Shown in pieces: positions 1-47,233 of a DNA stretch of 47,233 bases (position 1 is the first letter of the stretch; each line of letters starts with the position of its first letter). A program made the translations under genes and the position numbers. Below the pieces are notes generated by a model. That model made no database searches and had not been told where the DNA came from. It was given only the letters and a program-made list of their open reading frames with translations. Location: assembly GCA_020053375.1 (NCBI GenBank), contig JAGVNG010000031.1, positions 1 to 47,233 on the forward strand, read 5' to 3'. This DNA comes from Nanobdellota archaeon (GTDB taxonomy: Archaea > Nanobdellota > Nanobdellia > Pacearchaeales > GW2011-AR1).

Positions 1-1
1 A

Positions 2-877
2 ACTTGGGCCAATGTAACTAATGGAACCATGGCAACATGGGAACAAGTTATGAACGGGACAGTTTCTGGTGGAGGAATAACATGGGCAGTTGCAAACAAC
101 GGTACGTTGTTGAATTACAGCAATGCATTGAACAACACATTAATGCAACAAGCTAACTGGAATGCTACTAATATATCTTACAGAGAAATAATAAACCACA
201 CTTTCTACAATTCAACAAATGTGTTCTTTGGAATAAACACTTCAACACCACAAAATCAATTAAATGTGATAGGAGATATAAATGCAACGCTTGATATTTG
301 GGTATATAGAACTCTTAATCTTACAAGCGGATATCTTTATGCAACAAATGGGACATTCCTGACAACAGAAACATTCTGGAATGCAAATGCTTCTAACTTT
401 ACCACATTGTATGGAAATCAATTAGGAAATGCAAGTAATTTCACAACTAATTACGGACATATATTAGGTTGGGCAAACAATGCTTCTAACTTTACAACAT
501 TATATGGAAATCAGTATACAAATTGGACTAATGTAACTGGTTATGCAAGAGCGTTAGCATGGCAAGGCAATGCTACAAACTTTACAACGATTTATAGTGG
601 ATTACTTGGAAACTATACTAGTGGACCTTGGCAAAGTAATGCTTCTAACTTTACAACATTATATGGAAATCAGTATACAAATTGGACTAATGTAACTGGT
701 TATGCAAGAGCGTTAGCATGGCAAGGTAATGCTACTAATTTCACAACAATATACGGATATGCAATAAATAAAACATATACAGAAAATTCATCCTTAAACA
801 CAAGTTACATAACAAACGGAACAGGAGGAGCTTATATTTACCACAACGGAACAGGGTGGTGCATAGGAGGGTGTTAA
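2..877 (+). CDS. Repeat-rich surface glycoprotein, 5'-partial
   Basis: The reading frame is already open at the left edge (TWANVTNGT precedes the first ATG at 29), so the true start lies outside the window. The protein is dense in N-x-S/T sequons and aromatic residues and is built of repeats around NASNFTTLYGNQ and WTNVTGYARALAWQGN. A segment FFGINTSTPQNQLNVIGDIN resembles the GIGTxxPxxKLxVxGxI repeat of trimeric tail-fibre and adhesin shafts. It ends in a Cys-flanked WCIGGC. It is probably an exported, heavily glycosylated fibre or S-layer-associated protein. It overlaps the next gene by one base (TAATG), so the two are co-transcribed. The fibre role is inferred. Confidence 0.7.
   Translation, partial: TWANVTNGTMATWEQVMNGTVSGGGITWAVANNGTLLNYSNALNNTLMQQANWNATNISYREIINHTFYNSTNVFFGINTSTPQNQLNVIGDINATLDIWVYRTLNLTSGYLYATNGTFLTTETFWNANASNFTTLYGNQLGNASNFTTNYGHILGWANNASNFTTLYGNQYTNWTNVTGYARALAWQGNATNFTTIYSGLLGNYTSGPWQSNASNFTTLYGNQYTNWTNVTGYARALAWQGNATNFTTIYGYAINKTYTENSSLNTSYITNGTGGAYIYHNGTGWCIGGC
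479..726 (+). repeat. 89-bp identical direct repeat inside the surface gene
   Basis: Bases 479-567 and 638-726 are identical, with a 159-base period, and similarity continues past the identical block. Each copy encodes one NASNFTTLYGNQ...ALAWQG unit. Perfect identity at nucleotide level suggests recent duplication or ongoing recombination, which can change copy number and fibre length. Confidence 0.9.
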
Positions 878-2016
878 TGAAAAATAAAATCTTTTTGTTA
901 ATTATTCTTGGAATGTTTTTTCTTTACATTGTTCCTTTAATTTCATCTCTTCAGGCAACCATTATTAAATATAACTTTACAACAAACCTATCGGATAGAA
1001 ATGCATATTTTGAGTACCCTGCAACAGCAAACGCTTGGAACACCACAGAGGTGGCTGGATTCTATGGAAATGCAACATCAGCACGGTATACTGCTCTTGG
1101 TTCTCCGGGCGGAACAACAGCAAATGTTTGGGCTCACGGTGGAAATGACAACCCGTTTTGGAAATTCAACTTTACCGTGAAGGAGGCAAATTTAAGCAGA
1201 AACCAAATACAATGGCTTAACGTGAATGTTACCGGTTACGATAACGCCACTGCTGCAGAAGTGGGAAAAGCGAGTATATGGAATTTTACCTCTGGAGCTT
1301 TTGTTCAATTTGGAACTCTTCCGGATTCAACTGCTGGAATTCGTTCTATGAATTATACTGGAAATGCAAATGCAACTAATTTCATACAACCTGCAACTTC
1401 AAATGTGGTGGTATATGTTTTGGGTCCTTCTTTTGATGCAATTGACGGTTTATTCATTGATTTCGTTGAAGTTCAAATAATGTATCTAAAAGATGTCAAT
1501 GCACCCGCTTGGTCAAGCAATATGACAAATGGAACTTTGGCAGGTTCAACAATAAATCATAGTGTAAATTGGACGGACGATGTTGGTTTTTCAGGTTACA
1601 TTTTCAGCTTTAATAATGGAAATGGAACTTTTCTCAATGATACTTGGCAGCCAATGACTTCTGATAATTGGACAAACATAACAAAAAATGTAAATTCAAC
1701 AGTGGGTTCAATAATAAATTGGTCTGTTTATGTAAACGATTCTTCAAACAATTGGAATGTCACAAGCATCTTTAATTATACAACAACAGGAGCAACGGAT
1801 TCCTGTTCTTGCCCAGCTGTTAACAATAACTGGCTCATAATCAATGGGGACCAATGCACTCTTTCAGCAAGTTGCAATCTTGGGACGGGAACATTAAGAG
1901 TTTTAAGTGGCGCTTTGAGAATAGGCAGCACAGGAATTCTTAATGCAAATCATTGTTTTGTTCAAAATGCGCAGAATTTATTTGTTACAAATGGAGGCAA
2001 ATTATCCTGTAGATAA
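877..2016 (+). CDS. Secreted sequon-rich surface protein
   Basis: The start is placed at the ATG at 877 because AGGAGG lies at 865-870 and the ATG overlaps the upstream stop; the next in-frame upstream start adds only seven residues before the signal peptide. The product is 379 aa with a signal peptide (MKNKIFLLIILGMFFLYIVP). A long beta-rich middle carries many N-x-T/S sites. The C-terminal 65 residues look like a small beta-solenoid (alternating short strands, four to five Cys, LRVLSGALRIGSTG). No membrane anchor is seen at the C-terminus. It sits between two other surface genes with 1-base spacing, so it is likely part of the same cell-surface assembly. The exact family is not recognised. 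Confidence 0.75.
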   Translation: MKNKIFLLIILGMFFLYIVPLISSLQATIIKYNFTTNLSDRNAYFEYPATANAWNTTEVAGFYGNATSARYTALGSPGGTTANVWAHGGNDNPFWKFNFTVKEANLSRNQIQWLNVNVTGYDNATAAEVGKASIWNFTSGAFVQFGTLPDSTAGIRSMNYTGNANATNFIQPATSNVVVYVLGPSFDAIDGLFIDFVEVQIMYLKDVNAPAWSSNMTNGTLAGSTINHSVNWTDDVGFSGYIFSFNNGNGTFLNDTWQPMTSDNWTNITKNVNSTVGSIINWSVYVNDSSNNWNVTSIFNYTTTGATDSCSCPAVNNNWLIINGDQCTLSASCNLGTGTLRVLSGALRIGSTGILNANHCFVQNAQNLFVTNGGKLSCR

Positions 2017-2017
2017 A

Positions 2018-3856
2018 ATGAAATTAATATTTAGTAGATATATAAAAACTTGGAAAAAAATCGATATTAAATTATTTGCTATCGCATTAAGCGTTTTATT
2101 ATTAACACTTCTTTCAGTTTCAACTTCTGCTCTGACTATCAACTCAACAAACTACTCAGGCTTTATCACTTCTGGAGCGTCTTCGGGAAACCTCACAGGA
2201 GATACAATTGATGGGAGCACAGCGGGTTTTTACCAGCAGCCAATAAGATATCTTAACGATTTGCTTTATTCCGGACTGGCTAGTTTTTCCTTCAATGTCT
2301 CGGCTCCAACAGGGAATCTTCCCTCTTTAACCATCAATCTTCCAGAAAATGAGACTTATCTAAAAAACACAAATCTTAAGCTTAATTTTACCTCTTCGCT
2401 AGCCAGTTATGTATGGTATAACCTTGACGGCACAGGCTCAAACACAACAATAACCGAAAACACAACCTTCACCGCAGCAGATGGGCTTCATACCCTTTAT
2501 TTATGGGCTAACAATACCTACGGAAATTCCACAAAGAATATAACCTTTACAGCAAATGAAACAAAACATATAATATCTTACGATAATTATTCCGGTTCGA
2601 CAAGAGGTGAATCAACAGATTTCAATAAATCGTCTTATGAAGATATCCAGGATCTGTCAGGAGTTATTCTTGAAAACACCAATTATGGAAAAATTAAATT
2701 CAATGTAGTGTTGAATTTAACAAATGACAGCAATTTATCAGATAACACCTTTAATTTGGACATTTATACAAGCATTTTGAATAACAGCATTTTCATAAAC
2801 TCCACTGCCCTGCCAAATTTCAACAAGTCAGCCACCCTCTATCTCTACAGTCTTGCGCTCACAAATCCAAGAGTCCTGAGGGACGGAGAGGCATGTTCTT
2901 CTGCAATCTGCGCGGAAGTAAATTATTCTGGAGGAACTTTTGTTTTCAATGTCACGCAATTCAGCAATTATTCCGCAGATGAAACACCTGCTGCGGGCCT
3001 GGACACAACAGTTTCGCCGGGGGGAGGCGGTGGCGGGGGAACTGCTTCGACAGCATTTATTACAGATAAAAGCCAGATTTCAGTGACACTAACGCCCGGG
3101 CAGGTAAAAACTGAGAATATTACAATAACTAATACTGGAAGCCAGGTTGCGAGCTTTAAAATAGAAAACCTCTTGCCTGATTTCATTGTGAGGAGAGAAG
3201 ATATAATCGTCCTGAATCCAGGTGAGTCGAGAGCAATTCCATTATATATTCTGGCAAGAGTCGACACTATTCCTGACTTATATCTTGGAAAGATAATCAT
3301 CAGCTCTGGTTCAACTAAAAAAGAAATCTTAATAGCCATTGAAGTTGAATCAGAGGGAGTCTTGCTGGATGTAAGGGCAGAGATATTGGAAGATTATGGA
3401 AAAATACTGCCAGGTGGAGAAGTTTTGGCAGAGATGAGATTATTTAATTTAGGGGAGCCTGGTGAAAGAAAAGATGTTTTAATAGAATACATAATAAAAG
3501 ATTATGATGATAATGTTATTGTAACAGAAACAGAATCCCTGGCTATACAGACACAGACAACCTTTATAAAAAGAATTTCTATCCCGGCAGATGCAAGGTT
3601 AGGAAATTATACCCTTTATGTAAAGGCGACTTATGAGGGCAAAATAGCAAGCTCCTCTGATAATTTTGAGGTTGTCTCCTCAACAGTAACGGACAATGAA
3701 AAGATATATATAATAATTATAATTATTCTCTCTGTAATAATAAGCTTAGTTGTCTATTTAAGCATTGAGCACCAAATGAGAAAACACTATAAAGAGGGAA
3801 AAACCCATGAAAAAACAGTCGGGAAGGTTAACCTGAGCAAAATAATGAAAAAATAA
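2018..3856 (+). CDS. Membrane-anchored surface protein with CARDB/NEW3-like domain
   Basis: The ATG at 2018 lies one base after the previous stop and directly precedes the signal segment, so it is preferred over the ATG at 1943 inside the upstream gene. The product is 612 aa: N-terminal hydrophobic signal (about residues 15-37), a sequon-rich beta domain, a glycine hinge SPGGGGGGGT, then Ig-like beta domains of the CARDB/NEW3 kind (SQISVTLTPGQVKTENITITNTG), a C-terminal transmembrane helix (about residues 568-590) and a basic cytoplasmic tail. The topology is one large extracellular part anchored at the C-terminus. It forms an apparent operon with both neighbours. Confidence 0.75.
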   Translation: MKLIFSRYIKTWKKIDIKLFAIALSVLLLTLLSVSTSALTINSTNYSGFITSGASSGNLTGDTIDGSTAGFYQQPIRYLNDLLYSGLASFSFNVSAPTGNLPSLTINLPENETYLKNTNLKLNFTSSLASYVWYNLDGTGSNTTITENTTFTAADGLHTLYLWANNTYGNSTKNITFTANETKHIISYDNYSGSTRGESTDFNKSSYEDIQDLSGVILENTNYGKIKFNVVLNLTNDSNLSDNTFNLDIYTSILNNSIFINSTALPNFNKSATLYLYSLALTNPRVLRDGEACSSAICAEVNYSGGTFVFNVTQFSNYSADETPAAGLDTTVSPGGGGGGGTASTAFITDKSQISVTLTPGQVKTENITITNTGSQVASFKIENLLPDFIVRREDIIVLNPGESRAIPLYILARVDTIPDLYLGKIIISSGSTKKEILIAIEVESEGVLLDVRAEILEDYGKILPGGEVLAEMRLFNLGEPGERKDVLIEYIIKDYDDNVIVTETESLAIQTQTTFIKRISIPADARLGNYTLYVKATYEGKIASSSDNFEVVSSTVTDNEKIYIIIIIILSVIISLVVYLSIEHQMRKHYKEGKTHEKTVGKVNLSKIMKK

Positions 3857-3857
3857 A

Positions 3858-4523
3858 ATGGCACTAGATTACATAATTGTTGGAATAAGCATGGTGGTGT
3901 TTATCTTTTATTTAATAGCTCTTTTTTTGCTGTTTGATGCAAGAAAAAGACTGGAGGGAAACGCAAAAGTTGCCTTTACATATTTTATAATAGCATTTCT
4001 CTTTTTGGTAATCAGAAGGCTTCAACAAATTTTCCTTGAGTCGCAGATAGTGGCATTCATCCCTTATTTTGCTGACTATATAACATTAATATTTGCCATA
4101 TTATTCACTGCAGCGGTGTTTTATTTCCACAAGGCTATAACAAGCGCCGGCGGAAAGAGCAAGGGAGTTCGGGCAAGTTCAAAGCCTTTTGGAATCAAGA
4201 TATTGCTCTGGGGATTGGCCATTCTTATTGCTGTTAATTTGCTGGCCAGATTTGAAGTTATACAGCTTGTCGGTTTCCAGTCCGACCTGCTAAGCCTTAT
4301 AACCCTTTTATTTGTGGCAACAGAAATAGGCGTAAAAAGTTATGTAAAAGAGGGAAAAAAGAAGTTGGATGTAATTGGATGGTTTGGGGTGATTATTATA
4401 GCTATATTATTTCTTGCTTTAATAACAAGTTGGCTTGGACTGACGCTGCCAATTATAAGCATATTAAAGCAAACTATAGAATCAGCTCTTCTTGTGTTTG
4501 TAATAATAGAGATATTCAGATAA
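3858..4523 (+). CDS. Polytopic membrane protein of unknown function
   Basis: A 221-aa, very hydrophobic protein with about seven predicted transmembrane helices (near residues 4-26, 36-55, 64-92, 113-131, 134-155, 171-194, 200-218) and basic loops between them. It starts one base after the stop of the CARDB-like surface protein, so co-expression and possibly physical coupling with the surface proteins are likely. No transporter or enzyme motif was recognised. It could be a sensor or assembly partner; that is inference. Confidence 0.7.
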   Translation: MALDYIIVGISMVVFIFYLIALFLLFDARKRLEGNAKVAFTYFIIAFLFLVIRRLQQIFLESQIVAFIPYFADYITLIFAILFTAAVFYFHKAITSAGGKSKGVRASSKPFGIKILLWGLAILIAVNLLARFEVIQLVGFQSDLLSLITLLFVATEIGVKSYVKEGKKKLDVIGWFGVIIIAILFLALITSWLGLTLPIISILKQTIESALLVFVIIEIFR

Positions 4524-4563
4524 ATAGAGAAAATTATATATAATGCTTCCTCCTTCCTATTTT

Positions 4564-4800
4564 ATGGGTTGGAAAACTTATTTAGTGGTGTATTTTAAAG
4601 CGGGAAATAAAAAAGTGTCGGAAGTGGTTAAAAAAGTGGAATCAGTTGGGTTCAAGTCATCTCTTGGTCCTGTTGATTTTATCTATGAATGGAAAAATGA
4701 GCCGACAAAAGAGCAGGTTTTGAAGCTTGCGGACAATCTGGCAGAAGCCTTAAAGGGCACAGAATCTATGTTTAACATAGATACCCATGAAGGCCCTTAA
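4564..4800 (+). CDS. Small conserved-looking protein, unknown
   Basis: A 78-aa alpha/beta protein starting MGWKTYLVVYFKAGNKK and ending FNIDTHEGP. A strong TATA-like stretch (AAATTATATATAA, 4531-4543) overlaps the longer possible start at 4543 and sits about 26 bases before the ATG at 4564, so a leaderless start at 4564 is preferred. The alternation of strand-helix-strand suggests a ferredoxin-like fold (strands near residues 3-9, 32-41, 66-72), but no family was recognised. It is monocistronic and converges on the hydrolase pseudogene. Confidence 0.6.
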   Translation: MGWKTYLVVYFKAGNKKVSEVVKKVESVGFKSSLGPVDFIYEWKNEPTKEQVLKLADNLAEALKGTESMFNIDTHEGP

Positions 4801-4814
4801 ATCTTAATTTAATT

Positions 4815-5386
4815 TCATTTCAAAAACCGTAGTATTTCCGGCAGTTTTTTTATTCCATGCCCTTCGTCAAAATGATATCGATTTTTTAGAATTAAAATCG
4901 TGGTATTCAATTTTTCCCTGAACAATTTTTTATTTGACAGGGGAACATAAGGATCATTATCCGAGAATATACAGATAAAATCACCACAATGAGATTTCAC
5001 TTTCTCCCAATTTATAGGTGTCTCCATCCATGGTTTTGCAATTGCAACAACTTCTTCTCCCTCTTCTTTTATTGTTTCCTCATCCAATTTCATCCATGGT
5101 GCAATTAAAATACATTTGGCAATTTTCACATTTTTGGCAAAGTCTCCATATATCTTAAAACTGCTTGTGCACCAATACTATGCCCAATAAAGATAGTTTC
5201 ATTGTCTATTTTACCAGCAATTTTAGCCAAGTGTGAAACCCAAGCTTTAATCTCTGGCAGTGTCGGATTTGGCATCAAGGGTACAACAACCTCAAACCCT
5301 ATAGATTCTGCTTGCTTTTTTATCCACTGATGCATAGGCTCTTTCGGAGAGCCATCCCAACCATGAACTAATATTACTTTTTTCAT
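4815..5386 (-). pseudogene. RBBP9/YdeN-type serine hydrolase, frameshifted
   Basis: Two overlapping minus-strand frames (5386-5126 and 5129-4815) make one alpha/beta hydrolase of about 190 aa. The first half has HGWDGSP and the nucleophile elbow GHSIGAQ (Ser70). The second half has the acid (SDNDPYVP) and the catalytic His (HFDEGHG). The break lies at an A5 run in the coding strand (5131-5135): one extra A would restore LPKNVKIAKCILIAPW. The upstream frame ends in TGA overlapping a GTG of the downstream frame (GTGA), so reinitiation giving two half-proteins is conceivable. A sequencing indel or recent pseudogene is more likely. Confidence 0.75.
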
Positions 5387-5497
5387 TGTGATTTATTTCA
5401 TTTAGTAAGATAGAAACATTTTAAATATAACTATTTCTTCTTTTTTCGAAGAGCCTTAAATCGATAATTTATTAGCGATTTAGAGTGAACGAAGTAA

Positions 5498-5572
5498 GCC
5501 CTCGTAGCTCAGCCTGGAAAGAGCACTTGCCTTCTAAGCAAGGGGTCGCAGGTTCAAATCCTGTCGGGGGCA
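5498..5572 (+). tRNA. tRNA-Arg (anticodon TCT)
   Basis: A complete cloverleaf: acceptor GCCCTCG/CGGGGGC with one T-G wobble, D arm GCTC...GAGC, anticodon stem CTTGC/GCAAG with loop CTTCTAA (anticodon TCT at 5533-5535), T arm GCAGG-TTCAAAT-CCTGT, discriminator A. CCA is not encoded. It has no intron. Confidence 0.95.
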
Positions 5573-5632
5573 TTTGTCTGAGAAGACAAAGCCAACGAAC
5601 ACGAAACGTTAGTTTCAGTGTCGAGGGCATAT
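5573..5632 (+). other. tRNA-Arg trailer: two hairpins plus a partial copy of the tRNA 3' end
   Basis: Directly after tRNA-Arg is a perfect hairpin TTTGTCT-GAGA-AGACAAA (5573-5590), then a second hairpin centred on GAAAC-GTTA-GTTTC (about 5595-5622). It ends in TGTCGAGGGCAT, a one-mismatch copy of the tRNA-Arg 3' end TGTCGGGGGCAT. tRNA-Cys begins three bases later. It resembles the better-defined modules downstream of the tRNA-Leu genes but is more degenerate. Confidence 0.4.
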
Positions 5633-5727
5633 GCGGAGGTGGCACAATGGCACTGCGTCTGCCTGCAGCTCAAAGGAATAACTGAGTAGAGAGCAGATTT
5701 TCGTGGGTTCGATTCCCACCCTCCGCT
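5633..5727 (+). tRNA. tRNA-Cys (anticodon GCA) with 23-nt intron
   Basis: Acceptor GCGGAGG/CCTCCGC, discriminator T (the expected U73 for Cys), T arm GTGGG-TTCGATT-CCCAC, anticodon stem TCTGC/GCAGA with anticodon GCA at 5665-5667. A canonical bulge-helix-bulge fits exactly: central helix CTGC (5663-5666) with GTAG (5686-5689), 5' bulge 5667-5669, 3' bulge 5690-5692, inner helix TCA/TGA. Cutting after the second bulge base gives an intron at 5669-5691, position 37/38. The D stem has only three pairs. Confidence 0.93.
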
Positions 5728-5775
5728 TTAAATCAAAATAAAAAAGAGGTTTGAAAAAATTTCAGTTTTATAATT

Positions 5776-6015
5776 ATGAAAATAAAAGGCTGGAAAATAA
5801 AAAATAGGAAACTTCACAAAGAATTTAAGTTCAAAGATTTTAAGGAAACCCTCAAATTTGTCAATAAAGTTGGAAAAGCAGCTGAGAAACAAGGGCATCA
5901 TCCCAACATTTATTTCACATGGGGAAGATGCATTATTGATATTTATACACACTCCATTAAAGGGCTGAGTGAAAAAGACTTCGCATTGGCTTCAAGAATT
6001 AATAAGATAAAATAG
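5776..6015 (+). CDS. Pterin-4a-carbinolamine dehydratase-like protein (PCD/DCoH)
   Basis: 79 aa with the PCD pattern: Lys-rich first strand, helix KETLKFVNKVGKAAEKQGHHPNI, then strand YFTWGRCIIDIYTHSIKGLSEKDFALASRINKI. The paired histidines (HHPNI) and the later TH are the expected active-site residues. In the family it dehydrates 4a-hydroxytetrahydropterin, but archaea of this kind usually lack aromatic hydroxylases, so a moonlighting or molybdopterin-related role is possible. It stands alone after tRNA-Cys. Confidence 0.85.
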   Translation: MKIKGWKIKNRKLHKEFKFKDFKETLKFVNKVGKAAEKQGHHPNIYFTWGRCIIDIYTHSIKGLSEKDFALASRINKIK

Positions 6016-6151
6016 TTAGATAAATCTATTCTTGCATTTAAGAAAATAATCTATTGGTGATAAAATTCATCCATATTAAATAGAGTAAAAAGTGTTGATT
6101 TATATTAAAAGTTGTCTTTGCATTCTAACGTCTTATTGCCGTCAGTCCAAA

Positions 6152-7045
6152 TCAAACTTCAAAGACATCCAAATCCTTTGCTAGGAATGTGTTCTTGAAG
6201 ATTTTCTGCGCTTCACTTAATATCCTTAATGGGTCCTTGTCGTATCTCTCGCTTAAATGCGTTAAAATTAATTTCTTCACCTTCGATTCTTTTGCAATCT
6301 CGGCAGCCTGTTTTGAGGTCATATGCTTGTGTTCTCTTGCCAGTTCATGCAATTCAGCATCATAGGTTGATTCAATTATCAGCGCATCCGCATCTTTTGC
6401 AAGAAGATGCATATTTTTGTTTGCCATGCTATCCATCACAAAGCATATTTTCTTTGAGTCAGCAAGATATGTAAGATTCTTTGCTAAATATTTTTTCCCA
6501 TTATGGATTATATCCTTTCCCTCTTTTAATTTATGGAGTAATGGTCCCAATGGGAGCCCTGATTTCTGCAGTTTTTTCTTGTCTATTCTTATCTGCCCTT
6601 TCTTGACAAAGCAGTATGCATTACAGGGTATTCCATGCACCATTAATTTGGATTCAAGGTAAAACTCATCATTTTCAAAGAATTTTCCGTTAACCTCCTC
6701 AACTTCTATTTTTATTCCTGCAGCGGATGGAAATGCAGTAAGCAAATCTTTCATGTGCCTCTTTATCCCCTTAGGACCATAGATAAAGAGGGTTTTTTTA
6801 TATCCATTAAGAGAAAGAGTTTGTATAAGCCCAGGAATTCCAAGAACATGGTCTCCGTGCCAGTGTGTAACCAGAATCCTTGTTACTTTTGTAGGGCTTA
6901 TTCCAGCCATCCTGAATTGTCTCTGTGTACCTTCTCCGCAATCAACAAGAATATTTTCTCCATCATAAGTTAGAAGCATTGCCGGATGATTTCTTTTTAT
7001 GCTTGGAAATGGTCCAGATGTTCCCAAAAAAGTAACCTTTATCAT
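6152..7045 (-). CDS. rnz: Ribonuclease Z (tRNA 3' endonuclease)
   Basis: A 297-aa metallo-beta-lactamase-fold protein of the short RNase Z type. The start MIKVTFLGTSG and the zinc motif HWHGDH (residues 61-66) are typical; further ligands are the His in HGIPC, the Asp in VMDSMA and the His in LTHLSERY. An exosite-like arm (KKLQKSGLPLGPLLHKLKEGKDI) is present. It cleaves pre-tRNA after the discriminator base, which matters here because no tRNA gene in the window encodes CCA. It is monocistronic. Confidence 0.95.
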   Translation of the reverse strand: MIKVTFLGTSGPFPSIKRNHPAMLLTYDGENILVDCGEGTQRQFRMAGISPTKVTRILVTHWHGDHVLGIPGLIQTLSLNGYKKTLFIYGPKGIKRHMKDLLTAFPSAAGIKIEVEEVNGKFFENDEFYLESKLMVHGIPCNAYCFVKKGQIRIDKKKLQKSGLPLGPLLHKLKEGKDIIHNGKKYLAKNLTYLADSKKICFVMDSMANKNMHLLAKDADALIIESTYDAELHELAREHKHMTSKQAAEIAKESKVKKLILTHLSERYDKDPLRILSEAQKIFKNTFLAKDLDVFEV

Positions 7046-7144
7046 AACTAAAACAGGGAAAACTGATTAATAAAAGTAACGAACAAAGCCCAAGCTAAGT
7101 ATAAGCTTTTTAGAATCCTCGCGAAAACTTAAGAGGAAAAACGC

Positions 7145-7399
7145 TTATTCTTTTTTTAATGCTGTTGATGCGGGAGATATAAAAATAATTGTATCTCCTC
7201 GTAGAAAGGTTAACCCGACATTTCTCTTTACTTCGTTGTTTTGCATTTCTTTGGTGTTATCCAAGACCAAATTGATATGGATATCAAAAGCCAATAATGT
7301 CCCAACAAACTGCTTGTCTCCTTTCAGATGCACCAAAACTTCTTTTCCCTTGGAATTGTTTAGCAAGTCCAAAGGTCTCTCGATTCCGTTAACCATCAA
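7145..7399 (-). CDS. Sm-like archaeal protein (LSm)
   Basis: 84 aa. The Sm1 motif spans KGKEVLVHLKGDKQFVGTLLAFDIHINLVLDN, with the usual D-x-H-x-N-L-V-L-D core, and Sm2 is LRGDTIIFISP (usually IRGDNVV). The family forms homoheptameric rings that bind U-rich RNA and take part in RNA processing. It starts MMVNG or one codon later. It is divergent from eS8 across a shared AT-rich intergenic region at 7400-7553. Confidence 0.93.
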   Translation of the reverse strand: MMVNGIERPLDLLNNSKGKEVLVHLKGDKQFVGTLLAFDIHINLVLDNTKEMQNNEVKRNVGLTFLRGDTIIFISPASTALKKE

Positions 7400-7553
7400 T
7401 TAGTTTTGGGAATTTTGTTTATAAATATTTCCGTTAGGAAATATCGATTTGAGAAAACAGAAATTTTCGATTCGTAACAAAATACAGCAAGATATTTAAA
7501 TCACTTTTTTCAACTAATCCTATGAATAAGGGAGAAATACATTTTTAGATAAA

Positions 7554-7916
7554 ATGCATAAAGGAAGAAAAATTTCAGGTGGAAAATATTCAAAAAGAAG
7601 AAAGAAAAGGCTGTATGAGCGACCAGGACAAAAAAGGATAGTAAAACTTGGAAAGGAAAAAATAAAAAGTAAAAGGATGAGGGGTGGAAAATTAAAGGCA
7701 TTCCTAAGTGGCGCAGAATTCGTGAACGTTTCTGTAAAAGGAAAAAATAAAAAGACACAGATTAAAAATGTTCTTGAAACCCCCTCGGATAAATTCCTTG
7801 CAAGACAAAATATAATAACCAAGGGAACAATTATTGAGACAGAGATGGGTAAAATAAGAATAACAAACAGACCAAGTCAGGAAGGGGTTTTGAACGGAGT
7901 TCCTGCTGGAAAATAA
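7554..7916 (+). CDS. rps8e: 30S ribosomal protein eS8
   Basis: 120 aa, the normal archaeal length. It begins MHKGRKISGGKYSKRRKKRLYERPG and ends in the typical TKGTIIETEMGKIRITNRPSQEGVLNGVP. It is a basic rRNA-binding protein of the small subunit shared with eukaryotes. It is the last core gene before the accessory island at 7.93-14.3 kb. Confidence 0.96.
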   Translation: MHKGRKISGGKYSKRRKKRLYERPGQKRIVKLGKEKIKSKRMRGGKLKAFLSGAEFVNVSVKGKNKKTQIKNVLETPSDKFLARQNIITKGTIIETEMGKIRITNRPSQEGVLNGVPAGK

Positions 7917-7979
7917 TTTTCTCAAATTTAAGTCTTTTTTCTTAACATTACCTTCAATCGTCGTCTATAAAAACCTGCC

Positions 7980-8026
7980 TTGCACAAATTTGGGCAAGTT
8001 GCACAATAGAGTTTAAAGTTGCACAA
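7980..8026. repeat. Three TTGCACAA repeats at about 19-20-bp spacing
   Basis: TTGCACAA occurs at 7980-7987, 7999-8006 and 8019-8026, so all three lie on about the same DNA face (two helical turns apart). They lie just upstream of the TATA-like ATTTTATATATTTG (8034-8047) of the DUF4365-like gene, suiting an upstream regulator or element-encoded binding protein. The inverse form TTGTGCAA recurs at the other edge of the island (14268-14275, 14307-14314), with a one-mismatch copy at 14285-14292. Confidence 0.55.
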
Positions 8027-8063
8027 AAAGGAAATTTTATATATTTGAAGTATAAGTAATGTG

Positions 8064-8918
8064 ATGCCTTCACCATACAATTTTAGAAGAGGATGGGAAA
8101 GCGAACATTTAGCCAAGTTTATATTATCAAAGTTCTCCTTTGTAGCAGAACCTTCAACCATTTCAGATGATTTAGGTTCTGACTTCTTTTGTACTCTATT
8201 TAAGGTTGAAGATGGAATATATCTCCTTCCTCAAAACTCGTTTGCAATACAAGTCAAAAGTAAAAAAGATGTAGATAGAGATAATAACAAAATAGAAATA
8301 ACTGATAAACAATCCTACTTGAATGGATTAGAAATACCATTCTTTGTGGGGGTAGTTGATAGAGATAATTTAAAATTAAGCATCTATGTGGGGGAATACC
8401 TCTGTGATTATTTTTCGCTTCTTCCAAACCATGGAGAGGTTCAAAAAGTATTTATAGAATTAATTGAAGAAAGAAGTGAGCCGTTAAAAATGTTTAGAGT
8501 GGAGGGTGATAAAGCTTATATTGAGTTTCCGAAAGTACTTGAAATTGAAGCTGGTTATGAATATGCTTCAGACCCTGATAAGATTAAGGATTTATTTAGT
8601 CTTTGTAAACTAATTCAAGAGAATATTGCTTCAAAATTAAGCCACGAATACATTTTCAAAAAATCCAATAACAACTTTTTTTATATCTATACTGGAGGGA
8701 CTTCAGTTCAACATTTTAGAACAAATTTTAAAAAAAGGTTAGCGGAAGTTTTCTTTAATTTGAAGTGGTTACATGATACCAACTCTTTGCCAAAAGAGGC
8801 AATCAAATCAGAGTTTGAAATCTATAAAAGACTTTATTGTGATTTACTTGATAGAGAGGGTAATTTGCCAGACTATTTGACTAAAATATTTGATGAGTTA
8901 AATAGGTTAATGACTTAA
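8064..8918 (+). CDS. DUF4365-like protein (PD-(D/E)xK nuclease-type fold)
   Basis: 284 aa. The ATG at 8064 follows a TATA box by about 24 bases (leaderless), and an in-frame GTG lies one codon earlier. The first 100 residues match the DUF4365 pattern: G10-x3-E14 helix, D36-D37-x-G-x-D40 in a hairpin, then FAIQVKSKK with Q63-x-K65 and a strand ending FFVGVVDRD. D40 and the QxK motif are the expected metal site of a PD-(D/E)xK nuclease. The C-terminal 150 residues are helical and unassigned. Its position next to a type IIG enzyme suggests a defence role; that is inference. Confidence 0.7.
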   Translation: MPSPYNFRRGWESEHLAKFILSKFSFVAEPSTISDDLGSDFFCTLFKVEDGIYLLPQNSFAIQVKSKKDVDRDNNKIEITDKQSYLNGLEIPFFVGVVDRDNLKLSIYVGEYLCDYFSLLPNHGEVQKVFIELIEERSEPLKMFRVEGDKAYIEFPKVLEIEAGYEYASDPDKIKDLFSLCKLIQENIASKLSHEYIFKKSNNNFFYIYTGGTSVQHFRTNFKKRLAEVFFNLKWLHDTNSLPKEAIKSEFEIYKRLYCDLLDREGNLPDYLTKIFDELNRLMT

Positions 8919-8969
8919 TCTCGGCTTTGTTAAATAAGTCCTAATTTTAGCTTACTTTTTTAACAGAAA

Positions 8970-9131
8970 TCATCTCTTTTTCTTTAAAGCCTTGAGTTCT
9001 CTTTCTATTTTTGAGATATGCTTATCAAGAATCCCAAACAAATAATTATCCCTTTCCTTTATTATCATCCAGATTTTATCAACTTCCTTTTCAAGTTTCT
9101 TTATTTTCTTCTCAGTTGCTTTGTCATTCAT
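8970..9131 (-). CDS. 53-aa coiled-coil protein
   Basis: A minus-strand frame starting MNDKATEKKIKKLEKEVDK and ending RELKALKKKR, with heptad-like spacing of I, L and V residues through nearly its whole length. A TATA-like TATTTAAATTAAA lies about 20-30 bases before the ATG, consistent with its own promoter. It is highly charged (about half Lys/Glu/Asp/Arg). It sits between the DUF4365-like gene and the type IIG enzyme. No family was recognised; a small regulator or oligomerisation partner is possible. Confidence 0.6.
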   Translation of the reverse strand: MNDKATEKKIKKLEKEVDKIWMIIKERDNYLFGILDKHISKIERELKALKKKR

Positions 9132-9271
9132 TTGATTGTTAAAGCTGTTTAATTTAAATACTTTTACGCAGAATTGTCTTTGTTTAATAAGTAGGCGAGA
9201 GCGGGGATTGTCGCATTAAGGGACTTTTGAGTTTTAGGTAAGTTTTTATATAATACCTCATAAATTTGTAT

Positions 9272-12200
9272 ATGAAGGCAGATTTATTCAATGAAAAGAC
9301 AATAAGTAAGTTTATATTGAAAATCGAGCCAAATTCTAAGCAAAAAAGTGCCTCTAAGAAATGGATTGAGTTATTAGAAAAAGATGAACTTCAAGAAGAG
9401 GTGTCTAATTATCCTAGATTTACGGAAATTATATTAAAAGAGATTTTAGGATACGATACACTTAATTTTAAACACGAAGAAAAGAATATGGAATTTCCAT
9501 TTAGAGACAAATCTGGAAACTTTTTAGTATGTTTTGAAGCAAAAGGAACAAAAACTAGCGATTTATGGGCTTTACAAGGCAGAAGCATAAAAATAAGAGA
9601 AACACCTGTAAATCAAATAAATGACTACCTCTATAAAAACAAAATTCCTTTTGGAGTTTTAACAAATTATCGGGAATTTGTTTTATTCAAAAGAGAAGAA
9701 GGATACACTAAGTTCCATAAGTTAGACTTCTTTGATATTAAGAACAATCCTGAAAAATTAAAAGAGTTTATAGCTATATTTTCCAGAGAGAGCTTTGAAG
9801 GAAAAGAGACTGAAAGATTGTATAACCAATCAATAACAGAGGAGAGGAATTTTACAAAAGAATTCTATAAACTGTACCATGAAACAAGACTTATGATTCT
9901 AAAGGAGTTCAAAGAAAGTGGAATTGAAAATGAAATTTGCTTACATTATTCTCAACTATTTTTGAATAGATTAATGTTTATCTTCTTTGCAGAAGATAGC
10001 GATTTACTTGAAAAGAGATATTTTGAAAATAAGATTTTAGAAGTTCTTGATAAAAGTGGAGGAATAGATGGGTATACTAATTATGTTTTTGGGAAGATAA
10101 ACGGGATTTTCAGAGAGTTAGATAAAGAAATTCCTAAGCAAATAAAAGGTTTTAATGGAGAATTGTTCAAAGAAGAAATTGATGGAAGGTTGTCTTTCAA
10201 GGATTATAGAAACCCAAATTTCTTTAAAGACGTATTTCAAAATTATAAATTAGACAAAAGTTTAGAACTAAATGAAAATGATAGACAAATCTTCAACAAG
10301 CATAAAAATAAACTAAACAAGATAATTGAAAATATTTTATTGATGGCTTCTTTTGATTTTGAAACAGAAGTTAATGTTAACATTTTAGGTCATATCTTTG
10401 AACAGTCTATTTCAGACATAGAAAACTTGAAAGAAGAAACATCCTCAAAAAGAAAACAAGAAGGCGTTTTTTATACTCCTGAGTATATAACAGAGTATAT
10501 TTGTAGAAATACTATAGTTCCTTATCTCTCAAAAAGTGGGACTAATGACATTAATCTGTTAATAGAAGAGTATTCAGAGAATATGGGGGAGTTAGAAAAG
10601 AAGTTTAAAGATATTAAAATTTTAGACCCAGCTTGTGGCTCTGGAGCTTTTTTGATTAAATCAACTGAAATTTTGTTTGAAATATTTGAAAAAGTACAAT
10701 GGGTTAAAGAGAACTATGGGGAATATCAAGCGAACAGGGGATTAAAGAGAAAAAGTAATTTTAAAGGACAATCAACATTAAAGAAATGGGATGAAAGAGG
10801 AGAAATAAAAAATATTATAGAGAACAATATTTTTGGGGTGGATATCAACGAAGAATCTGTTGAGATAACTAAGCTATCTTTATTTTTGAAAATAGCGACA
10901 AAAAATAAAAAGTTAATTGACCTTTCAAAAAATATTAAACAAGGCAATAGTCTAATAGATGACGAAGAAATTGCTGGTAAATTGGCTTTTAATTGGGATA
11001 AAGAATTTCCATTCAAGTTTGATGTTGTTATAGGCAATCCACCTTATGGTGCAAAAATGAATGAAGAGGAAGTAAAATTCGTGAAAAAGAATTATTCTGT
11101 TGGCAACTCAGAAACAGCACAGTTAATGATGGAGAAAGCATATTCTTTGCTTAAGGAAAATGGATATCATGGTTTTATAATTCCAAAAGCATTTACTTTT
11201 GTGTCTACTTGGGATAAAATAAGGAACAAATTTTTAGATGAATTGAATACTTTAATTGATTGTAAAAAGGTTTGGAAGGAGGTTAAGTTAGAGCAAATAG
11301 TGTATACTCTTCAAAAAGGAAATAAGTTGAGCAAATACAATTCTGGAATAAGAGATAATCAATCAATAAAAATTATAGCTAATGTGGACAAGTCACTTAT
11401 TCCTAAATTTGATGGCGTTTTATTAAACTCTTTAACAAATCAAGAGATTAAAATTGGTTCAAAAATTAAGGATATAAGGACTAATTTAGGAAAGATTGGG
11501 ATTAACAAATGGGGAGATGTATTCTACAAACAAATGAATCAAGACAAAAAAGGATTTAAGGTTTTGGGAGGTAATGAAATACAAAGATACTATAAGAGAG
11601 GCGTTAAGGGGTATATTGAAGAGAAGTATGTTAAAACAGACCAATCTTTAATAAAACCAAATTCTATTCTACTACAAAGAATAATTTCACATATTGAAAA
11701 CCCCATAGACCATTTAAAAATTTCTGGAACTATTTTTGATGAATCTGATTATAGGATTGTGAACACCGTTCATCAATTAAATCTGGATAAAGATGTCTCT
11801 AATAAGTATGTTTTAGCAATTATGAATTCTAATTTTATGAATTGGTTTGTTTACAGATTCGTGTTTGCTAAAGCGATAAGAAGCTTTCAGTTTTCAGGAG
11901 ATGTTGCAAAAAAGATACCAATTCCAAAAATCTCTTTAAAAGAACAAGAGCCATTTATAGAAAAAGTGGATTTAATGCTTAAGTTGAATAAAGATTTTTA
12001 TGAAAAGAGAGATAAAATCTTAAGGTTACTGAAACAAGAGTATAACCTGAGTAAAATTACTCAAAAATTGGAAAGATTCCATGAATTAGACTTTGACGGA
12101 TTTATCAAACAATTAGGAGTTAACAATTTGAGCATGAGTAAAAAGTCTGAACTACTTGATTTTTTTGATAAAAACAAGAAAGAGATATCAGAGATAGACA

Positions 12201-12298
12201 GTAAAATTGAAAAAACGGATGGCGAAATAAACAAAATGGTTTATGACTTATACGGAATCACAGACCCTAAAGAAAGAGAGATTATTAGAAATTCTTAG
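9272..12298 (+). CDS. Single-chain type IIG restriction-modification enzyme (Eco57I-like)
   Basis: 1008 aa. The start at ATG 9272 is chosen because TTTTTATATAATA (9244-9256) sits at leaderless spacing. Domains in order: an N-terminal PD-(D/E)xK endonuclease (FPFRDKSGNFLVCFEAKG, about residues 75-92); a helical connector; the N6-adenine methyltransferase with FYTPEYITEYI, motif I DPACGSGAF (about 452-460) and catalytic motif IV NPPYG (about 588-592); then a C-terminal target-recognition region of the TaqI-like kind and a terminal coiled coil. Cutting and methylation should thus be in one chain, so no separate methylase is needed. A BREX PglX-type methylase is the main alternative, but the N-terminal nuclease motif argues for type IIG. 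Confidence 0.88.
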   Translation: MKADLFNEKTISKFILKIEPNSKQKSASKKWIELLEKDELQEEVSNYPRFTEIILKEILGYDTLNFKHEEKNMEFPFRDKSGNFLVCFEAKGTKTSDLWALQGRSIKIRETPVNQINDYLYKNKIPFGVLTNYREFVLFKREEGYTKFHKLDFFDIKNNPEKLKEFIAIFSRESFEGKETERLYNQSITEERNFTKEFYKLYHETRLMILKEFKESGIENEICLHYSQLFLNRLMFIFFAEDSDLLEKRYFENKILEVLDKSGGIDGYTNYVFGKINGIFRELDKEIPKQIKGFNGELFKEEIDGRLSFKDYRNPNFFKDVFQNYKLDKSLELNENDRQIFNKHKNKLNKIIENILLMASFDFETEVNVNILGHIFEQSISDIENLKEETSSKRKQEGVFYTPEYITEYICRNTIVPYLSKSGTNDINLLIEEYSENMGELEKKFKDIKILDPACGSGAFLIKSTEILFEIFEKVQWVKENYGEYQANRGLKRKSNFKGQSTLKKWDERGEIKNIIENNIFGVDINEESVEITKLSLFLKIATKNKKLIDLSKNIKQGNSLIDDEEIAGKLAFNWDKEFPFKFDVVIGNPPYGAKMNEEEVKFVKKNYSVGNSETAQLMMEKAYSLLKENGYHGFIIPKAFTFVSTWDKIRNKFLDELNTLIDCKKVWKEVKLEQIVYTLQKGNKLSKYNSGIRDNQSIKIIANVDKSLIPKFDGVLLNSLTNQEIKIGSKIKDIRTNLGKIGINKWGDVFYKQMNQDKKGFKVLGGNEIQRYYKRGVKGYIEEKYVKTDQSLIKPNSILLQRIISHIENPIDHLKISGTIFDESDYRIVNTVHQLNLDKDVSNKYVLAIMNSNFMNWFVYRFVFAKAIRSFQFSGDVAKKIPIPKISLKEQEPFIEKVDLMLKLNKDFYEKRDKILRLLKQEYNLSKITQKLERFHELDFDGFIKQLGVNNLSMSKKSELLDFFDKNKKEISEIDSKIEKTDGEINKMVYDLYGITDPKEREIIRNS

Positions 12299-12310
12299 TA
12301 TCATTTTAAT

Positions 12311-12439
12311 TTAACTCCATCTCCTCCGTCTCGCTAAAAAGGTTATTCTTCGTCTTCTTCCTTCTGGAGACCTTGCTACAAATGAAACTCTTCTTCTGAG
12401 AGGTACTCTCCTTCTTATAAGTGCAAATCTTCTTGCCAT
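12311..12439 (-). CDS. 42-aa arginine-rich peptide
   Basis: A frame starting MARRFALIRRRVPLRRRVSF and ending LARRRRWS; about 18 of 42 residues are Arg, with hydrophobic residues spaced between. It begins two bases after the stop of the winged-helix gene, in the same direction, and so is the fourth gene of a tight operon. The strict operon spacing argues that it is translated. The composition suggests nucleic-acid binding, or a membrane-active peptide. No family was recognised. It is too short and biased to place by composition alone. Confidence 0.6.
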   Translation of the reverse strand: MARRFALIRRRVPLRRRVSFVARSPEGRRRRITFLARRRRWS

Positions 12440-12441
12440 TT

Positions 12442-12630
12442 TTATTGTTCTTCAAGTAGACCTTGGTCTTCCATCAATTTTAGGTATTTCTTTATCAGTT
12501 GTGGACTCTTTGTTATTCCTTGTTTTTCTAACTCAATTTTTAGTTCTCTTATACTAAGAGGTCTATTTTCTCTATCTAAGATAGATGAGATTTTTTCCAT
12601 AATTTCCTTTTGTGTTTTAGTCGTGACCAT
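12442..12630 (-). CDS. Small winged-helix DNA-binding protein
   Basis: 62 aa, MVTTKTQKEIMEKISSILDR to LMEDQGLLEEQ. The helix-helix-turn-helix pattern (RPLSIRELKIELEKQGI / SPQLIKKYLKLMEDQGLLEE) is that of a minimal winged helix. GAGGAG lies six bases before the ATG, which is inside the 3' end of the AbrB-like gene (14-base overlap), so translation is coupled. It is probably a transcription regulator acting with its operon partners. Confidence 0.65.
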   Translation of the reverse strand: MVTTKTQKEIMEKISSILDRENRPLSIRELKIELEKQGITKSPQLIKKYLKLMEDQGLLEEQ

Positions 12631-12862
12631 TTATCTCCTCTTTTTCAAATTTTTCTTTATCTTCTAAAAAACCTTCCAAATGTAGATTTTCTTTGTCTAA
12701 TAAAAAAACAAAAACATCTGTTTGGGGATTTATATCCAATGCTTCTGCAAACTGTTTGGGTATTCTAACACTAAGCTGTTTACCATCATCGATTATTCTA
12801 ACTGGAATTCCTACTAAATTTTCTGGCTTATCCTCTTTCTTCTTATTTTGTTTTTCTTCCAT
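12617..12862 (-). CDS. AbrB/SpoVT-type DNA-binding protein
   Basis: 81 aa from the ATG at 12862, chosen for the AAAGGA about eight bases upstream; an ATG at 12886 and a TTG at 12895 are also in frame without a Shine-Dalgarno. The core VGIPVRIIDDGKQLSVRIPKQFAEALDINPQTDVFVFLLDKENLHLE matches the swapped-hairpin AbrB fold (IP-K start of the helix, then the strand pair). The N-terminus is a Lys/Glu-rich tail. It overlaps both the upstream RHH gene and the downstream winged-helix gene, so it is translationally coupled. AbrB proteins are common antitoxins and transition-state regulators. Confidence 0.68.
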   Translation of the reverse strand: MEEKQNKKKEDKPENLVGIPVRIIDDGKQLSVRIPKQFAEALDINPQTDVFVFLLDKENLHLEGFLEDKEKFEKEEINGHD

Positions 12863-13022
12863 TTTTGCATCCTTTATGATTTTCATAGAAGTCAATTAGA
12901 GTCTCAACAATCTGCGAATCTGTAGTTTTTCTTTCCACAAAATCCAGTTTGTCCATTCTCTTTTTAACCTCCTTTTTTACTCTGGTTTGGCAGTCCTTAC
13001 TTCCCATAAGAGACTTACTCAT
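12843..13022 (-). CDS. Ribbon-helix-helix (CopG-like) regulator, 59 aa
   Basis: Starts MSKSLMGSKDCQTRVKKEVK. A short basic strand is followed by two helices (KKRMDKLDFVERK, then TTDSQIVETLIDFYENHKG), the ribbon-helix-helix layout. It is the first gene of the four-gene operon and its 3' end overlaps the AbrB-like gene by 20 bases. Upstream lie five GTATTC/GAATAC half-sites, which fit autorepression by a dimeric RHH protein. It could be the antitoxin of a toxin-antitoxin unit, although no obvious toxin is present. Confidence 0.6.
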   Translation of the reverse strand: MSKSLMGSKDCQTRVKKEVKKRMDKLDFVERKTTDSQIVETLIDFYENHKGCKNGRKTK

Positions 13023-13036
13023 TTCTCTTTTATAAA

Positions 13037-13092
13037 AGTATTCAAAGAATACTCTGAATACTAAGTATTCTTTGTATTCAGCATATTTAAGC
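13037..13092 (-). promoter_or_regulatory. Promoter with five-half-site operator for the RHH operon
   Basis: Two perfect palindromes, AGTATTC-AAA-GAATACT (13037-13053) and GAATACT-A-AGTATTC (13056-13070), are followed by a fifth GTATTC at 13074-13079. The minus-strand TATA candidate CTTAAATATG (about 13083-13092) puts transcription start inside the palindromes. The layout is that of a cooperatively bound autorepressor operator for the RHH protein encoded immediately downstream. Confidence 0.65.
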
Positions 13093-13104
13093 TTTTCTAT
13101 ACAG

Positions 13105-13199
13105 CGGACGACAGATGGAAAGACTTAAATAGTCAATAGAACAATAGTTTATATCTGTCGGACGATAGATTATAGTAAAGACTGGCAGTCCTTACTTCC
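13105..13199. repeat. Duplicated short motifs between the RHH operon and the transposase
   Basis: CGGACGACAGAT (13105-13116) recurs as CGGACGATAGAT (13159-13170), and the inner eight bases CGACAGAT are inverted at 13153-13160. Bases 13184-13199 (GGCAGTCCTTACTTCC) repeat exactly 12989-13004, which encode the GSKDCQ segment of the RHH protein; on the minus strand the second copy reads IGSKDCQ and then meets a stop. It looks like a remnant of a second RHH gene or of an insertion-duplication. Confidence 0.5.
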
Positions 13200-13263
13200 T
13201 ATCAGGGTAGAACGCAGTGGGAGGTTATCAAAAACTCCGTTCACCCACGACAGAATTTTAATC

Positions 13264-14301
13264 ATGGAAGATGAAATATACAAGATAACACAAGGGCAGA
13301 AGAAGCTTAGCGAATGGGGTGTAGAAGCTGATAAGCCCTTCAACTGGTCTGCTTACAACAATAGTCAGACCAAAGAGAAGATAATGTTCATAGAGCTTCT
13401 TAATGACCTCTGTCAATTAGTGGATGATAAAGACTCTGACATGTATGGAAGGGATAGAAAGTCAGTAGCTCATAAAATATTCTGTATTGGTCTCAAGGCT
13501 TATTCTAACACAAGCTCAAGAAGGCTTATCTCTGAATTAGAGTTATGTAAGAGAAAGGGTTTTTTGAATTCGGTTCCACATTTTAACACCGTGCTTAATT
13601 ATCTTGATGATATAAATGTAAAAAGAGTTTTGAATTATCTAATAGAGTTATCTGCTTTGCCTTTAGCACAACTTGAGAATCAGAGTTTTGCGATAGATTC
13701 CACAGGATTTTCAGAAAGAAAATACTTGGACAGATGGAGTGTCATAAGACAAGAATATTCTAAGCACAAAGCATACAAAAAAGCTCATTGTATTTATGGA
13801 ACTAAGAGTAATGTAGTGGTTTCAGCTATTATTACCGACGGCAATTCAGCAGATTCTCCAAGATTCAAGGAGTTGTTAAGTAGTGCTTCAAGAAACTTTG
13901 ATGTAAAGGAAATTACAGCAGATTTAGCTTATTCATCAAGAGAAAACCTACAACATGCTGAAAATCTGAATATAACCCCTTTCATTCCATTCAAGAAGAA
14001 CGCCATCGGAGCATCTAAGGGAGCAACAATCTGGAATAAGATGTATAAACACTTCAAAAACAATCCAGATGACTTTCTAAAGCATTATCATGCAAGGTCA
14101 AATGCAGAATCTGGCTTCTTTATGATAAAACAGAGGTTCGGAGACTTTGTAAGATGTAAAACAGACCTATCACAGACCAATGAAGTCCTTGCAAAAATAC
14201 TTTGTCACAACATTTGCGTTCTCATTCAAGAGGTCTTTTTATCAAAAATTGAAACTGACTTTTTTCTTTGTGCAAAACACTATGTTGCACAGCGTCGGTA
14301 A
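13264..14301 (+). mobile_element. DDE transposase gene (IS4/IS5-like superfamily)
   Basis: 345 aa, intact. RNase H-like catalytic triad: D145 in FAIDSTGF, D220 in ITADLAYSS, E282 in NAESGFFMIKQRFG; the YREK-type spacing around E282 is that of the DDE_Tnp_1 group. The N-terminal 120 residues are helical (DNA-binding). No convincing terminal inverted repeats or target duplication could be found around it, so the IS ends are undefined. The frame is uninterrupted, so the element may be active or recently acquired. Confidence 0.85.
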
Positions 14302-14331
14302 ATGAATTGTGCAAAGCCATAAAAACCAACA

Positions 14332-14360
14332 GGTTTATAAAGCCACAAAATTTATAAACC
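14332..14360 (+). promoter_or_regulatory. TFB promoter with a perfect 10-bp dyad
   Basis: GGTTTATAAA (14332-14341) and TTTATAAACC (14351-14360) form a perfect inverted repeat around nine bases. The second arm is the TATA box, about 25 bases before the TFB ATG at 14380, giving a leaderless mRNA. Two facing TATA boxes in a dyad could allow divergent initiation or binding of a dimeric regulator. Confidence 0.6.
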
Positions 14361-14379
14361 TTACTACAACAATTCTAAA

Positions 14380-15309
14380 ATGAGCTTCATAAAAAAATGC
14401 CCTGAATGTGGAAGTGTCGATATAACATATGATGCTCATTTAGGAGAAATTATATGTAATAACTGTGGGTTGGTTATCGAGGAGAAAATGGTTGATACAG
14501 GAATAGACCTCCAGGGCAAGTTTGATAAGGGTGAGAAAAAAGGCAGAGGAGGAGCCCCTATAAGCATGCAGAAATTTGACAAGGGGCTTACAACAAATGT
14601 GGGGGAGATTTCAGATATATACAAGCTCGACCCGAAGCAAACACGAAAATTCTTAAGGCTGAAAAAATGGCAGGAAAGAGTCTCAACCAGTATTGAGCGT
14701 AATTTAAGGCTGGCTATGGCAGAATTAAGAGTCATTGCTTCATATTTGAATCTTCCAAATGTTGTTAGGGACGAAGCTTCCAGAATATACAATTATGTTC
14801 TACAAAGGGGACTTGTAAGGGGAAGGAGCATGGAATCAGTAATTGCATCCTGCCTGTATGCTGCATGTCGTTCATATAATATTCCAAGAACTCTTGATGA
14901 GATGGCAACAGCATCTGATGTTGAAAGAAAGGAAATAGGAAGAACATACAGATTTATAATTCGAAAGCTGGGAATAAAAGTAAAACAAAGTTCTCCAAAA
15001 GATTACATATCAAGATTTTCATCAATTCTCAAGCTTTCTCCAAAAACGCAGAATGATGCAATAAAAGTTCTCAAGCAGGCAGAGGATGTCGAGCTTACCT
15101 CTGGAAGAGGTCCTGCTGGAATCGCCGCTGCTTCACTTTATGTCGCGGCACTGATAAACGATGAAAAGAAAACTCAGAGAGAAGTCGCGGATATTGCAGG
15201 TATCACCGAGGTAACGATAAGAAACAGGTATAAGGAGCTTATAGAAAAGCTAAAGCTCGAAGACAAGATAAAGCAGAAAGAAAAAGAAAGCAAGGAAAAA
15301 GTAAAATAA
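14380..15309 (+). CDS. tfb: Transcription initiation factor B (TFB/TFIIB)
   Basis: 309 aa, full length. Zinc ribbon with C7, C10, C26 and C29 (CPECGS...CNNCG), B-reader/linker region, then two cyclin folds (about 110-205 and 210-295) with signatures RNLRLAMAELRVIASYLNLP and SGRGPAGIAAASLYVAAL; the last helices contain TQREVADIAGITEVTIRNRY, the helix-turn-helix that reads the BRE. The C-terminus is Lys-rich. It recruits RNA polymerase to TBP-bound promoters. Confidence 0.97.
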   Translation: MSFIKKCPECGSVDITYDAHLGEIICNNCGLVIEEKMVDTGIDLQGKFDKGEKKGRGGAPISMQKFDKGLTTNVGEISDIYKLDPKQTRKFLRLKKWQERVSTSIERNLRLAMAELRVIASYLNLPNVVRDEASRIYNYVLQRGLVRGRSMESVIASCLYAACRSYNIPRTLDEMATASDVERKEIGRTYRFIIRKLGIKVKQSSPKDYISRFSSILKLSPKTQNDAIKVLKQAEDVELTSGRGPAGIAAASLYVAALINDEKKTQREVADIAGITEVTIRNRYKELIEKLKLEDKIKQKEKESKEKVK

Positions 15310-15453
15310 GATTTATTAATTCAATATTTTAAGACCATTACTAACTGCAACCCCTAATATAAAATTAAGCAGTTATTCTTTCTTCATTAAGTTATATTAA
15401 TCTTTCTTCTAACAGCAAACTTTATTAAAGAAAAAATTCCTAAAATTATTAAC

Positions 15454-15537
15454 GCGGGAGTGCCGGAGTGGTCAAACGGGTCAGCCTTAGGAGCTGATAG
15501 CTTAGTGCTTACATAGGTTCGAATCCTATCTCCCGCA
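15454..15537 (+). tRNA. tRNA-Leu (anticodon TAG)
   Basis: 84-nt type II tRNA: acceptor GCGGGAG/CTCCCGC, anticodon stem TCAGC/GCTGA with loop CTTAGGA (anticodon 15488-15490), a long variable arm around AGCTTAGTGCTT, T loop TTCGAAT, discriminator A. No intron, no encoded CCA. Its 3' end is the left repeat of the 1.2-kb element that follows. Confidence 0.95.
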
Positions 15538-15609
15538 TATTTGTATATTTGTTTATTAATCATTTCAAAAAACAAAAGATTTATATATTATAACGTATAA
15601 TTACGTAAT

Positions 15610-16428
15610 ATGGAAGAAATAGTGGCGAGAATAAGCAAGGGAAGTAAAATGGATCAAATCTACATACCAAAAAATAGAATAAGTCTGGAAAACGGCGCAT
15701 TTGTTATAATAAGACCTCTTTCTGAGCAAATAAAAAAGAGAGAAAATGTCAAGAAAGAAACCCCCTATTTTTACAGAATTAAAAAGATTGAACCAGTAAA
15801 AATGCGAATAATCAATGAAATATTCTCAATTATAGAAGGTAATGTGAAATCTTATGATAACATTATTATAACGGGCTCTATTCTCGAAATGGGATTTAAA
15901 TTCAATGATATAGACATAATCATATTATCCGAAGAAAAAATAAACGAAAACATACTGAAAGAAAAAATAGAATTAAAGACAGGAATAATAACCCATATTA
16001 TTTACCTTTCTAAAAAAGCGCTACAGCAAGGTTTGGAAATAGATCCTCTTTACCAATCAATGTTATCAAAATGCGTGTCAAAAAAAAGATTTTTTTTTAG
16101 ACTAAAAAGGAAAATAGAATATAAAATATTGGATTTGCACCTGTTGAAAAGTGAACCAATAATTCATAGTTTTGATATTTTAAATGGAGAACAAAAATAC
16201 CATTTTGCAAGAAATCTTATAGCCATAAAGTTATTTCTGGAAAACAAAAAAGTTGATAATGAAGATATTAATAAAGAAATAATAAAATTATTCGGATTAA
16301 AGGATATAAATGAAATAAAAGATAATTTGCTGGAAAAAAAGAAATTCCTTCATAAATATGAAAATTTATATAAACAACTTTCTAATACAATTCTGAGAAA
16401 TATAAAAAATGGTTCAAAACAGAAATAA
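15610..16428 (+). CDS. AbrB-like domain fused to nucleotidyltransferase
   Basis: 272 aa. Residues about 1-40 (VARISKGSKMDQIYIPKNR...GAFVIIRPL) resemble an AbrB/SpoVT swapped-hairpin domain. Residues about 80-150 hold a minimal nucleotidyltransferase core with G89-S90 and D100-x-D102 (TGSILEMGFKFNDIDIII), the pattern of MNT/MntA-type and CCA-adding-like enzymes. The C-terminal half is helical and Lys-rich. A strong promoter (GATTTATATATTATAACG) lies at leaderless-like spacing. A DNA-binding antitoxin-type domain joined to an NTase suggests an autoregulated toxin-antitoxin-like or mobile-element maintenance protein; this is inference. Confidence 0.7.
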   Translation: MEEIVARISKGSKMDQIYIPKNRISLENGAFVIIRPLSEQIKKRENVKKETPYFYRIKKIEPVKMRIINEIFSIIEGNVKSYDNIIITGSILEMGFKFNDIDIIILSEEKINENILKEKIELKTGIITHIIYLSKKALQQGLEIDPLYQSMLSKCVSKKRFFFRLKRKIEYKILDLHLLKSEPIIHSFDILNGEQKYHFARNLIAIKLFLENKKVDNEDINKEIIKLFGLKDINEIKDNLLEKKKFLHKYENLYKQLSNTILRNIKNGSKQK

Positions 16429-16488
16429 ATTAATTGTCTTGCTGGTTGGGAATATATCCAATTCAATAATCCATACAATTAGCCAGAG

Positions 16489-16734
16489 TTGACAGACAAA
16501 TACAAAAGAGAATCAATTTCTAGTTTCGAAATTGCCATGAGATACAGAGAAAAAATGAATCCTCTAATCGAGCCTTTTTCCCTAACAGATATTGAACACA
16601 TAAAAAACAAGATTATCAAAAAAGTAACGGCAGAATTAAGGAGAAGAATTTTAAATTGTTATGAACACATAAATCTCTCTTTAATCGAAAAAGAAGTGGA
16701 CAGGACATTGAAAAGCCTCAAAATTTCTGATTAG
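16489..16734 (+). CDS. 81-aa protein of the tRNA-Leu element
   Basis: Starts at a TTG (16489); an in-frame ATG lies at 16537 (MRYREKMNPL). The product is helical and highly charged (IEHIKNKIIKKVTAELRRRI, then LIEKEVDRTLKSLK), with no family recognised. It follows the NTase fusion by 60 bases in the same direction and ends 19 bases before the right repeat of the element, so it is likely cargo of the same insertion. It could be the partner of the NTase (for example an antitoxin), but nothing in the sequence proves that. Confidence 0.5.
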   Translation: MTDKYKRESISSFEIAMRYREKMNPLIEPFSLTDIEHIKNKIIKKVTAELRRRILNCYEHINLSLIEKEVDRTLKSLKISD

Positions 16735-16775
16735 ATGATTATTGCTTATCAAAGGTTCGAATCCTATCTCCCGCA

Positions 16776-16866
16776 TATAAAGGATTCGACTAATTGGTTT
16801 AAATGAAAAGGGAAGCTTATAAAAGAAACCGCAAGGTGTCTTTTATTTGAATCCTATCTCCCGCAT
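16776..16866 (+). other. tRNA-Leu-associated module (T-arm mimic), copy at the TAG locus
   Basis: Begins with AAAGGATTCGA (16780-16790), the inverse complement of the tRNA-Leu T-arm segment. It continues through a spacer and a hairpin (AAAAGAAACC-GCA-AGGTGTCTTTT), and ends in TTTGAATCCTATCTCCCGCA, a copy of the tRNA-Leu 3' end with TTCGAA changed to TTTGAA. The same order, hairpin and C-to-T change are seen after the other tRNA-Leu (38703-38771). It lies between the element and the convergent metalloprotease gene. Confidence 0.6.
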
Positions 16867-16868
16867 GA

Positions 16869-17987
16869 TCATCTCAAAGCCAGATTAAACACTTTCTTAT
16901 AAATTTTGTACTCTTCAGGATAATTAGAAGAAAATGAATCATAAACTTCTTTATCTATATACCTTGTATAGTCTTGAGACGAGGGATATTTCTCATATTG
17001 CGCCATATAAGCATATATTTCCTGCCAATTTCCCGTTGACAAAGTAAGTCGCAAAGCAGCAGGAACCAAGGTAAATTCCGGGAGATTTGCTGATAATAAA
17101 GGATCAAAATCAGATATTTTTTTGTTTGATAAAAGATTCCTCTCCTCTTCTGTCAATTCTTTGTGGATAATCTCATGAATTCTTTCATGAAATAGATAAT
17201 CATCAGGGTAATCTTCTATAAGAACGATATTTCCCTCAGTTGTTAAAATTTTATAATAACTTTCTATTTCTTTATCAGAAAATTTTGTTTTTTCTTCTAA
17301 AAGAGAGATAAATTTTTTTTTGTCAGACGTTACAAATGGCAAGAAATCAAAGGTTTCTCCTGGGATAAAATTTTGTGAAACATAGAATCCTCCGGGATTT
17401 GATTCCTCCCAGCTTTTATCCATTATTACAGAATAAATAGCTTTTAAAACTGAATCGGGAACAGCATACTCATTAGACTTTAATTTTAATTTGTGTGTTA
17501 TTTCTATGTTACATGTAGATGAAGAGTTAATGGAAGTAAGAATTAAATTTCTTAGTTCATCGGAAATGAACAAAAACATTTTTGAGATATCCTCGTTAGA
17601 TGGAGAAGGAGAATTCAGAACATCCTGAACGGGGGAAGTTCCCTTAATTTTTGCTAAATTCTCTTCTCCTAAACTGCAATGTGCATAAGTAACAAATCTC
17701 AATTGATTCTTTTTGACATTATAAAATACAAGAACGTTCCAATTTCTATTAGGTCCTCTTTGCAAACCTTTTAGAACAAAATCATAAAGAGATTCCCCAA
17801 AAATACTCCCATCCGAATCAGTTACATCAAAAATAACCCGGACACCATGATAATTTTCTAAATCATTTAGATTTTCAGTTATTTTTTGCAAATTTTCAGA
17901 GGACAAGATTGAATCTAAGGGAACAGCAGAGGCTGTTGCAGTTTTAATAAAGAAAACAATTATCAAAAAGAAGACTATTTTTTTCAC
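16869..17987 (-). CDS. Secreted protein with TPM-like domain and HExxH metalloprotease motif
   Basis: 372 aa with a signal peptide (MKKIVFFLIIVFFIKTATA). Residues about 30-115 (LENYHGVRVIFDVTD...NWNVLVFYNVKKNQLRFVTYA) resemble the TPM/TLP18.3 domain of secreted and membrane proteins. A zinc-protease signature HERIHEIIH lies at H267-E268-x-x-H271, with candidate third-ligand Glu residues downstream (QEIYAYMAQYEKY). It is the last gene of a three-gene minus-strand operon, two bases after the 2398-aa protein. It may process or mature the giant protein, or act on extracellular targets. The TPM call is tentative; the HExxH is plain. Confidence 0.6.
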   Translation of the reverse strand: MKKIVFFLIIVFFIKTATASAVPLDSILSSENLQKITENLNDLENYHGVRVIFDVTDSDGSIFGESLYDFVLKGLQRGPNRNWNVLVFYNVKKNQLRFVTYAHCSLGEENLAKIKGTSPVQDVLNSPSPSNEDISKMFLFISDELRNLILTSINSSSTCNIEITHKLKLKSNEYAVPDSVLKAIYSVIMDKSWEESNPGGFYVSQNFIPGETFDFLPFVTSDKKKFISLLEEKTKFSDKEIESYYKILTTEGNIVLIEDYPDDYLFHERIHEIIHKELTEEERNLLSNKKISDFDPLLSANLPEFTLVPAALRLTLSTGNWQEIYAYMAQYEKYPSSQDYTRYIDKEVYDSFSSNYPEEYKIYKKVFNLALR

Positions 17988-17989
17988 TT

Positions 17990-20900
17990 TTAAACTCCTA
18001 TCAAATTATCTGCTGGGTTTTGATCTTTTTCCAGAAAGGGATTCACCTTAAGGTTTTGGGTATTTAACGAAGAAGATGATTGTGACGAAAGAGAGGTTGA
18101 ACCACTGCACGTCTCAGGGAAGAGTGCTTCTACCTCATCTTTATTGTTAAGAACATTATCAACATATGCTGGATCACCAACAAGCAAAAAGTTTCCGTGG
18201 CTATCTAGTTTCAGACTTTTATCAGCATTTGTTTGTAAGCATTGGGTATTCCAACCATTATAACCCCTCAATGCCCTTTTCCAATCAGAATAAGATACTT
18301 TAGAGAAATCTGTTTCTCTAACTGGACCTACAAAGATTGATGACCTATAACAATCATAAACTTTTGGATTAGGATTATATTTATTTATTAGATAATTTAT
18401 TCCAAACTTTATATTCTCAGAAAATTCCTGTACTTGAATTGTTGGATGTTCACCTATATTTATCTGCATAATTCCTTTGCTATTGCCATTATCCCCTGAA
18501 AGGACTCCATCAATATTTCCGTTGCAATATAAAGGATCCCCATCCCTTTCATAATCAATAATATTTCCATTTACAATTTTTCCGCATTGCCTTATTTTTG
18601 ATTCTTGATATGCTAACTGCAATATCAAACACTCAAAATTCTTTGCGCCTGTTTGCTCAGTTATTTTCCGGTCATCTTCTGAATCTATCTCATTTTCCTT
18701 TTTTATCTCTCTTGCTGCAAGAACGATTTCTTTTCCCAAAGCCTTCTGGCATTCTTCTTGTGTGCTACAGACAAGGCCACTTGGAGTTGTTTCTCCGCTG
18801 CTTGCAGGAGTGCCAAAATCTGCCGCGTTGATGCCAAAAATAATTAGCGCACCATCAATATCATTTTTCCCGATAAGACTCTTTATTAAATTAGCTTCTC
18901 TTTCTACAGTGCTATCAAGCCCTACCAAGAATATTTCTGATGAAACAGATTTCCAGATTTTCTCATCAGTGGAACCTCCCATGTAAGTCCATTCATTTGC
19001 TATTCCAAATTCAAAGTAAATAGGAGTCGCCTGTTTAACAGTGAATATCCCTTCTTGTGAAAATGACACTTTATTTGTAAACAACTCTACATTAGAAAGA
19101 ATACCTTTTCCTGTATTTGCCCTTGTTGCCTTCATGAGTATGTCTATACCTTGTTGAATAGTCTGATCAGATAATGAAGATGTAAATTCTTTAATTTCTT
19201 GAGACAATGCGGGAACAATTTCTACTGTTGTTGCATCCTGCCCTGTTTTCAAGCCAGAAGCGCCAGCTGACACTGCTTGATACCATTTCTGTTTGTCTAT
19301 GGACCAATACCAATTATTTCCAGAATAACTATAATAGATAGTGTTCTTGAAAAGTCCCAATCCTCCCCCATAATTGTATGCAAAGATAGGGGAAATAATT
19401 CCAATTTTTGATATCTCTTGGTGTTGCTCTTCTAAAATTTTACTAATTTCATCCTTAGGGGTTGCTGTGGCTGTTGTCTCTGTAGTAGTTGTCTTCTCAT
19501 CATTCTTCTTCTTGAACAACTCAAAAGCCAATTTGCTATAAACATCACCTCTTGTCATCAAAAGCCATCCTTTTTGGTAATTATAAAAGAACTTTCCTAT
19601 TACATCATTTATCTTGCTTATTTTTTCATTGTTGTCTCTGGTATTTTCTATGCCTGTTAAAGTGCTTTCAAAGTCAGGAGCATTTCCTTTGGCATTCAAA
19701 TCAGCCTGCGCCTGCGCATTAATTGCTTCAACAGTTCCATTCCGTATGTCCAGATTTCTTATGTTATCATTTACGCTTTGCATATCAAGCCAGCATTTTA
19801 TTTTTGTGTTTCCGCAATAGCCGACTTCAACCCATCTTTGGTTTTCCGTGTTTAGAAGCCCATCCGTTCCCTGTCCTGGATTGTTTGTCGCGCATATTCT
19901 GTAAATTCCCTGATTGTACAAGTCAGGATTTACCGTATTGCTGACACCTTCCTGCAAATTTGGATTAAGCATACTGTAAAGGCTTGGTGTTCCAGAGATG
20001 CATTCAGCCTCTGATTTCACATTAGTAGTAGACTGCTCTTTCAAATACTGGTCCTTTACATAATTCACTGTAAAGTCCGTCGATACTTGCTTGAATCCGC
20101 ATTCTTCCTGTCCATTGACAAGTATGCACATTTGTGAGTAACCAGAAGGAGCAGTAAAATCAACTGTGCTAGAATTGTATCCACCTTTTTGCACATATCC
20201 ATAACCAACAACCCTACTCATGGCAGTGTCATCATAATACGAACTTCTGGGAGCTCCTTTCAGATAAACTCTGTAATAAGCTCCCGTGTCTTTTCCTGCA
20301 AATATGTGATAAAATACTTTGTACTGTGAAACTGGAGGATTTGTTGCCGTTGTGAAAGGAATTTCATCAAACCTTCCCGTGAATTGAGGGGGTGAGTCGG
20401 CCTGTGTTAGGCTATCCAGTAGGTTTCCGCTGTTTGGATAAACCCCTGATGCAAAATTCTTGCAAAACTCTCCTCCGACTTCGTCGGTGCTTCTTGCCTT
20501 GAATGCCTTGAAGGAATCATCTGCATAATATTGTGTGAAATACGTGACTGACTTCTCCGCATTTTCCCATGCATTTGCAACCCCAAGATATTCTCCTCCG
20601 CCTCTCGTGCCTTGCCCAAGAGCGCTGCTCAGAACCGCGGGAATGGCTATCTTAGCAACTGGAAGGCTTTGTCTCCAGAAGAACTCGCACATATAAATGC
20701 TCTGAATTTCATCACATATGCCCACTGTTTTTCCTGTATCTATCTGTTCCCGCAAGCAGTCCCTATATGATTTCTGTATGCTTACCCAATTGTCCAATCC
20801 TGCCTTCACTCCTGTCAGGCAAACAGGCATACCTATTCCTTCATTTATGTTTGGCAGGCATAATGCAATGCTTCCTATTACCCCGCTCTGCACAACATCT

Positions 20901-23900
20901 GCAACAGGATATGCCCCGCCCAAATTGCATCTCGATGAGGGACATATTACAGGGTCGCAAACATTGAATAAGATTTGGCATTGGCCTGGAGACATGAAAT
21001 CCTCGCATTCAACTGACGGCACGTTTGCAGAAGGGCTTCCAACTTTTATTGATTCCGCTATTCCTGGCACCTTTACGTGGGCATTTGCTTTGCCCACAAT
21101 AGAAGGATATTGTTTCTGCACGCTTAATATTGCCTCCTCTGCCTTTCTTACAAGGCTTGCAACCTCGCTGTCCGATAGTCCTGAAAACCTCGAAAATGTT
21201 TCCTTTGAGCCAAGAACAACAAGCTGGGAGATGTCATCTCCTCCGCCCTCAAAGAAATCAACATTCCCATTTGTTCCAGTATTTCCAAGATAATAACTGT
21301 AAACCCTTCCTGATTCATCAAAGCTTCTTACATTTCCAAATCCTGGCAACGTTTGCGACATTGCAACATACCATCCTTTCTGAGTATCTAATGGAACAAG
21401 TGCAGGCGCTCCCTTGAACGGCTCTGTCTCGAAGTATTTTACCTCAGGATTGTTGTATTTATTACTATAAGAAGAACTATCAACTTTCTTGAATTGAAGG
21501 GCAAGTGGATTGACTGCATCTGTATTAATAAATAAATTATTGCCCTGTATTTCAAATGTTCTGTCAACAACATATGAATTGTCAAGAACAAGCATGTATT
21601 TTTTATTATTTGATATGTCTGTTAGAAGATAAACATACTCTGCATCTTTTGGAGAGAGATCCATTGTGATCTCAGTAGAAGCGCTGGTTGCTCTTCCTTT
21701 GAATGCCATTAAATTTACTGGAACGCTGCCAATCACCTGTGTAAACTTGCCTTTAACCTGTACCCATGTTTTAAGTGTAGAAAATTCAACGCTCTTGATA
21801 TCTTTTCTCGTTGATATAGAACCCCCTTCTCCAGGACTAAGTCCAAATTCGTCTAGGAAAGTATCTCTCTGCACTATTTCTTTCGAGTTTACATTGACAT
21901 TCGAGAGCAACGAGTAAAGTTTCTGCTGTGCCCTTGCATCGCCTGGATTTGTTTTAAGAACATTGCAATAGAACCCAACATCCCTCAACTCTTCAAAGTT
22001 GTAATTCTTGCTTTTGTTCCATATTTTAAATGAAAGAGCTTCCTGAATATCTTTTATCTTTATTTTCTCAGATGATTTTAATGGATTTGTAATTTCAGCA
22101 CTGGAGCAGCTGGCCAAATCTGAGGAAACCTTTACGGAATAATCTTTAATCAAGCCAGTGCTGTCAACTACATCTTCTGAAAATAATCCTCCACTCTTTA
22201 TTATATTTGCTTTATCTATATTCTCAATTTCATTATTTTGTTCTGTCAGGGTCTTGTAATACTTATCCACTTCGGCATCAATTTTATCTGAATTTTCAAA
22301 CAGACAATCCTGCAGTGTTGAATATACCTCACCATCAATCAATGTTTTTTCTCTCACCCACTTATTGCACTGGTCATACCACCCGTTAGGGTCCCTCATT
22401 ACTTTCTGTCTTGCCAATCCTTTTCCATTCAGATTGGATAGCAAATTATCAATAGTAAATATTGCACCCGTTGCCAGACAGGCAGTCTTCAATCCAGTAA
22501 CAACGTTTCCTAAATCAGAGGAAATCTTATCTAATTTTTTTACATCTTCATCAATGCTTTTTATTTTGTCTTGCGCTTTGTCGGGAGACAGTTTCATTAA
22601 ATCACTTCTTTTTTCTATTCCTATTTTGAACTTGAACGTTGTCTCTGTTCCTGAATAATCTATGTTTGGAAGCACAGAAACTTTTGCAACTCTTTTAAGG
22701 TTTATTTTTTGTATCGTGACTTCATAATTGCCTATGCCTGCCTGAGGAATCCCCTTCTTGAAAGAAACCGCTCTCTCAAAGCCAGCGCTTCTGGCTGTTC
22801 CTATAGCGAGAATATCAACATTGCTTTCATCTTTTATTGTTCCAAGTTTTATGTAAGTAGCAGTGGTTGAAGTGCTTGGAACACTTAATTTGCCCCCTGT
22901 TTCTATAATAAGTTTTTTCCCCTCTTCAAAACTCTTTCCCTTATCAGAAGCAAGAGCTTTTATTAAATCAATATTGGCTGATGTGAGCATTTGTCCACCA
23001 GTAATTCCCGCTTTTGTATAGTCGCTTGGAATTTGTGTAACTGGATAGAAGGTAGATGTGGTAGCCCATTTCCAGATATTATCTTCATACTTAAACCATA
23101 AAGAATTTGACGAAGCCCCCCTGTCAATAGTAAATAATGTTGAAGCGGTGTCCGTAACAGGTGTTTCCAAGTAAAATATCTCATTGTTTCTCAGTACAAA
23201 CTGAACAGGGGCGCTGGATGCATCGCCTATTTTTCTTGCATATCCTTCAACGCTGTATTCATCGTAACTTGGTTCATAAATTCCATTGAACGATATCTCC
23301 TTCACTTTCCCGTTTATTGTGACAGATCTTACGGAGCTCACATCACTTGAAAGCTTCAATGCATCGGAGCATGTTTCAGGAGCAATTTCATTAGGATATG
23401 CTTCGCTGAATTCCTTGCACAAATCAATCATTGTTCTCCTCTGCTGCATCTGCTCTGCGAAATATATCTTCCTGAAGAAAGTTTCCTTCCCAATGTTATT
23501 AGAACCATAATTCTCAGATGCAAAGCTCTTAAGCACTTCATCATAGTCATCAATTGCTTTTTGATAAGATGTAAGAGTGTCTTTGTCAAGCTCTGCATTA
23601 ACAGCTCCCGAGAAATCTTTTATTTTTATTTTGATGATATTGGTATTTCCCTTTGTGTCTTTGAATATTTCTTTTTCCTTAGAGTAGGTTACCCTGTCAA
23701 TTGATTCCTCAGTCACTGCAGATCTTCCAACCTCATAAACAGATGCACCAGCTCTTTTCACTCCAGTTGCAATCAAATTGAAAACATTGTTAGGCGACGT
23801 GGAATCTTCATAAAGAGGACCAAGCCTTGTTGAAATTTCTTCCAGCGTATTTTCATCCAACGTCTGGATAGCTTCTGTAAGGGCAATAAAAATTACCTGC

Positions 23901-25186
23901 AAATCTTCTTTCTTATTTGTGTTTTTTTCGGAGCCTATATATCCAACATAAATGCTCTTACCATCGCTTGTTTTCTCTACAAAGTCTCCCAGTCCCATGC
24001 TTCTGCTCTGTCCGTTAACTTCCAATTCAACTTTTGGAGCTGTTTTTAATGTGAAAGCCTTGCTTCCAAACAACCCGGAACCCTGGTCTTCCTTGCACTT
24101 TATCTCAACTCTTTCGTTTAGTCCGTATTTGTCCATGCTCAAAACCTCGCACTTTCCATCAAGGAAAGTTTCATCCTCTGCAACTTCCTGAACATCTGAG
24201 TTGACTTTTATTCTTGCCCTTGTGTCTGGGAAAGTGATGTCATCAAGCCTTATCCTCATGTTTGCCAGGCAGTAATTGAATCCAGTCATATATATTTTTT
24301 CAGATGTCGCACCTTCTTTCAATGAAACAGTGTTTGTCTTCTGCAGATTCCCTGTGTACCCTGTTTTTCCTGAATAAATGGAGATTGTTGCTCCATCTTT
24401 TTCAATATTTTCTGCTTTCAAAAATCCTCTTCCATCCCAGAATCCGTACGATTTATACCTGCCATTATCGAATTCATTCGAATCTATAAGAGGGAGATAA
24501 TAAGTTGCTTGTCCTACCCCAAATGCGTTCTCAATATTATATTTTATTTTGGCCGTCAAATTGCCTTCCACAACACAAACTTCCCCTACGTCTAATCCTA
24601 ACAATTTAGAATCCATACAATTAGTCAGCGCAGATTCATTTGGCTGCCTCTTTAAAACAATAACAGCAGAGCCAATATTTTCAAGAACAGGATAATTATC
24701 AAGTGTTGTGGATCTTCCTGTTCCCAAAGCAGCCTTGTTTGGATTGAAGCCAACTCCTGCAACTTCCTTTGGAGTCTGTCCGGAGAAGGTTATGTAATCA
24801 ATCGCCTTTACATCAACAAGAGGATTTATTTGTGTTGCAGCTATCTGGCAATAAACAGGAACATTCTGTTCTTCAAGCAAATCACTTCTAACAACAGCGG
24901 GAGTACATCCAAGGGGGGCCATCTGCAAAACAAAATCTTGTCCTGCTTCGCACATGCTTCTGTCAAACTGTCCGGGAGTTTCCCCGAAAAATCCTCCGGC
25001 AAAACTTCCTATTCCCCCAAGCGCATGGTAATTATTCGTCCTCGTATATCCTGCAGAGATAAATGACAAGCTCGATATAATTAAAATCCCGATTAGAACT
25101 GTTAATAATAGATTAAATTTCACATCAGCCTTTTTATCAATTAACAGTCCTGTTTTATTCATTAGCAATCTTTTTTCTCTTTCCAT
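17990..25186 (-). CDS. 2398-aa secreted protein with C-terminal lysozyme-like (SLT) domain
   Basis: N-terminal membrane/signal segment at about residues 24-46, then a very long extracellular part rich in beta structure with many Cys pairs. A coiled-coil stretch is near 860-900 and a Cys-rich hydrophobic section near 1400-1530. The C-terminus (about 2180-2365) fits a GH23/SLT lytic transglycosylase: catalytic-type Glu2195 in LAYQESKI, SKGIMQIN near 2236, ENIKFGINYLINKY, then LRGYNGW near 2306 and YVDNVL. Archaea lack murein, so the target could be another cell's wall or a different glycan. It follows a pilin-like gene and precedes a HExxH protein with two-base gaps. A second Met (MNKTGLL, codon 9) is an alternative start. 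Confidence 0.75.
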   Translation of the reverse strand: MEREKRLLMNKTGLLIDKKADVKFNLLLTVLIGILIISSLSFISAGYTRTNNYHALGGIGSFAGGFFGETPGQFDRSMCEAGQDFVLQMAPLGCTPAVVRSDLLEEQNVPVYCQIAATQINPLVDVKAIDYITFSGQTPKEVAGVGFNPNKAALGTGRSTTLDNYPVLENIGSAVIVLKRQPNESALTNCMDSKLLGLDVGEVCVVEGNLTAKIKYNIENAFGVGQATYYLPLIDSNEFDNGRYKSYGFWDGRGFLKAENIEKDGATISIYSGKTGYTGNLQKTNTVSLKEGATSEKIYMTGFNYCLANMRIRLDDITFPDTRARIKVNSDVQEVAEDETFLDGKCEVLSMDKYGLNERVEIKCKEDQGSGLFGSKAFTLKTAPKVELEVNGQSRSMGLGDFVEKTSDGKSIYVGYIGSEKNTNKKEDLQVIFIALTEAIQTLDENTLEEISTRLGPLYEDSTSPNNVFNLIATGVKRAGASVYEVGRSAVTEESIDRVTYSKEKEIFKDTKGNTNIIKIKIKDFSGAVNAELDKDTLTSYQKAIDDYDEVLKSFASENYGSNNIGKETFFRKIYFAEQMQQRRTMIDLCKEFSEAYPNEIAPETCSDALKLSSDVSSVRSVTINGKVKEISFNGIYEPSYDEYSVEGYARKIGDASSAPVQFVLRNNEIFYLETPVTDTASTLFTIDRGASSNSLWFKYEDNIWKWATTSTFYPVTQIPSDYTKAGITGGQMLTSANIDLIKALASDKGKSFEEGKKLIIETGGKLSVPSTSTTATYIKLGTIKDESNVDILAIGTARSAGFERAVSFKKGIPQAGIGNYEVTIQKINLKRVAKVSVLPNIDYSGTETTFKFKIGIEKRSDLMKLSPDKAQDKIKSIDEDVKKLDKISSDLGNVVTGLKTACLATGAIFTIDNLLSNLNGKGLARQKVMRDPNGWYDQCNKWVREKTLIDGEVYSTLQDCLFENSDKIDAEVDKYYKTLTEQNNEIENIDKANIIKSGGLFSEDVVDSTGLIKDYSVKVSSDLASCSSAEITNPLKSSEKIKIKDIQEALSFKIWNKSKNYNFEELRDVGFYCNVLKTNPGDARAQQKLYSLLSNVNVNSKEIVQRDTFLDEFGLSPGEGGSISTRKDIKSVEFSTLKTWVQVKGKFTQVIGSVPVNLMAFKGRATSASTEITMDLSPKDAEYVYLLTDISNNKKYMLVLDNSYVVDRTFEIQGNNLFINTDAVNPLALQFKKVDSSSYSNKYNNPEVKYFETEPFKGAPALVPLDTQKGWYVAMSQTLPGFGNVRSFDESGRVYSYYLGNTGTNGNVDFFEGGGDDISQLVVLGSKETFSRFSGLSDSEVASLVRKAEEAILSVQKQYPSIVGKANAHVKVPGIAESIKVGSPSANVPSVECEDFMSPGQCQILFNVCDPVICPSSRCNLGGAYPVADVVQSGVIGSIALCLPNINEGIGMPVCLTGVKAGLDNWVSIQKSYRDCLREQIDTGKTVGICDEIQSIYMCEFFWRQSLPVAKIAIPAVLSSALGQGTRGGGEYLGVANAWENAEKSVTYFTQYYADDSFKAFKARSTDEVGGEFCKNFASGVYPNSGNLLDSLTQADSPPQFTGRFDEIPFTTATNPPVSQYKVFYHIFAGKDTGAYYRVYLKGAPRSSYYDDTAMSRVVGYGYVQKGGYNSSTVDFTAPSGYSQMCILVNGQEECGFKQVSTDFTVNYVKDQYLKEQSTTNVKSEAECISGTPSLYSMLNPNLQEGVSNTVNPDLYNQGIYRICATNNPGQGTDGLLNTENQRWVEVGYCGNTKIKCWLDMQSVNDNIRNLDIRNGTVEAINAQAQADLNAKGNAPDFESTLTGIENTRDNNEKISKINDVIGKFFYNYQKGWLLMTRGDVYSKLAFELFKKKNDEKTTTTETTATATPKDEISKILEEQHQEISKIGIISPIFAYNYGGGLGLFKNTIYYSYSGNNWYWSIDKQKWYQAVSAGASGLKTGQDATTVEIVPALSQEIKEFTSSLSDQTIQQGIDILMKATRANTGKGILSNVELFTNKVSFSQEGIFTVKQATPIYFEFGIANEWTYMGGSTDEKIWKSVSSEIFLVGLDSTVEREANLIKSLIGKNDIDGALIIFGINAADFGTPASSGETTPSGLVCSTQEECQKALGKEIVLAAREIKKENEIDSEDDRKITEQTGAKNFECLILQLAYQESKIRQCGKIVNGNIIDYERDGDPLYCNGNIDGVLSGDNGNSKGIMQINIGEHPTIQVQEFSENIKFGINYLINKYNPNPKVYDCYRSSIFVGPVRETDFSKVSYSDWKRALRGYNGWNTQCLQTNADKSLKLDSHGNFLLVGDPAYVDNVLNNKDEVEALFPETCSGSTSLSSQSSSSLNTQNLKVNPFLEKDQNPADNLIGV

Positions 25187-25188
25187 TT

Positions 25189-27018
25189 TTATTCAAACCT
25201 TATATCCAGTTTTTTATCATCAAACAATATGAAATTATTCTGCAGCTGCTCGAGTGAAGTTGGCAAAGGAAGGCTTTCTGCATTTATTCTGACAACATCT
25301 GAGGAAGTCAGTTCCGATTCCAATATATAATAATCCTGCTTTCCTCCTCCTGCCAGAACACTTGAGATTATCTGCGAAGGTATTCTAATGTCAATGCACT
25401 TCTCTGCCGTAAGCCCGAAGAATCCCCCTATTCCTCCTGCGGGAACCTGTACACATTCTGTCTTCGTTGTTTCTGGGAACTTTAGTGAGGAATTCTTGTA
25501 AACGTAAACCTGAACTGCATATTGCCCCGAACTTAATTCAACATTTTTCTGCTCGGGATAAACGACAGTATTTGTACTTCCGTCGCCTTTTACAAATGTT
25601 ATGATTGCATTTCCATTGTATGCCTGCCCATCAAGCCTCAAATCAACATTTAAGTCGTGAGTCTTCTCAAGGAACACATTCACAACCCCTATTTCAGAAG
25701 TTGTTGAATGAAGAAGATTTCCTTCTTCATATCCATCTGCTTTTGCAACAACATATCCATTGACGCATTGTGGGAACATTCCTTTCAAGACTCCATTCTG
25801 GGTCTTTCCAATATTGCATATCTCTGAAAAGCATCTGTATAAAACATCTGCCTCTACAGGAGCAAGATTTGAATCAAATGTGTGAATCTCCAACTCTGTA
25901 TTTTTGTATCTGCAAAGTTCAGGCACGCCTATCTCTGTTGCGCTTGAGTTCAAAGGCTGTCTTGGCTTGTTTCCCTCCACAACAACCGCCATTGGAAACT
26001 GGAATGTCTCTTCTCCTTTTTGAACTTGGACTAAAACAGGATATCTTGCATTGTAAACAAAATGATATGGAACATAGCAGAATCCAAGAACGCCGAGCCC
26101 AGGCTGGTTTCCAACTGGACTGGCCATTAAAAGATTATCTTCAGAAGGAGCAACTTCAAATGTGCTTGGCCATCTTTTATCATTCAAAAATCTCACTTCG
26201 CCATCAATAGAAACATCAATATTGTAGTATCCTTTTCCAAGGTTGCTTCCAAGCACAATGGTATTCTGCTCCAGGGCAACCTGTAAATCATCAAATACCT
26301 TGTCTGCGCTCCAGATTTTTGGAGAGCAGGATATTTCAACTCCGTCAACAGGGGCATATAACCTGAGAACGTCAATGCTATGATTTTCCAAAAATAAATT
26401 TTTCTGCTCGGAATCATAAACCCGTAGCGCAGAATCATACAATGTTCCTAAATTGGACACCACAGTCTTGTCATGATTTTGAACACGCACCGTATCATTT
26501 CCTTTTTCAAGCGTCATGTCCATTGCCAAATTCACATCAATGGAATCATCATTTATTGTTACATCTGAATATGGCTCTTCCATTGACACAACGACTCCCT
26601 GTCCATAATATGCCTGAAAACTGCAGGCTCTTATTCTCTCATTGATAAATCTTTCAAGCTGCTTTTCCATCGCGCTTTTTGTGGGAACTTGTTCTTTCTG
26701 TATCCTGTTGCCTGAAACATAATACCAATATGGAACGCTTGTTCCCAAAAAATCGAGTTGGGAATTAAAGGGATAATAATGAGAGCCCAATTCCACAGAT
26801 GGCAGATAAATATATCCCGCCTGGCTTTCCAATAATCCCACACCGGTGTTTGTATCATCTTCCAAGCATGACAAAAAACTCGTGTAAGTAGGCTGTAAGC
26901 TTGCAGGAATTGAAACAGAAGTCAGGGTTCCCCTGAGCAAAAAATATAATCCCACTGCGGCAACAATTATGATGGCCAAGATTACAAATACCGTCAGCTG
27001 CCCCCTTTTATTCTGCAT
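25189..27018 (-). CDS. Pilin-like/secreted surface protein, operon partner of the giant protein
   Basis: 609 aa. The N-terminus MQNKRGQLTVFVILAIIIVAAVGLYFLLRG has the KRGQ-hydrophobic form of class III (type IV pilin-like) signal sequences seen in DPANN archaea. The rest is extracellular, with repeated Ig-like or carboxypeptidase-regulatory-like beta domains (VEADVLYRC, GYVVAKADGYEEGN, LNVDLRLDGQAYNGNAIITF) and paired cysteines. First gene of the three-gene operon, two bases before the giant protein. A role as a filament or anchoring subunit that presents the giant protein is inferred. Confidence 0.7.
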   Translation of the reverse strand: MQNKRGQLTVFVILAIIIVAAVGLYFLLRGTLTSVSIPASLQPTYTSFLSCLEDDTNTGVGLLESQAGYIYLPSVELGSHYYPFNSQLDFLGTSVPYWYYVSGNRIQKEQVPTKSAMEKQLERFINERIRACSFQAYYGQGVVVSMEEPYSDVTINDDSIDVNLAMDMTLEKGNDTVRVQNHDKTVVSNLGTLYDSALRVYDSEQKNLFLENHSIDVLRLYAPVDGVEISCSPKIWSADKVFDDLQVALEQNTIVLGSNLGKGYYNIDVSIDGEVRFLNDKRWPSTFEVAPSEDNLLMASPVGNQPGLGVLGFCYVPYHFVYNARYPVLVQVQKGEETFQFPMAVVVEGNKPRQPLNSSATEIGVPELCRYKNTELEIHTFDSNLAPVEADVLYRCFSEICNIGKTQNGVLKGMFPQCVNGYVVAKADGYEEGNLLHSTTSEIGVVNVFLEKTHDLNVDLRLDGQAYNGNAIITFVKGDGSTNTVVYPEQKNVELSSGQYAVQVYVYKNSSLKFPETTKTECVQVPAGGIGGFFGLTAEKCIDIRIPSQIISSVLAGGGKQDYYILESELTSSDVVRINAESLPLPTSLEQLQNNFILFDDKKLDIRFE

Positions 27019-27060
27019 AAAGAAATAAGAGAAATTATGTATATAAACTTTGTTGAGAAA

Positions 27061-27333
27061 TTACAAAATCCTCTTGCTTGCCCTCAGATAATTCACCATT
27101 CCAAGAAGAATAAGCAAGCCACCAGCAAAGATTATCCAATTTTGAAATTTAAGAACTGTTTCAGGAACTTTAAAAAAAGCAAATGGAAAATTAATAAAGT
27201 AGGCTGCAAAAATCAGGCTAACAATGGAAAAAAATATCTTCAGTCCGGTATTCCTTCTGTATGTCTGAAATCCCATCGGACTGCGGTTAAAGCCTCCGCC
27301 AAACATTGGATTTCGGTTAAACATCGGACTCAT
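27061..27333 (-). CDS. Small two-helix membrane protein
   Basis: 90 aa: a Met/Gly/Asn/Arg-rich cytoplasmic start (MSPMFNRNPMFGGGFNRSPMG), two transmembrane helices (about 33-53 and 65-83) separated by a short loop with one Lys/Glu pair, and a basic tail. A TATA box TTTAAATATG is about 22 bases before the ATG. It could be co-oriented with the secreted-protein operon 42 bases downstream. No family recognised. Confidence 0.6.
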   Translation of the reverse strand: MSPMFNRNPMFGGGFNRSPMGFQTYRRNTGLKIFFSIVSLIFAAYFINFPFAFFKVPETVLKFQNWIIFAGGLLILLGMVNYLRASKRIL

Positions 27334-27494
27334 ACAAACATTAAAGAAAGAACATATTTAAATCTTATCAAAATCGCAAATATTATAGGGGGTTTTCTTT
27401 TGAGAAAAGAAGGAAAAATTATTTATAGGAATGAATTGTCTTATTATTTTGAACAGGAAAAATATAAAACATTAAACTTACCTTTCATTTTAAA

Positions 27495-27565
27495 GGGCGT
27501 ATAAGCTAGCGGCAAACTGTATCCTTGACGTGGATAATTCCCAAGTTCGATCCTTGGTACGCCCA
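27495..27565 (+). tRNA. tRNA-Val (anticodon GAC)
   Basis: 71 nt: acceptor GGGCGTA/TACGCCC, anticodon stem TATCC/GGATA with loop TTGACGT (anticodon 27527-27529), a four-base variable loop, T arm CCAAG-TTCGATC-CTTGG, discriminator A. The D stem has one mismatch. A promoter AAAAATATAAAAC lies about 30 bases upstream. Confidence 0.9.
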
Positions 27566-27653
27566 TGCCCTTGACGTGACGTGACTCTCACGGAACCTTT
27601 GAGAAGGCGTTCTCGAAATGGATAGGGCCCGGGTTCGATCCTGGGCAGGGCCA
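27566..27653 (+). other. tRNA-like element after tRNA-Val (degenerate or half tRNA)
   Basis: The 3' part has a good box B (GGTTCGATCC) and, like tRNA-Val, GGATA plus four bases before the T arm; it ends CAGGGCCA. The T stem and acceptor each hold a mismatch. The 5' part lacks a box A/GG D loop, repeats CCTTGACGTG from the tRNA-Val anticodon arm, and holds hairpins CGTGA-CTC-TCACG and GAGAA-GGCG-TTCTC. Forced folding gives poor anticodon arms (TTG or TGA). It could be a decayed tRNA duplicate, a tRNA trailer module like those at tRNA-Leu, or a split-tRNA 3' half whose 5' half is elsewhere. Confidence 0.4.
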
Positions 27654-27708
27654 TTCTCTCCACTAACTTTAAAAACCTATTTTCTGTTAATTTTTTATTA
27701 AGGTTAAA

Positions 27709-28026
27709 ATGAAACTTCCAAAAACAGTCAACAGATATTGTCCGCACTGTAACAAAAAAACAGAGCAGAAGGTAAAAATAGTCGGAACAGGTGGAAAAAG
27801 AGGAACCCTTAGAAGAGGGGGCATAGCCAGAGCAAGATTAAGAGGGTTGGGAAGAGGATATGGTAACAAGGGAAAATGGGGTTCCAAACCGGCTGTTTCA
27901 AAATTCAAGAGAAAATCCAAGACAACTAAAAAGTCAAATATAATGTATACCTGCACCGTATGCAAGAAATCAAAATACAGGCAGGGAAGAAGAAATAAAA
28001 GGACGGGAAAAATAGTACAGGAATAA
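27709..28026 (+). CDS. rpl44e: 50S ribosomal protein eL44 (L44e)
   Basis: 105 aa: MKLPKTVNRYCPHCNKKTEQKV, a Gly/Arg-rich basic middle, and a C-terminal zinc pair CTVC, so the zinc ribbon is C-x2-C...C-x2-C as in the family. It is followed not by eS27, as in many archaea, but by a 41-codon frame and eS1. Confidence 0.96.
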   Translation: MKLPKTVNRYCPHCNKKTEQKVKIVGTGGKRGTLRRGGIARARLRGLGRGYGNKGKWGSKPAVSKFKRKSKTTKKSNIMYTCTVCKKSKYRQGRRNKRTGKIVQE

Positions 28027-28030
28027 GAAA

Positions 28031-28156
28031 ATGATAAAAATATCAATGGCTGCTGGATTCATAAAATATGGAGTTTTTAATCTGAATCATTCGGAGGCAA
28101 TGAAAAGGTTCAGTCTGGCTGCTGGATTCATAAAAACCAGCAGGAGGTTTTTATAA
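28031..28156 (+). CDS. Possible 41-aa leader ORF before eS1
   Basis: An open frame starts four bases after the eL44 stop and ends in TAA overlapping the eS1 start (TAATG). It reads MIKISMAAGFIKYGVFNL...KRFSLAAGFIKTSRRFL and contains an internal repeat AAGFIK, which comes from a 20-base direct repeat in the DNA (28047-28066 and 28116-28135). The tight fit between stop and start suggests translational coupling, but the frame could equally be a by-product of a structured leader. No family recognised. Confidence 0.35.
   Translation: MIKISMAAGFIKYGVFNLNHSEAMKRFSLAAGFIKTSRRFL
28047..28147 (+). promoter_or_regulatory. eS1 leader: repeat arms and hairpin touching the Shine-Dalgarno
   Basis: CTGCTGG (28119-28125) pairs perfectly with CCAGCAG (28137-28143), whose end overlaps AGGAGG (28142-28147), eight bases before the eS1 ATG. 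The 20-base repeat places a second copy of the CTGCTGG arm upstream (within 28047-28066), so two 5' arms compete for one 3' arm. This is the layout of a translational switch, possibly bound by eS1 itself. Confidence 0.5.
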
Positions 28157-28683
28157 TGGCAATCGCAAAAAGAAAAAAAAGATTTTTTGATGTTGAAATT
28201 CCTATTTTGAACAAAGAAACACAGCTTCAGGCTTATGAACTTCAGGAGCTTGATGGAAAATTTCTTAGTTATGATCTGACAAGATTATTAAGGGGAAAAA
28301 ATATGCTTGCACAATTTAAGGTCAGTGTTTCCGGAGACAAAGCCGAAGCAAACCCAAGAATGTTGCAAATAATGCCTTCTTTCCTGAGAAGGATGATTAG
28401 AAAAGGAACACACCAAGTTGATGATTCTTTTGAAGTTCAGACAAAGGACTCCAAAGCCATAATAAAGCCCTTCTCAATAACAAGGAGAAAAGTGCCAAGA
28501 GCAATTCGGACATCTTTGAGAAACGCAACGAAGGAATATCTGATTTCTTATGCGCAGGGAAAAACCGGATTGCAGATATTCGAAGATATCATAAGGGGAA
28601 GTTTGCAGAAAGACATGAGTTTAAGGCTCAAGAAGATATACCCTCTCTCGCTCTGCGAAATAAGAATTTTCAAGATAAAATAA
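28156..28683 (+). CDS. rps3ae: 30S ribosomal protein eS1 (S3Ae)
   Basis: 175 aa, slightly shorter than the usual 200 or so. It begins MAIAKRKKRFFDVEIPILNKE and carries the typical GKFLSYDLTRLLRGKNM and KPFSITRRKVPRAIRTSLR segments. The C-terminus RLKKIYPLSLCEIRIFKIK is the normal end of archaeal versions (PLRRVEIRKIE in others). AGGAGG lies eight bases before the start. Confidence 0.94.
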   Translation: MAIAKRKKRFFDVEIPILNKETQLQAYELQELDGKFLSYDLTRLLRGKNMLAQFKVSVSGDKAEANPRMLQIMPSFLRRMIRKGTHQVDDSFEVQTKDSKAIIKPFSITRRKVPRAIRTSLRNATKEYLISYAQGKTGLQIFEDIIRGSLQKDMSLRLKKIYPLSLCEIRIFKIK

Positions 28684-28703
28684 CAAATAAGAAATCTTTT
28701 AAA

Positions 28704-29696
28704 CTAATTATTTTTGCCAAAAAAAGACTGAAACTTTAATAGATGTTTTGGATTTTTTAGAGGAATTTTTTTTAAAAATTTTCTAATGGAATTATTCCCA
28801 TAAAAAATTATTCTACCTCGTTCAACATTAGTATAGTGATTAAGATTATTTTTATATAAAATAAAACTTAACTGTTTGATTAATGAAGGATTATGTACAT
28901 GAAATTCAAATCGGATATAGGGGTTATTATAAATTTTTCTTTTATCAATAAAAACACATCCCTCTGCATCAAATAGTCCTGCAATACAAGATAGGAGATT
29001 ATTAGAAGAAGATTTAATTATTTCATCTGGGATTAAAACCGTAGTGGACTTTCTTCCAGCAGTAATTTTAAATCTTTCAGTTAACATAAAAAACAAATAT
29101 TTAGAATTAAAATTAATTCTTATAAAATTAACATTCTGATTTTCTATAATTTTGGGATGCCAACCAAATAATTTTTTTGATATATTAAAGATAGTTTCTT
29201 TATAATATTCAAGTTCTTTCTTGTGCCCAACAAATTGAATTTGATAATGTCTTCCGTATTTGTTACAAAAACCATCTCCGATAAACAAACCAATAAAATA
29301 AGCTAATTCTTTATTAAGAGGCATATTAATATCAAATTTTGGTTTAGTGTTAAGTTCTTTCAATTTTTTTAATCCCTCTTCTCTTCCTTTTTCAAAAATA
29401 GATTTATATTTATAATAAGTTATAATTCCTCCTTTTACTTTGCCCCAATTTCCGTTTTTAAGTTCTATAAATGCATCAAAATCTTTTAAAATATTTCTGT
29501 CCAAATTTGAGTTTAATTTTTTATAAAGAGATTCTGGAATAGTTGTTTTTCCACTACGATAATCATCTAAAAGTTTTCTATCTAAATTAAAAGACATGGC
29601 TAACTCTTTCCATCTTATTAAGTTTTTATTTTTTAAAACCATATAAAAAAATTTATCTCTCATCTTTTTCGAATTAAAACAGATTCTCTTCTCCAT
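28704..29696 (-). CDS. Free-standing LAGLIDADG homing endonuclease
   Basis: 330 aa with two LAGLIDADG helices: LAYFIGLFIGDG (about 131-142, acidic D141) and LSCIAGLFDAEG (about 235-246, acidic E245), so it is a monomeric two-repeat enzyme. The N-terminal 70 residues have a helix-turn-helix look (WKELAMSFNLDRKLLDDYRSG). No intein or intron hosts it; it stands between eS1 and an intron-bearing tRNA-Thr and is transcribed toward eS1. It is probably a selfish gene, or one that helps mobilise a nearby intron. Confidence 0.85.
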   Translation of the reverse strand: MEKRICFNSKKMRDKFFYMVLKNKNLIRWKELAMSFNLDRKLLDDYRSGKTTIPESLYKKLNSNLDRNILKDFDAFIELKNGNWGKVKGGIITYYKYKSIFEKGREEGLKKLKELNTKPKFDINMPLNKELAYFIGLFIGDGFCNKYGRHYQIQFVGHKKELEYYKETIFNISKKLFGWHPKIIENQNVNFIRINFNSKYLFFMLTERFKITAGRKSTTVLIPDEIIKSSSNNLLSCIAGLFDAEGCVFIDKRKIYNNPYIRFEFHVHNPSLIKQLSFILYKNNLNHYTNVERGRIIFYGNNSIRKFLKKIPLKNPKHLLKFQSFFGKNN

Positions 29697-29799
29697 TATT
29701 AATAATAATCAATTGAATATTTAAATGTTATCACTCTGAGCTTGACCTACATTTAATAAATCAAAAAACTTTAAAGGGAGATTAAATAAGTATACTAGT

Positions 29800-29895
29800 G
29801 CCTCAGTAGCTCAGCCCGGTTTAAGAGCGGCAGTTTTGTAATCCTAAGACGGACAAATGAACTGTAGGTCGGGGGTTCAAATCCCTCCTGAGGCT
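29800..29895 (+). tRNA. tRNA-Thr (anticodon TGT) with 19-nt intron
   Basis: Acceptor GCCTCAG/CTGAGGC, discriminator T, T arm GGGGG-TTCAAAT-CCCTC, anticodon stem GCAGT/ACTGT, anticodon TGT at 29837-29839. The bulge-helix-bulge is exact: central helix TTTG (29835-29838) with CAAA (29854-29857), bulges 29839-29841 and 29858-29860, inner helix TCC/GGA. This gives an intron at 29841-29859 after position 37. A T6 run follows the gene directly, a likely terminator. Confidence 0.95.
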
Positions 29896-29918
29896 TTTTT
29901 CTGAAAAAATTCTGAAAA

Positions 29919-30473
29919 CTATTCCACAATAACATCTGCCTTTCCATCATCCACTAATATCCTGGCAATTTCAACAGGAAGGTTGACTATCTGTCCCTTT
30001 TCAAATGCTCCCACCGTTTGACCATCAAGCCCCATAAATTCTTCAACATCTTTCTTGAAGACAATCATTTCATACACCTTTGGTTTGTTTTTTTCTCCGT
30101 TCAAGGACTCTGCCAATTTCTTATCGGAAACATTTATGTTTTTCATGAGGTTGTCAAATAACTCCTTCTCAAACAGGAGCATATTGTCAAAATCCTGTTT
30201 GGATATGCCTGTTTCAGTGGCAATGAGAATAAGATTAAGCAGTTTTTTCCTTCTTCGAAGCATCAATTCCTTAAAGAGAGTTACTGCATTTTCAAGCTGC
30301 TTTTGGGTTTTTATTATCACATCTGAGAAAACATCCTCTTCCTTTGAAGCAAGCTCCTTTTTCTCCTTGAGATACATGGAAACTTCATCTATGAACTTTT
30401 TGGGAAGTTTCTGCAGTTGCTCGGAATATCTCTCCTTCCTCGCAGCTTCATAAATATCGTTATACACTATCAT
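29919..30473 (-). CDS. GINS complex subunit (GINS51/Gins15-like)
   Basis: 184 aa. The alpha-helical A domain (MIVYNDIYEAARKERYSEQL to about residue 115) and the small C-terminal B domain (VYEMIVFKKDVEEFMGLDGQTVGAFEKGQIVNLPVEIARILVDDGKADVI) are in the A-B order of the archaeal GINS51 subunit. It bridges MCM and the RecJ-like nuclease in the replisome; that partner (GAN) is encoded at 41.5 kb. The gene is convergent with tRNA-Thr. Confidence 0.85.
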   Translation of the reverse strand: MIVYNDIYEAARKERYSEQLQKLPKKFIDEVSMYLKEKKELASKEEDVFSDVIIKTQKQLENAVTLFKELMLRRRKKLLNLILIATETGISKQDFDNMLLFEKELFDNLMKNINVSDKKLAESLNGEKNKPKVYEMIVFKKDVEEFMGLDGQTVGAFEKGQIVNLPVEIARILVDDGKADVIVE

Positions 30474-30487
30474 GTGTGTCTTTTTGG

Positions 30488-30506
30488 AAACCTTTTCTAA
30501 AGGTTT
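30488..30506 (-). promoter_or_regulatory. 8-bp dyad upstream of GINS
   Basis: AAACCTTT-TCT-AAAGGTTT is a perfect inverted repeat 15-33 bases before the GINS start, just downstream of a minus-strand TATA candidate (TTTTATAG, near 30512-30519). It may be an operator or a 5' hairpin. Confidence 0.4.
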
Positions 30507-30634
30507 ATTTGCTATAAAAGAAACATAAACTATTTATTTTTAATGATTGCTGTGTTGGATAATCATAGTATTTCAACAATTTCTCCAAGAAACATTATGA
30601 AATATAGAAAAAAGGGACAAATATGCTCAAGAAA

Positions 30635-31360
30635 TCAAAGTTTCTTTCTCAAATCTGAAAATGGCTTTAACAATTCAGGCTTAACTGTTGCTTCCAATCC
30701 TTTTACTGCACTATCAAAAGACTGCAAGTCAACCATTGTATATGCCTTTATGTTTGAAGCGCCTTTACCAGATACACTCAGCGCCTCTGGCGCTATACCG
30801 AGGAAACGCCCAACGTAGTTGTCAAGGCTGCTCCTGCCATTGGCAAAAGACCTGTCCACAAGCCAGCTGACACACCAAGCCCTTAATTTTGGCTTATCGC
30901 TTGCTGAATCTGGGTAAACTCCCATCGCAGTATCATATCCAAATCTTTGCTTTCCTTCTGCAAAGATATAATCAACATAATCATTAAGCAATCCTTGGTC
31001 TCTTGCCAAAGCTTTCCAAACAAGATGAGCCTTAACATCTGCTTTTGAAAGAGCGTCATTTATTTTTCCAAGTTTTCCTTTCTTAAATTCCTCTCCTTGC
31101 AAAGTCTTGTAAACATCTTCTCCTAAAATTAATGCTCCACCATCTCTTGGGCTTTCAGGAGTCATGTCCCTTAAGGTTTGGGAATCAAGAACTATCTTTA
31201 CCCTTCCATCAGGATGATAAACAACTGCATCACCAGTATCAAAATAATTATCCATATAAGAGGTTTTAATCTTTTCATCAGAATTTCTAACATCAAGCTT
31301 TTTTTGCATCAATTGGGCAACATTCATAGGAACTCTGCCGTCAGCTATAAGCTTCGGCAT
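30635..31360 (-). CDS. Conserved-looking protein of unknown function
   Basis: 241 aa, MPKLIADGRVPMNVAQLMQK to LLKPFSDLRKKL. It is soluble, with no signal peptide or membrane segment. Segments such as YFDTGDAVVYHPDGRVKIVLDSQTLRDMTPESPRDGGALILGEDVY and AHLVWKALARDQGLLNDYVDYIFAE look well ordered, and codon use matches the neighbours. It was not assigned to a family. It lies between GINS and ApgM, each on the minus strand but with 100-base or larger gaps, so probably a separate transcript. Confidence 0.65.
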   Translation of the reverse strand: MPKLIADGRVPMNVAQLMQKKLDVRNSDEKIKTSYMDNYFDTGDAVVYHPDGRVKIVLDSQTLRDMTPESPRDGGALILGEDVYKTLQGEEFKKGKLGKINDALSKADVKAHLVWKALARDQGLLNDYVDYIFAEGKQRFGYDTAMGVYPDSASDKPKLRAWCVSWLVDRSFANGRSSLDNYVGRFLGIAPEALSVSGKGASNIKAYTMVDLQSFDSAVKGLEATVKPELLKPFSDLRKKL

Positions 31361-31460
31361 TTGCTCTACATTTCTGCCGTAAAATTCTTGGTATGTTGAG
31401 GTTTATAAATGTTTCTATATTGTTGTTCTTTGAAAGAGGTAACAGAAGAGGAAAAGGGGG

Positions 31461-32702
31461 TTATTTATCAAAACCAACCTTTCTAAGTAGGTCATTTCCA
31501 GATATCACTCCAAGCTTTCCTTTCGCGGCTTCTGCCTCTGAAAAATGTTTTTCCTTTAGTTCAGAATCATTATAGAACAGCACGGGAACTGGATCTGCTG
31601 AGTGCCTCTTTAGCTTGCAGGGAGTTGAATGGTCCCCTATAACAACCACCTTTATCTTGTTAGGAGGAGCAAATCTTCTGATAAATTTGAATAAAGTTTT
31701 GTCAATGTATTCAAACATCAATTTTTTTTCTATTGGCTTATTATCGTGTCCAGGCAAATCTGTCTCTTTTATATGCACATAAACGTAATCAAAATTCCCC
31801 TTAATTTTATTAATGGTTTTTTCCGCGAAGTCACAGGCTTTCTTCAGACCATCATGCAGATTCTGATAGGCATCCAATCCCTTCAAAGGAGGATAATCAA
31901 AACTGTAGACAGTCATTCCAGACATTTTTGCGAAGCCAATTTCAAGAGGCATATATGCAACCGACGCCCATTTCCTATAAATTTTTAACTTTGGAACTTC
32001 TATCCCTGCCCCCCTAATCATCAGATAGTTCGCGGGCAACAGCCCTTTTTTTCTTCTCTCCTGATTCACGGGATGCCTGTCAAGCACCTCATATGCCTTT
32101 TCTATAAACTCATTTGCGATATTTGCAGAATACTGCGAGTTCTCATCCTCATCAAGAGGCTTGCAGTACTTTACTTTGTCTTCCTGTATGCTTTTCCCCT
32201 TGGTATATATCGAATCATTTCCAGAGATATTATCTGAAAACCCACCTTTGAAAACAAGAGCTGCCCTGTGTTGTATTGTTGGCTTGAAAACAAACTTCAC
32301 AGACATGTTTATTTTGTTTAATGATTTTGACAATTCCTTTGCTTCCTCAGTTGTAAGTGTTCGTCCTGCTCTCCTATCGATAATATTTCCTTCCTCCATG
32401 GAATCTATTGTTGCAAAATTAACCCTGAACGCCAAATCTCCCCGAGTCAATTTCAAATCAGCTCCCCTTGCTTCCAATTGCCCCCTTGTGCTGTCTATCT
32501 GGCGGTTTCCAAAGATAGATACAATAGCTTCATCTGATTCGGGCACAAACCCCAGTTTCACGGGGTGCATCAGTCCCATCTCTCCCCTTGCCGCCAAAAA
32601 ATTAAGGTTAGGCATCTCTGCGCTCTCCAAAGGAGTCTTGTCATTTAATTGCCTGGATGGCAAATCCCCCATCCCATCAAGTACAACCAATATTCCTTTC
32701 AT
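31461..32702 (-). CDS. apgM: 2,3-bisphosphoglycerate-independent phosphoglycerate mutase, archaeal type
   Basis: 413 aa, the ApgM length. The alkaline-phosphatase-superfamily metal site begins LVVLDGMGDLP (D9, D13); then TPLESAEMPNLNFLAARGEMGLMHPV; the nucleophile region ESDEAIVSIFGN (family usually SDxAxLxxLGYDP) and the final metal motif VVIGDHSTPCKLKRHSADPVP are present. It converts 3- to 2-phosphoglycerate in lower glycolysis. A leader with two exclusive hairpins around AGGAGG precedes the start. Confidence 0.93.
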   Translation of the reverse strand: MKGILVVLDGMGDLPSRQLNDKTPLESAEMPNLNFLAARGEMGLMHPVKLGFVPESDEAIVSIFGNRQIDSTRGQLEARGADLKLTRGDLAFRVNFATIDSMEEGNIIDRRAGRTLTTEEAKELSKSLNKINMSVKFVFKPTIQHRAALVFKGGFSDNISGNDSIYTKGKSIQEDKVKYCKPLDEDENSQYSANIANEFIEKAYEVLDRHPVNQERRKKGLLPANYLMIRGAGIEVPKLKIYRKWASVAYMPLEIGFAKMSGMTVYSFDYPPLKGLDAYQNLHDGLKKACDFAEKTINKIKGNFDYVYVHIKETDLPGHDNKPIEKKLMFEYIDKTLFKFIRRFAPPNKIKVVVIGDHSTPCKLKRHSADPVPVLFYNDSELKEKHFSEAEAAKGKLGVISGNDLLRKVGFDK

Positions 32703-32704
32703 TT

Positions 32705-32742
32705 GGCAGGTTCCTCCTGACGAATGCCTGCCTGCGTCAGGA
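32705..32742 (-). promoter_or_regulatory. apgM leader with two mutually exclusive hairpins at the Shine-Dalgarno
   Basis: On the minus strand, TCCTGACG and CGTCAGGA (32742-32735 and 32722-32715) form an 8-bp stem that covers four bases of the AGGAGG (32718-32713) ten bases before the ATG. GGCAGG and CCTGCC (32732-32727 and 32710-32705) form a second stem that instead leaves AGGAGG in the loop. The two overlap in space and cannot form together comfortably. Confidence 0.45.
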
Positions 32743-32860
32743 TTGAAAATTTATTTACTTTCATTTTAGAATATCACCTTCTTTCATATCAGTTAATAGC
32801 AGGTGTTGTTTATAAAAATTTATATTCAATAGTTAAAATTATAAACGTTTAAAAATTAAA

Positions 32861-33973
32861 ATGGTTATGTTCAAATTTTTAAGGGAAAAAATAAAAAACT
32901 GGGCGGAAAAAATCTCAAAGCATGAGGAAGAAAAAGCAGAAAAGGAAATTGACATAGAAAAGCTGTCTAAGAAAGCTGACAAAATTAAGAAGGAAGTTCA
33001 TTTGGAGCCTTCTCTTGACAAGCAATTAAGAGGGAAAACTATCGGCGATAGCCTAAGAAGCCTAGAAGAAGATGAACCGAAAAAAGAAGGCTTCTTCGAG
33101 AGAATAAAATCAAAAATCCAAAAAGTAAAGATTTCCGAAAAAGAGTTTGAGATATACAGTGAGGAATTGGAGATGCTTCTTCTGGAAAACAATGTCGCTC
33201 TTGAAGTTTCGGAAAAGATAATAAAAGAGCTAAAAGAAAAGGTGGTAGGAGAGGAATTCTTGAAAAAAGAGATAGAGGGGCAAATTAAGGAAAATCTTCG
33301 GGATATAATTGAGGAAATTCTCATTGAACCCTTTAGTATTGTCGACAGGATAAGGGGAAAGACGGCGGATCAGGCAAAAGACCCCTATGTTATATTGTTC
33401 TGCGGAATAAACGGAACAGGAAAAACAACGACAATTGCAAAGATAGCAGACCATCTAAAGAAAAACGGAATCTCGTGCGCGCTTGCAGCCTCGGATACTT
33501 TCAGAACAGCAGCCATAGAGCAGATAAAAAAGCACGGTGAAAAGCTCGGCATAAAAGTCATCGCCCATGAATATGGCTCAGACCCTGCAGCAGTTGCTTT
33601 TGACGCCATAAAATATGCAAAAAGGAATTTCATAAATTGCGTGCTGATAGACACTGCCGGAAGAATGCATACTGCAAAAAATCTCATAAGGGAAATTGAA
33701 AAGATAGCAAAAGTCTGCAAGCCGGATTTGAAAATATTTGTCGGGGAAAGCATAACCGGCAATGATATAATCGAGCAGGTAAAAAGTTTTGATTGGGCTT
33801 TGAACATAGATGGAATAGTTCTCACAAAAGCAGACATAGATGAAAAAGGCGGAACAGCCCTCAGTGTTAGTTACATTCTGAAAAAACCGATTCTTTATTT
33901 GGGAACTGGGCAGGAATACAACAAGATTGAGGTTTTCGACAAGCACAAGTTTATCGAGAAGCTTGGGCTGTGA
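32861..33973 (+). CDS. ftsY: Signal recognition particle receptor FtsY
   Basis: 370 aa. A charged N-terminal A domain (coiled coil, Lys/Glu-rich to about residue 80) precedes the N domain and the SRP-type G domain: Walker A GINGTGKTT (about 181-189), DTFRTAAIEQ, DTAGR (about 264), TKADIDEKGG and GTGQEYNKIEVFD at the end. It receives SRP-ribosome complexes at the membrane. It starts at 32861 or the ATG two codons later. SRP54 follows 55 bases downstream on the same strand. Confidence 0.95.
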   Translation: MVMFKFLREKIKNWAEKISKHEEEKAEKEIDIEKLSKKADKIKKEVHLEPSLDKQLRGKTIGDSLRSLEEDEPKKEGFFERIKSKIQKVKISEKEFEIYSEELEMLLLENNVALEVSEKIIKELKEKVVGEEFLKKEIEGQIKENLRDIIEEILIEPFSIVDRIRGKTADQAKDPYVILFCGINGTGKTTTIAKIADHLKKNGISCALAASDTFRTAAIEQIKKHGEKLGIKVIAHEYGSDPAAVAFDAIKYAKRNFINCVLIDTAGRMHTAKNLIREIEKIAKVCKPDLKIFVGESITGNDIIEQVKSFDWALNIDGIVLTKADIDEKGGTALSVSYILKKPILYLGTGQEYNKIEVFDKHKFIEKLGL

Positions 33974-34028
33974 AAACTTTTTCTTGATAAACCGCAACTT
34001 TATTAACTCTTAAAAAACTTATTTTTAT

Positions 34029-35399
34029 ATGCTCGAAAAGTTGGGCGAAGTTCTTAGAAAGGCAACGGACAGGATAGCAAATGCCATATTTCTTGACAAA
34101 AATCTGGTTGATTCAATTGTAAGAGATTTGCAAAGAGCCCTTCTTGAAGCAGATGTAAATGTTATTCTTGTAAAACAACTGACAGACAAAATAAAAAAAT
34201 CAGCGGTGGATGAAAGAATAAAAGGGATAGAGAAAAAAGAGCATCTTATAAAAGTTCTGCATGATGAATTGCTAAGTCTTCTTGGCGAGACAAAAAAGCT
34301 GATTTTGCAAAAAGAAAACAGGATAATATTTCTTGGACTATACGGAGCCGGAAAAACAACTACAATTGCCAAAATCGGAGATTATTTTGCAAAAAGGGGT
34401 AACAAGGTTGCATTGATTGGGCTGGACGTTCATAGGCCTGCTGCAAAAGAGCAGCTGCAGCAGTTGGCAGAAAAAAACAAGCTGGATTGCTTTGTGAATT
34501 TCGAAGAAAAAAACGCACTGCGTGCGTGGAAAAAATTTAAGCCGCAGTTAAAGGATTATAATCTAATTTTGGTGGACACCGCAGGCAGGCATACTCTTGA
34601 TAAGGAGCTTGTCAATGAGATTTCCACCCTAAGCAAGGAAATCAATCCCACTGAATCTATTCTGGTGATGCCAGCAGACATAGGGCAGGCGGCAAAGAAG
34701 CAGGCAGAGGAATTCAAGAATATCCTAAAGATTACTGGAGTTATCATAACAAGGATGGATTCCACTGCAAAGGGAGGAGGTGCTCTTACTGCGTGCGCTG
34801 AAACAAAAGCGCCTGTCTATTTCATAACAACCGGGGAAAAAATAAACGACATAGAGGAGTTTGACCCGAAGTCATTCTTGTCAAGACTCTTGGGAATGGG
34901 AGATCTTCAGTCCTTATTAGAAAAAATAAAGTCGGTGACAGATGAGGGAAAGCAGGAAAAATTAAAAAAACAAATGGAAGAGGGGAGGCTTAGTCTTGAT
35001 GATGTTATTGAGCAGGTAAAGTCAATGAATTCCTTAGGAGGTTTTGAAAAGATAAAATCCATGATTCCCGGGCTTGGAAAAGCAAAGATTCCTGAAAACC
35101 TTCTTGAAAATCAGCAGGCAAAGATAACAAAATGGGAGCATATCGCAAAGTCAATGACTCCCGAGGAAAAAGCCAATCCAGAACTTCTGAAAAAAGAAAC
35201 ATCAAGAATATCTAGGGTTGCAAAGGGAGCGGGGGTAAGCGCTTCAGACATGCGTTCTTTGTTGAAGCAGTATGATATGCTGAACGAGATGATTAAATCA
35301 GGGAGCTCAATGGACATTAATAACTCTGGAATGCCATCTCAAAAGCAGATGATGAAGCTTGCAAAAAAATTCGGAAAAGTTAAAAAAATGCGGTTTTAA
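34029..35399 (+). CDS. srp54: Signal recognition particle protein SRP54
   Basis: 456 aa with the N domain, G domain (GLYGAGKTTTIAKIG near 104-118, DVHRPAAKEQ, DTAGRH, TRMDSTAKGGGAL, TGEKINDIEEFDP) and the Met-rich M domain (about 300-456: MGDLQSLLEKIKS, GGFEKIKSMIPGLGK, SASDMRSLLKQYDMLNEM). It binds signal sequences and 7S RNA. It pairs with FtsY, encoded just upstream. Confidence 0.96.
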   Translation: MLEKLGEVLRKATDRIANAIFLDKNLVDSIVRDLQRALLEADVNVILVKQLTDKIKKSAVDERIKGIEKKEHLIKVLHDELLSLLGETKKLILQKENRIIFLGLYGAGKTTTIAKIGDYFAKRGNKVALIGLDVHRPAAKEQLQQLAEKNKLDCFVNFEEKNALRAWKKFKPQLKDYNLILVDTAGRHTLDKELVNEISTLSKEINPTESILVMPADIGQAAKKQAEEFKNILKITGVIITRMDSTAKGGGALTACAETKAPVYFITTGEKINDIEEFDPKSFLSRLLGMGDLQSLLEKIKSVTDEGKQEKLKKQMEEGRLSLDDVIEQVKSMNSLGGFEKIKSMIPGLGKAKIPENLLENQQAKITKWEHIAKSMTPEEKANPELLKKETSRISRVAKGAGVSASDMRSLLKQYDMLNEMIKSGSSMDINNSGMPSQKQMMKLAKKFGKVKKMRF

Positions 35400-35442
35400 A
35401 TAAATAAAATATATTTAAAAACATCCCTTAATTTTCAATAAT

Positions 35443-35835
35443 ATGAAGTATAAAATATTCCTTGCAATTTTTGTGATAGGGTTAATAAGCTCTATAATCC
35501 TGTTTTCAAATTCAACAACGGGAATATGCACACCTGGAAACGGATGCGACACCGTAAATAGTTCAATTTACGGCTCAACACTGGGGGTAAAAAATTCTAT
35601 GTATGGAATTTTCATATTTTCCTTCATGATAATTCTTACATTGTTTCACATAAAAAGGCCAAACCGAAGCACAAAAATGATTATCCACGCAGCAATTATG
35701 CTTGGTTCAGTGATAGCACTTTACTTCCTATATCTGCAGATTTTTATCATAAAAGCACTTTGTGAATTTTGTCTTGTTATTGATTTGGGTTTGCTAGTAG
35801 GTTTGGGTTTTATGTTCTATCTGTGGAATCATTAA
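35443..35835 (+). CDS. Vitamin K epoxide reductase (VKOR) family protein
   Basis: 130 aa, four transmembrane helices. C29 and C35 lie in the first loop (GICTPGNGCDTVNSS), the redox pair C107-E-F-C110 in the last helix, and the conserved Ser/Tyr segment NSSIYG follows C35. VKOR proteins reoxidise a DsbA-like partner by passing electrons to quinone, forming disulfides in exported proteins; this suits the Cys-rich secreted proteins in the window. It starts 43 bases after SRP54, and Bud32 begins one base after its stop. Confidence 0.92.
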   Translation: MKYKIFLAIFVIGLISSIILFSNSTTGICTPGNGCDTVNSSIYGSTLGVKNSMYGIFIFSFMIILTLFHIKRPNRSTKMIIHAAIMLGSVIALYFLYLQIFIIKALCEFCLVIDLGLLVGLGFMFYLWNH

Positions 35836-35836
35836 A

Positions 35837-36442
35837 ATGAAGAAAATATTGCAGCAGGGGGCAGAGGCAGTAATTTATCTCAACAAAAACATAATTATCA
35901 AGGACCGAATAAAAAAATCTTACAGAATTCCTGAAATCGACGATAGAATAAGAAAGCTAAGAACAAAATCCGAAGCAAAACTTCTTACAAAAGCTTCGGA
36001 GATAATTAATTCTCCAAAACCCGCTCAATCCCTTGAGCATTCATTTATTATAGAAATGCCTTTCATAGATGGAAAAAAACTCTCCGATAATCTTGACAAT
36101 TTCCCCACAAGCAAACAAAAATTAATCTGCGAAAAAATAGGAGAAAGTGTTGCAAAGCTTCATGAGCACAACATAATTCACGGGGACCTGACAACAAGCA
36201 ATATGATTCTAAAAGACAAAAAAGTTTTCTTCATTGACTTCGGATTGGGTTTCATCAGCAATAAGATAGAAGACAAAGCAGTTGATATCCATTTATTCAA
36301 GGAAGCATTGGAAGCAAGGCATTTCCGAAGTTGGGAGACACTATTCAAAGAATTTCTCGAAGGATATAAAATATACTCCGAGCACAAAAAGGTTCTTGAG
36401 CAAATGAAGAAAGTAGAAATGCGGGGGAGATACAGGCATTAA
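35837..36442 (+). CDS. bud32: KEOPS-associated kinase Bud32
   Basis: 201 aa atypical RIO-like kinase: QQGAEAVIYL at the start, catalytic HGDLTTSN (H115-G-D117), DFGLGF metal motif, and the basic C-terminal tail MRGRYRH. Part of the KEOPS complex that makes t6A37 in tRNAs reading ANN codons (for example the tRNA-Thr here). Kae1 is usually beside or fused to it; here it is alone after VKOR. Confidence 0.94.
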   Translation: MKKILQQGAEAVIYLNKNIIIKDRIKKSYRIPEIDDRIRKLRTKSEAKLLTKASEIINSPKPAQSLEHSFIIEMPFIDGKKLSDNLDNFPTSKQKLICEKIGESVAKLHEHNIIHGDLTTSNMILKDKKVFFIDFGLGFISNKIEDKAVDIHLFKEALEARHFRSWETLFKEFLEGYKIYSEHKKVLEQMKKVEMRGRYRH

Positions 36443-36505
36443 GCAAGATATTTTTATAAAAGTATTATTAGGAAAGAATATAAAATAAAAAAACGTGTTA
36501 GATAT

Positions 36506-37159
36506 ATGGACATAATATCCTTAAAAGGGGTAAACAAATCATTTGGTAATATCAAAATTTTGGAGGATATCTCTCTTTACGTAAAGAAAGGGGAAAGTGT
36601 TGGGCTTGTTGGAAGATCTGGAAGCGGAAAATCAGTTCTCATAAAAATTCTTATTGGATTTTTAGACAAAGATTCTGGGGAAATAAAAATAGATCCAACA
36701 ATAAAAGATAAAATAGGATTTTCGATGCAGAATAATTCAATTTACCACTATCTAACCGTTAAACAAAACCTCAAATATTTTTCAAAGATGTATGGGTTAC
36801 CTAAAAAAACCAGAAACATTATCATTCCTGAAATAATAGAAAGATTAGACTTAAAAGAATTTGAAAATAAACTCGTAAAAAAGCTTTCAGGGGGTACCAA
36901 AAAAAGAGTAGATATCGGATGTGCATTATTGAATAACCCAGAGGTGTTAGTTTTAGATGAGCCTTTTTCAGGATTAGACCCCGAATTAGTAAATAGCCTA
37001 AGCAATTTTTTCTTGGAATTAAATAAAAGAGGAAAAACAATAATAATCTCTTCTCATGGGTTGGGAGAGTTAAGAAAAATCTGTTCAAGATTTGTATTAG
37101 TAAAAGACAGAAAATTAAAATTTATTAGCAGAGACGAGCTAACAAATGCATACAAATGA
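36506..37159 (+). CDS. ABC transporter ATPase
   Basis: 217 aa: Walker A GRSGSGKS (about 36-43), Q loop MQNNSIYHYLTV, signature LSGGTKKR, Walker B LVLDEPFSGLDP and the switch His (SSHG). It is the short CcmA/DrrA-like exporter type. Its stop overlaps the permease start (ATGA), so the two are coupled. The region is AT-rich compared with the SRP genes upstream. Confidence 0.93.
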   Translation: MDIISLKGVNKSFGNIKILEDISLYVKKGESVGLVGRSGSGKSVLIKILIGFLDKDSGEIKIDPTIKDKIGFSMQNNSIYHYLTVKQNLKYFSKMYGLPKKTRNIIIPEIIERLDLKEFENKLVKKLSGGTKKRVDIGCALLNNPEVLVLDEPFSGLDPELVNSLSNFFLELNKRGKTIIISSHGLGELRKICSRFVLVKDRKLKFISRDELTNAYK

Positions 37160-38696
37160 CAATTTCAAATATATTTACAGTAATTGCAAGGAACTTAAAA
37201 GTTTATTCTAATTCCAAACTCTCATCTCTAATAATCATTCTTGGTCCATTGATGTTAATGTTAATTATAGGAGTTTCATTACAGGATAATTCCTTAAAAA
37301 ATATTCAGGCAGGAATATTTTCATCTGACAGTGGAGATCTTAGCGATAATTTCATAAATCTCTTAAAAGAAAAAGGTTTTAATATAAATATAGAAGAGAC
37401 CTTGGAAAAATGTAAAAAAGATGTGATTGAAGAAATAAATCATGTTTGCATACATCTTAAAAAAAATGAGATTGGATTGGAACAAATCTCTTCAAATTAT
37501 AAAAGTTATGATATAGATATATATGTGGATTTTTCCAAGCAAAGAGTTGTTTGGGACATTATTGGATCAATTCAGGGGATAGTTGAACAGGAATCATATT
37601 CCACAAGGAGGACTATAATTAGGGATATAAATGACAAAATAGGAGATTTAGATTCCAGAATAATTCTGGTAGAAAATGGACTGAACAATGCATTAGCGAT
37701 AACCTCCTCTTTAAAACAAGAAAGTTTGGATACAACTGGAGATTTGAATAGCTTAAAGTTAATTTTTTCAAATACAAAAAATCTCTTGAAGATATACAAA
37801 ATGCAAAAATATTGGTAGAACCTTATGCTTCAACACTAACCACCACAATAAATAATCTAAATTCATCAAATGAAAAATTAAATAATATTGAAGAAAATCA
37901 GGCATCATCCAGTGAAATAAGCAATATAGAAAATAACATACAGAACACAAAAAGCTCGGTAACGATTCTTAAACAAGAAATTAATAAATTAAAAGAAGTG
38001 GATGCCGACAGGTTAACAGACCCAATAATCCTTTCATATTACTCTGCTTCTGATGATCAATCAGAAGGAAGTGTAAATAAGAGATTAGAATCTTTGGATT
38101 ACCTCTTCCCAAGTTTCTTAATTTTCTTCTTATTATTTGACTCTTTAATTTTCTCTACCCTCGTAACAATAAAAGAAAGGACATCTAATTCTTATATTAG
38201 AAACGTAACGAGCAAAAATAATGGACTTACATTCATAATTGGAAATATTCTAACTGCATTATTTTTGATAACTATACAAACAGTCATAATTCTCTTGGTG
38301 GCTAGCTTTTTCTTGAATTTAGATATCTTATCCAATGTTTATTCATTAATCCCTATTATCTTAATCTCCATATTAATCTTTAGCTTGATTGGTGCTATCT
38401 TAGGCTATTTATTCAATTCTTATGAAACAGCCATTATCTCAGCTATATCAATATCCTTACTCTTCTTCATTTTCTCTTCTATAATAAGTCCTGTAGAAAC
38501 ATTACCCGGGATATTATCAGAGGTAATCAAACTTTCTCCATTGACACTTCTAGAAACTAAATTGAGAATTATATTAGTATTCGATAGTTTTTTTGGGTTT
38601 GATTTGGTAGAAGCTCTCGCTTTAGGATTAGTTTTCTTAGTCTCTTCAGTATTAATAGGGGTTTTCTACAAAAAAAATAAGGAAAAAGAAATTTAA
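37156..38696 (+). pseudogene. ABC-2-type permease, frameshifted at an A6 run
   Basis: Two frames make one permease of about 510 aa. Frame one (37156-37818) has TM1 and a long extracellular region with coiled coil. Frame two (from upstream of 37812 to 38696) continues the coiled coil and adds about five membrane helices (YLFPSFLIFFLLF... LIGVFYKK). One A inserted into the A6 run at 37776-37781 joins them as NTKKSLEDIQNAKILVEP. The layout (TM, big extracellular loop, TMs) is that of YhgE/Pip-like ABC-2 exporters. It may be a sequencing indel, a real mutation, or slippage-based expression. Confidence 0.75.
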
Positions 38697-38702
38697 GATA
38701 CA

Positions 38703-38771
38703 TGCGGGTAGAAGGGTTCAAACTAAAAACCACCTGCGGGTTTTTGATCCTGCCCCATCGAACCCTTTGAA
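38703..38771 (-). other. tRNA-Leu-associated module (T-arm mimic), copy at the AAG locus
   Basis: Reading the minus strand after tRNA-Leu: AAAGGGTTCGA (inverse complement of the T-arm segment), a spacer, a hairpin AAAAACC-CGCAG-GTGGTTTTT, then TTTGAACCCTTCTACCCGCA (38722-38703). The last part copies this tRNA's own 3' end with TTCGAA changed to TTTGAA. The first segment can pair with either the tRNA T arm or the mimic. The hairpin with T run may also serve as terminator between the convergent permease and tRNA genes. Confidence 0.6.
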
Positions 38772-38855
38772 TGCGGGTAGAAGGGTTCGAACCTTCGTAG
38801 GCACTAAGCCATCAGGTCCTTAACCTGACCCGTTTGACCACTCCGGCATACCCGC
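38772..38855 (-). tRNA. tRNA-Leu (anticodon reads AAG)
   Basis: 84-nt type II tRNA closely similar to the TAG copy: acceptor GCGGGTA/TACCCGC, D arm CCGGAGTGGTCAAAC identical, anticodon stem TCAGG/CCTGA, loop TTAAGGA, variable arm around GGCTTAGTGCCT, T loop TTCGAAC, discriminator A. By strict alignment with the TAG gene the anticodon is AAG (38821-38819). GAG would be the normal archaeal choice; a shifted reading as TAA would need a nine-base loop. Confidence 0.88.
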
Positions 38856-38885
38856 TTACAACCTGGACTTGTCCAGGGAAGTCAA

Positions 38886-38958
38886 TAGCCCTGCCAGGAT
38901 TCGAACCTGGGTCTAAGGCGCCAAAGGCCTTCATACTTGACCGCTATACTACAGGGCT
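38886..38958 (-). tRNA. tRNA-Gln (anticodon TTG)
   Basis: 73 nt: acceptor AGCCCTG/CAGGGCT, anticodon stem AAGGC/GCCTT with loop CTTTGGC (anticodon 38924-38922), T arm CCAGG-TTCGAAT-CCTGG, discriminator A. Between it and tRNA-Leu, 30 bases hold a perfect hairpin CCTGGAC-AA-GTCCAGG (38862-38877), perhaps a processing signal of a shared Gln-Leu transcript. Confidence 0.93.
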
Positions 38959-39113
38959 AAATTCTTCGAATTTTCCTAAAGTCGTTTTTTACAAAACACC
39001 TAGGGCTCCACTCACTACGTTCTCTCTCTGTTTTTATCTAAGATTGAGGGTATTAAAAACTTATCAATCAAGAAAAAAGAAAGAAAAAGGTAAAAATTAA
39101 AAATAAATATTTA

Positions 39114-40079
39114 TTATATTGTCTTGGTTACTTGTATGCAAGGAACACTGCTTCTAAATAAAACACCTATTGAATTCAAACAGGCGTATGCGTTGCCTGA
39201 ACCAGATAATTGATGTAACTGTATTGTGCCTTCGTTTAATTCTATTTGTTTATTTTCAAAAGCGGCACTGCCAAGAACAATTAAATCTTCTGATGCAACT
39301 GCCGGTCCCCCAAACAATACTCCGTCTCTAGCAACAATTAAAGGAACATCCCAGTTTGCTACTGATCCTAAGTCACTTTTCGTTATTATCATGTAAGGCA
39401 TTTCTCCTCCAAAATCAAAAGCGAACATTGGTGGTTTGGAATAATTGCTAAACATTGCTTCTGGTTGGTTTCTAAATGTGAAAACTGCATTGTAATCATT
39501 AGGAGCCCAATCGTAATCTCCTCCATAACCCCAACTATTTAATCCGATGTAAGAATATCCCAAACCCGGCACAAATTCAATACCATTTAGAGCTTTTATG
39601 ACATTGTGAACTTCTAACCCATTCCAGAATTTGGGTGCTGCTCCATTAAAATCTACTCTATCTGCATCAGCACTAACATACAGTAAAGGATTATTATATC
39701 TGCCTATTCCTAACCAAGCATTGTTGGTAAAAAGTCCAGAATTGTTAAATATATTTTTCAAACCAATACTTCCATTTTTCTCACATTCTATAACCTTTCC
39801 TGCATCGTCACATATGCATCCAACAGGACATTTAAAACCGGGTTCGGGTTCTGACTCGTTTCTTGTTGAGTTTTCAGTAGTTCCTCCAAAAATAGATTCA
39901 AAGAATTTAGTTATACCACTTTTCTGAACTGCCTGGCTATCATCTGTAGCAACAGAACTGTCTTCTGTAGTAACTGCTTTTCCTGTTCCAAAAAAATCAG
40001 AAAACCAACTTGCGGAAATCAAGGGAACAATTAACAAAAGAAGTATCGCTAAAAATAAAAATAATCTGTAATTTTTCAT
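39114..40079 (-). CDS. Secreted surface protein, unknown
   Basis: 321 aa: signal peptide (MKNYRLFLFLAILLLLIVPLISA), then WFSDFFGTGKAV, an acidic Ser/Thr linker with a sequon, a Cys cluster CPVGCICDDAGKVIEC, and a compact beta domain (LGIGRYNNPLLYVSADADRVDFNG... VPLIVARDGVLFGGPAVASEDLIVLGSAAFENKQIEL) that looks like the shaft or head of fibre-type proteins (short GIG-N-P and D-G-x-L-F repeats), ending in a Cys pair. AGGAGG precedes the start. The fibre idea is inference. Confidence 0.65.
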   Translation of the reverse strand: MKNYRLFLFLAILLLLIVPLISASWFSDFFGTGKAVTTEDSSVATDDSQAVQKSGITKFFESIFGGTTENSTRNESEPEPGFKCPVGCICDDAGKVIECEKNGSIGLKNIFNNSGLFTNNAWLGIGRYNNPLLYVSADADRVDFNGAAPKFWNGLEVHNVIKALNGIEFVPGLGYSYIGLNSWGYGGDYDWAPNDYNAVFTFRNQPEAMFSNYSKPPMFAFDFGGEMPYMIITKSDLGSVANWDVPLIVARDGVLFGGPAVASEDLIVLGSAAFENKQIELNEGTIQLHQLSGSGNAYACLNSIGVLFRSSVPCIQVTKTI

Positions 40080-40111
40080 ATCTTTTTTATTAACCTCCTT
40101 TCAATCATTAT

Positions 40112-40132
40112 CCTAATCATCAAAAGATTAGG
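40112..40132 (-). promoter_or_regulatory. Hairpin in the leader of the secreted-protein gene
   Basis: CCTAATC-ATCAAAA-GATTAGG is a perfect 7-bp inverted repeat 33-53 bases before the start, between a TATA-like TATATATATC (about 40163-40172) and the AGGAGG next to the ATG. It is likely in the 5' untranslated region. Confidence 0.4.
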
Positions 40133-40234
40133 CATTATCTTATACACTTATTATTAAAAAAAGATATATATATTGCGGTTTTCAAAGAGACGTATTCATA
40201 GAGTTAAAATGCAATGATAACATGATTATCTGAA

Positions 40235-41029
40235 TCATTCCTTAAACACCCTATTATAGAACAACTCCCTATTGACATCCTGAGGCTTGGGAGCAAGCCT
40301 GAAAATATTTTTCAGACTAAATGTCTTGTATTTCTGCCCAGTAAAAACTCCTGCCAACTTTTTGTATTCAATGCTTCCTTCTGATTTCGGCTTATGAGTT
40401 GTAAATGGAATGAATTTTGACAGAGCTCTTAAAACCTCGACATTATACGGAATAACTGCCAAAACAGGAGCTTCTATTGTTTTCTCTATATCATTGATTG
40501 ACAATTCAAAGTCCTCATTATGCACCTTGTTTAATATAAGCCCATCTATCACCGCCCCTCTTTCTCTTGCAAGCTTTATTGACTTAAGAGTGCTGCTTAG
40601 AGTTGGATGGTCGGGAGTCGTGACAAATATCAAACTGGTTGACGCTAAAATTACAGAAAGAGCATCTTCATTGATAGCGGGAGCGGAATCAATCAATATG
40701 AAATCGTAGCTTCGCCTGACCTGGTTCAGTTTATCCTTCAACGCAAGCGGATTTATCTGCATGTCTGGAAAAAGCGAAGAAGGAAGTATATCCAGTCTAT
40801 CAAGATGATGTATTGCATCTTTTATGTTTGCCGTCCTCGACAGCACATGATGAAGCGTCACAAATGGGTTAATAATATTCCAATGCAATCCTAAGTTTGG
40901 TGCAGAAAAATTCGCCTCCACTAATAAAACCTTTTTTCCGCAGCCTGAAAGGGCATCTCCCAATGAGGATACTACTGAAGTTTTCCCGACACCCCCTTTT
41001 AAACTCAGAATACCAATGACTTTGGTCAT
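40235..41029 (-). CDS. MinD/ParA-family ATPase
   Basis: 264 aa with the deviant Walker A KGGVGKTS (K11-S18), FILIDSAPAINEDAL (Walker B region) and TTPDHPTLSSTLKSIKLA, the MinD signature, followed by LILNKV. No partner MinE/ParB is nearby. The C-terminal 40 residues (FTGQKYKTFSLKNIFRLAPKPQDVNRELF) are longer than usual and could be a membrane- or partner-binding tail. Positioning of surface structures is a possible role. Confidence 0.88.
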   Translation of the reverse strand: MTKVIGILSLKGGVGKTSVVSSLGDALSGCGKKVLLVEANFSAPNLGLHWNIINPFVTLHHVLSRTANIKDAIHHLDRLDILPSSLFPDMQINPLALKDKLNQVRRSYDFILIDSAPAINEDALSVILASTSLIFVTTPDHPTLSSTLKSIKLARERGAVIDGLILNKVHNEDFELSINDIEKTIEAPVLAVIPYNVEVLRALSKFIPFTTHKPKSEGSIEYKKLAGVFTGQKYKTFSLKNIFRLAPKPQDVNRELFYNRVFKE

Positions 41030-41122
41030 ATCATCCTGAAGGTTTTTTTGTTTAAATATCTTACTTTAAAAATGCGCAAAATACACAACAAGGTTTAAAA
41101 ACGTCTTTTACAATTTAATGAA

Positions 41123-41470
41123 ATGCCTAAGAAAATTTCACCAAAAAAGGAAAAAAAACCCGAGAAGGTAATTGTCTCGCCTGAAGAATTTGAAAAAAAG
41201 GTTAAACAGCTCGCGGAACAGGGATTGACAAGTGAAAAAATAGGCGAAAAACTGAAAAAAGAAGGAATTCATTCAGGAGAATTCAGCAAAAAAATCTCAG
41301 TGATAATGGGAGATAGCTATTCCCCGCCAGACATACTTAATGTTCAAAAGAAACTTGATGAGCTGCTTAAGCACATAGAAAAAAACAAGCAGGATAAAAA
41401 GGCTGTAAGGGAAAAAGACAGGATTTATTCACAGCTGAGAACGCTTAAAAGATATTTTAAAATACAATAA
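41123..41470 (+). CDS. rps15: 30S ribosomal protein uS15
   Basis: 115 aa, short for archaea (usually about 150). A Lys/Pro-rich N-terminus is followed by SPEEFEKKVKQLAEQGLTSEKIGEKLKKE, matching the archaeal/eukaryal uS15 extension (WV...E..V..L.K.G...S.IG..LRD), then the three-helix core ending LRTLKRYFKIQ. The sequence is degenerate, but the order uS15 then RecJ-like nuclease is a common archaeal gene pair and supports the call. Confidence 0.8.
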   Translation: MPKKISPKKEKKPEKVIVSPEEFEKKVKQLAEQGLTSEKIGEKLKKEGIHSGEFSKKISVIMGDSYSPPDILNVQKKLDELLKHIEKNKQDKKAVREKDRIYSQLRTLKRYFKIQ

Positions 41471-41482
41471 ATTTCTGGAAAT

Positions 41483-42820
41483 ATGGAAAAAAAGGGGGAA
41501 AATCTTGAAGAGGAAATTGAGAGAGTGGTAAATAAATTTCTGGAGAAAAGCGTGAGTTCAGAAATTCAGGTGATTAGCCATTTTGACACCGACGGAATAA
41601 CCTCTGCAACAATAATGACTCAAACATTAAAAAAGCTGGAGAGGCCGTTCAGCCTGAGGATAGTAAAAAATCTGGATGAGGAAATAATAAAAAATCTGCC
41701 GAAAGACAAGATAACTATCTTTCTTGATTTGGCTTCAAACAGCATCAATCATATTGTGAAGTATAATTTAAAGGATGTTTTCATCATCGATCATCATCAG
41801 ATTATTCAGGAGATTCCCGAGGAAATAAGCATGATAAATCCGGAACTAAGCAACAGGCAAAAGATAAGCAGTTCAGGATTAACATATTTGTTCTGCAGGC
41901 ATCTCGACAAGGATGCAAAGGATTTGGCAAAACTGGCAATACTTGGAATGATTGGAGATATGATGGAAAAGGAAATCGGAAAATTGAATAATGAAATCCT
42001 TGAAGACGGAAATATTCAGAGGAAAAGAGGGCTGCTCATATATCCTGCAACAAGGCCCATAAATCGTGTTCTGGAATTGTCTTCCAATCCATATATCCCT
42101 GGAGTTACCGGAAATCTAAAGGGAGTGCAGGAATTGCTGAGAGAAGTGGGTTTAAATCCAATTGATGGAAATTATAAAAGTCTGATGGAGTTGGACGACG
42201 AGGAAATGGGAAAGTTAATAACCGGAGTATTGCTAAGAAATCCAAAGACAAAATCAGAATCAATAATAGGGGATATTTTTCTTATAAAGTTTTTTAGCAA
42301 GCTTGAAGACGCAAGGGAGATAAGCGCAAAAATAAACGCCTGCTCACGGTCAAATGAAAGTTCGCTCGCTGTACAATTATGTATGGAAGTTCCAAGCGCC
42401 AATAAAAAAGTTGAAACTATTTATGCCAAGTACAAGCAGGAGATAGTGTCAGCGCTAAAGTTTGCGCTCGAAAGCAAGAAAATAGAAGGAAGAGGTTTTG
42501 TTATTCTCAATGCCGAGAACAATATAAGGGACACCATGATAGGAACAATTGCAAGCATAATATCAAATTCAAATCTTTACGAGGAAGGGACATCAATAAT
42601 AACAATGGCTTATAATGGGGACAAAATAAAGGTATCTGCAAGAAATGTTGGAAGAGTTGGAAGAAATGTCAGGGAAATATTGCAGAACGTAATGAACATA
42701 GTAAAAGGAGAGGTTGGCGGGCATGAATTTGCAGCAGGATGCAACCTCTCAAGGAAAGATGAAAGTGGATTTCTGGAATTATTGAAAAAAGAGCTTGAGC
42801 TTGAAGTAATAAAGATATAA
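41483..42820 (+). CDS. RecJ-like DHH phosphoesterase (GINS-associated nuclease)
   Basis: 445 aa. Motif I SHFDTDGITSA (H33, D35, D37), motif II IFLDLASN, motif III FIIDHHQ (D103-H-H), motif IV with GMIGDMME, and the C-terminal DHHA1 segment ending VGGHEFAAGCNLS. It is the archaeal GAN type, a 5'-3' ssDNA exonuclease bound to GINS and related to Cdc45; GINS51 is encoded at 29.9 kb. It starts 12 bases after uS15. Confidence 0.92.
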   Translation: MEKKGENLEEEIERVVNKFLEKSVSSEIQVISHFDTDGITSATIMTQTLKKLERPFSLRIVKNLDEEIIKNLPKDKITIFLDLASNSINHIVKYNLKDVFIIDHHQIIQEIPEEISMINPELSNRQKISSSGLTYLFCRHLDKDAKDLAKLAILGMIGDMMEKEIGKLNNEILEDGNIQRKRGLLIYPATRPINRVLELSSNPYIPGVTGNLKGVQELLREVGLNPIDGNYKSLMELDDEEMGKLITGVLLRNPKTKSESIIGDIFLIKFFSKLEDAREISAKINACSRSNESSLAVQLCMEVPSANKKVETIYAKYKQEIVSALKFALESKKIEGRGFVILNAENNIRDTMIGTIASIISNSNLYEEGTSIITMAYNGDKIKVSARNVGRVGRNVREILQNVMNIVKGEVGGHEFAAGCNLSRKDESGFLELLKKELELEVIKI

Positions 42821-42852
42821 ACATTTAAAACTCCCATTTTTATTCTTAAATC

Positions 42853-43560
42853 ATGGAACTTGAGGAAGGAGAGATTGTATTATGCACCGTTGATAGAATA
42901 GTTGGAACAGTGGTATTTGTAAAAATAGAGGGAAATGGAGAAGGAAGCATAGTCATGAGCGAGATAGCCCCGGGAAGAATAAGAAACATCAGGGACTATG
43001 TTGTCCCAAAGAAAAAGATAGTCTGCAAGATACTGAGAATCTCGCAGGGAGGACATATTGATCTTTCATTAAGAAGAGTGTCGCAGAAAGAAAGCAAAGA
43101 AGTAAAAAAGATGGCAGAGGACGAACAGAGTTATGCAAGAATTTTAAGGGGCATATTAAAAGATGAAGCAGATAAAGTCATCGAAAAAATAAAGCAAGAA
43201 GGAAATATCTATGACTTCCTGCAAGAAGCAAAGGAAAACCCTGAAAAATTGGAAAAGATTGTGGGAAAAGTCGAGTCCAAGAAAATAATGGATATTTTGA
43301 AAACGCAAAAAAAGAAAAAGTCATTTGTTAAAAAGGAAATAAATCTATCAAGCATGAATTCAAACGGGATAGAAGAGATAAAAGAGATATTCAAAGACAT
43401 AAAAAGTGGAAAAACAAAGTATATCTCTGGTGGAAAGTATACAATTGAAACAGAAGCAGATGATATGAAGATAGCCGATGGGGAACTAAAAAAAATATTG
43501 GAAGAAATCGAAAAAAGAGCCAAAAATAAAAAAATATCTTTTAGCATTAAAGAGAAGTAA
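42853..43560 (+). CDS. eif2a: Translation initiation factor aIF2 subunit alpha
   Basis: 235 aa: N-terminal S1/OB domain (GEIVLCTVDRIVGTVVFVKIEGNGEGSIVMSEIAPGRIRNIRDYVVPKKKIVCKIL... GHIDLSLRRVS), a helical middle, and the C-terminal alpha/beta domain ending IEKRAKNKKISFSIKEK. As part of heterotrimeric aIF2 it helps deliver Met-tRNAi. It is 32 bases after the RecJ-like gene. Confidence 0.95.
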   Translation: MELEEGEIVLCTVDRIVGTVVFVKIEGNGEGSIVMSEIAPGRIRNIRDYVVPKKKIVCKILRISQGGHIDLSLRRVSQKESKEVKKMAEDEQSYARILRGILKDEADKVIEKIKQEGNIYDFLQEAKENPEKLEKIVGKVESKKIMDILKTQKKKKSFVKKEINLSSMNSNGIEEIKEIFKDIKSGKTKYISGGKYTIETEADDMKIADGELKKILEEIEKRAKNKKISFSIKEK

Positions 43561-43654
43561 ATAAAAAAGAGAAAAAAACTTTCAAGTTAAAACATATTTC
43601 TTTTAACATCACAAAGCTTAAAAATAAACAAATAAACATAATTTTAGAGATAAG

Positions 43655-44074
43655 ATGAAAAAAGAAGCTAAGATAAATAATTTTCAGGTAATAGTTCTTG
43701 GAATAATCTTTGATCCAAAGGAAAGAAAAATTCTTATAGGAAGAAGAGAAAATGACCATTATCTCCCTGAATTAACATGGTGTTTTCCAGGCGGAAGCCT
43801 TGAAAATGACGGTGAAATAAACAAAACCCTAAAGGAAAAGATCAAAGAACAAACAGGACTGGACGTAAAAAATTTGGGAGCAGTATTCTCCAAGACTTAT
43901 GAAGAAAAAAGAGATTTACTGGCAGTTTATTTCTTGTGTGAAGCAATCAGCGGAAAGGCAAAGAAAGGCGGCAAGCTAAAGGAATTGAAATGGGTAAAAC
44001 CTCAGGAAATAGAAAGCCATTTTAAGGTTTCTTTCCATCCAAGGCTAAAAGAATATTTAATAAACATAGGATGA
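43655..44074 (+). CDS. Nudix-fold protein with altered Nudix box
   Basis: 139 aa with FDPKERKILIGRRENDHYLPELTWCFPGGSLE, the usual Nudix strand-loop. The helix that should read R-E-x-x-E-E-x-G reads EKIKEQTGL, so the Arg, one metal-binding Glu and one further Glu appear replaced (E, K, Q), and a residue is inserted after GGSLE. Catalysis may be weak or lost. It sits between aIF2-alpha and Nop10, a pair that is normally adjacent in archaea, and overlaps Nop10 by ATGA. Confidence 0.78.
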   Translation: MKKEAKINNFQVIVLGIIFDPKERKILIGRRENDHYLPELTWCFPGGSLENDGEINKTLKEKIKEQTGLDVKNLGAVFSKTYEEKRDLLAVYFLCEAISGKAKKGGKLKELKWVKPQEIESHFKVSFHPRLKEYLINIG

Positions 44075-44217
44075 AACTGAGAAAGTGCAAAAGCTGCAAT
44101 ATTTACACACTGAAAGATAATTGTTCTAAATGCGGCGAAAAAACCATTGATGCGCATTATAAGTTTGTGAGAGAAAAAATTTTGGAAAATAAGAAATATA
44201 TTTTGCAGAACAATTAA
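44071..44217 (+). CDS. nop10: H/ACA RNP protein Nop10
   Basis: 48 aa starting MKLRKCKSCNIYTLKDNCSKCGEKT. Four cysteines in C-x2-C...C-x2-C form the small zinc ribbon with the YTLK motif, and the helix FVREKILENKKYIL replaces the usual D-x-Y-x-x-YR tail. It supports Cbf5 in H/ACA-guided pseudouridylation and tRNA modification. It starts inside the Nudix stop (ATGA), so it is translationally coupled. Gene order after aIF2-alpha supports the assignment. Confidence 0.88.
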   Translation: MKLRKCKSCNIYTLKDNCSKCGEKTIDAHYKFVREKILENKKYILQNN

Positions 44218-44246
44218 AAATATAAACTGCTCCTCGAAATATTATT

Positions 44247-44648
44247 ATGGCTGTAAGAGTTGCAGATTACTCCAAAACATTTCTTTCCACAACCGATTCT
44301 TATGATATATCCCATCATGGAAGCCCTATGTATGAAGCCTACCAGACAATTAGCGAAGAGGATCGTAAATTAAGAGATGATTTGGACAAAAAGTTTAGCT
44401 TTTATAATAAAAATGAGGGGTATGATGAGATGACCAAAGTTCCCCGAAGGACTAGTTTTGGATTTGATGGAAAGCAGATATATATCTTTAAGATAAATGG
44501 AGGACCTGAAACCTCAAGCACTAATCCAAAAAAAAGAACTAAATATCATGTTAATATCAGTGTTGTTAAAGCAGGAGATTCTCATATAATTCAAAATCTT
44601 TCTGATTTAGAACTGCGCCTTATAGATGAAGACTTTAAAGCACGCTGA
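44247..44648 (+). CDS. Protein of unknown function
   Basis: 133 aa: MAVRVADYSKTFLSTTDSYD, a charged helical part (ISEEDRKLRDDLDKKFSFY), then a beta-rich part (RRTSFGFDGKQIYIFKINGG... KYHVNISVVKAG). No signal or membrane segment, no family recognised. It has its own TATA box (AAAAATATAAAC, about 25 bases upstream) and is convergent with the UDG gene, three bases from its stop. Confidence 0.6.
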   Translation: MAVRVADYSKTFLSTTDSYDISHHGSPMYEAYQTISEEDRKLRDDLDKKFSFYNKNEGYDEMTKVPRRTSFGFDGKQIYIFKINGGPETSSTNPKKRTKYHVNISVVKAGDSHIIQNLSDLELRLIDEDFKAR

Positions 44649-44651
44649 AAG

Positions 44652-45335
44652 TCAAAGCGTCTTCTGTTTTATCTCTTCCTTTACTATCTCCATGTCTTTT
44701 TCCCATGACTCTGTCAGTTCTCTTTTGTAAATTATTGCAGCTGGATGAAAAAGAGGAATAAGCTTTATCTTTAGTCCAAGAAAATCCATCATCCTTATTT
44801 TCCCGTGAACTTGCGTTATTCCAGGCATTTTTTCCATATCTTCGACATTTCCCCCTGCTAAAAAAAATTTTGTCGCATAATTTCCAAGAGAACATATTAT
44901 TTTTGGCTTGATTTGTTTGATTTGCTCAATCAGCCAGGGAGTATGCGCCTTTATCTCATCAGGAAGCGGGTTCCTGTTTTCAGGAGGCCGATATTTTAAT
45001 ATGTTAGCAATATAAACATCATCCATTGTTAAGCCCACCCTTTGCAATAACTTGTCGAGATTCTTCCCTGCAGCCCCTACAAAGGGCAATCCCTGCTCAT
45101 CCTCGCTATGCCCGGCTGCTTCTCCAACAAACATGATATCTGCTTCAGGATTTCCTTTTCCAAAAACCAGATTAATAGCACTCTCTTTCAGGGGAAGATT
45201 AGCCCTTCTGCAATCTTCCTCAATTTTCTTAAGCATTTCCCTTTTACTTAACATTTTTAAGCAACTCTTTTGAAGAAACAATTTTTTAGACCATTCCTCT
45301 GAGCCTCTCCTTTCAAAAGTCCTAACTCCTAACAT
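44652..45335 (-). CDS. Family 4-like uracil-DNA glycosylase lacking most Fe-S cysteines
   Basis: 227 aa from the ATG at 45335, which sits at leaderless distance from TAATAAATTTTG; an internal ATG at 45254 would give the usual 200 aa. Family-4 motifs are clear: [57 protein letters not shown] and FHPAAI. Compared with the Thermus enzyme, only the first cluster cysteine (EDC) is kept; the second aligns with Ala, the third with Tyr (KYRPP for KCRPP), the fourth with His (KAHTP). It should remove uracil from DNA in base excision repair. Confidence 0.9.
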
Positions 45336-45444
45336 ATCAAAATAAACAAAATTTATTATTTTTAATAATTTATGTGATGAATGGAATAGTAGACTGGTAG
45401 ATTAATCAGGATAACTAAAAAACAATATTCGGTTACAGTTAAAA

Positions 45445-47067
45445 TTATTTCTTTTTCCTAATATAATAACTTATTGCCACAATAACAACTACTGCGGTCA
45501 ATGCCCACCACCAATTTGAAATTTCTCCGCTCCGCGTTTCATTTCCGCTTGATGTGTCGTTTGCTCCTGTTTCCTCATCCCCGCCGCTAACAACAGCTTT
45601 TTCTGAAATTGCAAAATAGCTGAATGAATTCATTGCAACATCATAATAATAATATGCACTGTCTTCCGAAACGTAAGTAGTGTCTAACTGATTCCATTTC
45701 TTTCCAACTTCATCAAACTTGGAAACCGCAACTTCTTCTTTTCCAAGTCCATTACTCTCGGCCCATGATTTTGCAACTTTAAATTCAACAGTTGCATTCT
45801 TTAATTTATCCGCAAGGTTCTGAGTCTCGATACGTAAGTACTGATAAACTTTTCCTGTTTTTGAGACAGATACATTTGCCGGTCTGCCGGAATACTTTGT
45901 AACGGTTATTTTCACATTCTGCGCTTCATTATTAACTTCAATCTGAATTTCTTTTATTCCTGTTTCTGCATTAAAGTCCTTCATTATAGTTGCAGCGCCG
46001 GGAGTTATCTTCGTCCATGAATGCACTCTCTCGGAAGGGGAAGTCGTACTGCCACCAGTATTTGGAATTTGTGTTACTGAATATGTGTCTGTTGCACTTG
46101 TTGTAAGTCCCCCCCAATCTGCAGTGGTACAAGTGTAAGTAAAAGCGCCTGTACTTGAAGTTGAAGTTACTGAACCAGATGTCGAAGTGCCGGTATTTGT
46201 GTTTAATCCAGACGTTGCATCTGTTCCCGAACATGTGCAGGGAAAAGTGTCTCCTGCATTAATAGTTGTTGGTGAACAAGTTGCAGTAGCTGTTGGAGAA
46301 GTTGTGTCAATCTGAACGACAAGAGTGTTATTCAATAGATTAGTAAGGGTATCATTTACATAAATATTGATCGTCTTGTTTCCATCAGTCAAATCAGTAA
46401 TGTTAATATTGGAAGAATTGCACCAGCCACTCCATCGGCTAAATTTAATCATTGGAACAGAATGATTAAGTCCTCCATTAACATTAATAAAACAATGAGC
46501 ATTGACAGAAGCATTAGTCATTCCTATTCTTGTATCATTAACATACACACTCAATGTCAAATTATTGGCAAACGTTGCTGCTGTCTTTATTGATGTCCCG
46601 TTTGCATAAGCAGTTGGAGAAGTTCCATACACAGCAACGGTAGGGGGTGTATTATCTACCGTAACTCCAAGATAACCTGAAGAACTATTAGTTGCGTTAA
46701 TGTCTCCTCCAGAAGGATTATAGTTCCAAGAAGTAACATTAAGAGTATAGTTCCAAGCTGTAATTGCCGTAGTATCCCAAGTAATATTAAACCATGTTTG
46801 ATTAGGTGTAACATTATTTGAACTTCTGCCAATCAATGCCCAAGTTTCATTATGCGCATAAGATACGGGCTGATAATAAAAAGTTACATTTCCAACATTA
46901 GCAACTGCTTCACTAGTAAGAGTCGCATTAAGAGGATATGCGGAACCAGAAATATTGGATTCATTTGATAGATAAATTTTAACACTCAATGCCGCACTAA
47001 CCCCCGACAAGAAACCTATCAGAACTAACGCCGAAAAAGCAAACAATAAAACCTTTTTATAATTCAT
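45445..47067 (-). CDS. PGF-pre-PGF domain surface protein
   Basis: 540 aa: signal peptide (MNYKKVLLFAFSALVLIGFLSGVSA), sequon-rich Ig-like domains (NVTFYYQPVSY, TPPTVAVYG, DTTSPTATATCSPTTINAGDTFPCTC), a Ser/Thr/Gly linker likely to be O-glycosylated, then a PGF-pre-PGF-type domain (VHSWTKITPGAATIMKDF... KSWAESNGLGKEEVAVSKFDE... MNSFSYFAIS), and a C-terminal helix WWWALTAVVVIVAISYYI with RKKK tail. It is a membrane-anchored glycoprotein of the cell surface. Confidence 0.85.
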   Translation of the reverse strand: MNYKKVLLFAFSALVLIGFLSGVSAALSVKIYLSNESNISGSAYPLNATLTSEAVANVGNVTFYYQPVSYAHNETWALIGRSSNNVTPNQTWFNITWDTTAITAWNYTLNVTSWNYNPSGGDINATNSSSGYLGVTVDNTPPTVAVYGTSPTAYANGTSIKTAATFANNLTLSVYVNDTRIGMTNASVNAHCFINVNGGLNHSVPMIKFSRWSGWCNSSNINITDLTDGNKTINIYVNDTLTNLLNNTLVVQIDTTSPTATATCSPTTINAGDTFPCTCSGTDATSGLNTNTGTSTSGSVTSTSSTGAFTYTCTTADWGGLTTSATDTYSVTQIPNTGGSTTSPSERVHSWTKITPGAATIMKDFNAETGIKEIQIEVNNEAQNVKITVTKYSGRPANVSVSKTGKVYQYLRIETQNLADKLKNATVEFKVAKSWAESNGLGKEEVAVSKFDEVGKKWNQLDTTYVSEDSAYYYYDVAMNSFSYFAISEKAVVSGGDEETGANDTSSGNETRSGEISNWWWALTAVVVIVAISYYIRKKK

Positions 47068-47179
47068 CTTCCCCTCTTTTTAATCTCTTCTAATGGAATT
47101 TCTCATTTATAAATCTTATTCTTCTTCCCCATCATGTGTTATCCCGAAATTATTTCATAAGGCTGTTCTAAATAGTCCT

Positions 47180-47233
47180 ATGAAATTGACACAAGCAAAG
47201 CTTATGAGCACTTTGAAGAAGCTTGCTGATGGC
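47180..47233 (+). CDS. Start of a gene cut by the window edge
   Basis: Eighteen open codons, MKLTQAKLMSTLKKLADG, run to the edge. The 18 bases just upstream, GGCTGTTCTAAATAGTCC (47161-47178), look like an insertion-sequence end and resemble GGCTTTGTTAAATAAGTCC at 8923-8941. It may be the start of a transposase; too little is visible to be sure. Confidence 0.35.
   Translation, partial: MKLTQAKLMSTLKKLADG

Follow-up and report, generated by a model that had tools for sequence, protein, structure and literature searches.

A gene coding for a type IV pilin-like protein and the gene of a giant, Cys-rich scaffold make up a conserved unit, probably of the cell surface, in the Pacearchaeota, and the C-terminal part of the scaffold is an exchangeable module. 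In the genome analysed here, that part is a well-supported GH23/SLT lysozyme-like domain with a catalytic Glu, as judged from profile matches and structure prediction. We propose, with a probability of about 0.6, that the surface-displayed scaffold presents wall-lytic enzymes to bacterial cells. The gene pairing, its conservation, the predicted GH23 fold with its catalytic Glu, the swapping of hydrolase families and the absence of Mur ligases were computed directly; enzymatic activity, bacterial target and surface display are put forward on the basis of these features.

The window, i.e. the whole 47,233-nucleotide stretch of DNA that was analysed, belongs to a genome of 0.68 Mb in 33 contigs (91% complete). 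The locus comprises three minus-strand ORFs with gaps of 2 bases each, coding for a 609-residue pilin-like protein (25189..27018), a 2,398-residue secreted giant that we call P0001 (17990..25186) and a 372-residue secreted protein with a GTG start (16869..17987). This layout and the motif positions in the giant agree with the first-pass annotation. None of the three proteins matched a Pfam or NCBIfam family directly. Genes for the ribosomal proteins L44e and S3Ae are found on the plus strand at 27709..28683, and members of these two families are encoded upstream of the pilin-like/giant pair in 46 and 58 loci, respectively. The conserved synteny of the pair also includes TFIIB, S8e, LSM and RNase Z genes. 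The relatives collected with a profile of the conserved core of the giant are almost throughout named Candidatus Pacearchaeota or Nanoarchaeota archaeon. We rejected bacterial contamination, because the L44e and S3Ae neighbours are archaeal, the synteny is conserved and the relatives bear archaeal names; the lineage is Pacearchaeota (Nanoarchaeota, DPANN). One record titled Patescibacteria (L157) harbours a typical archaeal giant and partner, and this MAG is probably mislabelled or mixed.

In 116 of 134 loci, the gene immediately upstream of the giant gene codes for a homologue of the 609-residue protein, and about half of the gene pairs that were measured overlap by 4 bases. A homologue also accompanies the giant gene in each of the 20 distant loci analysed in the class. 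The conservation of the third gene is very different. Its product contains two overlapping HExxH motifs (HERIHEIIH), but the gene was detected in only three of 92 genomes including its own, the two others being weak matches, and it was not found beside the giant gene in the other loci examined. Thus, the conserved unit consists of two genes, not three: of the three-gene set first proposed, the tight pairing of the pilin-like protein with the giant holds, while the HExxH gene, which we rejected as a component, adjoins the unit from outside. It had also been suggested that the HExxH protein is a protease that matures the giant. The position of its gene, on the same strand and 2 bases away, is in line with such a role, but the lack of conservation leaves it unsupported, and we consider it highly improbable. 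The scaffold itself can also acquire protease-like domains, as the tail of another giant (L088) has a HExxH-like stretch (TTLHEILH). Locus L052, with a giant that bears three hydrolases, also encodes a second P0003-like copy (417 residues) at positions 1847-3100, beyond the giant gene.

The 609-residue protein starts with MQNKRGQLTVFVILAIIIVA, a class III, type-IV-pilin-like start. Its signal KRGQLTVFVILAIIIVA combines charged residues, a G or A, a Q and a hydrophobic stretch, an arrangement present in nearly all homologues, and is followed by approximately 570 residues predicted to be extracellular. T2SSE-type ATPases (PF00437, a family that also covers non-pilus ATPases) were detected in all 71 genomes searched, including that of P0001, which is compatible with a pilus-type export route for the partner. 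In locus L151, a second pilin-like protein of 272 residues with a class III start is encoded 13 bases after the giant gene.

P0001 contains 40 Cys among its 2,398 residues. Its hydrophobic N-terminal segment (residues 24-46, 25049..25117, minus strand), read directly from the sequence as VKFNLLLTVLIGILIISSLSFIS, may represent a signal peptide or an anchor. Alignments delineate a conserved core with many invariant Cys (residues 1255-1830, 19697..21424, minus strand). BLAST searches identified relatives of the giant in 73 of 92 genomes. Apart from its own genome, it is present in 53 of 55 within the family, 18 of 19 from the other families of the order and one of 17 from elsewhere in the class. 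The core profile detected the giant in 160 of the 371 genomes searched in the phylum, with E values often <1e-80 outside the order, and in further families the core is seen as a short Cys-rich kernel. The part that reaches these distant families corresponds to residues ~1450-1585 of P0001. Because the core profile extends to numerous families of the class outside the order, we rejected a restriction of the giant to the order. The AlphaFold model of the core (residues 1235-1850) is poor (pLDDT of 61) except for beta-sandwich parts, and its Foldseek matches are generic Ig-like folds, from which no function was drawn.

In addition, iterative profiles revealed a W-rich repeat of ~110-150 residues with the pattern IYFKY..W.WS.D...W..V. 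Three copies are found in P0001, at residues 651-792 (22811..23236), 1886-2033 (19088..19531) and 2024-2149 (18740..19117), all on the minus strand; two of them precede the enzyme domain, the last one directly. The repeat is present in 37 of 115 giants and enriched in those with SLT domains (Fisher p of 8e-5, uncorrected for relatedness). We conjecture that it could bind glycans and might represent a new glycan-binding or linker module. One giant (L049, genome G007) is split into two ORFs, at 5513-6988 (491 residues) and 7082-12310 (1,742 residues); the SLT domain lies close to the beginning of the latter.

The GH23/SLT domain of P0001 spans residues 2136-2352 (18131..18781, minus strand). The putative catalytic Glu, E2195 (codon at 18602..18604, minus strand), lies within LAYQESK, and the GIMQIN and YNGW motifs start at residues 2238 and 2309, respectively. 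P0001 alone gave no match to Pfam SLT at E<=1, and a phmmer search of the PDB with the C-terminal domain gave none either; only profile methods exposed the relation with GH23. An iterative profile built from residues 2131-2350 ties P0001 to other giants, including ones that match Pfam SLT. The profile of 24 copies of the domain (A3) matches MltC (2.5e-8), EtgA, MltE and Slt70 in the PDB, with E values ranging from 2.5e-8 to 6e-5, and aligns E2195 with the catalytic Glu of the matched lytic transglycosylases, e.g. that of MltC. In the 24 aligned copies, E2195, the G and Q of GxMQ and the Y and G of the YNG motif are invariant. This conservation was read from the domain-level alignment, and the E2195 columns of a full-length MAFFT alignment were left out because the variable tails are badly placed in it. 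The AlphaFold2 model of the domain has a pLDDT of 88 and a pTM of 0.86. The first 33 Foldseek matches of this model all belong to the lysozyme superfamily, with a best E value of only 0.04 and TM scores of 0.25-0.41, and include goose lysozyme, a high-ranking GH23 chitinase of Ralstonia, MltF and a fungal muramidase. The profile matches to solved enzymes, the Glu conserved in all 24 copies and the predicted lysozyme-like fold bear out the C-terminal murein-hydrolase-type domain of the first-pass annotation, which had named the fold and the conservation of Glu2195 in homologues as its tests. The domain thus shares the catalytic Glu, the GLMQI motif and the fold of bacterial GH23 enzymes (MltC, MltE/EmtA, Slt70 and EtgA), but unlike them it has diverged enough to miss Pfam SLT.

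The enzyme at the tip varies among the giants. Pfam searches with 58 giant tails identified SLT (14 cases), M23 (6), Amidase_3 (5), glucosaminidase (2), NlpC/P60, Amidase_6 and LysM domains (1 each), and 53 further tails yielded 12 SLT domains. These hydrolase domains occur singly or combined. The giant of L052 has M23, Amidase_3 and SLT domains, those of the sister rows L077 and L079 differ (M23 and Amidase_3, respectively), and those of L041 and L049 have their SLT domain inside the protein rather than at the C-terminus. Purpose-built profiles detected a hydrolase in 41 of 114 unique giants. Once P0001 itself and the canonical SLT copies that Pfam recognises were included, 45 of the 106 labelable giants had one and 61 had no recognised hydrolase. 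With approximately half of the giants lacking a recognised hydrolase, lysis is not the universal function of the scaffold. On the scaffold tree, the tip labels require at least 25 changes (mean of 39.9 after shuffling) and hydrolase presence or absence 19, counts that are approximate because this quick tree has many weakly supported forks and the profile labels can miss divergent domains. The trait is clustered on the tree, yet it has changed many times. Among the 20 distant giants of the class, fn3 and Ig-like domains prevail, and two giants have SLT. The C-terminal domain of some distant giants (L185, L186 and L174) is of the SGNH hydrolase, transglutaminase-like or bacterial SH3 type.

Alternatively, the giant might be an ordinary surface-layer or adhesion scaffold, with the hydrolase domains as accessory acquisitions that play secondary or local roles. 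The core is near-universal in the order and reaches other families while the hydrolases come and go, and the distant giants carry fn3, Ig-like, SGNH, transglutaminase or SH3 domains instead. Nevertheless, murein-specific domains have been re-acquired repeatedly, and the catalytic Glu of the GH23 domain is invariant; both features suggest that wall cutting has been under selection. We therefore view a purely structural scaffold as rather unlikely, and prefer the presentation of wall-lytic enzymes.

As regards their substrate, no Mur ligase (PF08245) was found in the genome of P0001, and the family is absent from 91 of the 92 genomes searched. Thus, there is no sign of an endogenous murein or pseudomurein; the first-pass annotation had assumed that an archaeal host lacks peptidoglycan. 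Bacterial GH23 enzymes remodel the wall of their own producer, whereas the producer of the giant is devoid of Mur ligases. Bacterial peptidoglycan is most likely the substrate, since murein-specific families share one scaffold; that all the swapped families act on murein would otherwise be hard to explain. The initial proposal of a bacterial wall as the target gains weight from these unrelated peptidoglycan hydrolase families on the same scaffold, and the notion of a 'contact device' is plausible. A counterpoint to murein lysis is that GH23 also includes chitinases, which are among the top structural matches of the predicted model. The substrate might then be another glycan, namely chitin, a methanogen host's pseudomurein or a glycan coat of the archaeon itself, as the high rank of the Ralstonia chitinase in the fold search could indicate; Amidase_3, M23, NlpC/P60 and glucosaminidase domains, found on the same scaffold, speak for murein and make such substrates quite improbable.

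The giant may be the only such enzyme of its genome within the three Pfam families searched, as SLT, M23 and Amidase_3 domains were not found elsewhere in it (91% complete). Across the 92 genomes, SLT was detected in 33, M23 in 22 and Amidase_3 in nine, and stand-alone peptidoglycan hydrolases (PGHs) of ~180-460 residues with SLT or M23 domains are also common in the order. Together with the very small genomes (0.4-1.6 Mb), these free-standing enzymes are consistent with scavenging or passive binding, in which a secreted giant would digest or hold murein fragments of dead bacteria with no attack on live cells. A study of a vent chimney, which reports GH23 enzymes in many Pacearchaeota, proposes peptidoglycan of dead bacteria as a source of amino acids (PMC11537232). 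A scavenging enzyme would not need a 2,400-residue scaffold and a conserved pilin-like partner, and we deem this scenario unlikely.

We thus favour a two-gene module that acts at the cell surface of Pacearchaeota and related Nanoarchaeia and displays wall-lytic enzymes. The pilin-like protein would be exported and anchored or assembled by a type-IV-pilus-type route, and the giant Cys-rich scaffold would be secreted and probably displayed together with it. In this genome, the GH23 lytic transglycosylase at the tip would cut the peptidoglycan glycan strands of another, bacterial cell, possibly to open or grip the wall of a host or prey, and might serve in attachment or feeding. In this lineage, such enzymes are probably directed against bacterial neighbours or hosts. 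By analogy with polymorphic toxins or phage tail lysins, one might go further and envision a contact-dependent attack or entry apparatus across the class of these DPANN archaea, i.e. a pilin-anchored scaffold whose tip is exchanged to match bacterial hosts or prey; this extension is possible but tentative, and we lean against it. Like polymorphic toxins, the giants have a conserved scaffold and a variable C-terminal enzyme, but no toxin-release element was recognised and some of their hydrolases are internal (L041, L049). In the loci examined, no conserved same-strand gene that might confer immunity directly follows the giant gene, and the nearest conserved neighbours of the pair are housekeeping genes, mostly on the opposite strand. 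An immunity gene is not expected, because a murein-free cell would need none.

Giants of this type have been reported before. In Castelle 2021, fam00969 comprises giant proteins with murein transglycosylase domains from Pacearchaeota and Woesearchaeota that possibly bind bacterial walls (PMC8204110). P0001 is a large extracellular protein with such a domain, and the lineages, the size (up to 3,000 residues), the enzyme domain and the proposed role in attachment to bacterial walls are the same. Judging by these descriptions, P0001 almost certainly belongs to this family. The central idea of the first-pass annotation, a giant with a GH23 domain, is supported but not new. The accessible account of fam00969 mentions neither a pilin-like partner nor the replacement of SLT by M23, Amidase_3, glucosaminidase or NlpC/P60, and we found no earlier description of the partner or of tip exchange in the open-access literature that we could consult. 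Other work is in line with archaeal enzymes directed at bacteria. Strock et al. 2025 showed experimentally that PGHs from Halogranum kill bacteria, and their survey found PGHs to be prominent and diverse in Nanoarchaeota (PMC12352652). The giant would resemble these enzymes in being aimed at bacteria, but as described those of Halogranum are modular secreted enzymes, not 2,400-residue scaffolds with a pilin-like partner. Vigneron et al. 2022 proposed a vampiristic lifestyle for Woesearchaeota with GH23 enzymes (PMC9723730).

These analyses provide a list of enzyme domains and targets that can be assayed, and a two-gene marker of the system. They bear on the question of whom Pacearchaeota live on: the repeated swapping of unrelated murein-cutting domains on a single conserved scaffold in a murein-free lineage is, at the genomic level, strong evidence for interactions of many of its members with bacterial walls, and not only with archaea.
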